A stretch of DNA of 64,000 nucleotides, taken from the NCBI RefSeq assembly GCF_037975245.1, contig NC_092570.1, forward strand, positions 577,501 to 641,500. The letters run 5' to 3'. A program made the translations under genes and the position numbers. Source of the stretch: Apostichopus japonicus (lineage: Eukaryota > Echinodermata > Holothuroidea > Aspidochirotida > Stichopodidae). The stretch's first letter is position 1. Each line of letters starts with the position of its first letter. Below, piece after piece: positions 1-64,000 of the stretch. Under the pieces are notes generated by a model. That model was given only the letters and a program-made list of their open reading frames with translations, had not been told where the DNA came from and made no database searches.

Positions 1-3000
1 CCCGTGTCTGCACTAAGAGTTACGATCTAGATAATACCGATGACAAAAAGAAAGTAAATCTGTTGAAGAAAGGAGTGCTCTTTAACTATCAGCACCACTG
101 GTAAGCAATAATTGTAAAATTTTGTTTCTGATACAAAATTGAGTCATAGCTTACAGTAGGTTCACCATGAATGTAGTTTTCACTGGCCTGTGATCACATT
201 CCTTGGTGACTTACAGAGAACATTGTGAAATACTGTACTTGATCTCCTTTGATGAATAATATGGCATGTTTAATTCTTTTTATGTGACAAATGTTGTACA
301 AGGAGAGCAAGCTAGGTCATCACATAAAATATCTTTCATGAAGTACTTCTCCATGCAGCTAGGTCAAATAGTCCAATTATTGCTACCTTTTTATTGGGAG
401 GGGGGGGGGTTCATGGTAAGCAGCTCTGTCATATAGGTTAATGATATTGATGTGGGATGATTTTGATTTAAACTATAAGTTGTAAATATCTTGAGTACTA
501 CAAATGCAAGACTATGAAAAAAAACTCATCTGTACTTATTGGTGTTACCACATGGCAAATATTCTTGGACACTTTTTAATATTTTGACGAGGAAGTGTTA
601 CTAGTTGATGGGGGATGGTGGCTGTGATAGGTACACCATGTACAGTATGTTTGAGCTGAAGAAACATTTTAAAGACAACGATAAAGACACCGATACTCCT
701 ACTCATACTCTGTTGTTTGATTCTGAGGTCCAGTAACTCAGTTGGCTGAGTAAATGTCAACATAGTGTGCATTCGTAGTCAAGAATATGGCACAACATTG
801 CATGTTTTTGTATACTCTGGTAAATTTCCAGGATCATCGACAACATGCCTGTTACTTGGTGTTATGATGTGCAGACAGAGTATCCTGATCAAGAAGTTTC
901 CCAGCAGTACTGCTCGCCAGGGTTTCCTGTTGGGTGCTTTGTTGATGGCGAAGGCCATCGTAAAGATGCTTGTGTCATTGATGTAAGTCACAAAGGGTCA
1001 CGCTTCTCAAGGAGTGTTTGATTGGTTAATAATTTGGGTCCAGCTTCTTGCCAATCTAGCTGTCCGATAGTGTAATGAAAGTTAGACATTTACGATTGCT
1101 TACAGGTACAAGAAATTTTACAAGAGGACACTTTGTGTGACCCTCAGATTCCACCGTCTTTGCCTTGGGCATGTTCTTAGTAGCAAATCAAATGGAGGGG
1201 GGGGGGGGAAGGGCATGAGAATAAATCATAACTGAAATAAATTAAAGGCAATAATACTTTACTGGATGCCATATATTTGTAATTTACTTGCTGCTTACAA
1301 GAGTGGTTGTTCATGTTCTATGGATTTGTGTTAGAGGGATGATATTTTTTTAAAGGTCTTGTCTGATCATCAGAGGTAACTAACATTTGATTGAAACTTG
1401 ACAAAGAATGCCAATGTTGCACATTTATATACAAATAAGCAGTTTCCAATAAAAGACTTGTTCAATTACTAATTATACAAACTCTAGAAACTAATGTGGT
1501 TTACATTATACATATTAGGTTCAAGTCTGAAACCTTGTTAAAAATAGTAAAACTGGCATGAACCTCATACTTATGTATATTATGTGGATCCAAATAACAA
1601 TTGTTTTTGTGGATGTCAGAGGTCAGTAGAAGTCACAGAAAACCTTGTGCAATGGATAATTTTACCAAGAATGGATCAAACATGATCTTTAGATGATACC
1701 AAGTAGATACTTGGTTTCTTTTAATGTTAGTTGAGTTAGTTGAATTCAATACCCATATATCCTTGTTATTGACTATACACCTATGACTGTCTCCCATTCA
1801 GCAACGTTACGGAGTAAAGAGCAGCTATTACATCTTTAACCATGTGAACATTGAAATTGAATATCATCCCGTTGTTAAAGAGGCCGGCAAAGACTGGGAG
1901 GTCGCCAGGCTCGTTCGGGCCAGAATTACACCATTCAGGTAAGACTGTCAGATCCTATATCGTTGCATTCTGGGTAAAATTTAGTATTTGTAGTTTGCAT
2001 AGCAGTTGAGAGGTCTATGAGAACTAGTTTCGGTTCTGTACTCACAAATGGGCCTAGGTAAAATATAACAAATTTTGAATGCACATCTTTCTTAAATGTG
2101 TAAGTCTTGTAACTGGATCTCCTTCTAACAGGTGCTGGGTGATTGGTTGTGACTTATTTCACAGGGAAGTAGGCTTGTCAGTCAACAGAATAACAAGGTT
2201 GTCAAACAAGATAGTAACATAGAAATGCTGCTGGGCACCACTGTGGTTACGTCTCAAAATACACAAACCCAAAGTATTTTCAATGTATAAAGTTACAACA
2301 AATGGAATCAAGGGGTCTTGGAATCCTACTAAGTGCAAGTAGATCACAAAACTATTCCTTCATGCAGTGAAAGATGTTTTTATTTGGCAATATGCATCAA
2401 TTAGAAATAAAACCAATTTGTGAGACAAACCTTTCAGAATCAAGTGGAATCTGTTATGTTTCATTATGCAGTAATGTTATTAGTGAAAAAAAGTTTGCGT
2501 CCCAGGGGCGCAAGCCCCCGAAAAAGTTTGCGTCCCGTAAAAAAGCTTGCGTCCCAATCAAAACCAATTACGTTTATTGTATGATCTACTGTTACTAATA
2601 CTAGTGTAGTATCACAGCCTATACTTTGTGAAAGTTATACACAATATAGGGCAGAAATGCTCAGGGCCTTAACTTTTCTATTTTTCAGGGGCGGCCGGGG
2701 GCGCCCCTCCTTTCAGCCACCCTGCCGTTTCAATCCATTTTTACCCCCAGTCCCCCCCTCCATCCGTCCTTCTACTTCCCTACTCGCCAACTCCGGAGTA
2801 GATCAGTGCTTTGACCTTGCAGCGATTCCAACAAACAACTCTTCAAAAATCCCAGTACCTTCAGTGTGCATATCTCTGGCTAAATTCCACAGTTCACTGT
2901 ACTACTGCATGTACATGCCTGTTCGAGCTTCATTTTCAAATACACATGCGCAAATCCTTAAAATCTGATCCAACATTTATCCTGGCTCTTTGCAAGCAAT

Positions 3001-6000
3001 CATCTATACAAAAATTACTGTTGGTCTATGTGAATAGTTTTTTAGGCAATGTAGATTTAAAAAAAAATCAGTTCAATGTTCTAAAGTACAGTAGTTTACT
3101 GTTTACACACGAATGTTGCGCCAAAATAACATTTACTGAAGCACATGGTTAATTGGACTGCAAAATTTTTTGCAACAGAAACTACTGATGGTAAGAATGC
3201 ACATTTTACATTAGCAACTATTAATACAGAGAGAAGAAACATACTGTGAGCTGAAATATCCTGTTCAGGATCAGAGATGTTAGCTTCCCACAAAATTCAT
3301 AGATTGTCTCCACTCATTAACATTTTCTGATCAAAACAGTGATTCAAATATGACGAAGCCTCTTCGTTGTCAAAAGGTATACGTACAGTACTGTATGTGA
3401 CAAGGCGTAACGTTATGATATTGGAGTGCACACACATGATAGCCTGTACCGCTAAAAATTTCAATATCTCTATGCAGGGGAAAGTAAGTTGCAAGTAATT
3501 GTTGTTTAATAACATACTCCGTGTTCACTGAGCACTACAGGTGCAAGAATTTTCACAGACAATGGATGGGGACTTATAACCAATCAAATCACGCAAATTT
3601 TGGAAAAGCATCATTGTCTATTTTTAGCATGAAAATCTCCGTAATGGGGTGTTGTTAACCCTGTACCTTGCGGTTGATTGTTATGATATATTTATTTTCA
3701 AACAAATTCAATGATCTGTTGGAGTAGGAGAACTTTTGCTTCTTGTAGGAAGAAGTTGTGGTTTTTGAAAAGAAATAATGTTCATTCCAAAATGTTTTTT
3801 TGACAGTTTTGTTATGTTTTCGTTGACCTAGTTGTGAGTGTGTACTTGGGGCTTGTTTCTCAAAAAAAAGTTTGCGTCAGCGGGACGCAAACAATTTGAA
3901 GATTTTGTGTCCCTGGCCAAAACATTGCGTCCCGGACGCAGAATCCTGCGTTCGTAACAATGCTGATTATGTAACATTTAATTGCTGTTATATTATAAGA
4001 GGGTCTCTTACCTTCTTCATTTGCTAACATACTTTGATGAATAATCAAGTTTATTATGTTACTTGCTACATTTGTTCACCAAATTTATGCTCAAAGCTGC
4101 AATTTGAGAATAATATTGTTTGATTTCTGTGTTTGTTTTTTCACAGTGTTGTTCAAGATATGGAAGCAGATGGTAAAGTTAAGGGCTGTGGTATTGCTCA
4201 GGACAGCAAAATTGGTGGTGGCATCTCTTTCCCTGCACAAGGTGCTGAACCACAGATTAAAAAAGTAGAAATTACCTATACATACAACATTACTTGGAAG
4301 GTTAGTGTAAAGTTACATTTGATTTAATGTAAGTTAAGCTGGCAGTGTTTACCCAAATTGAGCAGTATTCGGTTATTAGTATACAAGTATTACATGAGAT
4401 GGTATTGTAATTTGTTAACTGAAAAGAGACTGGTTGTACTTGACATCAGAACTTCTCTCACCCTAATATACATGTTAACAGTAACATCAGTCTATTTAAT
4501 GGTATATTGTGACTGAAGTAAGTTGCTGGGTATTGGAAGAACAAATCAAATCTCGAGCAAAGGGCAGGATATTGAGTTTGTACTTTCGACTAATAGTGTA
4601 GAATATCTTTTTTCTTCGTAACATACTTTAAGATTACTTTTCCTCTTACTGTTTCTTCTGACCCTTGTAGCAAGCTAATTGAGAACTCCTGCATTACAGT
4701 GTGTCTGCTCTTGTTTGGTTGTAGCAGAAGATAAATTGTATTGGATCCTCAAGTAGATGGTATAGAGTCAGGGCACAATCCCAGCTTGAATTTAATAGGT
4801 CCATGTAGAGGTAGTGACAGCTGAGCATTATTTTGGCATATTTAACTGTCATTGTGTTGGTGTGTATTGATTTAATCCATGAAAAACACAAAAGCCACAA
4901 TCAGCAGCATATTAACTTTGGTCCTCTTTTTGACATCTGCCACGCACTGTCTTTTTTTCTATGTACATCAGAAGCTCTTCAAAACTTATGTTAACATTTT
5001 TTTCTGCTGCCTCTTTGCAGGAAAATAAAGATACTTTTTGGGCTTCTCGATGGGACTATGTTCTTGAGTCCATGCCTCACACAAGAATACAGTGGTTCAG
5101 GTAACAATGCTGTATATATGACAATATTGTACCTAAATACTGTATGGTCAATAATTGGTTTATTTAAAGCAGCTTCTGGGTGTTAAAATTCTACAGCTAC
5201 CTGAGCTGTTTCTAACAGTCCTTTCATTTAAAATACTAACTTAATTGAAAGAAGTAGCCTTTTTGCTTCAATTGTTAACTGTCATTTAAGATCAAGCTGT
5301 AAGCAGGATATCTCAGAGTGACTTGTATTCAATATATCTCAACATGAGTATCTTGTAAGCAGGGTATCTCAACGTGAGTACCTTGTAAGCAGGATATCTC
5401 AACGTGAGTACCTTGTAAGCAGGATATCTCAACGTGAGTATCTTGTAAGCAGGATATCTCAACATGAGTACCATTGAAGCAGGATATCTCAATGTGAGTA
5501 CCTTGTAAGCAGGATATCTCAATGTGATTGTCTTGTAAGCAGAATATCTCAACATGAGTACCTTGTATTCAGGATATCTCAACATGAGTATCTTGTAAGC
5601 AGGATATCTCAGCGTGAGTACCTTGTTTTCAGGATATCTCAACGTGAGTACCTTGTAAGCAGGATATCTCAACGTGAGTGCCTTGTAAGCTGGATATGTC
5701 AAGAAGTAAAACTGATATGTAATATGTGGATGTCCCAAATTGAGTAGATAAACTCTATTGCTTTTAGTGTATGTCAAAGGCCAGCAGAAGTCAATGCCTG
5801 TAAATCTTGTGAAAACGACATCTGAGAAATGGAAACTTGGATGGATTTCTTAGTAAAGCATGTAGCTCAATATTACTGAGATAAATCCTGTTACTTTAAG
5901 TGTAGGTCAAAGGTCAAGCTGAAAGTCAAGAAAAGCAAGATATTGCAAGAAGGGAAATTGAGATGAACTGTTCAGGTCGATAGGGACTTAAGTTTTGGAA

Positions 6001-6985
6001 ACTTTGTAAACATGGTAACTCAAGATAAAAATCTCTTGAAAATTGCTTCATAAAATGTTCATCTCATTGCTTAACCCAAGCCTCCACTGAAGCATTTCTG
6101 TTGGGTGGAGGCACTTCCCATATCTGCCCGTAACTAGAATTACTTATCATTGATAAGTACATTTTTTTCTGTACCTTTTCTTACACTTTGTTGTCTTCCA
6201 TCAACAGTATCACAAACTCTCTGGTGATTGTTGTGTTTCTTACTGGTATGGTAGCCATGATTTTGATGCGCACCCTTCACAAGGACATTGCTCGCTACAA
6301 TGAAATGGACTCGGTAAGTTCTTGCCTGCAGGTCAATTTCTGATATGGTGAAAAGCTCAAGGATGAACTTTTTTTTGCCAATTCAGGGAAATTCACCATG
6401 TCTGTTACAATATTGGTACCTTTAGTAACTCTTATGCCTCAACAGTGGTCATGCAGTTTTCTTTAATAATTGAATCTAAGAAGGACCCGTTCAACATACA
6501 ATTCCTACAATTAATTTCTTCTTCATTTTAATCTTTAGGAAGAAGCTCAAGAGGAATTCGGCTGGAAACTTGTCCATGGGGATGTTTTCCGTCCTCCCAG
6601 GAAAGGAATGCTGCTATCTGTGCTCCTGGGTACTGGCTCACAGATCATTGTTATGACCTTCATCACTCTATGTGAGTATTATGTATATACAAGGGAGTAG
6701 GGAAGATGAGGAAAAGGAGGGGAGGAGGGGAGGAAGGCAAAACCAAAGCAGGAAGGGGTAGAGAGGGTTGAGGGAGGGAGAGCAATAGGAGAAGGAAGGG
6801 TGGAGATGGTGGTTAGTGGATGAAAGCCATGGCAACTATCCACCATTTATTAAGCAGAACTTAACTTCTCTTCTTCAGAATGTAAACTTCACTTGCATCT
6901 TTTCTTTGCTCCAGATTTTCAGCTAATGCATTACATAATGTACAATGGTCATTGAATAGGAATTTCCTCAGTTCTGTTTACACAT

Positions 6986-7040
<55 letters not shown>

Positions 7041-10000
7041 AATAAATATACATATATATATAAATATATATATTTATTAATATATATTAATAGATATTAA
7101 TACATATATAGCACTGTATCCAAATTACACTAGCTTTAGCTTTAGTGTGTAGTTACACTATTATCAGTCTTTTGCTGTTTGCAGTAATTTGTTTAAGACA
7201 TCTATTGCCTTCAAGGTCTCTTTACTTTTAGTGGTCCACAGTCTTGGTATTATTTTGTAGGCTAGTAGCGCTATTGACAAACTAAGGTTTGACTAATCTT
7301 TAAGATAATGCCATAAAGTGGAGGTGTACTACTTTCTCCAGTCATCAAAGCCAAACTTTCAAATGGGTGAATTGGCAAGCATATTTTTCTAAGCCTGTTT
7401 GAATTTACATACTAGTGTTTGATATATCGATTAACTCTCCTTCACCGTTTTGTTTTACATCTTACCTGCTGACTTGATACCGTTTATAGTGATTGTTTTA
7501 GTGTCTGTATATTATTTTCACATGTATATTTCATATGCATTACCTGTGTTACCTGTATAATTATCCGAGAATACTGTTTTAAATTAGCTGCGTTCTGTCC
7601 ATCTTCTACCTGCAGTGTTCGCTTGCATCGGATTCCTCTCCCCAGCTAATCGCGGTTCCTTGATGACTGCTTCTCTCTTCATCTATGTCTTCCTTGGGTT
7701 CTTAGCTGGCTACGTAGCTGCAAGGATGTACAAGAGTAAGCAAGCTCATTTCATGCAGACTCTGTTCCATAAACCCCCTAACCAGTAAACCCCCCCTGGC
7801 ACCCTGCCTGGCTGATCACAAACCAACTCAATTTGAGAACGTCATTATGTGGAAAATTGTTGAAAGTCAGGCAGTGTGCATTTACTACCACTTATGAAAA
7901 GTGTGCCAGTTTTTTAAGTTTTGTCAGGAAAACTGAACATAATGGACTGGCAGTCAATTGTTATTCATGATTAAAAGTGTCTTAACAATTGTAACCAATC
8001 ACAGAAAAACACAATAGAGAAATATGTAAAAGTAAAATTTATACTTTGAATGCTTTGTTTCCCTTCACAGCGTTTGGAGGAGAACGTTGGAAGTCCAACG
8101 TACTGCTGACAAGTTTCCTGATCCCTGGAATAGTCTTCGGCATCTTCTTTGGCCTCAACCTCATACTTTGGGGAGAGGGCAGTTCAGCTGCCATCCCCTT
8201 CTCTACCCTGATTGCTCTATTGGCCCTCTGGTTCTGTATCTCCACCCCTCTTATTTTCATCGGATCATACTTTGGTTTCAGGCAAAGAGTGAGTATTATC
8301 ATTAATGAAATAAAGGGAAAGGAAACAAATCAGTTTTAATTACCAGCCACTGAAAACATGTAATATTATCTAAAGTAAGGGGACCATATGTTTCTCCTAC
8401 AAACACTGATGTAGATAATTGACCATCTCATGTGAACATCATGGGGTAGTATGTACTAAAGGCATCTCAGTATAGTAACATGTTGTAAGGATTGTCATAT
8501 ACCCAGGTTTATGTAAAACATCCTCCAGAAACAAGCACATTGACTCAATATATATTTATTTGAGCCCTTTTTAACAATATCAGGAATAGTAATGATCTGT
8601 GGACAGTCATTGAAAAGTTGGGAACTGTCCCTGGAATCAAAGTTGGGGACTGTCCCAGAATCAAAGACATCTGGTCACATTAATCTAAAGCATATGAGCA
8701 AATTGTCAAGAAAATGACACATTTATGGCCTGCAACTTTATCATATTTGACAATGGCCCTGTCTTACTGCTTGGTGTGTAGATAATGATATATCTGAAAC
8801 CTTTTGCTTAGTTTATATTTGAGAATGGCCCTGTCTTACTGCTTGGTGTGTAGATAATGATACATCTGAAACCTTTTGCTTAGTTTATATTTGAGAATGG
8901 CCCTGTCTTACTGCTTGGTGTGTAGATAATGATATATCTGAGACCTTTTGCTTAGTTTATATTTGAGAATGGCCCTGTCTTACTGCTTGGTGTGTAGATA
9001 ATGATATATCTGAGACCTTTTGCTTAGTTTATATTTGAGAATGGCCCTGTCTTACTGCTTGGTGTGTAGATAATGATATATCTGAAACCTTTTGCTTAGT
9101 TTATATTTGAGAATGGCCCTGTCTTACTGCTTGGTGTGTAGATAATGATATATCTGAGACCTTTTGCTTAGTTTATATTTGAGAATGGCCCTGTCTTACT
9201 GCTTGGTGTGTAGATAATGATATATCTGAAACCTTTTGCTTAGTTTATATTTGAGAATGGCCCTGTCTTACTGCTTGGTGTGTAGATAATGATATATGTG
9301 ATACCTTTTGCTAAGATTTGGGAGATACCAGTGTTCCAAAGTTGTGTTAACAGGCCACCATATTGTAATATGTGATGTTATAGTGCCTACCGGGTGAAAC
9401 CTTTTAGTTGCCCTCTTTTCTTCTTGTCATGTCGTAGTATTTTATTATTTTTCTATCATTGTTGGACAACCGTCTCTATTAGTTATCTATTACTGTTATC
9501 TATTACAGAGAATAAGTGTAATGAAAAATAAAGAAGATCATTGACATTTCAGGGATATATGTGAATGCGACTCATTGTTGATTATTTATTTAGAATTGCC
9601 CGAGTCTTCTGTACAAAGGAACGATGAAACATAAGAGTTGTCATTGTCCTTTACAGGTGGTTCTTATACCTCTGTACACAAATAAATCAACAAATAATCA
9701 CTGTGCCCAGAATCATATAATCCTCTTCTTTTAACTCATAGCCCATCGAGTTCCCAGTCCGCACCAACCAGATCCCTCGTCAGATCCCAGAGCAGACATT
9801 CTACACCATGCCAATCCCGGGTATCATCATGGGAGGTATACTCCCATTTGGCTGCATTTTCATTCAGCTGTTCTTTATCCTGAATAGCATTTGGTGAGCC
9901 ATTTATTGTCTTCCTCACAACATCTGTCATGCCCCCTTGCCGAAAGACAAAAGGAATCTATGTGATCGCAATGTTTACAATGCAAAGTAGATAGTCACAT

Positions 10001-12351
10001 ATTTGTGTACATATTTGTTTTGCTATTACTGTATCTGATCACTACTGATTTGAAAAAGGTGTTGGGGTCCCCGAATTTTTAGAATTGTTTCCAATAATTG
10101 ATTGCTTGCTGCTTTGAATTCCTTTGGTTAATAAATCCAGGGCTCTAGTGGCATAGTAGTCTATTTTTAGTTATGGTAAGTTGACAAATATTGGTGACCC
10201 AATGCAAAAGCCTACTTTTAACTTAAAACATCAAGTTGTTACTGTATTGTGATGTCATATCAACTAAACAATAAACTCTATCATTCCTTAAAAGCAGATT
10301 AAGAGGATCCTGGGGCACATATTGTCTAACGTGAGTCAGTTTATACTCTGTAAATGTGCTTTTAGCATGATGTATGAGTATGTGGTGGGATCCTTTAGAG
10401 TTTGGACAACCAACTCTCACTTGCGGACAACCTGCAAACTGGAAGTGGCATATTTTCATTAGAGCAATATCTACATTTCAACTTTCTTCAAAGTCAACTC
10501 TACATACAAAACCCCCGATTTTGTTTTTGTAAGTGATCATTGACATGTTGGTTTATTGATGAAGCTCTGTGTTGATTGCTTGCAGGTCCCATCAGTTTTA
10601 TTATATGTTTGGTTTCTTGGCGGTCGTCGCTCTTATACTCGTCATCACCTGCTCCGAGGCTACAATCCTCCTCTGTTATTTCCATCTTTGTACCGAGGTA
10701 AGTTTGGAGGCAACAAGCTCCTGAAGGTAGCTGATTTCACTCTTCCCCTGTGATCAAACACATAGTTAGCTCCAGTAACTAGGGCATGATCCATAACAAT
10801 GTTATGAAATCATCCTTTTGGCCTCTAAGGATGAAGCAAAGAAAAACTGTCTCATCAGAATGCCAAAAACAGTGTCCTATTTTGTGCTCATGTATATGTG
10901 TGTGCTCATGTACATGTGTGTGCTCATATACATGTGTGTGCTTATGTACATGTGTGTGCTCATGTACATGTGTGTGCTCATGTACATGTGTGTGCTCATG
11001 TACATGTGTGTGCTCATGTACATGTGTGTGCTCATGTACATGTGTGTGCTCATGTACATGTGTGTGCTCATGTACATGTGTGTGCTCATGTACATGTGTG
11101 TGCTCATGTACATGTGTGTGCTCATATACATGTGTGTGCTCATGTACATGTGTGTGCTCATGTACATGTGTGTGCTCATATACATGTGTGTGCTCATGTA
11201 CATGTGTGTGCTCATATACATGTGTGTGCTCATGTACATGTGTGTGCTCATGTACATGTGTGTGCTCATATACATGTGTGTGCTCATGTACATGTGTGTG
11301 CTCATATACATGTGTGTGGTGGAACTTGAGAAAATCAAACATCAAGTCGCTTATAACAGAGCAGTGTTGTTGTACACAAAACGTACTTTGTAATCCTGTA
11401 GTACTCTAAAAGTTTTGAACATGTTTCCTCATGCAGGACTATCAATGGTGGTGGCGCTCTTTCCTGACCAGTGGCTTCACAGCTTTCTATTTCCTGGTCT
11501 ATTGCCTCCACTACTCGTGGTCTCGTTTGGAACTGACTGGACTGGCAAGCCGCGTTCTATACTTCGGATACACTTTCATCATGGTCATGATTTTCTTCCT
11601 CTTCTGTGGTAAGTAGTCAAGCAAAAACATAACCGAACCGAAATTGAAATCCCATTTCTGATACCATGTTTCAGAGTGGGATGTACACAACACTTGTATT
11701 TCATTTTACATTTGTGTCCTACTTTCAACATGCATATAGCCAATGATAAGTAGCTAGAAACTGACTGAAGAAATTAAATACATTTTTGAAAGATGAGAGA
11801 TACCATTAGCTACAAAGTGGCCTCAAAAAAATACAAATATGTGACTAAGATGGAATGATGCAATTTTGTTCAACAATATCAGCTGTTAAATAGGAGAGGT
11901 GCAGCAGCTGCAAATCTCCCACAGAATGGCTGAATCAATAATAAACCATTGAGTAGTGCCTTCTGTTTGAAACTGCTGTGCATAAAAGATTGTCGTATGC
12001 AGCCTGGTTGCAGTGATGCTGCAGACCCCTCAGCATCTGACTTTTGACGTGATTTTTGATGCCAGAATCAATTAGTTAGCTTCATTGTGTACAAAAATGA
12101 CATTTCATACATATCTATGTGCATTTTTAATTTGTGAGCCATTTTCTTGCTAAGTGAGTGTTTGTACATATTTTTTGAATGAATTTATTGGCTCCTGTCC
12201 ATAATTGAGTGGTGTTAACCTCTCCCTGTAATTCTCAAAGTGCAATTTTCTTGATGTACTGCTGTATTGTCTTGCTTCTGCAGGTACCGTTGGTTTCTTC
12301 TCCTGTTTCTGGTTCGTGATGAAGATCTATTCTGTGATCAAAGTGGATTGA
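1..12351 (+). CDS. TM9SF2: TM9SF2-like nonaspanin, copy A (5' end outside window)
   Basis: Transmembrane 9 superfamily member 2 homolog, a multipass protein of Golgi and endosomal membranes. Visible coding exons: 1-100, 832-982, 1802-1938, 4147-4300, 5021-5100, 6208-6313, 6539-6671, 7616-7735, 8071-8288, 9742-9893, 10586-10697, 11437-11608 and 12284-12351. All junctions are GT-AG and phases join without a shift, giving 566 codons plus stop. The luminal part carries [15 protein letters not shown] and PGFPVGCF. Nine hydrophobic segments then run from exon 8 ([17 protein letters not shown]) to the C-terminus, with family blocks [46 protein letters not shown] and [13 protein letters not shown]. 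It ends in KIYSVIKVD, a KxD/E-type COPI signal known in this family. Exons 1-2 and most of 3 lie left of the window. It resembles the human protein, as I recall it, more than copy B does. TM9SF4 is less likely because the C-terminus reads like TM9SF2. Confidence 0.95.
2469..3965. mobile_element. 1.5-kb DNA-transposon-like insertion in intron 5 of copy A
   Basis: Copy B intron 5 has an uninterrupted ATTATGTAACATTTAATT site (near 28885). Copy A is split there by 1497 bases flanked by ATTATG on both sides (2463-2468 and 3966-3971), a 6-bp target duplication. The ends are imperfect inverted repeats (CAGTAATGTTA, and CAGCATTGTTA from the other end). Subterminal copies of GTTTGCGTCCC form CpG-rich hairpins at both ends (2490-2560 and 3868-3955). 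No transposase is seen, so it is non-autonomous. The CAG/CTG termini recall hAT elements, but a 6-bp duplication does not fit that family. Confidence 0.6.
2690..2960 (+). repeat. Dispersed repeat segment inside the intron 5 insertion
   Basis: A block beginning at gggcgcccctcc is also found inverted in copy B intron 5 at about 27940-28155. Both copies are readable in one frame with a shared peptide pattern (SLLANS, a CF pair, then TNNSSKI and VP). The similarity may reflect only DNA homology. Confidence 0.5.
5290..6060. repeat. 30-bp minisatellite and AGGTCA-type repeat relic, copy A intron 7
   Basis: About twelve 30-bp units (aagcaggatatctcaacatg plus agtaccttgt) cover 5326-5700. Downstream sequence contains gagtagataaactctattg, a tandem GGTCAAAGGTCA and tttgtaaacatggtaactcaa, all hallmarks of the dispersed family at 36.1 and 43.6 kb. 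Because 30 is divisible by 3, the array gives a long spurious minus-strand reading frame. Confidence 0.7.
6693..6815. repeat. Purine-rich tract, copy A intron 9
   Basis: Nearly pure G/A sequence (gaggaaaaggaggggagg and variants) follows exon 9. Such tracts can form triplex DNA. A homologous tract lies at 31512-31632 in copy B. Confidence 0.6.
6988..7106. repeat. TA microsatellite, copy A intron 9
   Basis: A run of about 24 TA dinucleotides is followed by degenerate TA/TAAA sequence. The homologous spot in copy B (31759-31856) also holds a TA array. Confidence 0.8.
8749..9312. repeat. 72-bp tandem repeat, copy A intron 11
   Basis: About eight units begin gagaatggccctgtcttact, with exact 72-base spacing (8821, 8893, 8965 and so on). 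Copy B keeps only about two diverged units near 34845-34990, so the array grew in copy A. Confidence 0.85.
10890..11318. repeat. 18-bp tandem repeat, copy A intron 13
   Basis: About 24 copies of tgtgctcatgtacatgtg, with a few CATATA variants. Each unit holds the palindrome CATGTACATG. Reading frames of 140-207 codons on both strands are artefacts of an 18-base period. Confidence 0.9.
12284..12351 (+). CDS. TM9SF2: TM9SF2 copy A terminal exon with KVD stop
   Basis: The last coding exon encodes [21 protein letters not shown], split here as [11 protein letters not shown] and [10 protein letters not shown], and stops with TGA at 12349-12351. The family normally ends at this point, leaving KVD as the free C-terminus. 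KxD/E C-termini of TM9 proteins are reported to bind COPI coat and keep the protein in the Golgi. Sequence just after the stop stays open in frame for about 28 further codons, which explains how copy B could gain a tail by one substitution. Confidence 0.9.
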
Positions 12352-13639
12352 TTTGGCAACGGTTTGGAGGAAAAGATAGCCATGATTTATGGAGGTATGA
12401 CACATCCTGCCCAAAAATCTCAAGCAGGAAGTGAGATATAAAAAAAAACTGACTTGTAAAATAAAACAAATAAAGCAAATTAACATCCTCAGATCAGAAG
12501 GAGTCCAGCTTGGTGACAACCATTACTCAATGTAAACCAGCCAGTTGTGTTGTTGCAGGAAACTCCCTGAAGTTTGTAAGAGGAAGAAGTAACAGAATAA
12601 AATACAAGTAAATTCCAACAATAATAATAATAATAATAATAATGGGCTGCTCTACTGAAAGTAAAAGAGAAAGAATGGAATTTATTTGGTGTACTTAATA
12701 GTAAAGAAAGATGCTAACTATGTAAATGCAGCAATATGTTCATTTTATTGGAAGTTCTTTGTTTCGACAGCTAATGGGGGGGGGGGGGTAGGGGGATAAA
12801 AGGTGTGTGTTTGGGTGGAGAAGTGATCCCTGTAATAATATGTCTGTGATGGCTATGCTAGGTGTAATAAACCTTGAAGGACGTTCAACTGATGGTATGC
12901 CATCATGCGTTGTTGCAGAGTTTGTTATCATTACCAGCTAACCTGTCCGTTAGTGAGACCAGGTGGAACCTCTCCGAGTTCTTACACCGTCATCTAATAA
13001 TGCTGAACTTTATATTTTACAAGTCAGTTTATGGCTTAATTGTTGACACCACTGAGATCTATTGCAAAGACTAACATGACCCACTTGAACCGTAGAACCA
13101 CTTGTTGACCACGACAGTGTCACGTTTTGACATTCTATGAAACAGCAATTCCACAAATAAGATGCTGGCGTTAATCTTAAGATACTGACAGAGTCTACAT
13201 CTGGGCTTATCCCCTTTGTCATGTAAGAAAGTTTGTGATTTTCTACCCATTTGGAGAAAAAATTGCTGAAAGTTTTGTCAAATAGTTTCTTCATTAATGT
13301 ACAGAAGGTTTCAGTGTATAAACTCCATCATACCTCCATGGGGATATGTTGGCAGTAAGTTGCTATGGTTACTTGCTGGGCATGATAGTTTTTGGATGAG
13401 ATATCGGTGTGTCTTTGGTTGACAGAGCTTAATTTGTTTTTTTCCTTCTGAGGATCGTGGCAGTCCACAACAGATTTTAGGACATATTTTTATGTTAAAT
13501 ATTCCACATAATGTTTCTGTCGTAGTGAAACGTTCTGTTTTTTGTTTTGTTTTATAAATTATTTTTTGCTATGTTATCTCATTCTTTTTCTTGTTGCTTT
13601 CTTTTATAAGTCACGTGAGGATTGTCACTGATTAGGCAC
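12352..13639. other. Copy A 3' UTR and flank
   Basis: The 3' UTR with three AATAAA hexamers runs to about 12620, followed by an AAT-repeat and a G13 tract (12776-12788). I see no further gene. Confidence 0.5.
12596..12601 (+). terminator. Candidate poly(A) signal, TM9SF2 copy A
   Basis: AATAAA lies about 245 bases after the copy A stop, in a context (aacagaataaaatacaag) shared with copy B. Two earlier AATAAA hexamers at 12460 and 12469 could also serve. Confidence 0.45.
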
Positions 13640-14157
13640 CATTAGTATACTAGCAGGTCTGTATGATAGATGCTATACTAGCAGGTCTGTATGATAGAAG
13701 AAGAACAAGCAGAGATGTGTTAATGTTTCAACTGGTTTCCATGGAGATATTTTCCTCAGTTCTAGGAAATATATCTCCTATGTCACAATTTACACTGGAA
13801 TGCATACGTCCTCTAGTTCTTCTTTTTGAAGTGCCTTTTGAGAAATCGTCTTTTCTTTGCTTTTTTTGTACCAAAAAAACATGGATTAAAAAGAATACTA
13901 CAAGAGGTAAAGGTAACATGTTATTTTAAGTAAAAGAATGGTAAGAGCATTATTTAGTAGGATTAAAGATCTAAAGTTATTTCTTGTTTGTCAATGTTTC
14001 AAGAGAATTTTACTAAACTGATAAACTGATGTTTCCTAGTGAAATGTTGCTACCTGAAGTAGTTAACAAAGTATGATAGCATTCCAGACTCTTTCAGTGG
14101 CTGGTTGGCCTCATGGCACCTGCTGGTCCACAGTTTATAATATGTTTAATTAGTTTG
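13640..14157. repeat. 3' flank shared with copy B (right end of duplication, copy A side)
   Basis: Sequence from the cattagtatactagcaggtc word to tataatatgtttaatt matches 42528-43004 closely. Beyond about 14157 the two flanks are unrelated, so this is the right breakpoint of the duplicated segment. A 21-base word (actagcaggtctgtatgata plus g) is doubled here at about 13659 and 13677. Confidence 0.7.
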
Positions 14158-17100
14158 CTCCTGATAAGGATTATCTTCCTGATTATTATATGCCTGACAA
14201 GATAAAATGCCTGCTGTTTGGCATAATTTGTAATTTACTAGAAGATTATAGGTAAATGTCACTTTTCACTAGATGGGTTGAAAATTGGTGTCATGTGTGG
14301 TGCATCCAGTCATCTCAACATTTTATTGTCAATTAGCATTTGCAGTGGATGGCAACTGGCAAAAGATACAACTTGAGGGAAGTTATACTGTATCCAACAA
14401 CTATTCTAATGGAACATACTTTTTCAGTTTTGTTATTCTTTCAAACTGGGTGATTTTATCTAGCAGTTTACAGTATTCCCACTACATGCCTATGTAGAAA
14501 GCTTCAATGAAAACCCATCCACTTGCAGTTATCGTGAGCCTATAGAACTAAATATCATTGTGAGGAGGAGACTCATTATATTGTTCTTGAGAATTTCTGT
14601 CAGCAGTTTAGCTAAGCCTTTTTGTCAATTTCACCAATTGACTGTTGGTTACATTTCCCATAGAAAAAGAAAATTGTTGTAACCACGTTGCTAAGAAATT
14701 CAGTCATGTAAGAAGTGCAATCCCCTTCAAATAGAATTGTTGTGCTTGGTTGTATTTGCACAGCAGGAGATCATATGTGGCAATGATGACCACTTGGATA
14801 TTGGTCACTATACAAGAATTTGAGAATTGTTACTTACAGAAATGCAATGTGTGTCTCCAAGATATCAAAAGTATTTTGTTTAGTGACTTGTATGAATGTG
14901 GAAGCAGAAGGCGTGGTGAGGAGGGATTTCATGGTTTTATCCGTCAATTAATTGGATATAATGAATAGCAAAGTTTAATTGTGCAAGAGGTCCTCTTCAC
15001 TGGAAATTGATATCAACTCCTCTGTGGGCTGCTGAGAGCCTGAAATAAGTTTTAACAATTTGTAAGAAACATCACAAGAAAAAGTTTGGATCAGATTTTG
15101 TAAAGCATTTGTCTACACAGTTGTTATTTTGCTGTTCTTTGATATACAAAAGCAAGTCTTTCTTACATGTTTTTTTTTTTTTTTCTCATGTTGTTTTATC
15201 TATGTACATTATTCCTAAAGGTGTCAGTAGCTGAAGTCATTTATCTGTAATGGTAGTACCAGGTGCATGTCCTCGGTTACAACTTCCTGGTTATGTTATC
15301 CTGCGTATGTATAAAGTTATGTACAGTTTCTAATATGTATGCTAAAGTAATCAAACGGGGGCTATTTTTAATTATTTTCGGGACATAGCAAGTATATTCC
15401 AGAACAACTTCACATTAAACATATAATGATTGAAGAGGAAACACGCCAGGGAAGAAAATAATTCAATCCTTAACACATAATATTTACTCAGTTTGTCTAG
15501 CACTGAACAATGCCAATGCTGGAAAACCACCTCTGGTTTGTTTCATTTAACATAAGAAATATACTAATCAATCTAAAAGAATCTTCTGGTAGCAAACAAT
15601 ATGAAACTTATATTGAGCAAAATATTCCACACTGCTAGTTGAACACTCCATCTCAGTATCTTACCCTAATAGTTGATTTGAATGCAACATAGTTTGACTG
15701 GCTAAACCTTCAACTACTCCAGGAAGTTGGATAACAGTAGGGGGCTTGTGATGTCATCTGGGCATATGCACTTCAAGCTTTACTATTATTATCTTGTGTA
15801 TTTATCCTTGAAACTCGATACAATTTGAAATGTTTGCTTAGCTGTCAAAGTTCTCTGTATTCATGAAAATACAACTTTCATAGAAATATTCCTTTGTGGA
15901 TAAATGAATGACCAATAGGAAAGAAAATAAAAAGACATATTCAGCTGAATTCCCTGATGACAGCATCCATTCTGCTATTGTCAGATGCATTTACAAAATA
16001 TTACATAATTTGAAAAATAAACATATCTTTGAAATACAAAATGCTTTGAGAATGTGGTTTATGCCTTCAGATTCAGTCATCTTTCAGCAATTTTGCTAAG
16101 CGATCAAGTTTAAGTCACCAGAATATCGTTTTAATACATCTGTAACTTTTCTTTCTTTCTTTTCAAAGGCAAAAATACTTGTTAAAGAGTTTAATTGTAT
16201 ATCCTTAGTTAAATGATAAATATGTGAAAGTTCTATTAACATGTGCAGTTTGTATCTTTTTGATGAATTATTCTCTCTTTTTGTCCCACCCTCACCCCAA
16301 ACCCTTTTTTTTTTATTAAACCCTAACAAGTTTATAATGGGCATAACAGTGCCATTATTAGGCATAAGCTTTTCCCATATGTACAGCATTAATTTAATGA
16401 TTAATTGGTGGAAGTGCATGTAACCTTTGGGGGAGGGGGAGGGATCATACCTGTGATAAACCCCAAATTTGTTTATCTTTTATACAGATCAATGTGAAAG
16501 GCAACATTCATTAGATCCTAAAGTTAGGTTGCATTTGTGTTCCCACCACCATCCCTCCCCCCATCCCGGCCTTTTGTTTATCATTAATAGCAGGAAGTAA
16601 TTATGAGAAAATAAAACTGAAGGTGACATGCTTCTTTGTAAATTTGTCTGATTTGGACCACACAGAATTGAATGAAAACACAGATGGTGCAGAAGGTTCA
16701 TGAAAGGACGTTAAATTTGTGAGATTTAGCTGTCAGTATGAGGAATGGTTACTGCTATTTAGTGTTCCAATGAAGTGGAGACATGACAAGTTTACAATTT
16801 GTTCTACTCTTCACAAAGGTTTGTTACTTTGCCATTTCTGGAAGCAAAGAAATTTGACAGTCTGTATAAATTTGCTGCATCTAGTGACAGTTATCTGTGG
16901 TCACCAATCTTTTGGAAAATGTTTTTGTTTGCCTAGTTGTTATACTTGGCTAACTGTTTCTTCCCTTTTTTTGTTGCTGTTTCTTTTCTATTTTTAATTC
17001 TAAGTTACATAGTTAAGGAGATATGATAATTACAGGGATTATAATGTCGCTGTCAAGAGTTAATCTACCCAATAGGAAGTTGGTAAATATGGTGATTGGA

Positions 17101-17200
17101 ATAATAGCATAACAATAAAAATGCTGTCTCTGAAGTTTGGTCAGTTCTGTTTTTTTTTGTGTGTGGTTATTTGGGGGTTTTTGGTAAGAATTCCTTCTGA
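14158..17200. other. Intergenic, no gene seen
   Basis: AT-rich single-copy-looking sequence with only short chance reading frames and a poly-T tract near 15171. Nothing supports an exon. Confidence 0.5.
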
Positions 17201-17259
17201 TGCGTGCATCACCATCTTAATTCCCTCAATCTCAATGGGTAGTCCGCTAATCCTTTATC

Positions 17260-17420
17260 CATCCCAGGCTTAATTCTTTTGATTGGTGGTACAGTCATCA
17301 TATACAGGGCAAGTGAATTATGACGAACAGTTATTGAATGTGTAAAAGTAAGAAGGCCTGATGTTTCGATCCTAGCAGGATCTTCTTCTAAGGCTGAATG
17401 ACAAGTTACAGTAACAGAAG
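17260..17420 (-). repeat. Possible retroelement 3' fragment
   Basis: On the minus strand the word gaagatcctgctaggatcga reads EEDPARIETSG, a phrase I associate with dispersed retroelement-derived repeats of invertebrates. It includes the near-palindrome GATCCTAGCAGGATC (17371-17385). The family assignment is from memory and weak. Confidence 0.25.
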
Positions 17421-17771
17421 GGACAAATACACACACAGAATACAGACAGGTTAATGAGCATGGTGAACACAAACAGATAGGTGTAAGAGGATTAGTAGAC
17501 AAGAGTAGACATGGATGTAGACGAGGGTTCCCATTTGACACTAGTGTGTATACTTTGTTGTGATGCAGTTACTTTATAGGCAGGAACTCATTGGTTAAAT
17601 AAAGATGGTACTGTTGCTTATTCATGTGATCACTGTCAGTGGATTGATGCAGTCATCAAGTAGTGTTTATGACAGACCCTCATACCCCTATATGGGGTGA
17701 GCTTCAATGACCCCCGAGGCCATATTCCTCCTTTATAATATCCAGGAGATCCGCCCTTATGTTTCACACGC

Positions 17772-17984
17772 TTGGTTAAAAGCTTTGACTTGGCAGCAAA
17801 ACTTCATTGCTGCTTTGAACCTCACCGGTTAAATAAGAAAGAGTGTCATATCATTCTTTGCAAGCCTACAGGTTTTCTTCACCCTCGTATGTTTATACAT
17901 CGCACTACTGGGGAGCTTGTTGGTGTTCCATATTTACATGTCAAATCAACGGTGGCCCTGAAGAGACGGGTGAGTTATAGATGA
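17772..17984 (+). other. Unidentified 70-codon open frame
   Basis: An open frame with a protein-like composition (CHIILCKPTGFLHPRMFIH, then RTTGELVGVPYLHVKSTV) ends at a stop directly after CGGGTGAGTT, which resembles a splice donor. It could be one exon of an unknown or dead gene, or part of a transposon. I do not recognise the family. Confidence 0.2.
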
Positions 17985-18774
17985 CAAGTCAAAATTTCAG
18001 TATTTGCAAAGTATGTTGGAAGATGAGAAGCTTTCTAATAGTAAATAGAAAGGGCATTCCACTAAAAACCAGCTAGCACATAGGCTAACTTTTTCTACAG
18101 TTTTTTTGTGTGTAAAGATAGGGGTAATTTATATCCAGTGTCTATATGTATAACATAAAAGAACAATGCATGTCTTCTGGGACCCAAAATTATGCCCAAG
18201 TTAGAAAAAATTTACAATGTTCATTACTGAGTCCATGTGTGTTAATAATTGTTCAGGGCTGATATACGATTTTACAAAAGAGACCAGGTGTGACCCTGGG
18301 AATGTTCAAGCTGACACTCATATCACAGATTTTCTTTTTTGACATGAATTAACTGGTGCATTCTGAAGCTTAAACAGGCTACAAATTATGTCTGTAATAA
18401 GGTCTACATGCAAAGAAACACTTAATGTTTTGTGTGGGGTCCAATTAAAGGGGGCAGGGGGGGGAGTCTAACCTACCCACCCAAGGGATCCGTGTTTGTG
18501 TTCATGGGAAAATATAATGCTCATTTTCCCCTATTGCACAATTAGCCTGAACTCAACTGTCTTATGTTTTGGTTTAGTTCTTCGTTGTTGAAGGGAAATA
18601 AATTATTATTGCAATTGCGGACAAAGTCAATATTTCTCGACAATCAAAAAGAAATTGTTGCTCGATAAAAGCAAATGGTTTGTGTTTGCTTTGGATTACT
18701 TTTGCGATGATACTTCCAGTTCCACCTTCATTCATAATTATTTCCATTTCACATGTCTGGAACCTCAGAAAATT

Positions 18775-19080
18775 GTTCACTTGCTCAGTTGGAATGAAGT
18801 GAACAATTTTACAGTTTGCAGAAAATTATGTTGAATTAACGAGATATTATAAGTGGTCAATTCAACATTTTGCAGAAAATTGTTGAATTGACGACATATT
18901 AGAAGTGGTCAATTCAACATTTTGCAGAAAACTGTTCAATTACTCAGTTGGAATGAAGTGAACAATTGAACAGTTTTCAGAAAAATGTTAAATTGACGAG
19001 ATCTGATAAGTTGTCAATTAAACATTTTTCAGATTTTTGATAAGATATTATCTTGTTATCTAAAAAATTTACTGAAAAAT
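18775..19080. repeat. Fold-back repeat cluster
   Basis: Several interleaved inverted and direct repeats occur here, for example CAATTCAACA pairing with TGTTGAATTG across a short gap, and gttcac...gtgaac around ctcagttggaatga, seen twice. It is AT-rich with no coding signal. Confidence 0.6.
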
Positions 19081-19344
19081 GTTGACTTATATTGGGGCAC
19101 AGTTTTCTTATGTTGATGGCACTTTTAAGCTTCTGTATTAAAGGCCTAGTTGACATGGCTTATCAAAAATCAGATGCAAAATGATTTTTTTTCAAGATGA
19201 CCACTCAATTTTTTTCAAGTTTCGTATTTTTTTTAAATTATGTAATTTTAGTGCACAGTGGTGTTCAAAGATGATTTAGCAATATTTAGAGGTATGATTA
19301 AAATGAAATTATTGTTGCATTACAAAACGTCATTTAATTAGGCT

Positions 19345-19543
19345 GAAGAGCATGGGTGTCAATGGGAATTTAGTAATAGGAAACAGGGAAACAGGGCTGT
19401 GCTTCGATCTTCTTGACAGGGGGTTACTAGTGGGGTTCCACAAGGGTCTGTTTTGGTTCCCTTGTTGTTTGTTGCCTATATAAATGACATTGACAGAGAT
19501 ATTTTGTGTACAGCTGAGAAGTTTGCTGATGACACCAAATTGA
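19345..19543 (+). mobile_element. Broken non-LTR retrotransposon reverse transcriptase fragment
   Basis: Translation gives the classical RT core: SNRKQ, an in-frame stop, then [22 protein letters not shown], and FADDTKL with the catalytic ADD. This fragment covers only the fingers/palm motifs, about 65 codons. The nearest types are CR1/Jockey/Rex-like LINEs. It is dead: it contains a TGA, has lost the usual GPLL glycine (VPLL), and stops abruptly at a palindrome array. Confidence 0.8.
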
Positions 19544-19805
19544 AATTCTATTTCAGATATCTGAAATAGAATTGCAGATATCTTGAATTCAATTTCAGAT
19601 ATCTCAAATTTAATTTCGAATATCTCGAATTCAATTTCAGATATCTCGAATTCAATTTCAGATATCTGAAATTCTCTGGTATTTCGAGATATCTGAAATT
19701 GATTTTAAGATATCTGCAATTATTTGTAGATATCTTAAATAAATTTGAGATATCTGTAATTTAATTTGAGATATCTGAAATTATTTCGAGATATCTGAAA
19801 TTCCT
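19544..19805. repeat. GATATC palindrome array
   Basis: About ten degenerate units of the type ATTTCAGATATCTGAAAT follow the RT fragment. The first 30 bases (19544-19573) are a perfect palindrome without spacer: arm AATTCTATTTCAGAT followed by its exact complement. Confidence 0.75.
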
Positions 19806-21028
19806 TATCAAATGTTAAAACGGCTTTCCATAACGCGAACATGACAATGTTTACGTCTGATACATTGGCGTATGCGCAACAAGGTGATGACACTCTGTCT
19901 ATCCGCAGTATCTCACTTACTCCTTAGTTAGTATCAGCCTGAGTCAAGAAAAAATGCAGTGAAATGCTTGATAAATGTATTTGCTGCGATCGAGCAATAG
20001 AGTGGTGAAAAATAGATAATCATGTTCCAATCGATGACGGTGACGTGCTTTATGGGTCTCAGAAAGTACTTAAAATAATTGAGCTATTGACATTATAAGT
20101 CTAGGCTAGGCCTAGCTTCTATTTCTAAAGGCTAAGGCATTGGTTAGGCCTAGGCCTAGAACAGTAACCTAAATTAGGCCTAAGGCGAGTAGGCTAGGGG
20201 CCTAGGCTCACGCATACAACTTACATGGCTGTAGCACATTCGGAAATTAACTAAATAGGTTCTTGTTTTAATTCAGTCTTTCTTTGACCTGTTGTAAAGC
20301 AAGTTCATGCTACAGTGTACTATATATTACTGCCAAAAAAGAGGGTCAAGCACATAACACACAAAGAATGTGTACTTAAGTCTAGTTAACTTAGGGCAAG
20401 CCCTTAGCTAAAGTACATGTTTCCATTTATGTTTTGTTTTTAAAAAAGGTATCTCGTCACAATTCTGAGTCAAAAGCCTAGTCCTGCACTGAATGTTCTG
20501 CCTATAGTTTCTGCAAGCTTATTTATAAAGTTCTTACCTGTCACTGTGTCAGCTAGTGTACTTTAGATCGAGAGATGCAGTTCATTGTGACACAAGTGTC
20601 AGGATTATGCCTCAATTTAACTAAATCAGAGATAGTAGGCTATTCAGGACTCAAGTTCAGTTTCTTAAAATATTTGACCGAAAGTTTCAAAACAGAATGT
20701 CATTCATGCATAGTTACGTATTTTTTATTGCGATAACGCTTTAATACGCATCATGATTGCAGTCACTCTGTATTAGCTCTGCCTGTGGACTGAGGGGTGG
20801 GCATTTCAGTGGCATCAATGATCTGCAATCAGTGTGATGCGTTCTTTGCACAAAATCATACACGTAGTAACTGTAGTTGAGTGGTGTCAGCGTGCAATTG
20901 ACTATCTGCAACACCTCTGTGAACTGATTCTTGAGGTTCGGAAACAAGTAATACGTCTGAGCTACATTTTCTTCGCTTAAACTCACTACATTATATACCA
21001 TATCTTTTACACAATTAGGGGGAAGACG
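19806..21028. other. Upstream region of TM9SF2 copy B
   Basis: This must contain the promoter and 5' UTR of copy B unless a far 5' exon exists. AGGCCTA-type words cluster at 20100-20210 and an NRF1-like GTATGCGCAAC occurs at 19870-19880. No start site can be fixed. Confidence 0.4.
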
Positions 21029-21205
21029 ATGAAGGTTTCGTCCTTAGAGATGCCTTTTTTGGAGAAAATATTTACAAGTCTTATGTTCAGTCTGGTCTTT
21101 ATCAGTTGTGCACAGGCCATGTATATACCAGGCCTTGCACCCGTAAGCTTTTGCAGAGACGACTTTATTAGACAATCACGAGCAGATACAGATGAAGCTT
21201 GCAAG
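21029..21205 (+). CDS. TM9SF2: TM9SF2 copy B exon 1, signal peptide
   Basis: First coding exon, 59 codons, ending in phase 0 at CK followed by a GTTATT donor. The start at 21029 gives a basic/polar n-region, a hydrophobic core (IFTSLMFSLVFISC) and a probable cleavage site after AQA, just before the conserved IPGLAPVSFC. An internal ATG at codon 8 would also leave a working signal peptide, so the exact start is not certain. I see no convincing TATA box or initiator close upstream. Confidence 0.85.
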
Positions 21206-24200
21206 GTTATTGGTCTTTTTGCATTTTTTTGATTCTTTCTTTTTGAAGGTTTACCGTTCAATCACTGCATGCAACATCTCAGCATTGCTGAACCTTGCTG
21301 TGGACTTCTTAACCTGTAGGCTGTAGCTACCCTACTGAAGTCCATGTAGGCCTAAGGCTAGCCAGAGCCTCAGGCTACTTACTTTAACATTCAGTAGACC
21401 TATTACTAGACCTAGTAATACTAGGCGTAGCGGAAGCCCTTCGGTTATTTGCTAGCCTAGGCGTAACATTTTAACGGAGCGCAACTTCATTACAACTAGC
21501 ATTAACAGGCCTACATTTTCAACATAGCTTTCTAGCTGTTGAGTAGCTCTGTATTTCTGATCTGCTAATAGGCCTTCAGCCGTGTTCTATCAAAGCTTCA
21601 GTTGGCAAAGTTTTGCTAGCCTAGGCCTAGAATGTATTATTTTAGGTAAGCAAAAACAGACATGGAAAAGTAACAAAAATGGCTGCCAAAAAGTCACCAC
21701 TTTAATTCATAATTTTTTTATCATTTAGAGAAATTTGTATGTATGTATTTGTATGTATGTATTTTGAGATCCTCCTGCAAGCAGGAACTCACGAAGAAGC
21801 CTCACTGGCTTATCAAAGCCGCAAGCTGACTGAAGTCAGTCTCTTACATTCATATTTAACGTCCATGATTATGAATTGTTAATTGTCAACAACTCTGTAA
21901 CTGGATGACATACATTAATCTGGGAGTGACTCGAACCGGGGACCTTATGATTGAAAGGCACCGGCGTTAACGACTGAGCTAACACTCCAAATTATTAACA
22001 CTAAGTCCTGGCTGTGACTAGTGATCTTACCAAACTTGCCGAGAGCTGCCTGGAAAGGTGGTGGGGGGGGGGGAGGGGACAAAGCAAATTTGACAAACAC
22101 AGCGGATTAAAAAAAAATAAGCGTTTGTTACCATTTTTGAGGAGTGGTAGGGACAACAAATGAGAAGACTCTGGGGGGACATTGTGGACTATTTTGCTGT
22201 CATTTTAAATCATGTTTTTTTTCTGTGCCTCTCTTTCCAGACCGAAGTTGATGTTTTTGTCAATAGGCTTGATTCACTGGAAAATTTGCTCCCTTATGAA
22301 TATGACAGGTAAGGATGGTAACTTTTGGCAGTCAGTGAGGTTCACAACAGAAAATCTCTTATAATTGTGTGTACATACTGGAATATATTATGTTTAGTTT
22401 GTTGTTATAACTTCATAGGATATGACTTACCAGTATAGACATAGGAATTGACAATAGACATTTTATGAATCCGACTCATTTGTTTTACACACATTAACCT
22501 CTGAAACATGGAAACATCAGTTTTGTATTTTGAAACACTTTCATCGATTTTTCCACCCATTTAGTGGAATTATACAGTAAACTTCAACAAAACATGTGCA
22601 AAGTTAGGGAATATTTGCCTTCCTTGGGAAAAGGTTATCTCCTTAATTGTTCAAGTATTATTCTTCCTATTTTTGGCTGAATCTCAACAAACTATCGAAG
22701 AAATTGAAGATAGAACTAAACACATTTGAAAGCAAACTAATGAGAATGTTACTGCAGTTATTTCAAATGAAATTTGACTTGTAAATCTGATCCATTTCCT
22801 ATTAAAGAACGGTACTGTATCTTGTTTATGAAATATTTAAATAGTTTTCTACGACATAAAATGATGTTGTCAAATAAACTGCAGAAGCTGCTTGAAAGGC
22901 AAATCTGTAACTCTTGGTACATACATACTCAAATGTACATATATACAACATACACGCAAGCATGCACACAAGCACGCACACAGTCTCTAGTTTATTATAA
23001 CCTGTCTCATAGGCTACTACAGTGACTGCCTAACATCAAACTAATGATGTCCAAACCTGACCAACTTGAAGTTTCCTCCATTTCTTTTCTCTACATAATG
23101 CATATAAATGATGCATAGGCCTAGTTGTCAGTGTGTGTACTTTGGGTTTGTTTCCTCAAACAAAAAAAGTTTGCATCCCTAGTGTTCAAAGAAATTTGTG
23201 AGAAACATTGTATTGCAGGATATACAATGTCAGCGAGGGAAGTAAAAAATAAACTTCATAATTAAAAAAGAGACTACAAGAATGTTGTTGACCATGGTTG
23301 TATTCCTTCACAAGTGAACTGAAATGTCTCTTTACTCAAATTTTCCCTCCAGAAGGTTTAGTTTTCCGCGTCTTTGAAGTTCTCTGAAAAATTTCTGTCG
23401 CCTTTCCAGTCAATCATGCAGCATTTGTCGCTGCTGTCTAAAAACCCAACAAAAGAAGAATCCACATACTTATATGCACTACGAATGCGAAGATGTCTTC
23501 TTCGTTCATATAAATTTTTCCAACACTGAAATTGTCTAAAACGATAGAATGTGTACTATGTGTACGTACATAGTATTTCTTACAGTTTGTATGTTTACAT
23601 ACGTGTGCCTGTTGCAAGTAAGGGCTAGTTGTCACGACAACTGAGCTGTTTGCCGTCACCTACTTCCTACCCGCGCAAGGTCTGATTCACCGCTCTTTAC
23701 TTTGAACGGTTGATCAGATCCGTATCTGATCAATCGCTCGTGATCGACAACCATTTGGGAAAGCGGTATGTATCTCGATCTGGAGATATGGCTTAATAAT
23801 TCACCAAAGTTTATGGTAACAAATATCACCAGTCATGTTGAAGGCATCTATAGCCATCAGCAATAAAAATGGTAGAAATTTGAAAAAAAATCATTTGTAG
23901 CGTTTGCACATAACTGTTTGGGCAACTGGCCAGCAGGACTACCCAGTTTAAGATTCAAGTGGCCCTCCAGCTAACAAAATGGCCGATATGAATTTAATGG
24001 GATGAAAGGGGAAAAAAGGAAAGTTTCCATCATTGAATATTAATAAATAAGACTACCCTTAACATATTGTCTAGTACTTATCTGCAGCTAATACTGCATT
24101 GCACAATATTATAATGGTAGGTCTCACAGAGATTAATAATCACAAACAATTTAAGCATATTATTCACTCATATTTGACAAATCGTTACGATAAAAGGAAG

Positions 24201-27200
24201 TTCTTTTGTCATCTCAAACAGAAACCAACGACATATCCTGAAAGACTTGACGAAATGTATATTGATAACGTCATCTGTTAGTTCGTGAAGCAATTCTAGA
24301 GTCTATGAGAGAACTCAGACTAAATATTATCCAGGAACACCAAAGATAATGGTCGTAGGGATAAAAACATGGTAACTGGTTTTGAATTTGTCTTGCAGAA
24401 AGCAGTCACTTTTTAACCAATGCAGAAAATGAAAAAGAAGTCAATGCAACAGTTCTTGAAAATCCTAATAAGATTCATGTGAAATGTTAAAATACATGTA
24501 GTCTACTAGTTTGAAAGAACTGCCCTTTTAGTAATAGTACTGAGGATGATTAATACAACAGCCAATTAAAAGACAAATGATACACAGTTTCATGAAGTGA
24601 AAATTTAAGTATGTACACGTTAACGACATAAACAAATTGAGGACCTCAATTTGAGGATGACGATTCAAGGGCTTATGAGGGCGCTCTTCATAACAGACTT
24701 TTCTACCATACACACAGTTCAGCCAAATATTTGTCTGATGGTGACAATTTGAGGACATCCCCCATACTGATACAGGAGCATTCTGGGGTCACTTTGACTC
24801 CATTCCCCAATTTTACAATTTCAGGACGTCCTCAAATTGAGGGTTACACATGCATACAAGCACATGCACACACACATACATACATACAGTACTGTACTAT
24901 ACTCTGTACATTGCTCACTCTAGGTAAAGATTTGGATCTCTTTGGCTCTCTGCTTCAAACAACATTTCTTTCATGGCTCTCATACAGTTCAGTCCTGCAC
25001 TAGCTTCACTTTACTTGAGGAAAAAATGATTTTGTTTTTTGTTTTCCATTTTAAATTGTTGAAACCAGGTATGATTTTTGCCAAGCAGGAGAGGAGGATC
25101 AGTCTCCAGCTGAAAAACCACTGGGCAGAATCATGGAGATAATGTCCTCACTGCTTTCCTTAAAACCATACCTGTCTTCTATTTAGTTTTTGGCCTTTGT
25201 TTAGTATTAATTAAAATCTTGCAATTGATCACATTTAATCACCATGTTTTTGTTGTTGTTGCTGTTGTCACCAAGTGAAGTCCTACAGTAGATATGGACG
25301 CTTGACTTGTGGAAGAAATTATTATTATTTTTCATTTTAAATTGTTAAAACCAGGTATGATTTTTGCCGAGCAGGAGAGGAGGATCAGTCTCCAGCTGAA
25401 AATCTTGGCCAGGTTGTCTTTGGAGAACGAATCAGACCATCGCCATATAAGTTCACATTCAGGAAGGATGAGACTTGTGCCCATGTCTGCACTAAGAGTT
25501 ACGATCTAAATAATACCGATGACAAAAAGAAAGTAAATCTGTTGAAGAAAGGAGTGCTCTTTAACTATCAGCACCACTGGTAAGCAGTAATTGTAAAATT
25601 TTGTTTCTGATACAAAATTGAGCCATAGCTTACAGTAGGTTCACCATGAATGTAGTTTTCACTGGCCTGTGATCACATTCTTTGGTGACTTACAGAGAAC
25701 ATTGTGAAATACTGTACTTGATCTCATTTGATCATCAATATGGCATGTTTAATTCTTTTTATGTGACAAATGTTGTATAAGGAGAGCAAGCTAGGTCATC
25801 ACATACAATATCTTTCATGAAGTATTTTTCCATGCAGCTGGGTCAAATAGTCAAATTATTGCTACCTTTTTATTGGGGGGGGGGGGGGTTTCACGATAAG
25901 CAGCTCTGTCAAATAGGTTAATGACATTGATGTGGGATGATTTTGATTTAAACTATAAGTTGTAAATATCTTGAGTACTACAAATGCAAGACTGAAAAAA
26001 ACCCTCACCTAACCACGTTGGCAAATATTCTTGGACATTGTTTAATATTTTGACGAGGAAGTTTTACTAGTTGATGGGGGATGGTCGCTGTGACAGGTAC
26101 ACCATGTACAGTATGTTTGAGCTGAAGAAACATTCAAAAGACAACGATAAAGACACCGTTACTCCTACTCATACTCTGCTGTTTGATTCTGAGGTCCAGT
26201 AACTCAGTTGGCTGAGTAAATGTCAACATAGTGTGCATTCGTAGTCAAGAATATGGTGCAACATTGCATGTTTATGTATACTCTGGTAAATTTCCAGGAT
26301 CATCGACAACATGCCTGTTACTTGGTGTTATGATGTGCAGACAGAGTATCCTGGTCAAGAGGTTTCCCAGCAGTACTGCTCCCCAGGGTTTCCTGTTGGG
26401 TGCTTTGTTGATGGCGAAGGCCATCGTAAAGATGCTTGTGTCATTGATGTAAGTCACAAAGGGTCACTCTTCTCAAGGAGTGTTTGATTGGTTAATAATT
26501 TGGGTCCAGCTACTTGCCACCTAGCTGTCCGATAGTGTAATGAAAGTTAGACATTTACGGTTGCTTACAGTTACAAGAAATTTTACAAGAGGACACTTTG
26601 TGTGACCCTCAGCTTCCACCGTCTTTGCCTTGGGCATGTTCTTAGAAGCAAATGAAATTGGGGGGGGGGGGGGGGGAAGGGCATGAGAATAAATCATAAC
26701 TGAAATAAATTTAAGGCAATAATACTTTTCTGGATGCCATATATTTGTAATTTACTTGCTGCTTACAACAGTGGTTGTGCATGTTCTATGGATTTGTGTT
26801 AGAGGGATGATATTTTTTTAAAGGTCTTGTCTGATCATCAGAGGTAACTAACATTTGAATGAAACTTGACAAAGAATGCCAATGTTGCACTTTCATATAC
26901 AAATAAGCAGTTTCCAATAAAAGACTTGTTCAATTACTAATTATACAAACTCTAGAAACTAATGTGGTTTACATATTAGGTTCAAGTCTAAAAAGGTTGT
27001 TAACAATAGTAAAACTTGCTGAACCTCATACTTACAGTATGTATCTATTATGTGGATCCAAATAAGTTAGATCAAGAATACAATTGTTTTTGTGGGTGTC
27101 AGAGGTCAGTAGAAGTCACAGAAAACCTTGTACAATGGATAATTTTACCAAGAATGGATCAAACATTATCTTTAGATGATACTTGGTTTCTTTTGATGTT

Positions 27201-30200
27201 AGTTGAGTTAGTTGAGTTCAATACCCATATATCCTTGTTATTGACTATACACCTATGACTGTCTCCCATTCAGCAACGTTACGGAGTAAAGAGCAGCTAT
27301 TACATCTTTAACCATGTGAACATTGAAATTGAATATCATCCCGTTGTTAAAGAGGGCGGCAAAGACTGGGAGGTCGCCAGGCTTGTTCGGGCCAGAATTA
27401 CACCATTCAGGTGAGACTGTTAGATCCTATATCGTTGCATTTTGGGTAAAATTTAGTATTTGTAGTTTGCATAGCAGTTGAGAGGTCTATGATAACTAGT
27501 TTCGGTTCTCTGTTAAAAACTGCCCGACAACTTTCAAGCATTGTTAACAAATGCAGGATCCTACGTCCAGGACACAATGTGTTAGCCAAGAACACAAAAT
27601 CTTCCTTTTTTTCTTCTGATGAGAAACAAAGCCCAAGAACACACACTTACAACTGGGCCTTTGCAAATCATAAGAAGTGGTTTCTTTCTTTTTAAAAAAA
27701 CTTCTTCTGAAAGAACCAGATATCTTCCAATCTTACAGATGATTGAAATTGTGTGAAAACAAATCAATCTCCAACCATCAACCACAAGGTTTATGCATTG
27801 TCAAAAGTAGCCATTGAAGTTTGATTTTTTTGGGGGGGGACATTGTGTAAAAAGTTATTTACATAGGCCTACTATAATTTTAGTTGTTGGATCATATTTG
27901 AGGATTTGTGCATAGGTTGTTGAAACTCCTATGTTTTTACAGGCCTATGTACATGCAGTAATGAGCTGCATAGAATTCAGAGAAGATTGTGCACTGTAGC
28001 CTAGGTACTGTGATTTTTGAAGAGTTGTTTGTTGATGAAATCACCGCAAGGTTAAAGCATGGCGCTACTTCTGAGTTGGCGAGTAGGGATGTATAAGGGC
28101 AGTTGAAAGAGGGGCAGGGCGGCAAAAGAGGGGCGAGCCCAGGGATGCCGCCCTGTAAACAGGGAAGCTAGGGCAGTTTGGCCATCTGCTCTATATATTG
28201 GCTCTATACAATCGCATCTTTGCCACTCCACTAGTAAATGTAGCTTGGAGTTGGGTTGGGTTTAGCTCCTGTCTTTATTGCTAATATACATCGACCAGGC
28301 ATCAAAGCTAAAACAAAGACATCCTTGATACTCCTTAATGTTGTAAACCTATCCTAAAGTTTCTCCCAAAAGCATACTTTCTACAGCCTTTATATTGTCA
28401 ATATCTTGAAACTGTACAAATATTAGACAAGTATTAGAGAAGAGTAATGTGCAGGTATTTGTGAGCTCTTTGTGTTTGAAATGATCCTGTTGTAGTACAC
28501 AGTTATCATACTTAAATTTGTAAGTCTTGTAACTGAATCTCCTTCTCACAGGGTGTAGGGTGATTGGCTGTGAATTATTTCACAGGGAAGTAGGCTCGTC
28601 AGTCAACAGAATAACAAGAATGTCAAACAAGATAGTAACATGAAAATACTGTTGGGCACCACTTGTGTTAACGTTTCAAAATACACAAACCCAAAGTATT
28701 TTCAATGTATAAAGTTACAACAAATGGAATCAAGGGGTCTTGGAATACTACTAAGTGCAAGTAGATCACAAAACTATTTCCTTCATGCAGTGAAAGATGT
28801 TTTTATTTGGCAATATGCATCAATTAGAAAAAAAACCTATTTGTGAGACAAACCTTTTAGAATTGAGTGGAATCTGTTATGTTTCATTATGTAACATTTA
28901 ATTGCTGTTATATTATAAGAGGGTCTCTTACCTTCTTCATTTGTTAAAATACTTTGATAAATAATCAAGTTTATTATGTTACTTGCTACATTTGTTCACC
29001 AAATTTATGCTCAAAGCTGTCATTTGAGAATAATATTGTTTGATTTCTGTGTTTGTGTTTTTCACAGTGTTGTTCAAGATATGGAATCAGATGGTAGAGT
29101 TAAGAGCTGTAGTATTGCTCAGGAAGGCAAAATTGGTGGTGGCATCTTTTTCTCTGCACAAGGTGCTGAACCACAGATTAAAAAAGTAGATATTACCTAT
29201 ACATACAACATTACTTTCAAGGTTAGTGAAAAGTTGCATTGTATTAATGTAAGTTAAAATGGTACTGTTTACCCAATTTGAGCTGTATTAAGTATAAGTA
29301 TATGAGTAATGAGTATTACATGAGATGGTATTGTAATTTGTTAACTGAAAAGAGACTGGTTGTACTTAACGTCAGAGAACTTCTCACACCCTGATATACA
29401 TGTTAACAGTAACATCAATCAATTTAAAGGAATATTGTTTGTTGCTCTTGTTTGGTTGTAGCAGAAGATAAATTGCAATGGATCCCCAAGTATAGAGTCA
29501 GGGCCCAATCCCTGCTTGAATTTAGTAGGTCCATGTAGAGGTAGTGACAGCTGAGCATTATTTTGGCATATTTAACTGTCACTGTGTTGGTGTGTATTGA
29601 TTTAATCCATGAAAAACTCAAAAGCCACAATCAGCAGCATATTAACTTTGGTCCTCTTTTTGACGTCTGGCACTCACTGTCTTTTTTCTATGTACATCAG
29701 AAACTCTTCAAACTGAAGTTAACATATTTCTGCTGCCTCTTTGCAGGAAAATAAAGACATTTTTTGGGCTTCTCGATGGGACTATGTTCTTGATTCCATG
29801 TCTCACACAAGAATACAGTGGTTCAGGTAACAATGCTGTATAAATGACAATATTTTCTACCTAAATACTCATGGTCAATAATTGGTTTATTTAAAGCAGC
29901 TTCTGGGTATTAAAATTCCACAGCTACCTGAGCTGTTACTAAAAGTCTTTTCATTTCAAATACTAACTTAATTTGAAAGAAGAAATCTTTTTGCTTCAAT
30001 TGGAATTTAATTGTCATTTAAGATCAAACTGTTAGCAGGATTCTAACCTGAGTGCCTTGTAAGTAGGTTGTCTCCAAGTGAGTACCTTATAAGCAGGATA
30101 TCTCAACATGAGTACCTTGTAAGCAGGATATCTCAACATGACTACCTTGTAAGCAGGATATCTCAACATGAGTATCTTGAAAGCAGGATATCTCAACATG

Positions 30201-31812
30201 AGTACCTTGTAAGCAGGATATCTCAACATGAGTACCTTTTAAGCAGGATATCTCAATGGTAGTACCTTGTAAGCAGGATATCTCAACGTGAGTACCTTGT
30301 AAGCAGGATATCTCAAAGTGAGTACCTTGTAAGCAGGATATCTCAACATGAGTACCTTGTAAGCAGGATATCTCAACATGAGTACCTTGTAAGCAGGATA
30401 TCTCAACATGAGTAGGCCTACCTTGTAATCAGGATATCACAACATTAGTACCTTGTAAGCAGGATATCTTTATGTGAGTACCTTGTAAGCAGGATATCTC
30501 AATGTGAGTATCTTGTAAGCAAGATATCTCAACATGAGTACCTAATAAGCAGGATATCTCAACCCGAGTACCCTGTAAGCAGTATATCTCAACATGAGTA
30601 CCTTGTAAGCAGGATATCTCAACATGAGTACCTTGTAAGCAGGATATTTCAAGAAGAAAAACTCTATTGCTTGAAGTGGTGGTCAAAGGCCAGCAGTTGT
30701 CAATGTCTCTAAATCTTCATAAATGACATCTCCAAAAGAGAAACTTGGATGGATCTCATAGTAAAGCATGAAGCTCAATGTTACTTAGATGAATCCTGTT
30801 GCTTTTAGTGTAGGTCAAAGGTCAGCACAGCTGAAGACCAAAAAAAAACAAGATATCTCAAGAAGGGAATGAACTGTTCAGTCAAACAGGGATTTAAGCT
30901 TTGGAAAATTTGTAAACATGATAACTCAAGATAAAATCTTTGGATAACAGCCACATAAGGAATTTATCTCTTTGCTTAATCAAGACATCTCATACCTTTT
31001 GTCTTTCCATCAACAGTATCACAAACTCTCTGGTGATTGTTGTGTTTCTGACTGGTATGGTAGCCATGATTTTGATGCGCACCCTTCACAAGGACATTGC
31101 TCGCTACAATGAAATGGACTCGGTAAGTTCTTGCCTGCAGGTCAATTTCTGATATGGTGAAAAGCTCAAGGATGAACTTTTTTTTGCCAATTCAGGGAAA
31201 TTCACCATGTCTGTCACAATATTGGTTCCTTTAGTAACTGTTATGCCTCAACAGTGGTCATGCAGTTTTCTCTAATAATCGAATCTAAGAAGGACTCTTT
31301 AAGCATACAGTTTGTGCAATTCATTTCTTCTTCATTTCAATCATTAGAAAGAAGCTCAAGAGGAAACCGGCTGGATAGTGGTCCATGGTGATGTTTTCCG
31401 CCCTCCCAGGAAAGGAATGCTGCTGTCTGTGCTCCTGGGTACTGGCTCACAGATCATTGTTATGACCTTCATCACTCTATGTGAGTATTATGTGTATACA
31501 AGGGAGTAGGGAAGATGAGGATAAGGAGAGGGAGGAGGGGAGGAAGGCAAAACCAAAGCAGGAAGAAGTGGGGAGTAGAGAGGGAGGAGGGAGGGAGAGT
31601 GAAAGGAGGAGGAAGGGTGGAGATGGTGGTTAGTGGATGAAAGCTATGGCAGCTATCCACCATGTATTAAGCATGTGTTCAGAATGTAAACTTCACTTGC
31701 ATCTTTTCTTTGCTCCAGATTTCAGCTAATGCATTACATAATGTACAACAAATACAATATATATATATATATATATATATATACACGAATATATACACAT
31801 ATATATATATAT

Positions 31813-31856
<44 letters not shown>

Positions 31857-34800
31857 CACTGTATCCAAATGACATTAGCCTTAGCTTTCGTGTGTAGTTA
31901 CACTAATCTATTGCTGTTTCCAGAAACTTATTTGAGAAATCTATTGTGTTCAGTATCCTTTACTGTTAGCGATGGCGGTCCATAGTCTTTGTTTTATTTT
32001 TTAGGCTAGTAGCGCTATTGACAAACCAAGGTTTGACTAATCTTTAAGATAATGCCATAAAGTGGAGGTGTACTACTTTCTCCAGTCATCAAAGCCAAAC
32101 TTGTACTTATTAAGTGGGTGGGTTGGCTAGCATATTTTTCTAAGCCTGCTTGAATGTACATACTATATCGATTCACTCCTCCTCAGCTGGTTTGTATTTC
32201 CATTGTAACTGCTGACTTGATACTGTTTATAGTGTTTCTTTATAGTTTTGTTTGTAGTGTTTGTTTATAGTGTTGGTTTACAGTTCTTGTTTGTAGTGTT
32301 TGTTTATAGTGTTTGTTTATAGTTTTGTTTGTAGTGTTTGTTTATAGTGTTGGTTTACAGTTCTTGTTTGTAGTGTTTGTTTATAGTGTTTCTTTATAGT
32401 TTTGTTTGTAGTGTTTGTTTATAGTGTTGGTTTACAGTTCTTGTTTGTAGTGTTTGTTTATAGTGTTTCTTTATAGTTTTGTTTGTAGTGTTTGTTTATA
32501 GTGTTGGTTTACAGTTCTTGTTTGTAGTGTTTGTTTATAGTGTTTCTTTATAGTTTTGTTTGTAGTGTTTGTTTATAGTGTTGGTTTACAGTTCTTGTTT
32601 GTAGTGTTTGTTTATAGTGTTTCTTTATAGTTTTGTTTGTAGTGTTTGTTTATAGTGTTGGTTTACAGTTCTTGTTTGTAGTGTTTGTTTATAGTGTTTC
32701 TTTATAGTTTTGTTTGTAGTGTTTGTTTATAGTGTTGGTTTACAGTTCTTGTTTGTAGTGTTTGTTTATAGTGTTTCTTTATAGTTTTGTTTGTAGTGTT
32801 TGTTTATAGTGTTGGTTTACAGTTCTTGTTTGTAGTGTTTGTTTATAGTGTTTCTTTATAGTTTTGTTTGTAGTGTTTGTTTATAGTGTTGGTTTACAGT
32901 TCTTGTTTGTAGTGTTTGTTTATAGTGTTTCTTTATAGTTTTGTTTGTAGTGTTTGTTTATAGTGTTGGTTTACAGTTCTTGTTTGTAGTGTTTGTTTAT
33001 AGTGTTTCTTTATAGTTTTGTTTGTAGTGTTTGTTTATAGTGTTGGTTTACAGTTCTTGTTTGTAGTGTTTGTTTATAGTGTTTCTTTATAGTTTTGTTT
33101 GTAGTGTTTGTTTATAGTGTTGGTTTACAGTTCTTGTTTGTAGTGTTTGTTTATAGTGTTTCTTTATAGTTTTGTTTGTAGTGTTTGTTTATAGTGTTTC
33201 TTTATAGTTTTGTTTGTAGTGTTTGTTTATAGTGTTGGTTTACAGTTCTTGTTTGTAGTGTTTGTTTATGGTGCTTGTTTGTATTGTTTCTCTATGGTGT
33301 TTGTTTATAGTTCTTGTTTGTGTTGTTTCTTTTTAGTGTTTATTTGTAGTGTTTGTTCATAGTGTTTGTATACTATATTCACATGTATCTTTCATATGCA
33401 TTACTTGTGTAACCATTTTGTTTAATTATCCCAAAATACTGTTTTAATTGAGCTGCGTTCTGTCCATTATTTTACCTGCAGTGTTCGCTTGCATCGGATT
33501 CCTCTCCCCAGCTAATCGCGGTTCCTTGATGACTGCTTCTCTCTTCATCTATGTCTTCCTTGGGTTCTTAGCTGGCTACGTAGCTGCAAGGATGTACAAG
33601 AGTAAGCAAACTCATTTCATGCAGACTCTGTTCAATAAACCCCCTAACCCGTAAACCCCCTGCCTGACTGATCACAAACCAACTCAATTTGAGAACGTCA
33701 TCATGTAGAAATTGTTGAAAGTCAGGCAGTGTGCATTTACTACCACTGATCAAAAGTCTGCCAGTTTTGTCAGCTTCAGTCAGGAAGACTGAACATAATG
33801 GACTAGCAGTCAATTGTGATTCATGACTAAAACTGTCTTAACAATTGTAACCAATCACAGAAAAACACATTTTTGCATGTGAGCTTATCAAGCAGACAGG
33901 TCTATAACAGAAAACAGTTGTTGTGTGTTCTCATCTGTGGTTCAATGTACAGAGGTCAGCTGTTAAACTATGATTCTTCAAGGTTATTGAAATTTAGGTC
34001 ACAGCAGTCAAGTTGAGTTGGGTAATGTTCAAATTGGGCATTGGCCAGCTGGATTGCAACTTTCTGCTAGCTTTAATAAAAGAAAAGAAAGGAATATTAG
34101 CGATGATGAAGGTTGTCAGCCTTTCCATTCTACTGTCAGGGAATGGCTTAAACCATTTAATCAAAGTTTATTTATTTCCGTTGAAACCAAATTTTCAACC
34201 AAAAAACCCCACCAATTTACTGATTTTGTTTAATGTTCTCAATATTAGCTGTGTTGTCCTAATCATACTCTCACCAAACACAGCAAAAGAAATACGTAAG
34301 AAGCAAAAGTTTTACTTTGAACGCTTTGTTTCCCTTAACAGCGTTTGGAGGAGAACGTTGGAAGTCCAACGTACTGCTGACAAGTTTCCTGATCCCTGGA
34401 ATAGTCTTCGGTATCTACTTTGGCCTCAACTTCATACGTTGGAGAGAGGGCAGTTCAGCTGTCATCCCCTTGTATACCCTGATTGTTCTATTGGCCCTCT
34501 GGTTCTGTATCAACACCCCTCTTATTTTCATCGGATCATACTTTGGTTTCAGGCAAAGAGTGAGTATTATCATTAATGAACTAAATGGAAAGGAATCAAA
34601 TCAGTTTCAATTACCAGCCACTGAAAATATGTAATATTATCTAAAGTAAGGGGACCATATGTTTCTCCTACAAACACTGATGTAGATGTTGACCATCTCA
34701 TGTGAACATCATCTCTGTCTCTGGAATCAAAGTTGGGGACTGTCCCAGAATCGAAGACATCTAGTCACATTAATCTAAAGCATGTGAGCAATTCTCAAGA

Positions 34801-37800
34801 AAATGACACATTTATGGTCTTAAACTTAAACATATTTGACATGGCCCTGTCTTACTGCTTTGGTGTGTAGATAATGATATATCTGAAACCTTTGGCTTAA
34901 CCTATACTTGATCATATTTGACATGGCCCTGCCTTACTGCTTGGAGTGTAGATAATGATGTATCTGAAACCTTTTGCTTAGCTTACTTTGCTAAGCATAG
35001 TTTGCTTAGCTTACTTTGTATAGGAGAATCAGGACAAAGATGTCACTAAATGTTAAGATTGTATACCTGAATGTTATACCTCTCTGGTGGTTAATTTCAT
35101 ATAATATTTAAACTAGTAAAGTGAACTTATTTTGTTCAGGGAAAAGGACACTCAACATCTTGACTGTATATGAGAGAGATCTTTTAAATGCACAACTCCC
35201 CCAAAGAATCTAAAGAGTCTCCATTGGGAGATACCAGTGTTCCAAAGTTGTGTTAACAGGCCACCATATTGTAATATGTGATGTTATAGTGCCTACCGGG
35301 TGAAACCTTTTAGTTGCCCTCTTTTCTTCTTGTCATGTCATAGTATTTTATTATTTTACTATCATTGTTGGACAACCGTCTCTATTAGTTATCTATTACT
35401 GTTATCTATTACAGAGAATAAGTGTAATGAAAAATAAAGAAGATCATTGACATTTCAGGGATATATGTGAATGCGACTCATTGTTGATTATTTATTTAGA
35501 ATTGCCCGAGTCTTCTGTACTAAGGAACGATGAAACATAAGAGTTGTCATTGTCCTTTACAGGTGGTTCTTATACCTCTGCACACAAATAAATCAACAAA
35601 TAATCATTGTGCCCAGAATCATATAATCCTCTTCTTTTAACTCAAAGCCCATCGAGTTCCCAGTCCGCACCAACGAGATCCCTCGTCAGATCCCAAAGCA
35701 GAAATTGTACACCATGCCTATCGTTCGTATCGTCATGGGAGGTATGCTCCCATTTGGCTGCATTTACATTCAGCTGTTCTTTATCCTGAATAGCATTTGG
35801 TGAGCCATTTATTGTCTTCCTCACGAAATCTGTCATGCCTCCATTTTTCCTTGCCCAAAGACAAAAGGAATCTATGTGAATGCGAAGTTGACAAAGCATA
35901 GAAAAAAGTCAACTATTTGTGTACATATTTGTTTTGCTATTACTGTATCTGATTACTACTGATATGAAAAAGTGTTGGGGTCCTCAAATTTCAAGAATTG
36001 TGTCCAATAATTGATTGCTTGCGGCTTTGAATTCCTTTGGTTAATAAATCTGGGGCTCTAGTGGCATAGTAGTCTATTTTTGGTTCCTTGCTAAAAGCAA
36101 AGGAACCTATGTATTCAGGTTGGCGTGTGTGTGTGTGTATGTGGGTGTGTGTGTGTGTGACGCTTTAGCTTGTATGCACGATAACTCAACAAGGGATTGA
36201 CTGATCATGATCAAACTTGGTGGGTGGGTGGCCCATAGTGAGTAGATGAACCCTATTGTTTTTGGTGCCCACAAAGGTCACCAAAGGTCAGTTATGGTCC
36301 AAAAACCCAAAATACTAAAACTGCAATAACTCCCAGTGCCAATGTGCGACAAGGTTGATATTTTGGGACAAGTTGTGAACTGGTTAGGGGAACATTTTGA
36401 AACTTAATGGTCATGTGATCTGAGGTCACCAAAGGTCAATTAATGTTAAAAAACTAGTATTTTTGCGATAACTTGAGAACGAATTGTCCGTTAGGGTTGG
36501 GAGTTGCTTCAGTGTAATCCAATTGTCGACCCACATCTGGGTGACCCTTGACCTCAATTTGACCTCTGGTGACCTTTTCATGTTTTGGGGATTTTTACAG
36601 TTTCGATGCTATTTTCAGATGTCAAAGGTACCTTCTGATCATAAATATCGATAGGTTGACCCCCGTGTGACCTTTGTGTGCGAACTTATATGGGGTCAAA
36701 GTTTTCGGTCGGAGTTAGGATGGCTGTACAGACTTGTCGTGTTGATTTTTGGAATCAGCAGATCAAACTACATTTGAAACCAAGGTCAAAAGGTCAAAGG
36801 TCACATTAGAAAAAATGTGCTTATTTTGGGAGAAAACGGGCAAAAAAGAAAATGTTTGGTTTTGATGCTAGATTTGGATATCAAAGGTACCTTCCGATCA
36901 AAAATGTCAATGGGTTGACACCCGGGTGACCTTTCTGTGTAAAGTTATACAAGGTCAAAGTTAATTTTCAGACATTTAATGCAATAACTCCCAGTGCCAA
37001 GGTGTAACAAGGTTGATATTTTTGGACAAGTTGCAAATGGTATAGAGGAATATTTTCAAACTTAACGGTCATGTGATCCGAGGTCATCAAAGGTCAATTA
37101 ATGTTAAAAAACTAGTATTTTGGGTGAGAAAATGGGCAAAGAAAAAAATGTTTGAATTTTTAGAGTTTTGATGCTATATTCACGTCTCACCAATCAAAAA
37201 TGTCAATAGGTGACCCCAGGTGACCTTTGTGTGTGAAGTTATATGAGGTCAAAGTAAATTTTCAGACATTTAGTGCAATAATTCCCAGTTCCAAGGTGTG
37301 ACACCGTTGATATTTTGGGACAAATTGCAAATGGTATAGGGGAATATTTTCAAACTTAACGGTCATGTGATCCGAGGTCACCAAAGGTCAATTAATGATA
37401 AAAAACTAGTATTTTTGCGATAACTTGAGAACGAATTGTCCGTTAGGGTTGGGAGTTGCTTCAATTTAATCCAATTGTCGACCCGCATCTGGGTGACCCT
37501 TGACCTCAATTTGACCTCTGGTGACCTTTTCATGTTTTGGGGATTTTTACAGTTTCGATGCTATTTTCAGATGTCAAAGGTACCTTCTGATCATAAATGT
37601 CAATGGGTTGACCCCCGTGTGACCTTCGTGTGCGGAGTTATACGAGGTAAAAGTTAATTTTCAGACATTTAATGCAATAACTCTCAGTTCCAAGGTGTGA
37701 CACGGTTGATATTTTGGGACAAGTTGCAAATGGTATAGGGGAATATTTTCAAACTTAACGGTCATGTGATCCGAGGTCACCAAAGGTCAATTAATGATAA

Positions 37801-40800
37801 AAAAAACTAGTATTTTTGTGATAACTTGAGAACGAACTGTCCGTTAAGGTTGGGAGTTGCTTCAATGTAATCCAGTTGTCGACCCGCATCTGGGTGACCC
37901 TTGACCTCAATTTGACCTCTGGTGACCTTTTCGTGTTTTGGGGATTTTTACAGTTTCGATGCTATTTTCAGATGTCAAAGGTACCTTCTGATCATAAATG
38001 TCTATAGGTTGACCCCCGTGTGACCTTCGTGTGCGAAGTTATACGAGGTCAAAGTATATAATAATAATATATATTAATTAATTTATTAATATAATAATAT
38101 TAATGAGGTCACGGGTCAAACGTGAAAAACGCCCAAGTTGCAATAACTTGGCTACTATTTATTGGAATTTCGTCAAACTTGGTATGATGATATTGGTAGA
38201 TAGTCTCCACACACTGATGTGTGTTGCAATTGATATAATGCATGTTTATAAGGGGGGGGGGGGGGCCTAGCATTATTTCGTTATGAAAAGTTTGTATGCA
38301 CAATAACTCAACAAGGGAATGACCAATCATTACCGTACTTGGTGAGTGGGTGGCCCATAGTAAGTAGATTAACCCTGTTGATTTTGGTGCTCATATCATG
38401 AATATTAATGAGGTCATGGGGTCAAACGTGAAATACTCCAAATTGCAATTACTTGGCTATGGTAGATAGTCTTCGCACACTGATGTGTGTTGCAATTGAT
38501 ATCAGGGCTTAGCATTACTTTGGCAACCAAATTCTGTGTGCATGAATTGCTGTTGTTGTCATAGGGCTTTCTTAGAAATTTCCCTATGAATGGAACTAAT
38601 AAACAGCAGCAAGGAACCATGAAATGTTTTCATTCTGGTTAGTTATGATAAGTTGACAAATATTGGTGACCCAATGCAAAAGCCTACTTTAACTTAAAAC
38701 ATCAAGTTGTTACTGTATTGTGATGTCATATCAACTAAACAATAAACTCTATCATTCCTAAAGAGCAGATTAAGAGGATTCTGGAATATTGTCTAACGTG
38801 ATCCAGTTTACACTCTGTAAATGTGCTTTTAGCATGATGTATTAGTATGTTGTGGGATCCTTAGAGTTTGGACAACCAACTCTCACTTGCGGACAACCTG
38901 CAAACTGGAAGTGGCATATTTTCATTAGAGTGGCATATTTTGATATCTACATTTCAACTTTCTTCAAAGTCAATTCTACATTTATTTGTATAAGTGACCA
39001 TTGACATGTTGGTTTATTGATGACGCTCTGTGTTGATTGCTTGCAGGTCCCATCAGTTTTATTATATGTTTGGATTCTTGGCGGTCGTCGCTCTTATACT
39101 CGTCATCACCTGCTCCGAGGCTACAATCCTCCTCTGTTATTTCCATCTTCGTACCGAGGTAAGTTTGGAGGCAACAAGCTCCTGAAGGTAGCTGATTTCA
39201 CTCTTCCCCTGTGATCAAAACACTTAGTTAGCTCCAGTAACTAGGGCATGATCCATAACAATGTTATGAAATCATCCTTTTGGCCTCTTAGGATGAAGCA
39301 AAGAAAAATTGTCTAACCAGAATGCCAAAAACAGTGTCCAATTTTGTGCTCATGTACATGTGTGTGCTCATGTACATGTGTGTGCTCATGTACATGTGTG
39401 TGCTCATGTACATGCTAGTGTGCTCATGTACATGCTAGTGTGCTCATGTACATGCTAGTACGTGTGCTCATGTACATGCTAGTGTGCTCATGTACATGCT
39501 AGTGTGCTCATTTACATGCTAGTGTTCTCATATACATGCTAGTGTGCTCATGTACATGCTAGTGTGTGCTCATGTACATGCTAGTGTGTGCTCATGTACA
39601 TGCTAATGTGTGCTCATGTACATGCTAGTGTGCTCATGTACATGCTAGTGTGCTCATGTACATGCTAGTGTGCTCATGTACATGCTAGTGTGCTCATGTA
39701 CATGCTAGTGTGCTCATGTACATGCTAGTGTGCTCATGTACATGCTAGTGTGCTCATGTACATGCTAGTGTGCTCATGTACATGCTAGTGTGCTCATGTA
39801 CATGCTAGTGTGCTCATGTACATGCTAGTGTGCTCATGTACATGCTAGTGTGCTCATGTACATGCTACTGTGCTCATGTGCATGCTAGTGTATCATACAT
39901 GTAGGCTAGCATATCATGAATGTAGGCTAGTGTATCATACATGTAGGCTAGTGTATCATACATGGAGGCTAGTGTATCATACATGTAGGCTAGTGTATCA
40001 TACATGTAGGCTAGTGTATCATACATCTAGGCTAGTGTATCATACATGTAGGCTAGTGTATCATGAATGTAAGTTAGCGTATCTTGAATGTAGGCTAGTT
40101 TATCATACCTTTACATGCTTGGCTAAAAGCATACCAGAGTATTCAAGTGTGTCATACTTTTGAAAGCTAAGTCTCTTTATGAAGTACGTCTCTGTACATG
40201 TGAATATGAAACAGCTAAAAGCTGAGGAAAATGATAAGTCATCATCTTAAAGTGAATGTAGGATACAGCTACAATAAAGATTGAGTCTCTTGGAATATGT
40301 AAAAGTTTTTGCATTGTGATAACAGAATGCAGCAAAAACAAACATAGTGCAGAACCATGATAAAAAATAGCAAATTAGTATCGTTGCTACTTGTTTCACT
40401 GGATTGCCTATTCATGTTCAATACCACATAACTATTCTCCATCAAGATACCCCACCTTTAATTGTAATAATCCACATAAATGATTAAATTTACAGGAATC
40501 TTGTTCAAGTCCATTCAGTTTCCATTAAAGTATTCTTGGCAATTCTGAAAGTATTAAACATGTTTCCTCATGCAGGACTATCAATGGTGGTGGCGCTCTT
40601 TCCTGACCAGTGGCTTCACAGCTTTCTATTTCCTGGTCTACTGCCTCCACTACTCGTGGTCTCGTTTGGAACTGACTGGACTGGCAAGCCGCGTTCTATA
40701 CTTCGGATACACTTTCATCATGGTCATGATTTTCTTCCTCTTCTGTGGTAAGTAGTCAAGCAAAAACATAACCGAACCGAAATTGAAATCCCATTTCTGA

Positions 40801-42361
40801 TACCATGTTTCAGAGTAGGATGTACACAACACTTGTATTTCATTTTACATTCACGTCCTACTTTCAACATGCATATAGCCAATGATAAGTAGCTAGAAAC
40901 TCACTGAAGAAACTAAATAAAGTTTGATAGATGGGAGACACCATTAGCTATAAAGAAATTAGCTACCTCAGAAATACGATTATGTGACTAAGATGGAATG
41001 ATTCAAGTTTGTTCAACAATATCAGCTGTTAAAGAGGAGAGGCGCAGCAGCTGCAAATCTCCCACCGAATGGCTGAATCAATAATAAACAATTGAGTAGT
41101 GCCTTCTGTTTGAAACTGCTGTGCATAAAAGATTGTCCTATGCAGCCTAGCTTCAGTGATGCTGCAGCCCCCTCAGCATCTGACGCAAATCTCCCACCGA
41201 ATGGCTGAATCAATAATAAACAATTGAGTAGTGCCTTCTGTTTGAAACTGATCAATAATAAACAATTGAGTAGTGCCTTCTGTTTGAAACTGCTGTGCAT
41301 AAAAGATTGTCCTATGCAGCCTAGCTTCAGTGATGCTGTAGCTTCCTCAGCATCTGACTCAAATCTCCCACCGAATGGCTGAATCAATAATAAACAATTG
41401 AGTAGTGCCTTCTGTTTGAAACTGATCAATAATAAACAATTAAGTAGTGCCTTCTGTTTGAAACTGCTGTGCATAAAAGATTGCTCTATGCAGCCTAGCT
41501 TCAGTGATGCTGCAGCTTCCTCAGCATCTGATGCAGATCTCCCACGGAATGGCTGAATCAATAATAAACAATTGAGTAGTGCCTTCTGTTTGAAATTGCT
41601 GTGCATAAAAGATTGTCCTATGCAGCCTAGCTTCAGTGATGCTGCAGCCCCCTCAGCATCTGACGTAAATCTCCCACCGAATGGCTGAATCAATAATAAA
41701 CAATTGAGTAGTGCCTTCTGTTTGAAACTGATCAATAATAAACAATTGAGTAGTGCCTTCTGTTTGAAACTGCTGTGCATAAAAGATTGTCCTATGCAGC
41801 CTAGCTTCAGTGATGCTGCAGCCCCCTCAGCATCTGACTCAAATCTCCCACCGAATGGCTGAATCAATAATAAACAATCGAGTAGTGCCTTCTGTTTGAA
41901 ACTGCTGTGCATAAAAGATTGTCCTATGCAGCCTAGCTTCAGTGATGGTGCAGCCCCCTCAGCATCTGACTTTTGGCATGATTTTTGATGCCAGAATCAA
42001 TTAGTTAGCTTCATTGTGTACAAAATGGCATTTCATGACATTTCATACATATCTATGTGCATTACTAATCTGTTAGCTATTTTCTTGCTATATGATGGAG
42101 AGCGTTTGTAGATATTTTTTTAATGCATTCTGTGGCTCCGGTCCATAATTGAGTGGTGTTAACCTCTCCCTGTAATTGTCAAAGTGCAATTTTCTTGATG
42201 TTCTGCTGTAATGTCTTGCTTCTGCAGGTACCGTTGGTTTCTTCTCCTGTTTCTGGTTTGTGATGAAGATCTATTCTGTGATCAAAGTGGATTCATTTGA
42301 CAACGGTTTGGGCAAAAAGATTGCCATTGTTTCTGACACAACTCGCCAGGTAGTGAGCTAA
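21029..42361 (+). CDS. TM9SF2: TM9SF2-like nonaspanin, copy B (complete, diverged, extended C-terminus)
   Basis: Second tandem TM9SF2 homolog. Exons: 21029-21205, 22241-22308, 25355-25579, 26298-26448, 27274-27410, 29068-29221, 29747-29826, 31017-31122, 31348-31480, 33482-33601, 34342-34559, 35648-35799, 39047-39158, 40576-40747 and 42228-42361. These total 2139 bases, or 712 codons plus stop; human TM9SF2 is about 663 aa. A signal peptide (residues 1-30) is followed by MYIPGLAPVSFC, a luminal domain to about residue 330, then nine membrane segments. All splice sites are canonical and there are no internal stops. Compared with copy A there are roughly 40 residue changes, concentrated in exons 6, 9, 11 and 12. 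Examples are [13 protein letters not shown] to IRWREGSSAVIPL, and [13 protein letters not shown] to IPKQKLYTMPIVR. The family stop after KVD is lost and 22 residues are added. It could be a neofunctionalised paralog, a gene drifting toward decay, or partly an assembly duplicate. Confidence 0.93.
21735..21988 (-). mobile_element. tRNA-derived SINE
   Basis: On the minus strand the element opens GGAGTGTTAGCTCAGTCGTT, with a tRNA A-box, and has a B-box GGTTCGAGTC (21928-21937) at the expected distance. A unique body follows, then a tail of TACATACA repeats (21736-21763). The T-arm cannot pair, so it is not a working tRNA. AAATT may be the target duplication. It lies in intron 1 of TM9SF2 copy B. 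Confidence 0.75.
23118..23185 (+). repeat. Short relic of the intron 5 transposon family
   Basis: The order 'ctagttgt...gtgtgtactt...gtttgtttc...aaaaaagtttgc' repeats the right subterminal part of the copy A insertion (3827-3878). It lies in intron 2 of copy B. Confidence 0.4.
24644..24842. mobile_element. Small MITE-like element in copy B intron 2
   Basis: About 200 bases are bounded by 18-bp inverted repeats with two mismatches: CCTCAATTTGAGGATGAC at 24644, and CCTCAATTTGAGGACGTC read from the other strand at 24842. Each end also contains the self-complementary CCTCAATTTGAGG. There is no coding content. Confidence 0.5.
25047..25116 (+). pseudogene. Partial duplicate of TM9SF2 copy B exon 3 start
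   Basis: Seventy bases repeat the branch/acceptor region and the first 16 codons of exon 3 (25333-25402) at 286 bases upstream. The AG acceptor at 25067-25068 is kept and the frame reads YDFCQAGEEDQSPAE before diverging to KPLGRIMEIM. No donor matching the real exon follows, so it is either a dead exon fragment or a decoy acceptor. Its glutamine after YDFC is the residue I recall in human TM9SF2, while the real exon has arginine there. Confidence 0.75.
27508..28515 (-). repeat. Copy-B-specific insertion in intron 5 with inverted repeat copy
   Basis: About 1 kb of copy B intron 5 has no counterpart in copy A. It replaces a roughly 90-base stretch between the shared words ctagtttcggttct and gtaagtcttgtaactg. 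Within it, 27940-28155 matches copy A 2690-2960 in the opposite orientation. I could not fix its ends. Confidence 0.5.
29068..29221 (+). CDS. TM9SF2: TM9SF2 copy B exon 6, replacement-rich
   Basis: Luminal-domain exon of 154 bases, partner of copy A 4147-4300. By hand alignment I count 10 changed residues and no silent differences. These include K to R, two G to S, S to F, P to S, and W to F at the last full codon pair (TYNITWK to TYNITFK). The flanking intron ends are almost identical between copies. Confidence 0.85.
30020..30990. repeat. 30-bp minisatellite and repeat relic, copy B intron 7
   Basis: The same 30-bp unit as copy A occurs here in about 20 copies (30035-30655), followed by the same AGGTCA-type relic. 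The array has expanded or contracted since the gene duplication. Confidence 0.7.
31759..31856. repeat. TA/CA-interrupted microsatellite, copy B intron 9
   Basis: TA runs are broken by ACAC pieces, at the same intronic position as the copy A TA array. Confidence 0.8.
32230..33330. repeat. 77-bp higher-order tandem repeat, copy B intron 9
   Basis: A T/G-rich array with a 77-base period built from shorter sub-units such as gtagtgtttgtttatagt, in roughly a dozen repeats. Copy A intron 9 has only a single seed-like stretch near 7485-7515, so the array arose after duplication. Confidence 0.85.
34342..34559 (+). CDS. TM9SF2: TM9SF2 copy B exon 11, replacement-rich membrane exon
   Basis: This exon encodes membrane segments 4 and 5 and the loop between them; its partner is copy A 8071-8288. 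About nine residues differ and one change is silent. Two new arginines replace L and G next to segment 4 (NLILWGEG becomes NFIRWREG). The block in A is the one I recall as conserved in the human protein, so B is the derived copy. Confidence 0.85.
35648..35799 (+). CDS. TM9SF2: TM9SF2 copy B exon 12, replacement-rich membrane exon
   Basis: Exon for the [12 protein letters not shown] loop and membrane segment 6; its partner is copy A 9742-9893. About nine of 50 residues differ (Q to E, E to K, T to K, F to L, P to V, G to R, I to V, I to M, F to Y) against one silent change. The roughly 290 intron bases just upstream differ at only a few positions. Confidence 0.85.
36082..38618. mobile_element. 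AGGTCA-rich TIR repeat, copy E1, in copy B intron 12
   Basis: This 2.5-kb block is absent from copy A intron 12. It starts GGTTCCTTGCT (36082-36092) and ends with its exact complement AGCAAGGAACC (38608-38618). The start also folds on itself, since AGCAAAGGAACC follows at 36096. A TG tract and family words come next: cgataactcaacaaggga, and gagtagatgaaccctattg. The body contains partial tandem units of about 400 bases (36467, 37420, 37825) dense in AGGTCA/TGACCT. No protein is encoded. Confidence 0.65.
39343..40110. repeat. Derived 20-bp and 21-bp tandem repeats, copy B intron 13
   Basis: At the position of the copy A array, copy B starts with a few 18-bp units. It changes to a 20-bp unit carrying CTAG (tgtgctcatgtacatgctag, to about 39890), then to a 21-bp unit (tatcatacatgtaggctagt plus g). 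Confidence 0.85.
41040..41966. repeat. 132/174-bp tandem repeat, copy B intron 14
   Basis: The word caaatctcccaccgaatggc and close variants start at 41054, 41186, 41360, 41534, 41666 and 41840. Spacings alternate between 132 and 174 bases; the long form has an internal 42-base duplication. Copy A has one unit at about 11897-12053. All periods are multiples of 3, leaving a 296-codon open frame on the minus strand, most likely spurious. Confidence 0.85.
42228..42361 (+). CDS. TM9SF2: TM9SF2 copy B terminal exon with stop-loss extension
   Basis: Homolog of the copy A last exon, identical in protein up to KVD (residues 688-690). The TGA is replaced by TCA at 42293-42295, and the frame continues for 22 residues (SFDNGLGKKIAIVSDTTRQ, then VVS) to TAA at 42359-42361. 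The added tail is polar, has a KK pair and is not hydrophobic. A possible splice donor lies within it (CAG followed by GTAGTG at 42350), so a transcript could also splice out before the TAA. I judge the simple extension more likely. Confidence 0.8.
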
Positions 42362-42487
42362 AAGAAAACTGACTTTTGAAATAAACAAAATTAACAACCT
42401 CAGATTGAGCGTCCAGCTGGTGACAACCATAACTCAATGCAGACCAGGTGTTGTGTTGTTGAAGTTTGTAAGAGGAAGAAGTAACAG

Positions 42488-42493
42488 AATAAA
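42488..42493 (+). terminator. Candidate poly(A) signal, TM9SF2 copy B
   Basis: AATAAA lies about 127 bases after the copy B stop, homologous to the copy A signal at 12596. Another AATAAA sits at 42380, only 19 bases after the stop. Confidence 0.45.
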
Positions 42494-42527
42494 ATACAAG
42501 TAAATTCATAATAATAATAAGACACCA

Positions 42528-43004
42528 TTAGTATACTAGCAGGTCTGTATGATAGAAGGAACAAAAAGAGATGTGTTAATGTTTCAACTGGTTTCCATGG
42601 AGATATTTTCCTCAGTTCTGGGAAATATATCTCCTATGTCACAATTTACACTGAAAAGCATTCGTCCTCTCGTTCTTCTTTTTGAAGTGCCTTTTGAGAA
42701 ATCATCTTTTCTTTGCTTTTTTTGACCAAAAAAACATGGATTATAAAGATTACTACAAGACGTAAAGGTAACATGTTATTTTAAGTAAAAGAATGGTAAG
42801 AGCATTATTTAGTAGGATTAAAGATCTAAAGTTACTTCTTGTTTGTCAATGTTTCAAGAGAATTTTATTAAACTGATGTTTCCTAGTGAAATGTTGCTAC
42901 CTGATGTAGTTAGCAAAGTTTGATAGCATTCCAGACTCTTTCAGTGACTGGTTGGCCTCATGGCACCTGCCCGTCCACAGTTTATAATATGTTTAATTTG
43001 TTGT
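42528..43004. repeat. 3' flank shared with copy A (right end of duplication, copy B side)
   Basis: Matches 13640-14157. It follows the copy B 3' UTR directly, because roughly 1 kb present in copy A (about 12640-13640) is missing here. Confidence 0.7.
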
Positions 43005-43593
43005 AAGGGTGCTCTGGACGCAATACATGCTCTCTTCTGAAGAAATGTCAAAGTCATATTGGAAACAGCGGGTGGGAGAGCTAAACTGGAGACACAGGGT
43101 GACAAAAGATGGAGGGGTAGGGGGAGGTGATGGAGGTATGTAGGTTATTGAGTTGATCTGCAGTAACTATGTACCAAAGGGCACCTTTGTTATAATTTGT
43201 GCAAGAATTAGTCGAAGATTCAGGTTTTCTGGGAGATGAGTATTGTTAGATTTCATAATTGCTATGGAAATAGCAGTACATTTTAAACAATGTTACCACT
43301 TTTGTAGCTAACTTTGAAGTTGTATGTGCAAGAAGAAAAAAGCTCAAAAGAGGAGATTGAAGTTTGTTAGATAAAGCATGAATAGTTTAGAAGATAAACT
43401 GAATTCTAACAGACCAAGTTTCATGTTATGATAAAAATATTTATTTTTAAAAATGACTTACATAACATATATGGTCTTATTATATTAAATTTAAAACACA
43501 AATTTCCAATGATACCTTTCAGTCCGGTGAACAACATTTGTTTACTAAATCTGGCTTTAAGACTGATATCATTTATACACTCCTTTCCTTTAA
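43005..43593. other. Unique sequence after duplication breakpoint
   Basis: No gene or recognised repeat is seen. It separates the duplicated 3' flank from the E2 element. Confidence 0.4.
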
Positions 43594-44565
43594 AATTCCT
43601 TGCCCGAAGGTTCAAGGAATCTTTGCGATGGTGATTGCGTGTGTATGTATGTGTGTATGTGACGCCCTTGGCTCGTAAACATGATAACTCAAGAATGGCA
43701 TGTTGGATTGAAGTCATACTTGGTACATACTACATAGATGCGCCATAGTGCAAATGCTGCTCGTATAGTTTGTAAGAAAAGGATAAGAGACCATGTCACA
43801 CCACTACTGGAATCACTGGTTCTATATATTTAACATTTTGGTTTTTGTTACTATTTGTTTTAAGGCTTTACATTTGTAAAGCGCTTTGAGCAGCTTTGCT
43901 GATTATTATAGTGAGTAGATGAACCCTATTGATTTTGGTACTCATCTCATGAATAATAATGAGGTCACGGGGTCAAACATGAAAATCTCCAAATGCTAAT
44001 AACTCAGCAACCTAAAGTCAGAATTTATTCATTCTTAGTACTAATGTGTTGGTAGATAGTGGGTACATGGTAACATATGTTCAAGTTGATATTATGCATA
44101 TTTATTAGGGGGCGGGGCTTAAGCTTATTTTCACTATAATAGCTTGTAAACACGGTAACTGAACAACGAGAATTTGGATTGAAGTCATGCTTGATACATA
44201 TATGCTCCATAGTGAGTAGACGAACCCTATTAATTTTGGTGCTCATCTCATGAATAAGGTCACAGGGGTCAAATGTAAAAATCTTCAAATGCTAATAATG
44301 CCACAATAAAAATGTAAACATTTTCAGAATTGAAACATACTTTGTGTGAAGGTATTGGTGGATAGCTGGTACATGATAATGTATGTTAAATGTGATATTA
44401 TGCACATTTATTAGGAGGCAGGGCTAATTTTGCTAAAACTAGCTTGTAAACATGGTAAGTTAACACATTAAGTAGGTAGGTCCACAGTCAGTGAAAGAAC
44501 CTTGCTGATCAATTTAATCAACAATAAAGAAAGCTTGGGATTATAATTTCAATTGGCAAGGAATT
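43594..44565. mobile_element. AGGTCA-rich TIR repeat, copy E2
   Basis: A 972-base element bounded by AATTCCTTGCC (43594-43604) and its exact complement GGCAAGGAATT (44555-44565). It has an inner 5' hairpin (ATTCCTTG with CAAGGAAT), then a tgtgtatgtgacgc tract and the same body words as E1, such as gagtagatgaaccctattga and atgaggtcacggggtcaaac. It lies between the convergent TM9SF2-B and TMEM256 genes and is interrupted by a small retroposon-like insertion. Confidence 0.65.
43751..43907 (+). mobile_element. Nested retroposon-like insertion in E2
   Basis: The E2 body word ccatagtgagtagatgaacc is split at ATAGTG, which is repeated on both sides (43745-43750 and 43908-43913), giving a target duplication. 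The 157-base insert reads RDHVTPLLESL, a LINE-type phrase, and ends with tgtaaagcgctttgag, a word common at the ends of marine-animal retroelements. Confidence 0.55.
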
Positions 44566-45764
44566 AAAATAAGCCCACTGGCTTTCTGGTTTTCATTGTA
44601 AGCATCTCTCTCCTGCAATTTTTAAAAATTATATCATGTTTTAAGTAACAAACTATAATATATTCATATGGATATATAATATATTCATTTGGATTTATTT
44701 ATCTTTTCAAAGTTATATTTTTGATTCTGGTTTATCTTTTTCGAAACATAAATGATATATTTTGTGTTTCTTAATTTACTTGTCTGTTATACTTCTATTA
44801 AAGTATGTTTTATTGACCATTTGCCTTACTTTCTTTATAAATGTGAGTAAACCAACAACAGAAGACTGACTTAGAAGTTATCAACAATGTGTAAAGAGCA
44901 AACCCACCTGAGGGTTAATTGTCTTGTGCCATACCAACTGAGCAATGCCGAATAGATTGATTCATTTGAATTGTCCCCTTTCCAATGGAACATATTGCAA
45001 TTTCCAATTTTGAAGATATGGCAGTTTACAATGTTATTGTTATGACTGTACAAAGAAAACAAAAGTTATTGTCATAAGTTTGTTTAGATCCCTGAGGATC
45101 TTTCCTTTGTTCTACCTTACTTAATATCGTCTTGCTGGCCCTACACGAAATCATAGTTTAATACGAGGTGATGCCTCTCTTTTCTTTCAGTAATAATACA
45201 CAAGTTTAGAACCTGGATGAATCATACAAAGAAGAAACGAGAAAACAAGAACACAAATCATATTTTTATGATGAATAAATCAAAACAAATGGAGATTTTA
45301 TAGTATTGAACTATATCTTACATTAGTTTGTGTAGATCAATCAATCAAAAAATAAAATCCCTTTGCTCCCTCCCCCCCCCCCTACCCAAGAAAAAAAATA
45401 TGCTTTAATAGAAAAAAGACTTATGAAATGACAGCTCTAAGTGTTATTTATATTTCTAAATTTTGAATTTAGTTTTTTGAAACAGTTGAAGTTTTCTAAG
45501 AGCAACTGGTCAAAAGCATTGCGATAACATTTTCGGCACATATTAACTGACTTTGTTCTTCAAGTTCTAATAATTCCTTACAAAGATCTTCCAGGGTTTC
45601 ACCTTTAATAACCATTAATCAAAAAGGAAATACTGTCTTTAACCTGCCATTATTAAGACTAATATTCAAGTAACCTCACATGACATATGTATGCAAAATA
45701 ATTACCCAAGTAACTATGTCTATGAAAGAGTTTGTGAGCTGAATACCACCTAATAATATTAAAG
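44566..45764. other. Intergenic between TM9SF2-B/E2 and TMEM256
   Basis: This stretch is AT-rich. The part just left of 45765 must hold the TMEM256 3' UTR. No other coding signal is visible. Confidence 0.4.
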
Positions 45765-48388
45765 TTAAAATGCCATGGCCAGCCAGCCTGCCATCATCAA
45801 CATGCCACCGTAGGGTGCCACTTTAGTAATCCAGGTGTTTCCAGTCATAGCTCCAATGTAGCAAGTCCCACAGAACAAAATCATTCCTGCACAGAGCAGA
45901 CTGCCAACCTATGAATAGGGGGAAAAAACTGGTTTACTGATGATGTGGAACAAGGAAACAATTGTTAGAATGAAACAAACAGTACTGTCATAACAGTCCC
46001 ATCAAACAGTACTGTCATAACAGTCCCATCAAACAGTACTGTCATAACAGTCCCATCAATCAGTACTGTCATAACTGTCCCATCAAACAGTACTGTCATA
46101 ACAGTCCCATCAAACAGTACTGTCATAACAGTCCCAACAAACAGTACTGTCATAACAGTCCCATCAACCAGTACTGTCATAACAGTCCCATCAAACAGTA
46201 CTGTCATAACAGTCCCATCAAACAGTACTGTCATAACAGTCCCATCAAACAGTACTGTCATAACAGTCCCATCAAACAGTACTGTCATAACAGTCCCATC
46301 AAACAGTACTGTCATAACAGTCCCATCAAACAACGGAACAGACTAAATCTAATACAACCTCTATAGAGTGTTTTTACCGTTGAAGAGCAACTGAAATCAA
46401 GTCGTTGTTTAAGACTTAATGATTGAGGAAAAATGGAAAAAGATATAACTTTTGAACATTTTATAATATAGGCTTCCTTTTCTCAAAATGTACTATAGGA
46501 ACCACACTTTTTAAGTATGTAATGAGTTTTGTTTGAAACAGATCAATTCTAATATAAAATATCAATATTAAAGTTGCACATTTAAAGTTGAGACAATTGG
46601 CACATTCCCTTTGCAAAACCCTTCAATCATTGAAAGAGTGCTAACTCAAAACTCTCAAGGGATAGCAACAAATGCAAGGACCTTGAAGCTAAAAGTTTGA
46701 ATATGAGAATGATTGTACTGACCAAAGTTGGGTGCCTGGTGAGTGGGACAGCCAAGAGTCCGGCAGTGCTGAACATATGGAGAGATTTAGCATTTTCAAA
46801 TACCTGTCAGATACAAAAGATAATAAGTGATTTTACTTTATGAATATGTGGGTAACTAGAAGACACTTGGCATGCAAATTATCCCTCATGTGTTCTTGTA
46901 CAACTCTAAACACACAATGTATCCGACCCTTGGTCAGCTCCCCTCCCCCTTCCCAAGTTCTTCCCCCCCCCCTGCCCTTGGTCTTCTTCCATCCATGGTT
47001 CCTCTCCTTGGTTCCTCTCTTTCTAGATGGTCCCTTTCCAGGTTGATTTTGTCCTTGGTTCTCCACCTCCTTGGATCTCTCTCCTCAGCTGTCCCTCTGG
47101 TTCCGTACCCCTCCCGGCCCTTTGAATGTATCTCATGGTTCCTCGAGGATCACTATTGGAATGATACCCAATTCTTATAAAAGGTACTTACACCTATTTC
47201 TCTATCGTTTGCATTTTTCTTCATTCCTGCAAAGGGGCAAAAAAAATCCTGTGTGTTAAATAACCATTTAAATTATCACGATGCAACCAATTATCCACTT
47301 TTTGTGTTGGTCAACTATTTTAACAAACTGATCAAATATTATGAAAAGCAGAATCACACTAGGATAGCATCCTAAATTTTACACGGTCAATTGGACCTAA
47401 TTCAGTAAAGAGTACATGAATTTGATTCTAAGAATTAATTCTTTCAATCAAATTCATGTGAGGAAATCCTTTATCCAGTCACGTTGTCATAAGATATTAG
47501 TATTTAGGCCTATCACATGATAAAGAGCAACTTGTAAACTTTCAAAACTGTCCACTTTTTACTACATTATTTGACAGATTTTTATAACTAATGATACCAT
47601 TTCCATTCTTTGACATTAAATGCTGACTTTAGGCAGAATATAAATCTTGATATGAAAAACAAAATTGAGTCCTGCTAATGTTTTTCTGTATAGCAATCGA
47701 GGTTTACAAGATTTTTTTTTTCTCTAAATATACTTCCAACTCTGGAATGCTCCTTTAATACTTCAGAGATGGAGTTGGCTCTCCTCTGTGCAAGACTTAA
47801 CAAAATGAATAATACAAGAGAGCACCCTTGGATGACAGTCAACACTATTTGCCATGGAGAAGGTTGAAATGTAATTGTTTAGATGTCATTTGAAACCACA
47901 AAAATCTTCTATTTTCTAATGAATGATTGTGTGAGCACTGCATCTTAGCAACTGAGATAATGGTCTGTTTATTAGACTTATTACTCCAGTCACTTTTGTC
48001 GACAACCCTCCTATTTAAATGGTTATTTCTCAAAAAATAATGTTACAGAAATCCAGCCTGGGCTGATTGACCTGTGCTTTTAACAGTCTACAACATATCA
48101 AATTTACTTTTGAACCTAAAGTCATCCTTTGAAAGGGAATATTTTCTGCACAAGTGATTGATGTGATTTTTCTGAGCTTTAACTCTTGCGTTTCTTTATT
48201 CTAAATCATCACTCCGCCCAGAGGAGACGGGATCGGGTGGGGGGGGGGGGTGGGAGGACTCTTGACTCCACTGGGTATGCAATTGCTTACTTACCATGAT
48301 GCCAGACTGTCCCAAGGATCAATGCTATACAACCAGAAACACCAGCTATACGCACAAAAATGTTTCCAGCCTGAACGAGAGCTGCCAT
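45765..48388 (-). CDS. TMEM256: TMEM256 homolog (DUF423 membrane protein)
   Basis: Small membrane protein of the TMEM256/DUF423 family, whose molecular role is poorly defined. Exons in transcript order: 48388-48295, 47226-47192, 46803-46723 and 45908-45765. All junctions are GT-AG and phases close to 354 bases, or 117 aa plus stop; human TMEM256 is about 113 aa. The N-terminal segment (GVSGCIALILGTVWHHG) corresponds to the GALSGA...GAHG region. Then come DREIGVFENAKSLHMFSTAG, LLAVPLTRHP, a second hydrophobic run (VGSLLCAGMILFCGTCYIGA), and the family ending with APYGGMLMMAGWLAMAF. The ATG has a good context (ctcATGG). An AG at 48396-48397, seven bases upstream, could be an acceptor for a non-coding 5' exon. 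The gene is convergent with TM9SF2 copy B. Intron 3 carries a 27-bp minisatellite. Confidence 0.88.
45968..46332. repeat. 27-bp minisatellite in TMEM256 intron 3
   Basis: About 13 copies of a 27-base unit (aacagtactgtcataacagt plus cccatca) with few variants. It gives an artefactual minus-strand frame. Confidence 0.9.
47414..47459. repeat. 14-bp perfect hairpin in TMEM256 intron 1
   Basis: ACATGAATTTGATT and AATCAAATTCATGT pair across an 18-base loop. Confidence 0.6.
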
Positions 48389-50010
48389 GAGTTTTCTGAA
48401 TTAACCTTTACATGAAAAGCTGCATTGGAAAATGATGAGAACACAGGTTTCACTTTACTTCCATTACTATTGGTGGTTTGTCATTATTTGATGCATTCTC
48501 TGGACATGTGCCTGAGTCTGGGCTGCAAGACATTTTATGCGTCTAAATCTCAAAAATATGAGAACCTGTAGGGAACTGACATCCTGTGGTTTTCTTCGAC
48601 ATTTACATCATTTCTTTATTGACCATTGTAACTCTGATGTAGTAAGAAAATAAACTGCACTGAACTTCTTTTATTTGCTACAAAAACTAAATATTGACAA
48701 AAGCCTTGTTCAACCTTATACATAAATATATACCCATGTTAGTATGAATATACTGTAATATCAACAGACTTACGTTGATTCCATTCCACAGATTCTTAGT
48801 ACTAAAGAAATTATCATTCCTTCTTATGATCAAACTGATTTACAGAGAGGCCTACAGTACAACACTTCAATCTCAACCTCACATGATCAATTTCCACCAT
48901 GTCCCCTCCCCTAAGAGAAAAAGAGGTAACAACATAAAAAAATTAAGATAATGTTAATGCTATACAAATAAGGCCTCTATTTCCCTTTCAACCCATTTTT
49001 TCTAGCATTCCATTGCGGCCAGAAGTGCATGGATTAGTACTAATCATTTCCTATCCTTGAGCCTTAAATTTCTGTAAATATTTGTATAGTGTGTAGGAGG
49101 GGGGGGGCCAATAGTATCATAAACATTCTTTGAAAGAAATTTTTAACCAGCTGCAATGGCAATATGATGACATGGTTTATTTTCAGTTCACACACCTGTG
49201 TACAATATTGCTAAGTTAGGCCTTATTAAGACCTACAATACACTAACAGTACTTCACAAATTCAAAACTATAGAAAGAATAAAAAAAACACATCTCTTAC
49301 ATTGAAATTAAAAATGAATACTGAGACCGACAGCCATAGCATTTTACCCAACCTCCACCATTCAGCCACCCTTCTAGCTACCTTTTCGTAGACTAACGCC
49401 CAAATAACGAGATGATACTACAAGTATGCCTAAGACCTATGACTACATTACGTTCGGTCACGGTTTCGCACATCTAGGCCTATCGGCACTACTTGTAGAC
49501 AGTTAGCAAATATTAGCTTTGACCATATTTTCACCATACGCCAGAAGACTCAGAGAGTCCGAAATGACTTAACACGATCAACTTGCTCCACTCAACATGT
49601 CTTTTCATGAAATTAAATGACATACCAATCACAACGTACTGCACTTTTAGGCCAACTTTTTGAAAGTCAAAAACAATAACAGACTTGAAGTGGGTTGTAC
49701 GTACATATTATATTTCCACTTCGAATGATATCGGAATTGTTTACATCTTGTTGATGTGAGGACTATAAATCACAACAACCACGATCACACTTCCTATTCG
49801 GCGGCGAAGTGACAAAATAATTGAGACCTTCGGATTGGTTGTAGACCGTGGACTATTTATGTGCTTTGATTTGCATCTTGATTTTCTTGTTACTAGTATT
49901 ATACTTTGCATTAACCGTAGAGTATGGTTGATCTGGGATCGTAGTTCAGAAGGAGAAAATCGAGGGAGAGAAACGGACATTTTGGTAACCTCGAAGTGAA
50001 GGTTTACATG

Positions 50011-50040
50011 GTGATGACGTAACTTTTCCGACCAATCATG
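50011..50040 (-). promoter_or_regulatory. Possible promoter elements upstream of TMEM256
   Basis: A CRE/ATF-like TGACGTAA (50015-50022) and a CCAAT box (50032-50036) sit together about 1.6 kb upstream of the TMEM256 start codon. If TMEM256 has a non-coding first exon, as the acceptor at 48396 suggests, this is a reasonable place for its promoter. The link is inference only. Confidence 0.25.
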
Positions 50041-50817
50041 AGCGACTATTTACACTTAATTGCAGACCTGTTTGGGGAAAAAATCGCTGTCGGCCGGGGG
50101 GGGGGGGGCTTTAAACCATCTACTGCAATAAGTCCGATCACTTGTACCTGGGCTATTGATGACGTCATATGTCAGAGGTCAAACCTCAAAGGTAAAAACA
50201 CCGAAAAATTGGTTTTTAGCCGCCATTTTCTCCTTGTCAACATGTAGGAAAAGCTATTAAACCACACGATGTGTTCAAAATGATGAGACGAATGTTAGAA
50301 TAGCACAAAGTTAGGTGTTTAGGATCGGGGTCAAAAGGTCAATTAAGGTCAAATTGTTCAAATTATGCGAAAAAAATGTGTCACGAACTCCTCCTGGCCC
50401 GTAATTTCGATCTAGTTCAAACTAGCTGTGCGAATAAATGGCATACCTTTTAGCAAAATTTGGATGCCAGGAGTAAATTCATGGCGGAGATGAGATATGC
50501 AACTCCATGGATTGCCCTCTCGTGTCATCTTGAACTTTACAACATTTCATGTGACGACAAATCTCTCGATCAGCATGAAATTCGTCAGATGCCAAGTTAC
50601 ATTCTTGTTCGTCAGATAGGGATATTAACTTAACACCGGATTTACTTTTCATGGTTAATCCCTTGCTTCTTAAAATGTCTGCTAATTAAAACTGTTTGTG
50701 GGTTTCATCCACCAGCTTCAAGACTTCCACGAACAACATCAGCCATATGTTTTGATCTATTGTTCATTGTGTTTTTGTTTGTTATGGAAGATCTTTAGTG
50801 GGCGTTTCTTTTTTGAC

Positions 50818-51048
50818 ACCGGAAGTTAGGTTATATATAACTAGCGCTTGAAAGGTCTGTTTCGGGGACCGAGGAGGCCTGTTACCGATATTGTGTAATA
50901 AATCTAAGACAATCACTTTTGCATGTTACATTTCCGCCCCCCCCCCCCACCCAATGAAACATAAACTTGTATTTTCATGGATCCGTATATATTCTGCAAT
51001 AAATTTAACTTTTACGCAGATTGTCAATTAACCAAAAACGCATGCGCA
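50818..51048 (+). promoter_or_regulatory. Candidate promoter with ETS and NRF1-like sites
   Basis: ACCGGAAGT (50818-50826) matches the ETS core. TTATATATAAC (50831-50841) is TATA-like. CGCATGCGCA (51039-51048) matches the NRF1 palindrome. Together they precede a short open exon at 51101, the pattern expected of a housekeeping promoter. No transcript evidence is available. Confidence 0.35.
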
Positions 51049-51100
51049 ATACGACTCCTACTGGATTTTTTCATTCAGTCAGCTTAACAGGAGATTGTAA

Positions 51101-51148
51101 ATGTTACGCAAGGAATACACCAAGAAACCCATATTCGGAATTAAAAAG
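51101..51148 (+). CDS. Candidate first coding exon, gene unrecognised
   Basis: An ATG preceded directly by an in-frame TAA opens 16 codons (MLRKEYTKKPIFGIKK), ending at AAG followed by a GTATTG donor. It lies 53 bases after an NRF1-like site. The peptide is basic and unlike a signal peptide. I do not recognise the protein and could not place its second exon; a short AG-bounded piece near 51272 (GQLIK) is possible. It may be chance. Confidence 0.3.
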
Positions 51149-54100
51149 GTATTGTTATTAACTTCTATCTGTAAAGTAACCATGTTATCTTGTTTGCCTT
51201 GTAATTTATAGGGGCTGTTAATTCTATGTTATTTGTATGTTCCATTCTTCTATGAATTGTTCAGGGACAGCTGATCAAAGGTGAGCCACGTATTGACTAT
51301 TGGCTCACTCTCGTAACTGCATGCCAGTTGCCCGTATTTTCAAACGTAAATGTGTTTTATCATACATATGTTACACGAATGTTGCAATTTCACTCAAAAT
51401 TCGACTCAAGATTGTACGTCACTGGTAGCAATATGTCATATACATACGATTCACGTTATTCCATTGCAGTGAATCAACCTCACTGATAACGTAGTTGTAG
51501 TTTTTTCGTTGTATATTGTGGCAGGCCCTCCGTCCATCTCAGCTTAGTTACTGCCATTTCAGCAGATTTTTGTTGAGCCTAGGCCTCGCTGTCTGTATAG
51601 GTTTATGTACTTACTAAGCGTTGCCGACGATGCAGTGGAAATTTATGTGCATACTACTACTAGGTGTAATGGTAGAATACATTCATTATAGATGGTAAAT
51701 AATAGTTTACCAGGGAAGTATTCAATTTTATGTAGTTGTTGTCAAATTGAACAGAATTCTGTCAAAATCAGACAAGCTGTTAGGAATTTTGCCAAAGTGA
51801 TTCGTCTTAAGTGAGGGGGTGTTACTAAACATATGGCTGAATAAATATGAAACAGATGAACATATGGTTGATTCTTTTAATCTGAAAATTATTTTGGGAG
51901 TTGGGGTGTAGTATTGTATCACATTTTCCTCATCATTTGAAATCATAATTCTTAAAGTTGACATCTCTGAACTATATATAGAATAATTTAGATGTACATA
52001 GGGTAATTACCATATTTTGTTTGTTATTAAGGACACATGGCGAAGTGGCACCCCCTCCCCTTTCAAGAAAAAAACAAGATGTTGAAGGGTGTCTACTAGC
52101 AAAATGGTGCCATATTTGTAGCCTTATACAGGGGTTCCTGCACCTTGAGTGAAACAACATTTCATGATCCAATCAAAAAGTTTAAGTACTTTTTTTGTGC
52201 TGCAAGAAAAATATCCTAGTCAACTACTTATATTTAATTTTGTTCCACAAGAAACAAAATTTGCTGGAATGCCATTTGCAGAAATTCATGGCAAATTTAA
52301 AATCATTATTTTGTGATCTAGGCTATGCAAACTTTCATTGCTTTCCATGACTTCATGCCCTTTTGGGAAATTTTAGCTAGAGTAACATAAACCACAAAGG
52401 TATCTTATCCTTTGATATGTGTTAGGTACGTACAGAAATGCGAGCGTCAGTCTTTTAGTACAGTGCCTCACTTCACACTGCTCATGCTGTCACACATATA
52501 TACATGTTATATATGCTGGGTGCTGTAGGCAATATTAAAAATTCGCCTGTAAGCCAGTAAAAAATATGACATGTCCAGGAAAATCAGGACATCTGAATTA
52601 TGTGCCTAGTTGCTATGCATATATGTACACAGAAAGTTTTTAACCTTGACCTCCCTTATTGCAAGGTTTGCTTGATAGGCTGTTACCTGGTATGAGACAA
52701 TAGTAGAGTTCTTCCAATGTAAATAAAGTTATTCTTCTCATATTGTTTATATCTAATAACATATCTTTTAATAGTCACTGTCAAGGAAAATGATTGGTTG
52801 TTTGTAATAATCATGTGCACCTGGGTGTGCATTAGTTTGAAATTTGACAGTTGTTTGGATTAGTTTTAACAAAATGAGGGAACTATGAGGCAAACTGTTG
52901 AATTGTTCAAATACCATCTGGAGAGAATTGACAAACATGTATACTTTTAGGAGAAATATGAATTGTGTACTATCTAAAAATAACCTTGTTGCTAGAGGAA
53001 TAATTGTAGACTGTGTTCCAGGAAGCTTACAATCGAAAATATAAAATAGCTTGCTTTTTGTTGAAATCTTTACATGCATTTCTTTCAAAATTTATTACTA
53101 GGTTTTACAATATTGAACTTATAATATTTTTTGTAGTTGTGATTATACAATTTTTCATGAAAAGAATGCATTGCAGAGGACTACCATTGTTCTAACCATA
53201 TTTGGAGTAAACCTTTAAGATGTAATGACAACCGAAAATTTATTAGGTTTAACGATATTAATATTATTGTTGTGATTTTACAAATTTGCATGGAAAGGAT
53301 GCATTGTGTGGGACTACCACTTTTAAACCATATTTGAGTAAACCTTTAAGATGGACAAAGGAAGATGTAGCCCAGTTGTGGGCATGGAATTAATCTTGTA
53401 AGGTCAAACTGAAATTTTGTGCCCAATATGCCAACCTCTGTTGTATACCTTCATGACATTTTGAGACATTGCATTATATGGAAATTAATTTCAACCTTGC
53501 TACCTTGCTAAAAAAAAAAAAATAATAAAAAAAAAAAACCTTGCTCAACTGTGACCTGCCCTAGAAAGCTATGTACGCTGAAATCGTGGGTGCATAGTTG
53601 GATCCCTGTGTCAAGTTTCTCAGTATGGAATAATCTTGTTAGTCTATTACTAAAGAAGTTGTTGAATATAACAGGAAGACATTCCTGTACGTTGCACTAT
53701 TTTTATGTAAAGAGTACTGTACACTTTGAATTGTCACACATTTTGTCCACTTGTTCTACATTTCTGTACTTTTCTGAAACAATTGGGTTTAGCCCAAGTT
53801 AATTTAGCGGTACTAAAACTATGAACGTTAACAATCACTGAGTGTGTACTTAATTATAGACTTCCTACAAGAACTTACTGTACCTTCCTGCAGCAGAGAG
53901 AGACAGATTAAGTTCAGGTGATGGACATTTGTGATTATACAGAATAATCCTCATTGACAACCTGTATACATGTTCCCAAATTTCATGTAGGCCCTATTGT
54001 TCCAACACACATGTACATAAATGCAGATGTTTGTAAACAAAGTATCAATATATTCTTTCTAATCTTATCAACCTGAATCTTATTCAACCAACTCTTATCT

Positions 54101-55895
54101 GTAGAGTTGTGGAACATGTTTTGCAATCTTTGTTGTTTTTATAGTATCTTGTAAAAGAATGCATTTTGTTGAAGAATTGAAATAGCAGATCTACAGTGCA
54201 TGTGTGCAGAGTACAGATCTGATAATGTCCGACTCTGTTTAAAAAGGCAGTGTATGATTGTCAAGTTGTAAACTTACTCTGAGTGATTGTGTCAATTTGT
54301 CTTGGTTTATCAATCAGTGTTGGACAACAAAAACAAAAACAAGGCTACAGTGTAGTCAGTGAGGAAGCAACCCACACAGATCTTACAGTGCTTAGCTTGT
54401 TAGACACCACATATAGCCCCTGTTTGACTCTACTACAGTAGGCTGTACTTACAAGCTAGAAGCTTGGCACATCGCATGGAAACTGAAAAGAAATTAACAT
54501 TGATCTATAAGTAAAGACCTTCAGATATTATGGAATCTTCTCTTTAACATAATATTAAACCCATTGAGGTATTAGACCTTGGACTTTGCTTGTGTTGCTA
54601 AATAGGTCAAGTACTATCAGTCATTCTGCAGGAAAGTGCAATGCTTCTGTGAGCAACCTTTTTGTGTATTATTAGGGTTTGCTTTGCAATGTTATCTCAA
54701 GGAGTCTGTCACTTGAACATTGCAGTACATTTGCAAGATTGAAAGATGTACAGCTCTTAAGTTTTGGATCAAGTTGATATACAACTAACAATGTAAAATA
54801 AAATGTCATATGTATGTTTTTACTTCACTACTGGAACTGAAATTTGACTGAACAAGGATATGACATATCACAATGTACATGGTTACATGATTTTGATATA
54901 AGACAGTGCTCAAGAAAACAAAACCACTTGAGAATACAAAATGTCTTATTCTGTATGTGAAATGACCAGTGCCGTAGTCAAGTCCAGCACTTCCAAATGC
55001 AAGTACAGGACACAGCTGTCATGGAAGTCCAATTTTCCACTGTAGTCATGTGTGTATTAAAATGTAGTTAAGCCACTTATCCTACCATACCACTTTCATG
55101 GCTATTTGTCAGCCTCACCATTGATGCAATCTGCTGCCTCTCTTTGGGCACACTTGGCACACTTGTGATTAATAATGACTATATGGCCTGATGCTGCCGC
55201 ACTGTAATCTTGGTTAGCCTGGTTAGGTTCCCAATAATTTCCTTCCTTCCTATGCGGTCATAAAATTCTGTGTAATGTAAGTTTTGTCTAAGTATAAGTT
55301 TTTACTGAATTCAATTTTATTTTATTCAAGTATATAGGTGTATGAATCACTTCTTATGCAACTTGCTTTGGACAGATGCAATGGATGAAACAGATTTGAC
55401 AGAGATCTACTTCATACAAAATGGTTGCCTTTTGTAAAGGGGGAGGGGGGGGGGAGGGCAGTGGTACAGGAGGTACGTCTGAGAGGTAGTGTCAAGTTAC
55501 AGTACTTGTCCAAACCTAAGTAATTCCTAACCCAACTGCGACTAGAATTTTAAATGAGTTTTTCGGTTCTGATTGATAAAGTTCTGAATTTGAATTATTG
55601 TAGTACTTGAGTCAAGATTATATACTTGTAGAGATGGAGGAACATTGAAAGGGGTGGGAGGTGATCAAGGAGGGCTTATGTCTTAGTTATAGTCATTAAA
55701 AAGAGACCTTTTCTGTGTATGAAATGGCTGTTTACATCATTTCAAAAAGGATCATGTTTGGGAAACAGTAGCATGAAATGGGATCCAGGAGATCATATAC
55801 TCCCTATATGGATTATTTGACAGGTTATTGGCACATTGGATAGGTGCTTTCTGAGAAAAGTGTAATGTGAATATTTTCCTAAACCTTCATTGGAA

Positions 55896-55932
55896 CATGG
55901 AGCTATAAATTTATAGCTTTTATAGCTCCATG
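55896..55932. repeat. 14-bp perfect hairpin
   Basis: CATGGAGCTATAAA and its exact complement TTTATAGCTCCATG are separated by nine bases. Confidence 0.6.
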
Positions 55933-56849
55933 ATTGGAACAACTGAGGCCTTGTTCAAATTGAGAACGCAAGGAGGATCAGGATTCTAGTTTACCTAGAG
56001 GGGAGGTAATAAAGCTGACCCTAGGATGCATCCACTTTTTGAGAATGGGTGATAGATCAACATCAAACAATACAGCATTCTAAATACAATTGCGAAAGGT
56101 TACAATGATTGTTTACAAGTCACTCAGCTAGTTGTTGTACTACGGTATGCCAAACCTAAACTTCCAGTCAAGTTTGTTTTTGTGGAGTTGACAAGGACAA
56201 GTAATCGTGTGATCATCTGAGCATTCGCACTACAATCTTGATCACCCCATCATCGGGATGTGAGTCTTCCCAGAAAGGGAAGATCACCATTGGAGGGTCT
56301 GAGTATGCGAGTATTCACACTAGTACCAAGTGACTCGTCTTTGCAGTACCAAATTCCTGTTACCTTCTCAAATGTGAACAAGTCATGTGTGCAGTGTCTT
56401 TCTTATAGTGAGTACAAGAACTATTATTTTGGGAGGAGGGTAAAGGTCATTTGGGCACAGCAGTGGTCCAAATGTCAAAATATCTTTAGAACTTCACCTT
56501 CAAAGGAGATTATATAAATGTGTGGAATTACAGTATACCCAAATGATAAGTAAAATTGAGATCTACAAGTTGGTATAGGTGAAAGCTCATTTAATGTTTG
56601 TAGAAGTCAAGCCCTAAGAAATTTTTGAAGGTCGATCAGGTCTCAATGATGATGTGGAACTTCTAAGGCTGATTTGACTTTTCACATATGTAGTAAAACC
56701 TCCTTGCTGTGATTAGGTGGAGGTGAAAGGTCAGCTTTGCAGTATGAACTTCAGCCAGGGTTAACTTGCAAACTACTCCTGTGCTGATATGTAATATAAT
56801 TTAAAGGCAAGTAACCACTGGGAGGGATTTCCTTCTGGTTATTATTTTT

Positions 56850-57450
56850 GGTTCCTTGATGGAACCTATGCAGTCAGGTTTGTGTGTGTGTGTGTGTGTC
56901 TGTGACACTTGCTTGGGTCCGAGATAACTCAACAACGGAATGATGGATTGCACATACTTGCTAGATGTATTATAGTGAGAAGGTGTGCCCTATTTTTTGC
57001 CCAGTTTTTGATGCTGCCCTTATGAATATTAATGAGGTTATGAGATCAAACAAAAAATCTTTACATTGCAATAACTCTGCAACCTTACGTAAACTTGATT
57101 GTAGCCAAACTCACTTGGTATACAGTTTTATGGTTAAAGCTGCTACATGTAGGCCTAAGTTTTTGGGACCATCTGGGTCCCCAAAACATCTGAGTCCATT
57201 TTTGGGCTGTGTGGGCCCAAAGTTGATTTCCATCTCAAATTGCATTTTGGGACCATTCCTTGGGCCCAAATTTGTGGGCCCAAATTATTTTGGACCATTT
57301 GGGTGCAAAATTTTATTGAACCCAATATTGAGGAGGGACCAAAATGTTAAGTGCAATTACTCCACAAACTTAAATTTAGATTGTATCCAAACTTGAAATA
57401 TATTTGTTGGTTACTCGCTGGTACATGTGGGCATAAATATCATAATATTG
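56850..57450. mobile_element. AGGTCA-family repeat, copy E3
   Basis: It starts with a GGTTCCTTGATGGAACC hairpin and a TG tract, then family words gagataactcaacaacggaa and atgaatattaatgaggttat. A TCAAGGAACT word at 58634 could be its right end, but that is uncertain. Inside, 57160-57310 repeats GGGACC/GGGCCCAAA palindromic words. Confidence 0.45.
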
Positions 57451-60400
57451 GTTGATACAACAACTTCATTTTGGGCTCATGTGTTTACTTTTAAACCACA
57501 AAAGTGTAGTTTGTTATATAAAGTGACTATTCAAATTTCATATCAGTCTAGTGAACTAAAAGTAGCATTTATTGTTATCGGGATGTGTATAGGGCTAATT
57601 TCTAGGCAAATAGCAACTCATCACTTTAGCACAGTGGAATGTACAGTGTGGCTTTCTTTATCTGTGTGATAGACAATTACTGTAACATTGTTGTATACGG
57701 TCTACACCTTAAGTCATCAGCTGCCATAAATTATCTCAGAGCAGCTTTTGAGTTTGGTACTCATTGTTACTCAAAATATTGTCAGATTGAATATTGGTCT
57801 CACCCCAAGACACCCACCCACCCTTCTAGATTTTGGTTTCCACTGACTGTTGGTATTTTTAGCAAGAAGTTAGTAAATTAGTTTGACTTGTTCTGGCAGT
57901 CCTCTTTGCATTGTACAGTGAGGTTGACCATGTCCCATTTGAAAGCAAAGTTGAGTTGTTTTTTGTCTTTTGATGCTTCCTGATCCAGGAAGGAAGATTG
58001 TTTATGGATGATGGATTGGATTGACAGTGCCAGAGCAGGTTGGTAGCCATGCAGTATACATCTGTAGGCATTGTTACTGTTAACTCTTGCTGGAAGAGTT
58101 TAGAAGGACAGAGATTGTCATTACATCATAACTGGGTCAATTGGGGTTTGTTTCATATCCTGGAACAAACTTCCTTTAGAAAGCATAGCTTATAATACAT
58201 ATTAAAGACTAAACTAGGTAAATCACAGTAGACATATTGAAGCTGTCAGAAAAGTTTTGGGACTAGTGTTGGTAATTATATGTGGAAGGACCATAATAGT
58301 AAACACAGGTCAACTGATACATAAATAAACAACACCCAACAACTAATTTTGTGTCAATGCATCTTGAGTATGATTTCGTGTTCAATTCTTATCTGTGTCT
58401 TATCACACATATATACTGTATTACTGTACATAGTAGATTTAATACCAACTCCCACTCACTCCCCCACTTATCCCCTCCTCATCCATCCCACTTATCCCAC
58501 TAATCATTCTTCCACACTTACCCCCTTACTTACAGTATCACCCCACTAACAATCCCCTTACCTAGATCCCATCTGCTCTACTTGTGTTTGTCTTATCTAT
58601 GTAAAACATGGTACTGCTGATGTGATATCAAAGTCAAGGAACTAGAGAAAGATCTTTTGTTGGAATTTCAGTATACATGGAACATCAACTGAAAAGCTGT
58701 CCCTCGGTGGGACTTTTGAAATTTGACTGTATGACAAAGGTCTTCCAAGGGACCTTGAAATTCCATTCCTTCTTCTTTTAGGGAGAAAAGTTAAAGCCAA
58801 TCTAGATATTATTTAAGGTATTTGCAGTATGGTGGAGTTTGCTGCACCTTTTTCATAAGTGTTTGCTTTGAAGTTTGAAGTATTGTATCCCTTTGACCCA
58901 GTAACATTAGTATGACTTCTTGAACAGCCACCTTTCTGGCATGATTTAGGGACAGAAAGGGGCCAGGAACAGGGTCATGCATGGAGGATATAAATTTCAG
59001 AGGGGTGGCACACCAAAGTCTAATATATCATACTTACAGTTACTGTACGTCTCTGTTACCAATAATGGAAGACTCATTATACTGTTGCATCAGTAGGGTC
59101 GACCCTACATGATCATGTATGTATCAAGTATGCGTTTACATGCAAGCCAAGGATGTCAAATCTTTCTTTGTAAACTTGAGCATGCAATTTTCAAGGATGA
59201 ATGGCTGTTAAATGATTGAAGACATAAATGATGACAAATTGTCATTTGTGAGCAAGATGTAGGGATGTGATCCATTCTGTAGCAAAAGAAGAAACTGCCC
59301 AAAAAAACCCAACCTGTCGCACCAATGCCCGGGCTGCTTTATAATAACACTTATATGATACACTAGGCACACTCCTGGTATTGAAACACCTTCTCTAACT
59401 GTATTTCCCCAAATTGAACAAAGAGAAAAACAACACTTGTAAGAGGTCCTACTCCCTAAATACCTTTACCTTATCCTTGCACCTCTCCCTTACCCTTCTA
59501 TACCCCCTTTAATACCTGTTCAATATCTAATACTGGTTCAGACTGTTGTAGGTAATTTTACATGTATGGTGTATTGCATGTCCATCCAAATAACTTACTG
59601 TACTATTAAATGAAGTCTGAGATGACCAAATTGCTGTTTGGAAAACCAAAATCGGCTTTGGAGGTACCTGTAGTCCGACAGGAGACTATCTACTAGTTGT
59701 TGACATCAAATTCACATTGCATTGTTCAACTCTCAATTAGGTAAAATGATAAGTTTTTATATACTTTGCTCCTCACTGGCCTTTATTTCCCCACAACCTT
59801 AGCACTCTTGCTCTACCTAAGTGAGTTAGTAACCTATAGTAGTTCTGTATGACCAGTCACTTCCCGTGGAAGCACCTAATGATTCTACCAATTAATACCA
59901 AGGTGTCTGTAAGTGTTTTTTGCAGACCTCAGGATTTTCCTTTGGATTTGCCCTTGTTTGATAGCAAATCGGACCTTTTTAGTGTTCACCAAGCGGTTTA
60001 ACAGCTGTAGTCAGTGTGGTCAGCAGTTTGATAGTAGTACTATAAGTATCCTTTTGATTTAGAAGGCTCTTTGTGCGGGAGTTTAGGCCCTGGTTTTCCC
60101 ACGTTTTCAAGGCTACAAAGCTGGTGTTCTATTCACCAAACCTACACATCACTCCTACAGTGCAAATATTGGTCATTGTTATTTTTTTTCTTCAAAAAAA
60201 TCATCCTTAAAAATTTGTCATGATGTGAGATATAATATATTCATTTAAATAAGTCAAAGTCAGACAAACGCTCACAAGTATACTTCAGAAAGATATTTAT
60301 AAACCAGTGTCCCGAACTTCCATATCACACGCATACATGATACATGTGCTTGAATCTAATACAAATTACTGTGCTGTACGACTGTACTTGCATGAGTAAA

Positions 60401-60936
60401 CCTAAGTTTATTATATGATCCAGTTAAACTGTTCAACAGTCTATGAATAATTCCAAGTACAGCCCCACATTTATATTGCAGTTGTTGTTAATCTGTACAG
60501 TCTTAACTAAGTTGTCCAAGAAGCCAGCTCTGCCAGTAAACAGGAATCATCTTTCTCCAGTGTCTCCTATTACAGTGCATTTCCTGTCTGGGACCATCAG
60601 CAAAGGACATCCTTTCCATACTAACTGTATCTAAATAGTATATCCCTGACATATCAAATTGCAATGCTTTATATACATAATTAATTGTAGTGTTAATATT
60701 ATATATATACATATATATCTATATGGAAATTCTTTCACAGAAAAATTGCCTTCACTACTCATATTTTTAGTCTTATTTCACTAGTGTATGTTCAGACAGT
60801 AGCATTCAACTTGCAGTGTAGTTTATTAGTATTGTCTCTTAAAATCATGTTATCCAAATTCATGTGCTCATCCCTACAAATAGCGAATTTACATTTTCTG
60901 CGCTCGCTGACGTACGACCAGTTGTCGTCGGTTGCC

Positions 60937-61021
60937 ATGGGCAAGGTGGTATTAAAATTCATTGCGATGGCAAGTTGTTCTGTCTTTTTGTCTGTGATGG
61001 ATGGATCTGCCTCAAAATGGC
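60937..61021 (+). CDS. Candidate signal-peptide first exon, gene unrecognised
   Basis: An ATG in strong Kozak context (gttgccATGG) opens 28 codons plus one base before a GTAAGT donor at 61022. The peptide starts MGKVVLKFIAMASCSVFLSV and continues MDGSASKW, which looks like a secretory signal peptide with a cleavable GSA end. The surrounding 120 bases contain several CpGs (cgctcgctgacgtacgacc), suggesting a promoter-proximal exon. Any later exons would lie right of here or outside the window. The function is unknown. Confidence 0.38.
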
Positions 61022-62900
61022 GTAAGTTAGTTACTCTTTGTCCCTCTTCCACGGGTTAAACCCGTACTGAAACGGATTGCTCAGATGGGGATAAGATGCA
61101 TAATAACTCTGTGGAGGTTTTAGTTTGGTAAATTATTCGAAATCGGAAAGTTTCTCAATTAAGATTTTAATTGGTAATTTAGTCGCTGTGAGTCTGACTC
61201 AAGTCGTTCTTCTAAAGGATCTAAACATAAATAGTGTGTATATGTATTGATGCTGTTTTCCTTTGAGGTTTTAAGCTGTTTATCTTTCAGTTAAATAGCT
61301 ATTTGTTTTCATACTTTGTGTGCGCACCATGGTGATGTTCTCCTAGATCTACTGCTTCAAGCATTGATATATAGATGTATAAATATACAAATGTCCTTGG
61401 GTCCAGTAAAATCAAATTTTGCTTTTCTTTAAGACAATTTGACGAATAGTTGAAATGTAGAATTACTCTATAATAAAAGAAGTTTCTGTAAGATGGACTT
61501 ATGTTGATGTGTCAATCTGATATTGGTGTGTGTTTCTTGTTTTTGTCCCAGTGGGTTAGTGAGATGAAATGTTTGTTACTGACAGCGTCCGGATTTTATT
61601 CCTAGTAGTTTGAGTGGAACAGAATGTCAGAAGAAGACTCTTATATTTTCAAAGTAATCACAGTAACAAGAAACTTTAACTGATAAATATGCTGAGAGTT
61701 ACTGTATGCAAGGAATTTGTAATCAGAAAAAAAAAACATGCAAAATTCAAATCTTGAAATGGATTTCCTGTACAAAGAATTTACTTCACAGTCATTTCTG
61801 TAGAGATTCAGAATGATGCAAAATTCTGATAAAAATAGCGGGTGTACCCCATCTTGAGAATGGTAGATTCGGAAGCAAGAGGGTGTGTGCTGTGATCTGT
61901 AAGTGGGTGCATAGAAGGGTGTACCCCGTCTTGAGAATGGTAGATTCGGCAGCAAGAGGAAGTGTGCTGTACATGATGGATCTGACTTTGAAAGGATTTG
62001 AAATGGACTGGCCTATAGTCAAAAAAAGACTGGAGGGGGCAGTGGGAAGGGGAGGGAGGGTAAAGGGAGGGGCAGGGACACTGTCATGCATGAAATAATT
62101 AGAGGCAGTGGTATTAAGGTACTTGCTTGGTGGTATATAGGTAGAAATGCCTGTATTCTGCAGGGTGTTAGTGTTTGGTTTGCATAACTTCTGTTCCTCG
62201 TTCAAAAACTAGTCACCTACTGTACCACCACCTAAACGTTGCCGGATTGATCCAAATCTGAAACAGTAAACAGGAGAGGTGTAGATATTTGTTATAAAGT
62301 TCATTGTCTCTGCTCACTTTTCTAAGGGGAAGTTAAGGTAACTGAGGACCTGTTTTCACACCTGTTTCTGTTTTGTGGACTTGACAAACACACATACTGT
62401 ATGTTCTCAGTACTTTTCATTTCAGTTTTGTAAAGCTTATTCCTCAGAGACAATGATGCTGATCAGAGGTACTATAGCGCTGACAAAATAACAAACATTG
62501 TCTTACCTGCACCAAAATGAGTGCAAAGCTTCACATATCAAAAGTATCTTTTGGAGTAATGAATGTCTACCTTTCATTGTATTGTCACCAGTATATTCTG
62601 GTTTCTTGGAAAGACACTACAGTAGTCCATGTTTGGACTTTAAACATGCTGTTGACAAAGCAAAGAGTCTTCATAAAAATAACATACATGACAATTGGAT
62701 GACTAATGTCTAGTGACTGTGATTGTTGGATGTGACTGTGGTGGAAAAATGCTTTTAAGGGAGGCGAGACAATTCTTTGAAGTGGTTCTCCATAATGGTA
62801 AAGGGTGCCATGTAAGTCTCCTAAATGCCTTAAAGGGGTTTAATACTCTTGCTGGTCGGTCTAAGAAGCAGACGATTGGTACATTTACTTTGGTTTTTCA
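61022..62900. other. No gene seen
   Basis: It would be the first intron of the candidate gene starting at 60937 if that exon is real. It holds the 76-base tandem duplication and a C-rich/G-rich tract near 62030-62080. Confidence 0.35.
61837..61962. repeat. Short tandem duplication
   Basis: Two units of about 76 bases share gtgtaccccatcttgagaat and ggtagattcgg. There is no coding interpretation. Confidence 0.6.
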
Positions 62901-63390
62901 TTCCTTGCTGGAGGCAAAAGGAGCTATGGTGTGTGTGTGTGGGTGTCCCTGTATGTGACACTTGCTAGTAAACACAATGACTCAAAAAGTTAGTGGTGGA
63001 TTAACTTCATGCTTGGTATGTGGATCTGTGTTATTTACAAGAACACTATTCTTGTCTATGAAGTTCAATGGTCATTTGGGGTCAATAGAGGTAAAAGTCT
63101 GAACACTTTGTGAACACAATAACTCAAAAAGTACATCTTTGTTGAACTTCATATAAGGTATGCAGATTCAGCTTGTTGAATGCAAGAAATTGGTGGAGGT
63201 CAAAGGTCATTTGCTGTCAACATGTAAAAAATTGTCTGAAAATATTGTTAACATGATACACCATAAGAACATCTCTCTTGAACTACATACTAAGTTAGAT
63301 CCAGCGTGGTGAGTGCATGAATCCTATTGAAGTTGGTAGAGGTCAAAGGTCACATGAGGTCAACAGGCATCAGACTGAAAACCTTTAATT
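62901..63390. mobile_element. AGGTCA-family repeat, copy E4
   Basis: It begins TTCCTTGCTGGAGGCAAAAGGA, split as TTCCTTGC and GCAAAAGGA around tggag. A TG tract, gtgacacttgctagtaaaca and repeated aggtcaaaggtca words follow. The right end is not defined; the inverted-repeat element at 63401 follows at once. Confidence 0.45.
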
Positions 63391-63400
63391 TACTTCGTTC

Positions 63401-63776
63401 CCCACTTACCTGTCTCCCCACAACCTAGGCACCGCATTCTACCGTGTCTAGTATGCCCTGGTAATCTTTTAACACTGTACACCCTCACTGACCCCAAAAC
63501 ACCCTTCCCTACAAGAATAGGATACTTATCAGGCTGGAAAAGATGTTGGAAGTCTAGAACTCCTGTAAGGAAACTTCTAGGGTAATAATCCAAGGTATCC
63601 GGGCGAATTTCGACGGAAATTTTTCCCAATCCGAAAAACACTATGAGACACTTTTGGTGGTAGAAAATGAAGGAGGTCACTGGGGTCAGTGAGGGTGTAC
63701 AGTGTTAAAAGATTACCAGGGCATACTAGACACGGTAGAATGCGGTGCCTAGGTTGTGGGGAGACAGGTAAGTGGG
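63401..63776. mobile_element. Element with perfect 95-bp inverted arms
   Basis: Bases 63401-63495 (starting cccacttacctgtctcccca) are the exact reverse complement of 63682-63776, with a 186-base spacer. I found no mismatch in 95 positions. No clear target duplication or transposase is visible. It is best read as a young MITE or a hairpin-RNA-type locus. Confidence 0.8.
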
Positions 63777-64000
63777 TCACTCGTAAATATATAAACCAGT
63801 AAGTTTTATAATATACATGAAAACTTCAATATTAAAGCATTAATCTGTGAATTCTTCAATGCTATGATTTTCTTTTGGTGAGCATAGTTTGGTCAAATTC
63901 AGTTCAGTTTAGTTTTGTGAAGGGGCTCTATAGGTCTTCATCCAGGTTATGAAATCTGCTTCAGAGTTCATACTGTTGCTTTAAACGTGTACTTAATCCT

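Follow-up and report, generated by a model that had tools for sequence, protein, structure and literature searches.

Asymmetrically evolving young tandem duplicates constitute a general class. The nonaspanins (EMP70 family, PF02990) include the TM9SF proteins; TM9SF2 is described as ending in KVD, and COPI interaction, localisation and function of TM9SF proteins as being affected when their terminal KxD/E motif is mutated or masked (PMC6348303). Another described group is that of duplicates in which selection against conversion maintains a peak of divergence, such as the red/green opsins and Tigriopus GOT1p1/p2; in the opsins, divergence climbs in exon 5, which lies between introns of low divergence (PMC3924837).

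Two TM9SF2-like genes, copies A and B of a gene for a conserved membrane protein of the Golgi, were found in tandem in Apostichopus japonicus, in and partly upstream of the 64,000-nucleotide stretch analysed here (the window). Both copies span the EMP70 profile and copy A has the terminal KVD of TM9SF2 (PMC6348303), whereas copy B differs from this family by 22 residues after KVD and by radical changes such as L483R, G485R, P549V and G550R. The pair shares with the selection-against-conversion duplicates a close tandem arrangement, uneven divergence and conversion-like identical tracts. Unlike in the opsins, the divergence of the A/B introns equals or exceeds that of the changed exons, the stretch preceding exon 12 being the exception; no changed exon exceeded the introns on both sides, exon 12 topping the preceding intron and not the following one. 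With the asymmetric young tandem duplicates the pair shares one conserved and one derived copy, an intact frame and a dN/dS near 1; nothing decisive sets it apart from them, and its exon contrast is marked. As things stand, A/B is an ordinary asymmetric tandem duplicate.

Gene models and the C-terminal signal

The two genes lie ~23 kb apart and have 15 corresponding exons each, with GT-AG introns in both gene models (Table 1). Copy A starts 1,864 bp upstream of window base 1, which leaves exons 1–2 and part of exon 3 outside the window, and its spliced model encodes 690 aa, against 712 aa for copy B. In the gene model of copy B, the span 29068..35799, to which the earlier note had drawn attention, runs exactly from where exon 6 begins to where exon 12 ends. 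Neither a coding indel nor a premature stop was found between the copies across the 2,070-bp CDS, and the gene model of copy B kept its splice sites and reading frame throughout, the terminal stop alone being lost.

Table 1. Features of the TM9SF2-like pair within the window; codon changes are those of copy B relative to copy A.
Feature	Position	Strand	Content	Source
Copy A, in-window part	1..12351	+	remainder of exon 3 through exon 15	gene model and fetched upstream sequence
Copy B	21029..42361	+	15 exons, 712 aa	gene model
B exon 6	29068..29221	+	10 replaced, 0 silent codons	gene model and codon list
B exon 8	31017..31122	+	single silent change	gene model and codon list
B exon 9	31348..31480	+	4 replaced, 3 silent codons	gene model and codon list
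B exon 10	33482..33601	+	identical to A	gene model and codon list
B exon 11	34342..34559	+	9 replaced, 1 silent codon	gene model and codon list
B exon 12	35648..35799	+	9 replaced, 1 silent codon	gene model and codon list
B exon 14	40576..40747	+	single silent change	gene model and codon list
B exon 15	42228..42361	+	serine in place of the stop codon of A, KVD followed by 22 extra residues	gene model

Both copies matched Pfam PF02990 at profile positions 1–516 of 517, with 690.2 bits for A and 658.8 bits for B (cut-off 27). Of 654 sites aligned with human TM9SF2, copy A was identical at 447 (418 + 29), and the three other EMP70 loci of the genome were farther from this guide sequence than A. 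Searches for relatives of copy A in viral_contigs and genome_contigs gave 2 and 38 pattern matches, respectively, with none confirmed; there was no PDB sequence match at E 0.1 and no Rfam match within the window. A published tandem duplicate of TM9SF2 was not met in a limited literature search, which is weak evidence of absence.

Copy A ends in KVD-stop and so has the terminal KxD/E motif, and of the paralogs on C9, C6 and C17 those on C9 and C6 terminate in KID-stop. As the stop codon of copy B is lost, its protein extends beyond KVD and carries no KxD/E at the very C-terminus. Copy B is nevertheless a member of the family, by descent and by its Pfam match. The stop loss is absent from the earlier note.

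Divergence and polarity of the coding changes

The codon list of the whole CDS held 55 replaced and 20 silent codons. The part of the pair inside the window contained 40 and 13, in agreement with the approximately 40 replacements and a dozen silent changes counted by hand in the earlier note, whose counts for exons 6, 11 and 12, identity of exon 10 and silent-only changes in exons 8 and 14 were also borne out (Table 1). Because replacement sites outnumber silent ones by ~3:1, such a proportion is near neutral, and the total counts need no selection for new residues. The pairwise dN/dS of the CDS was 0.85 (bootstrap 0.56–1.43). Thus, the positive selection suggested earlier is not required by the counts, given the neutral-like ratio, the dN/dS of 0.85 and exons that are slower than introns; a dN/dS near or below 1, which the earlier note took as speaking against its suggestion if seen per exon on the B branch, was found for the A/B pair as a whole. 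Replacements were unevenly spread over the exons (p = 1e-4, compared with p = 0.13 for silent changes), and the N:S heterogeneity across the 15 exons gave p = 0.059. The pooled dN/dS of exons 6, 11 and 12, picked post hoc, was 3.83 with a bootstrap lower bound of 1.60, and this excess loses its strength when the post hoc choice is corrected for (best-three-exons statistic, p = 0.15).

Comparison with the introns covered 8,209 of the 12,143 intron bases of A that were alignable, each intron being aligned singly and splice-site margins dropped. The CDS differed at 86/2070 positions (4.2%) and the aligned introns at 593/8209 (7.2%; p = 1.8e-7); the exons therefore do not outpace the introns, contrary to what had been stated. 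The flanking introns had also been described as nearly identical, but the 150-bp flanks of exons 6, 9, 11 and 12 differed by 6.7–7.7% (22/298, 23/300, 20/293 and 20/300, respectively). The codon counts and the polarity of the earlier observation held, and its premises of near-identical introns and of exons outpacing introns did not. The replacement rate was not significantly above that of the 150-bp flanks in any of the 15 exons (smallest p 0.25), and with 400-bp flanks exon 12 gave p = 0.038, uncorrected. For this test and the B-branch test below, the path-averaged counts of exon 2 (2.5 N, 3.5 S) were rounded. The ~400 columns immediately 5' of exon 12 contained 5 differences, whereas exon 12 itself had 12/152 (Fisher p = 2e-4). 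This stretch is the sole one that fits the description of near-identical flanks. The intron alignments held 126 small gaps (15.3 per kb), which predicts ~32 for the 2,070-bp CDS, where none was seen; the introns also carry large insertions and gaps, whereas the coding sequences differ solely by substitutions that leave the frame intact.

At 49 alignable changed sites, A agreed with human TM9SF2, the polarity reference, at 29 and B at 2 (binomial p = 4.6e-7). This supports the earlier view of B as the derived copy. The residue blocks that the earlier note had listed for copy A, IPEQ and others of 23 residues in total, were also present. In exon 6, 8 of the 10 changed sites were not polarisable. 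In exons 9, 11 and 12, conserved positions made up 20 of the 22 alignable changed sites, compared with 118 of 146 unchanged ones, so the changes in copy B do not avoid conserved positions.

When half of the local intron rate was used as the neutral yardstick for the B branch, which assumes that neutral change splits equally between A and B, the replacement differences in exons 6, 11 and 12 were 11, 10 and 10 against 3.5, 3.7 and 2.8 expected, that is, 2.7–3.6 times expectation (p = 0.001, 0.005 and 0.0007; p = 0.00035 over 15 exons). With 60, 70, 80 and 100% of the neutral change placed on B, the excess gave p = 0.0041, 0.026, 0.12 and 0.53. Exons 8, 10, 13, 14 and 15 together had 1 replacement event against 11.5 expected for a neutral B branch (p = 1.2e-4). 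These results suggest that exons 6, 11 and 12 were accelerated and exons 8, 10 and 14 conserved on B, only if B holds about half of the neutral change. Inferring selection from replacement-rich exons thus first needs the 3:1 site ratio, an intron yardstick and branch polarity.

Three mutational sources were also considered. Multi-nucleotide mutation was rejected as the cause because the exon pattern remained, with weaker p values, when differences ≤3 bp apart were collapsed (593 intron differences to 426 events; exons 6, 11 and 12, p = 0.0017, 0.012 and 0.0012; exons 8, 10 and 14, p = 0.097, 0.062 and 0.041). CpG decay was rejected, only 2 of the 43 differences in exons 6, 9, 11 and 12 falling at a CpG of A, and so was GC-biased conversion, the direction being wrong in these exons (20 changes G/C to A/T, 9 A/T to G/C).

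Gene conversion and rival explanations

Conversion that homogenised some exons had been offered earlier as an alternative. Identical runs of 175 bp across exon 14 and 164 bp across exon 8 reach 69 and 92 bp, respectively, into the following intron, and only 4 of 142 silent sites in exons 8, 10, 13, 14 and 15 have changed; there may thus have been short conversion tracts at exons 8 and 14. An intron run of 162 bp without a difference (permutation p = 0.003) and the uneven divergence of the introns (3.3–14.7%) point to some conversion. The whole introns adjoining the unchanged exons 8, 10 and 14 nevertheless differ by 5.9–10.7%, which favours purifying selection. Of the earlier interpretation, the derived state of B stands, positive selection is no more than possible and exon-homogenising conversion survives in part. 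Conversion from another TM9SF paralog was rejected as the source of the B residues: outside A and B the genome has EMP70 matches at three loci, all distant paralogs, and the C9 paralog agrees with B across exons 9, 11 and 12 only at F373T and L481F among the changed residues. A genome-wide search with B exons 11–12, which skips simple repeats, found only themselves and A, besides a 70% intron-only match on C20.

Copy B is probably a young, intact, asymmetrically evolving tandem duplicate under relaxed or shifted constraint, in line with its lower EMP70 score (658.8 against 690.2 bits), the lack of coding indels despite the intron gap rate, the dN/dS of 0.85 and the 29:2 polarity. Against relaxation stand the B-branch excess in exons 6, 11 and 12, above its prediction if A and B mutate equally, the pooled dN/dS of 3.83 of these exons, which were picked post hoc, and conversion, which may account for some of the lack of change in exons 8 and 14. 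Positive selection on copy B is possible, and the intact frame and an excess (p = 0.00035 with the half-intron yardstick) that outlasts the collapsing of neighbouring changes would suit a neofunctionalised nonaspanin altered in exons 6, 11, 12 and perhaps 9. We consider this unlikely, as the pairwise dN/dS is 0.85, the excess weakens to p = 0.53 when all neutral change is assigned to B, exon 6 is mostly unpolarisable and the best-three-exons p is 0.15. Equally tentative is its more specific form, in which selection would have acted on membrane-core/loop residues of exons 11–12 and on the luminal exon 6, and the stop loss would have capped the COPI retention signal, so that a Golgi protein that handles cargo moved on to the cell surface or a later compartment.

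A copy that recently became functionless, with the lost stop as its only disabling change so far, would agree with a dN/dS near 1 overall, with changes in exons 9, 11 and 12 that do not spare conserved sites and with the 20 vs 9 bias towards A/T; such neutral decay is rather improbable in view of the absence of indels and nonsense changes in 2,070 bp although the intron gap rate is high, and of the single replacement event where 11.5 were expected in exons 8, 10 and 13–15. The exon contrast is still less likely to be mainly a mosaic in which A overwrote exons 8, 10 and 13–15 of B and spared 6, 9, 11 and 12. The three identical runs, the few silent changes and the uneven introns are in its favour, but the introns by exons 8, 10 and 14 are divergent, the 150-bp flanks of exon 10 differ at 24/289, and conversion alone leaves the low silent and many replacement changes of exons 6 and 11 unexplained. 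An error of sequencing or assembly, or a second haplotype placed wrongly, is hardly credible, as the coding differences are frame-keeping substitutions beside large insertions and gaps in the introns, and the duplicated unit is discrete, the upstream flank of copy A not being repeated before B.

In the favoured reading, a TM9SF2-like gene was duplicated in tandem recently. Copy A retains the ancestral residues, and copy B, its reading frame still intact, has taken nearly all decidable replacements. Exons 8, 10 and 13–15 of B have stayed near-constant while exons 6, 9, 11 and 12 changed much, the changes in the last three falling mainly on conserved sites. The stop loss places 22 residues behind KVD, normally the COPI binder, and copy B has likely lost the Golgi retention that A would have; under relaxed or shifted constraint it would probably drift towards a different role or loss. 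Should copy B be functional, it offers a natural experiment on a TM9 protein with altered conserved residues and without a free terminal COPI signal, in a genome that still holds the conserved copy ~23 kb away.

The tandem gene pair and its divergence

The window, contig C10:577501-641500, contains on its plus strand two tandem TM9SF2-like genes of the EMP70 family (copies A and B), the greater part of the pair being inside it, and their gene models were built on the window plus 30 kb of upstream sequence. Each copy has 15 exons, equal in length between A and B save the last. Every intron follows the GT-AG rule, and both models are free of coding indels and premature stops. The Pfam EMP70 profile was matched over its full length by A (690.2 bits) and B (658.8 bits), and the remaining matches in the 671.6-Mb, 35-contig genome, on contigs C6, C9 and C17, were distant paralogs.

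Features of the tandem pair and its surroundings, in window coordinates
Feature	Position	Strand	Description
Copy A	start 1864 bp before window	+	gene model, 690 aa
Copy B	21029-42361	+	gene model, 712 aa
Exon 15 of B	42228-42361	+	last exon
21-bp array	19541-19803		12 units; self-match in inverted orientation too
Divergence drop, B vs A	21206-29067		10-15% in introns 1-2, 3-5% in introns 3-5
Partial exon 3 duplicate	25064-25135		B intron 2; exon 3 start including acceptor
77-bp minisatellite	32224-33357		B intron 9; ~15 units
27-bp tandem array	45976-46332		13 units; open in several frames, both strands

The codon counts of the earlier note were reproduced: 40 replaced and 13 silent codons in the exons inside the window for both copies (55 and 20 over the full CDS), replaced-to-silent ratios of 10:0, 9:1 and 9:1 in exons 6, 11 and 12, an identical exon 10 and a single silent change each in exons 8 and 14. 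Its description of the introns flanking the changed exons as nearly identical, and of exons as faster than introns, did not hold, as the aligned introns (8209 of the 12143 intron bases of A) differ at 593 positions (7.2%), divergence within 150 bp of exons 6, 9, 11 and 12 is 6.7-7.7%, and the CDS (86/2070, 4.2%) lies significantly below the introns. The description stood only before exon 12, where 5 differences in 400 columns were found vs 12 in 152 in the exon (p=2e-4); the intron 3' of this exon begins at 14 differences per 100. Silent divergence (4.8%) was somewhat lower than intron divergence (p=0.03). An exon divergence peak between homogenised introns is described for selection under gene conversion in red/green opsins (PMC3924837), with similar islands in Tigriopus GOT1 (PMC3728101); unlike these systems, A and B showed it on one side of exon 12 only. 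The case is not an unusual one: a tandem duplicate that is young and asymmetric.

Replacement change on the copy B branch

By nucleotide, replacement differences occupied 61.5 of 1483 sites and silent differences 24.5 of 506 over the whole CDS, giving a pairwise dN/dS of 0.85 (bootstrap 0.56-1.43), or 0.73 under equal transition and transversion rates. Exons 6-12 (39 replacement to 9 silent) were compatible with neutrality (p=0.16). Two pooled sets, both picked after looking, gave higher values, exons 6, 11 and 12 with 31:3 (p=0.012, dN/dS 3.83) and exons 6, 9, 11 and 12 with dN/dS of 1.91 (0.97-6.11); correction for this choice gave p=0.15. Heterogeneity of the ratio across all exons was at p=0.059, and replacements alone were uneven among exons (p=1e-4) whereas silent changes were not (p=0.13).

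With a human TM9SF2 sequence as guide, A kept the guide residue at 29 of the 49 alignable changed sites and B at 2 (binomial p=4.6e-7). Against the guide plus three genome paralogs, the 55 changed sites comprised 28 with the A residue only, 1 with that of B only, 4 with both and 22 with neither, and polarity could not be assigned at 8 of the 10 sites in exon 6. Since B takes the replacements whereas neutral change is presumably shared by both copies, about half the intron divergence was used as the neutral yardstick for B.

Retention signal and possible roles of constraint and conversion

In exon 15 of B a serine codon takes the place of the A stop codon, a change absent from the earlier note, and the frame continues for 22 residues beyond KVD, which align with the A sequence immediately past its stop. 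The TM9SF C-terminus carries a KxD/E motif, which reads KVD in TM9SF2 and interacts with COPI; PMC6348303 describes altered COPI interaction and localisation upon terminus-masking tags or motif mutations, and glycolipid synthesis restored less or not at all by TM9SF2 motif mutants. A Golgi-retention role of the motif is likewise described in PMC8096605, and the C9 and C6 paralogs end in KID-stop. The lost stop, the added tail and these published effects together suggest that the COPI signal of B is probably masked.

The sequence shows that the gene was duplicated in tandem, that B is intact and derived, that its exons contrast with one another and that the stop after KVD is lost; B may have been released from Golgi retention and part of the ancestral constraint. 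We rank relaxed or shifted constraint on B first, as somewhat probable. Adaptive change in B ranks second and appears unlikely. Its strongest case is the B-branch excess on the half-intron yardstick, with 11, 10 and 10 replacements in exons 6, 11 and 12 vs 3.5, 3.7 and 2.8 expected (exons 8, 10 and 14 have no replacement vs 3.7-3.9 expected in each), but this excess fades as the assumed share of neutral change on B grows (p=0.0041, 0.026, 0.12 and 0.53 at 60, 70, 80 and 100%). When neighbouring changes were merged into events, the exon pattern stayed with weaker p values.

Conversion probably acts alongside either relaxed constraint or adaptive change. Some conversion between A and B is likely, because a 162-bp identical intron run exceeds chance length (p=0.003) and divergence is lower in introns 3-5 and 11 (3.3-5.2%) than in introns 1-2 (10-15%); the divergence drop along B suggests conversion there. 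The whole introns flanking exons 8, 10 and 14 differ by 5.9-10.7%, which favours purifying selection as the keeper of these exons. Identical runs of 164 bp (exon 8) and 175 bp (exon 14) reach into the following intron and silent change is low in exons 8, 10 and 13-15 (4/142 sites), so part of this quiet may come from short tracts of conversion. The lack of coding indels, vs ~32 predicted from the intron gap rate, points to B as a working gene through much of its existence.

Repeats and a partial duplicate

The partial duplicate of exon 3 has D90E in common with B and the codon of A at Q87, and so Q87R arose at a later point in B. The intron 9 minisatellite of B had no listed counterpart in A at the same score, and arrays that differ in length between the two copies occur in intron 7 (30 bp) and intron 13 (18 or 20 bp). 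The 27-bp array downstream of B resembles a minisatellite rather than a gene.
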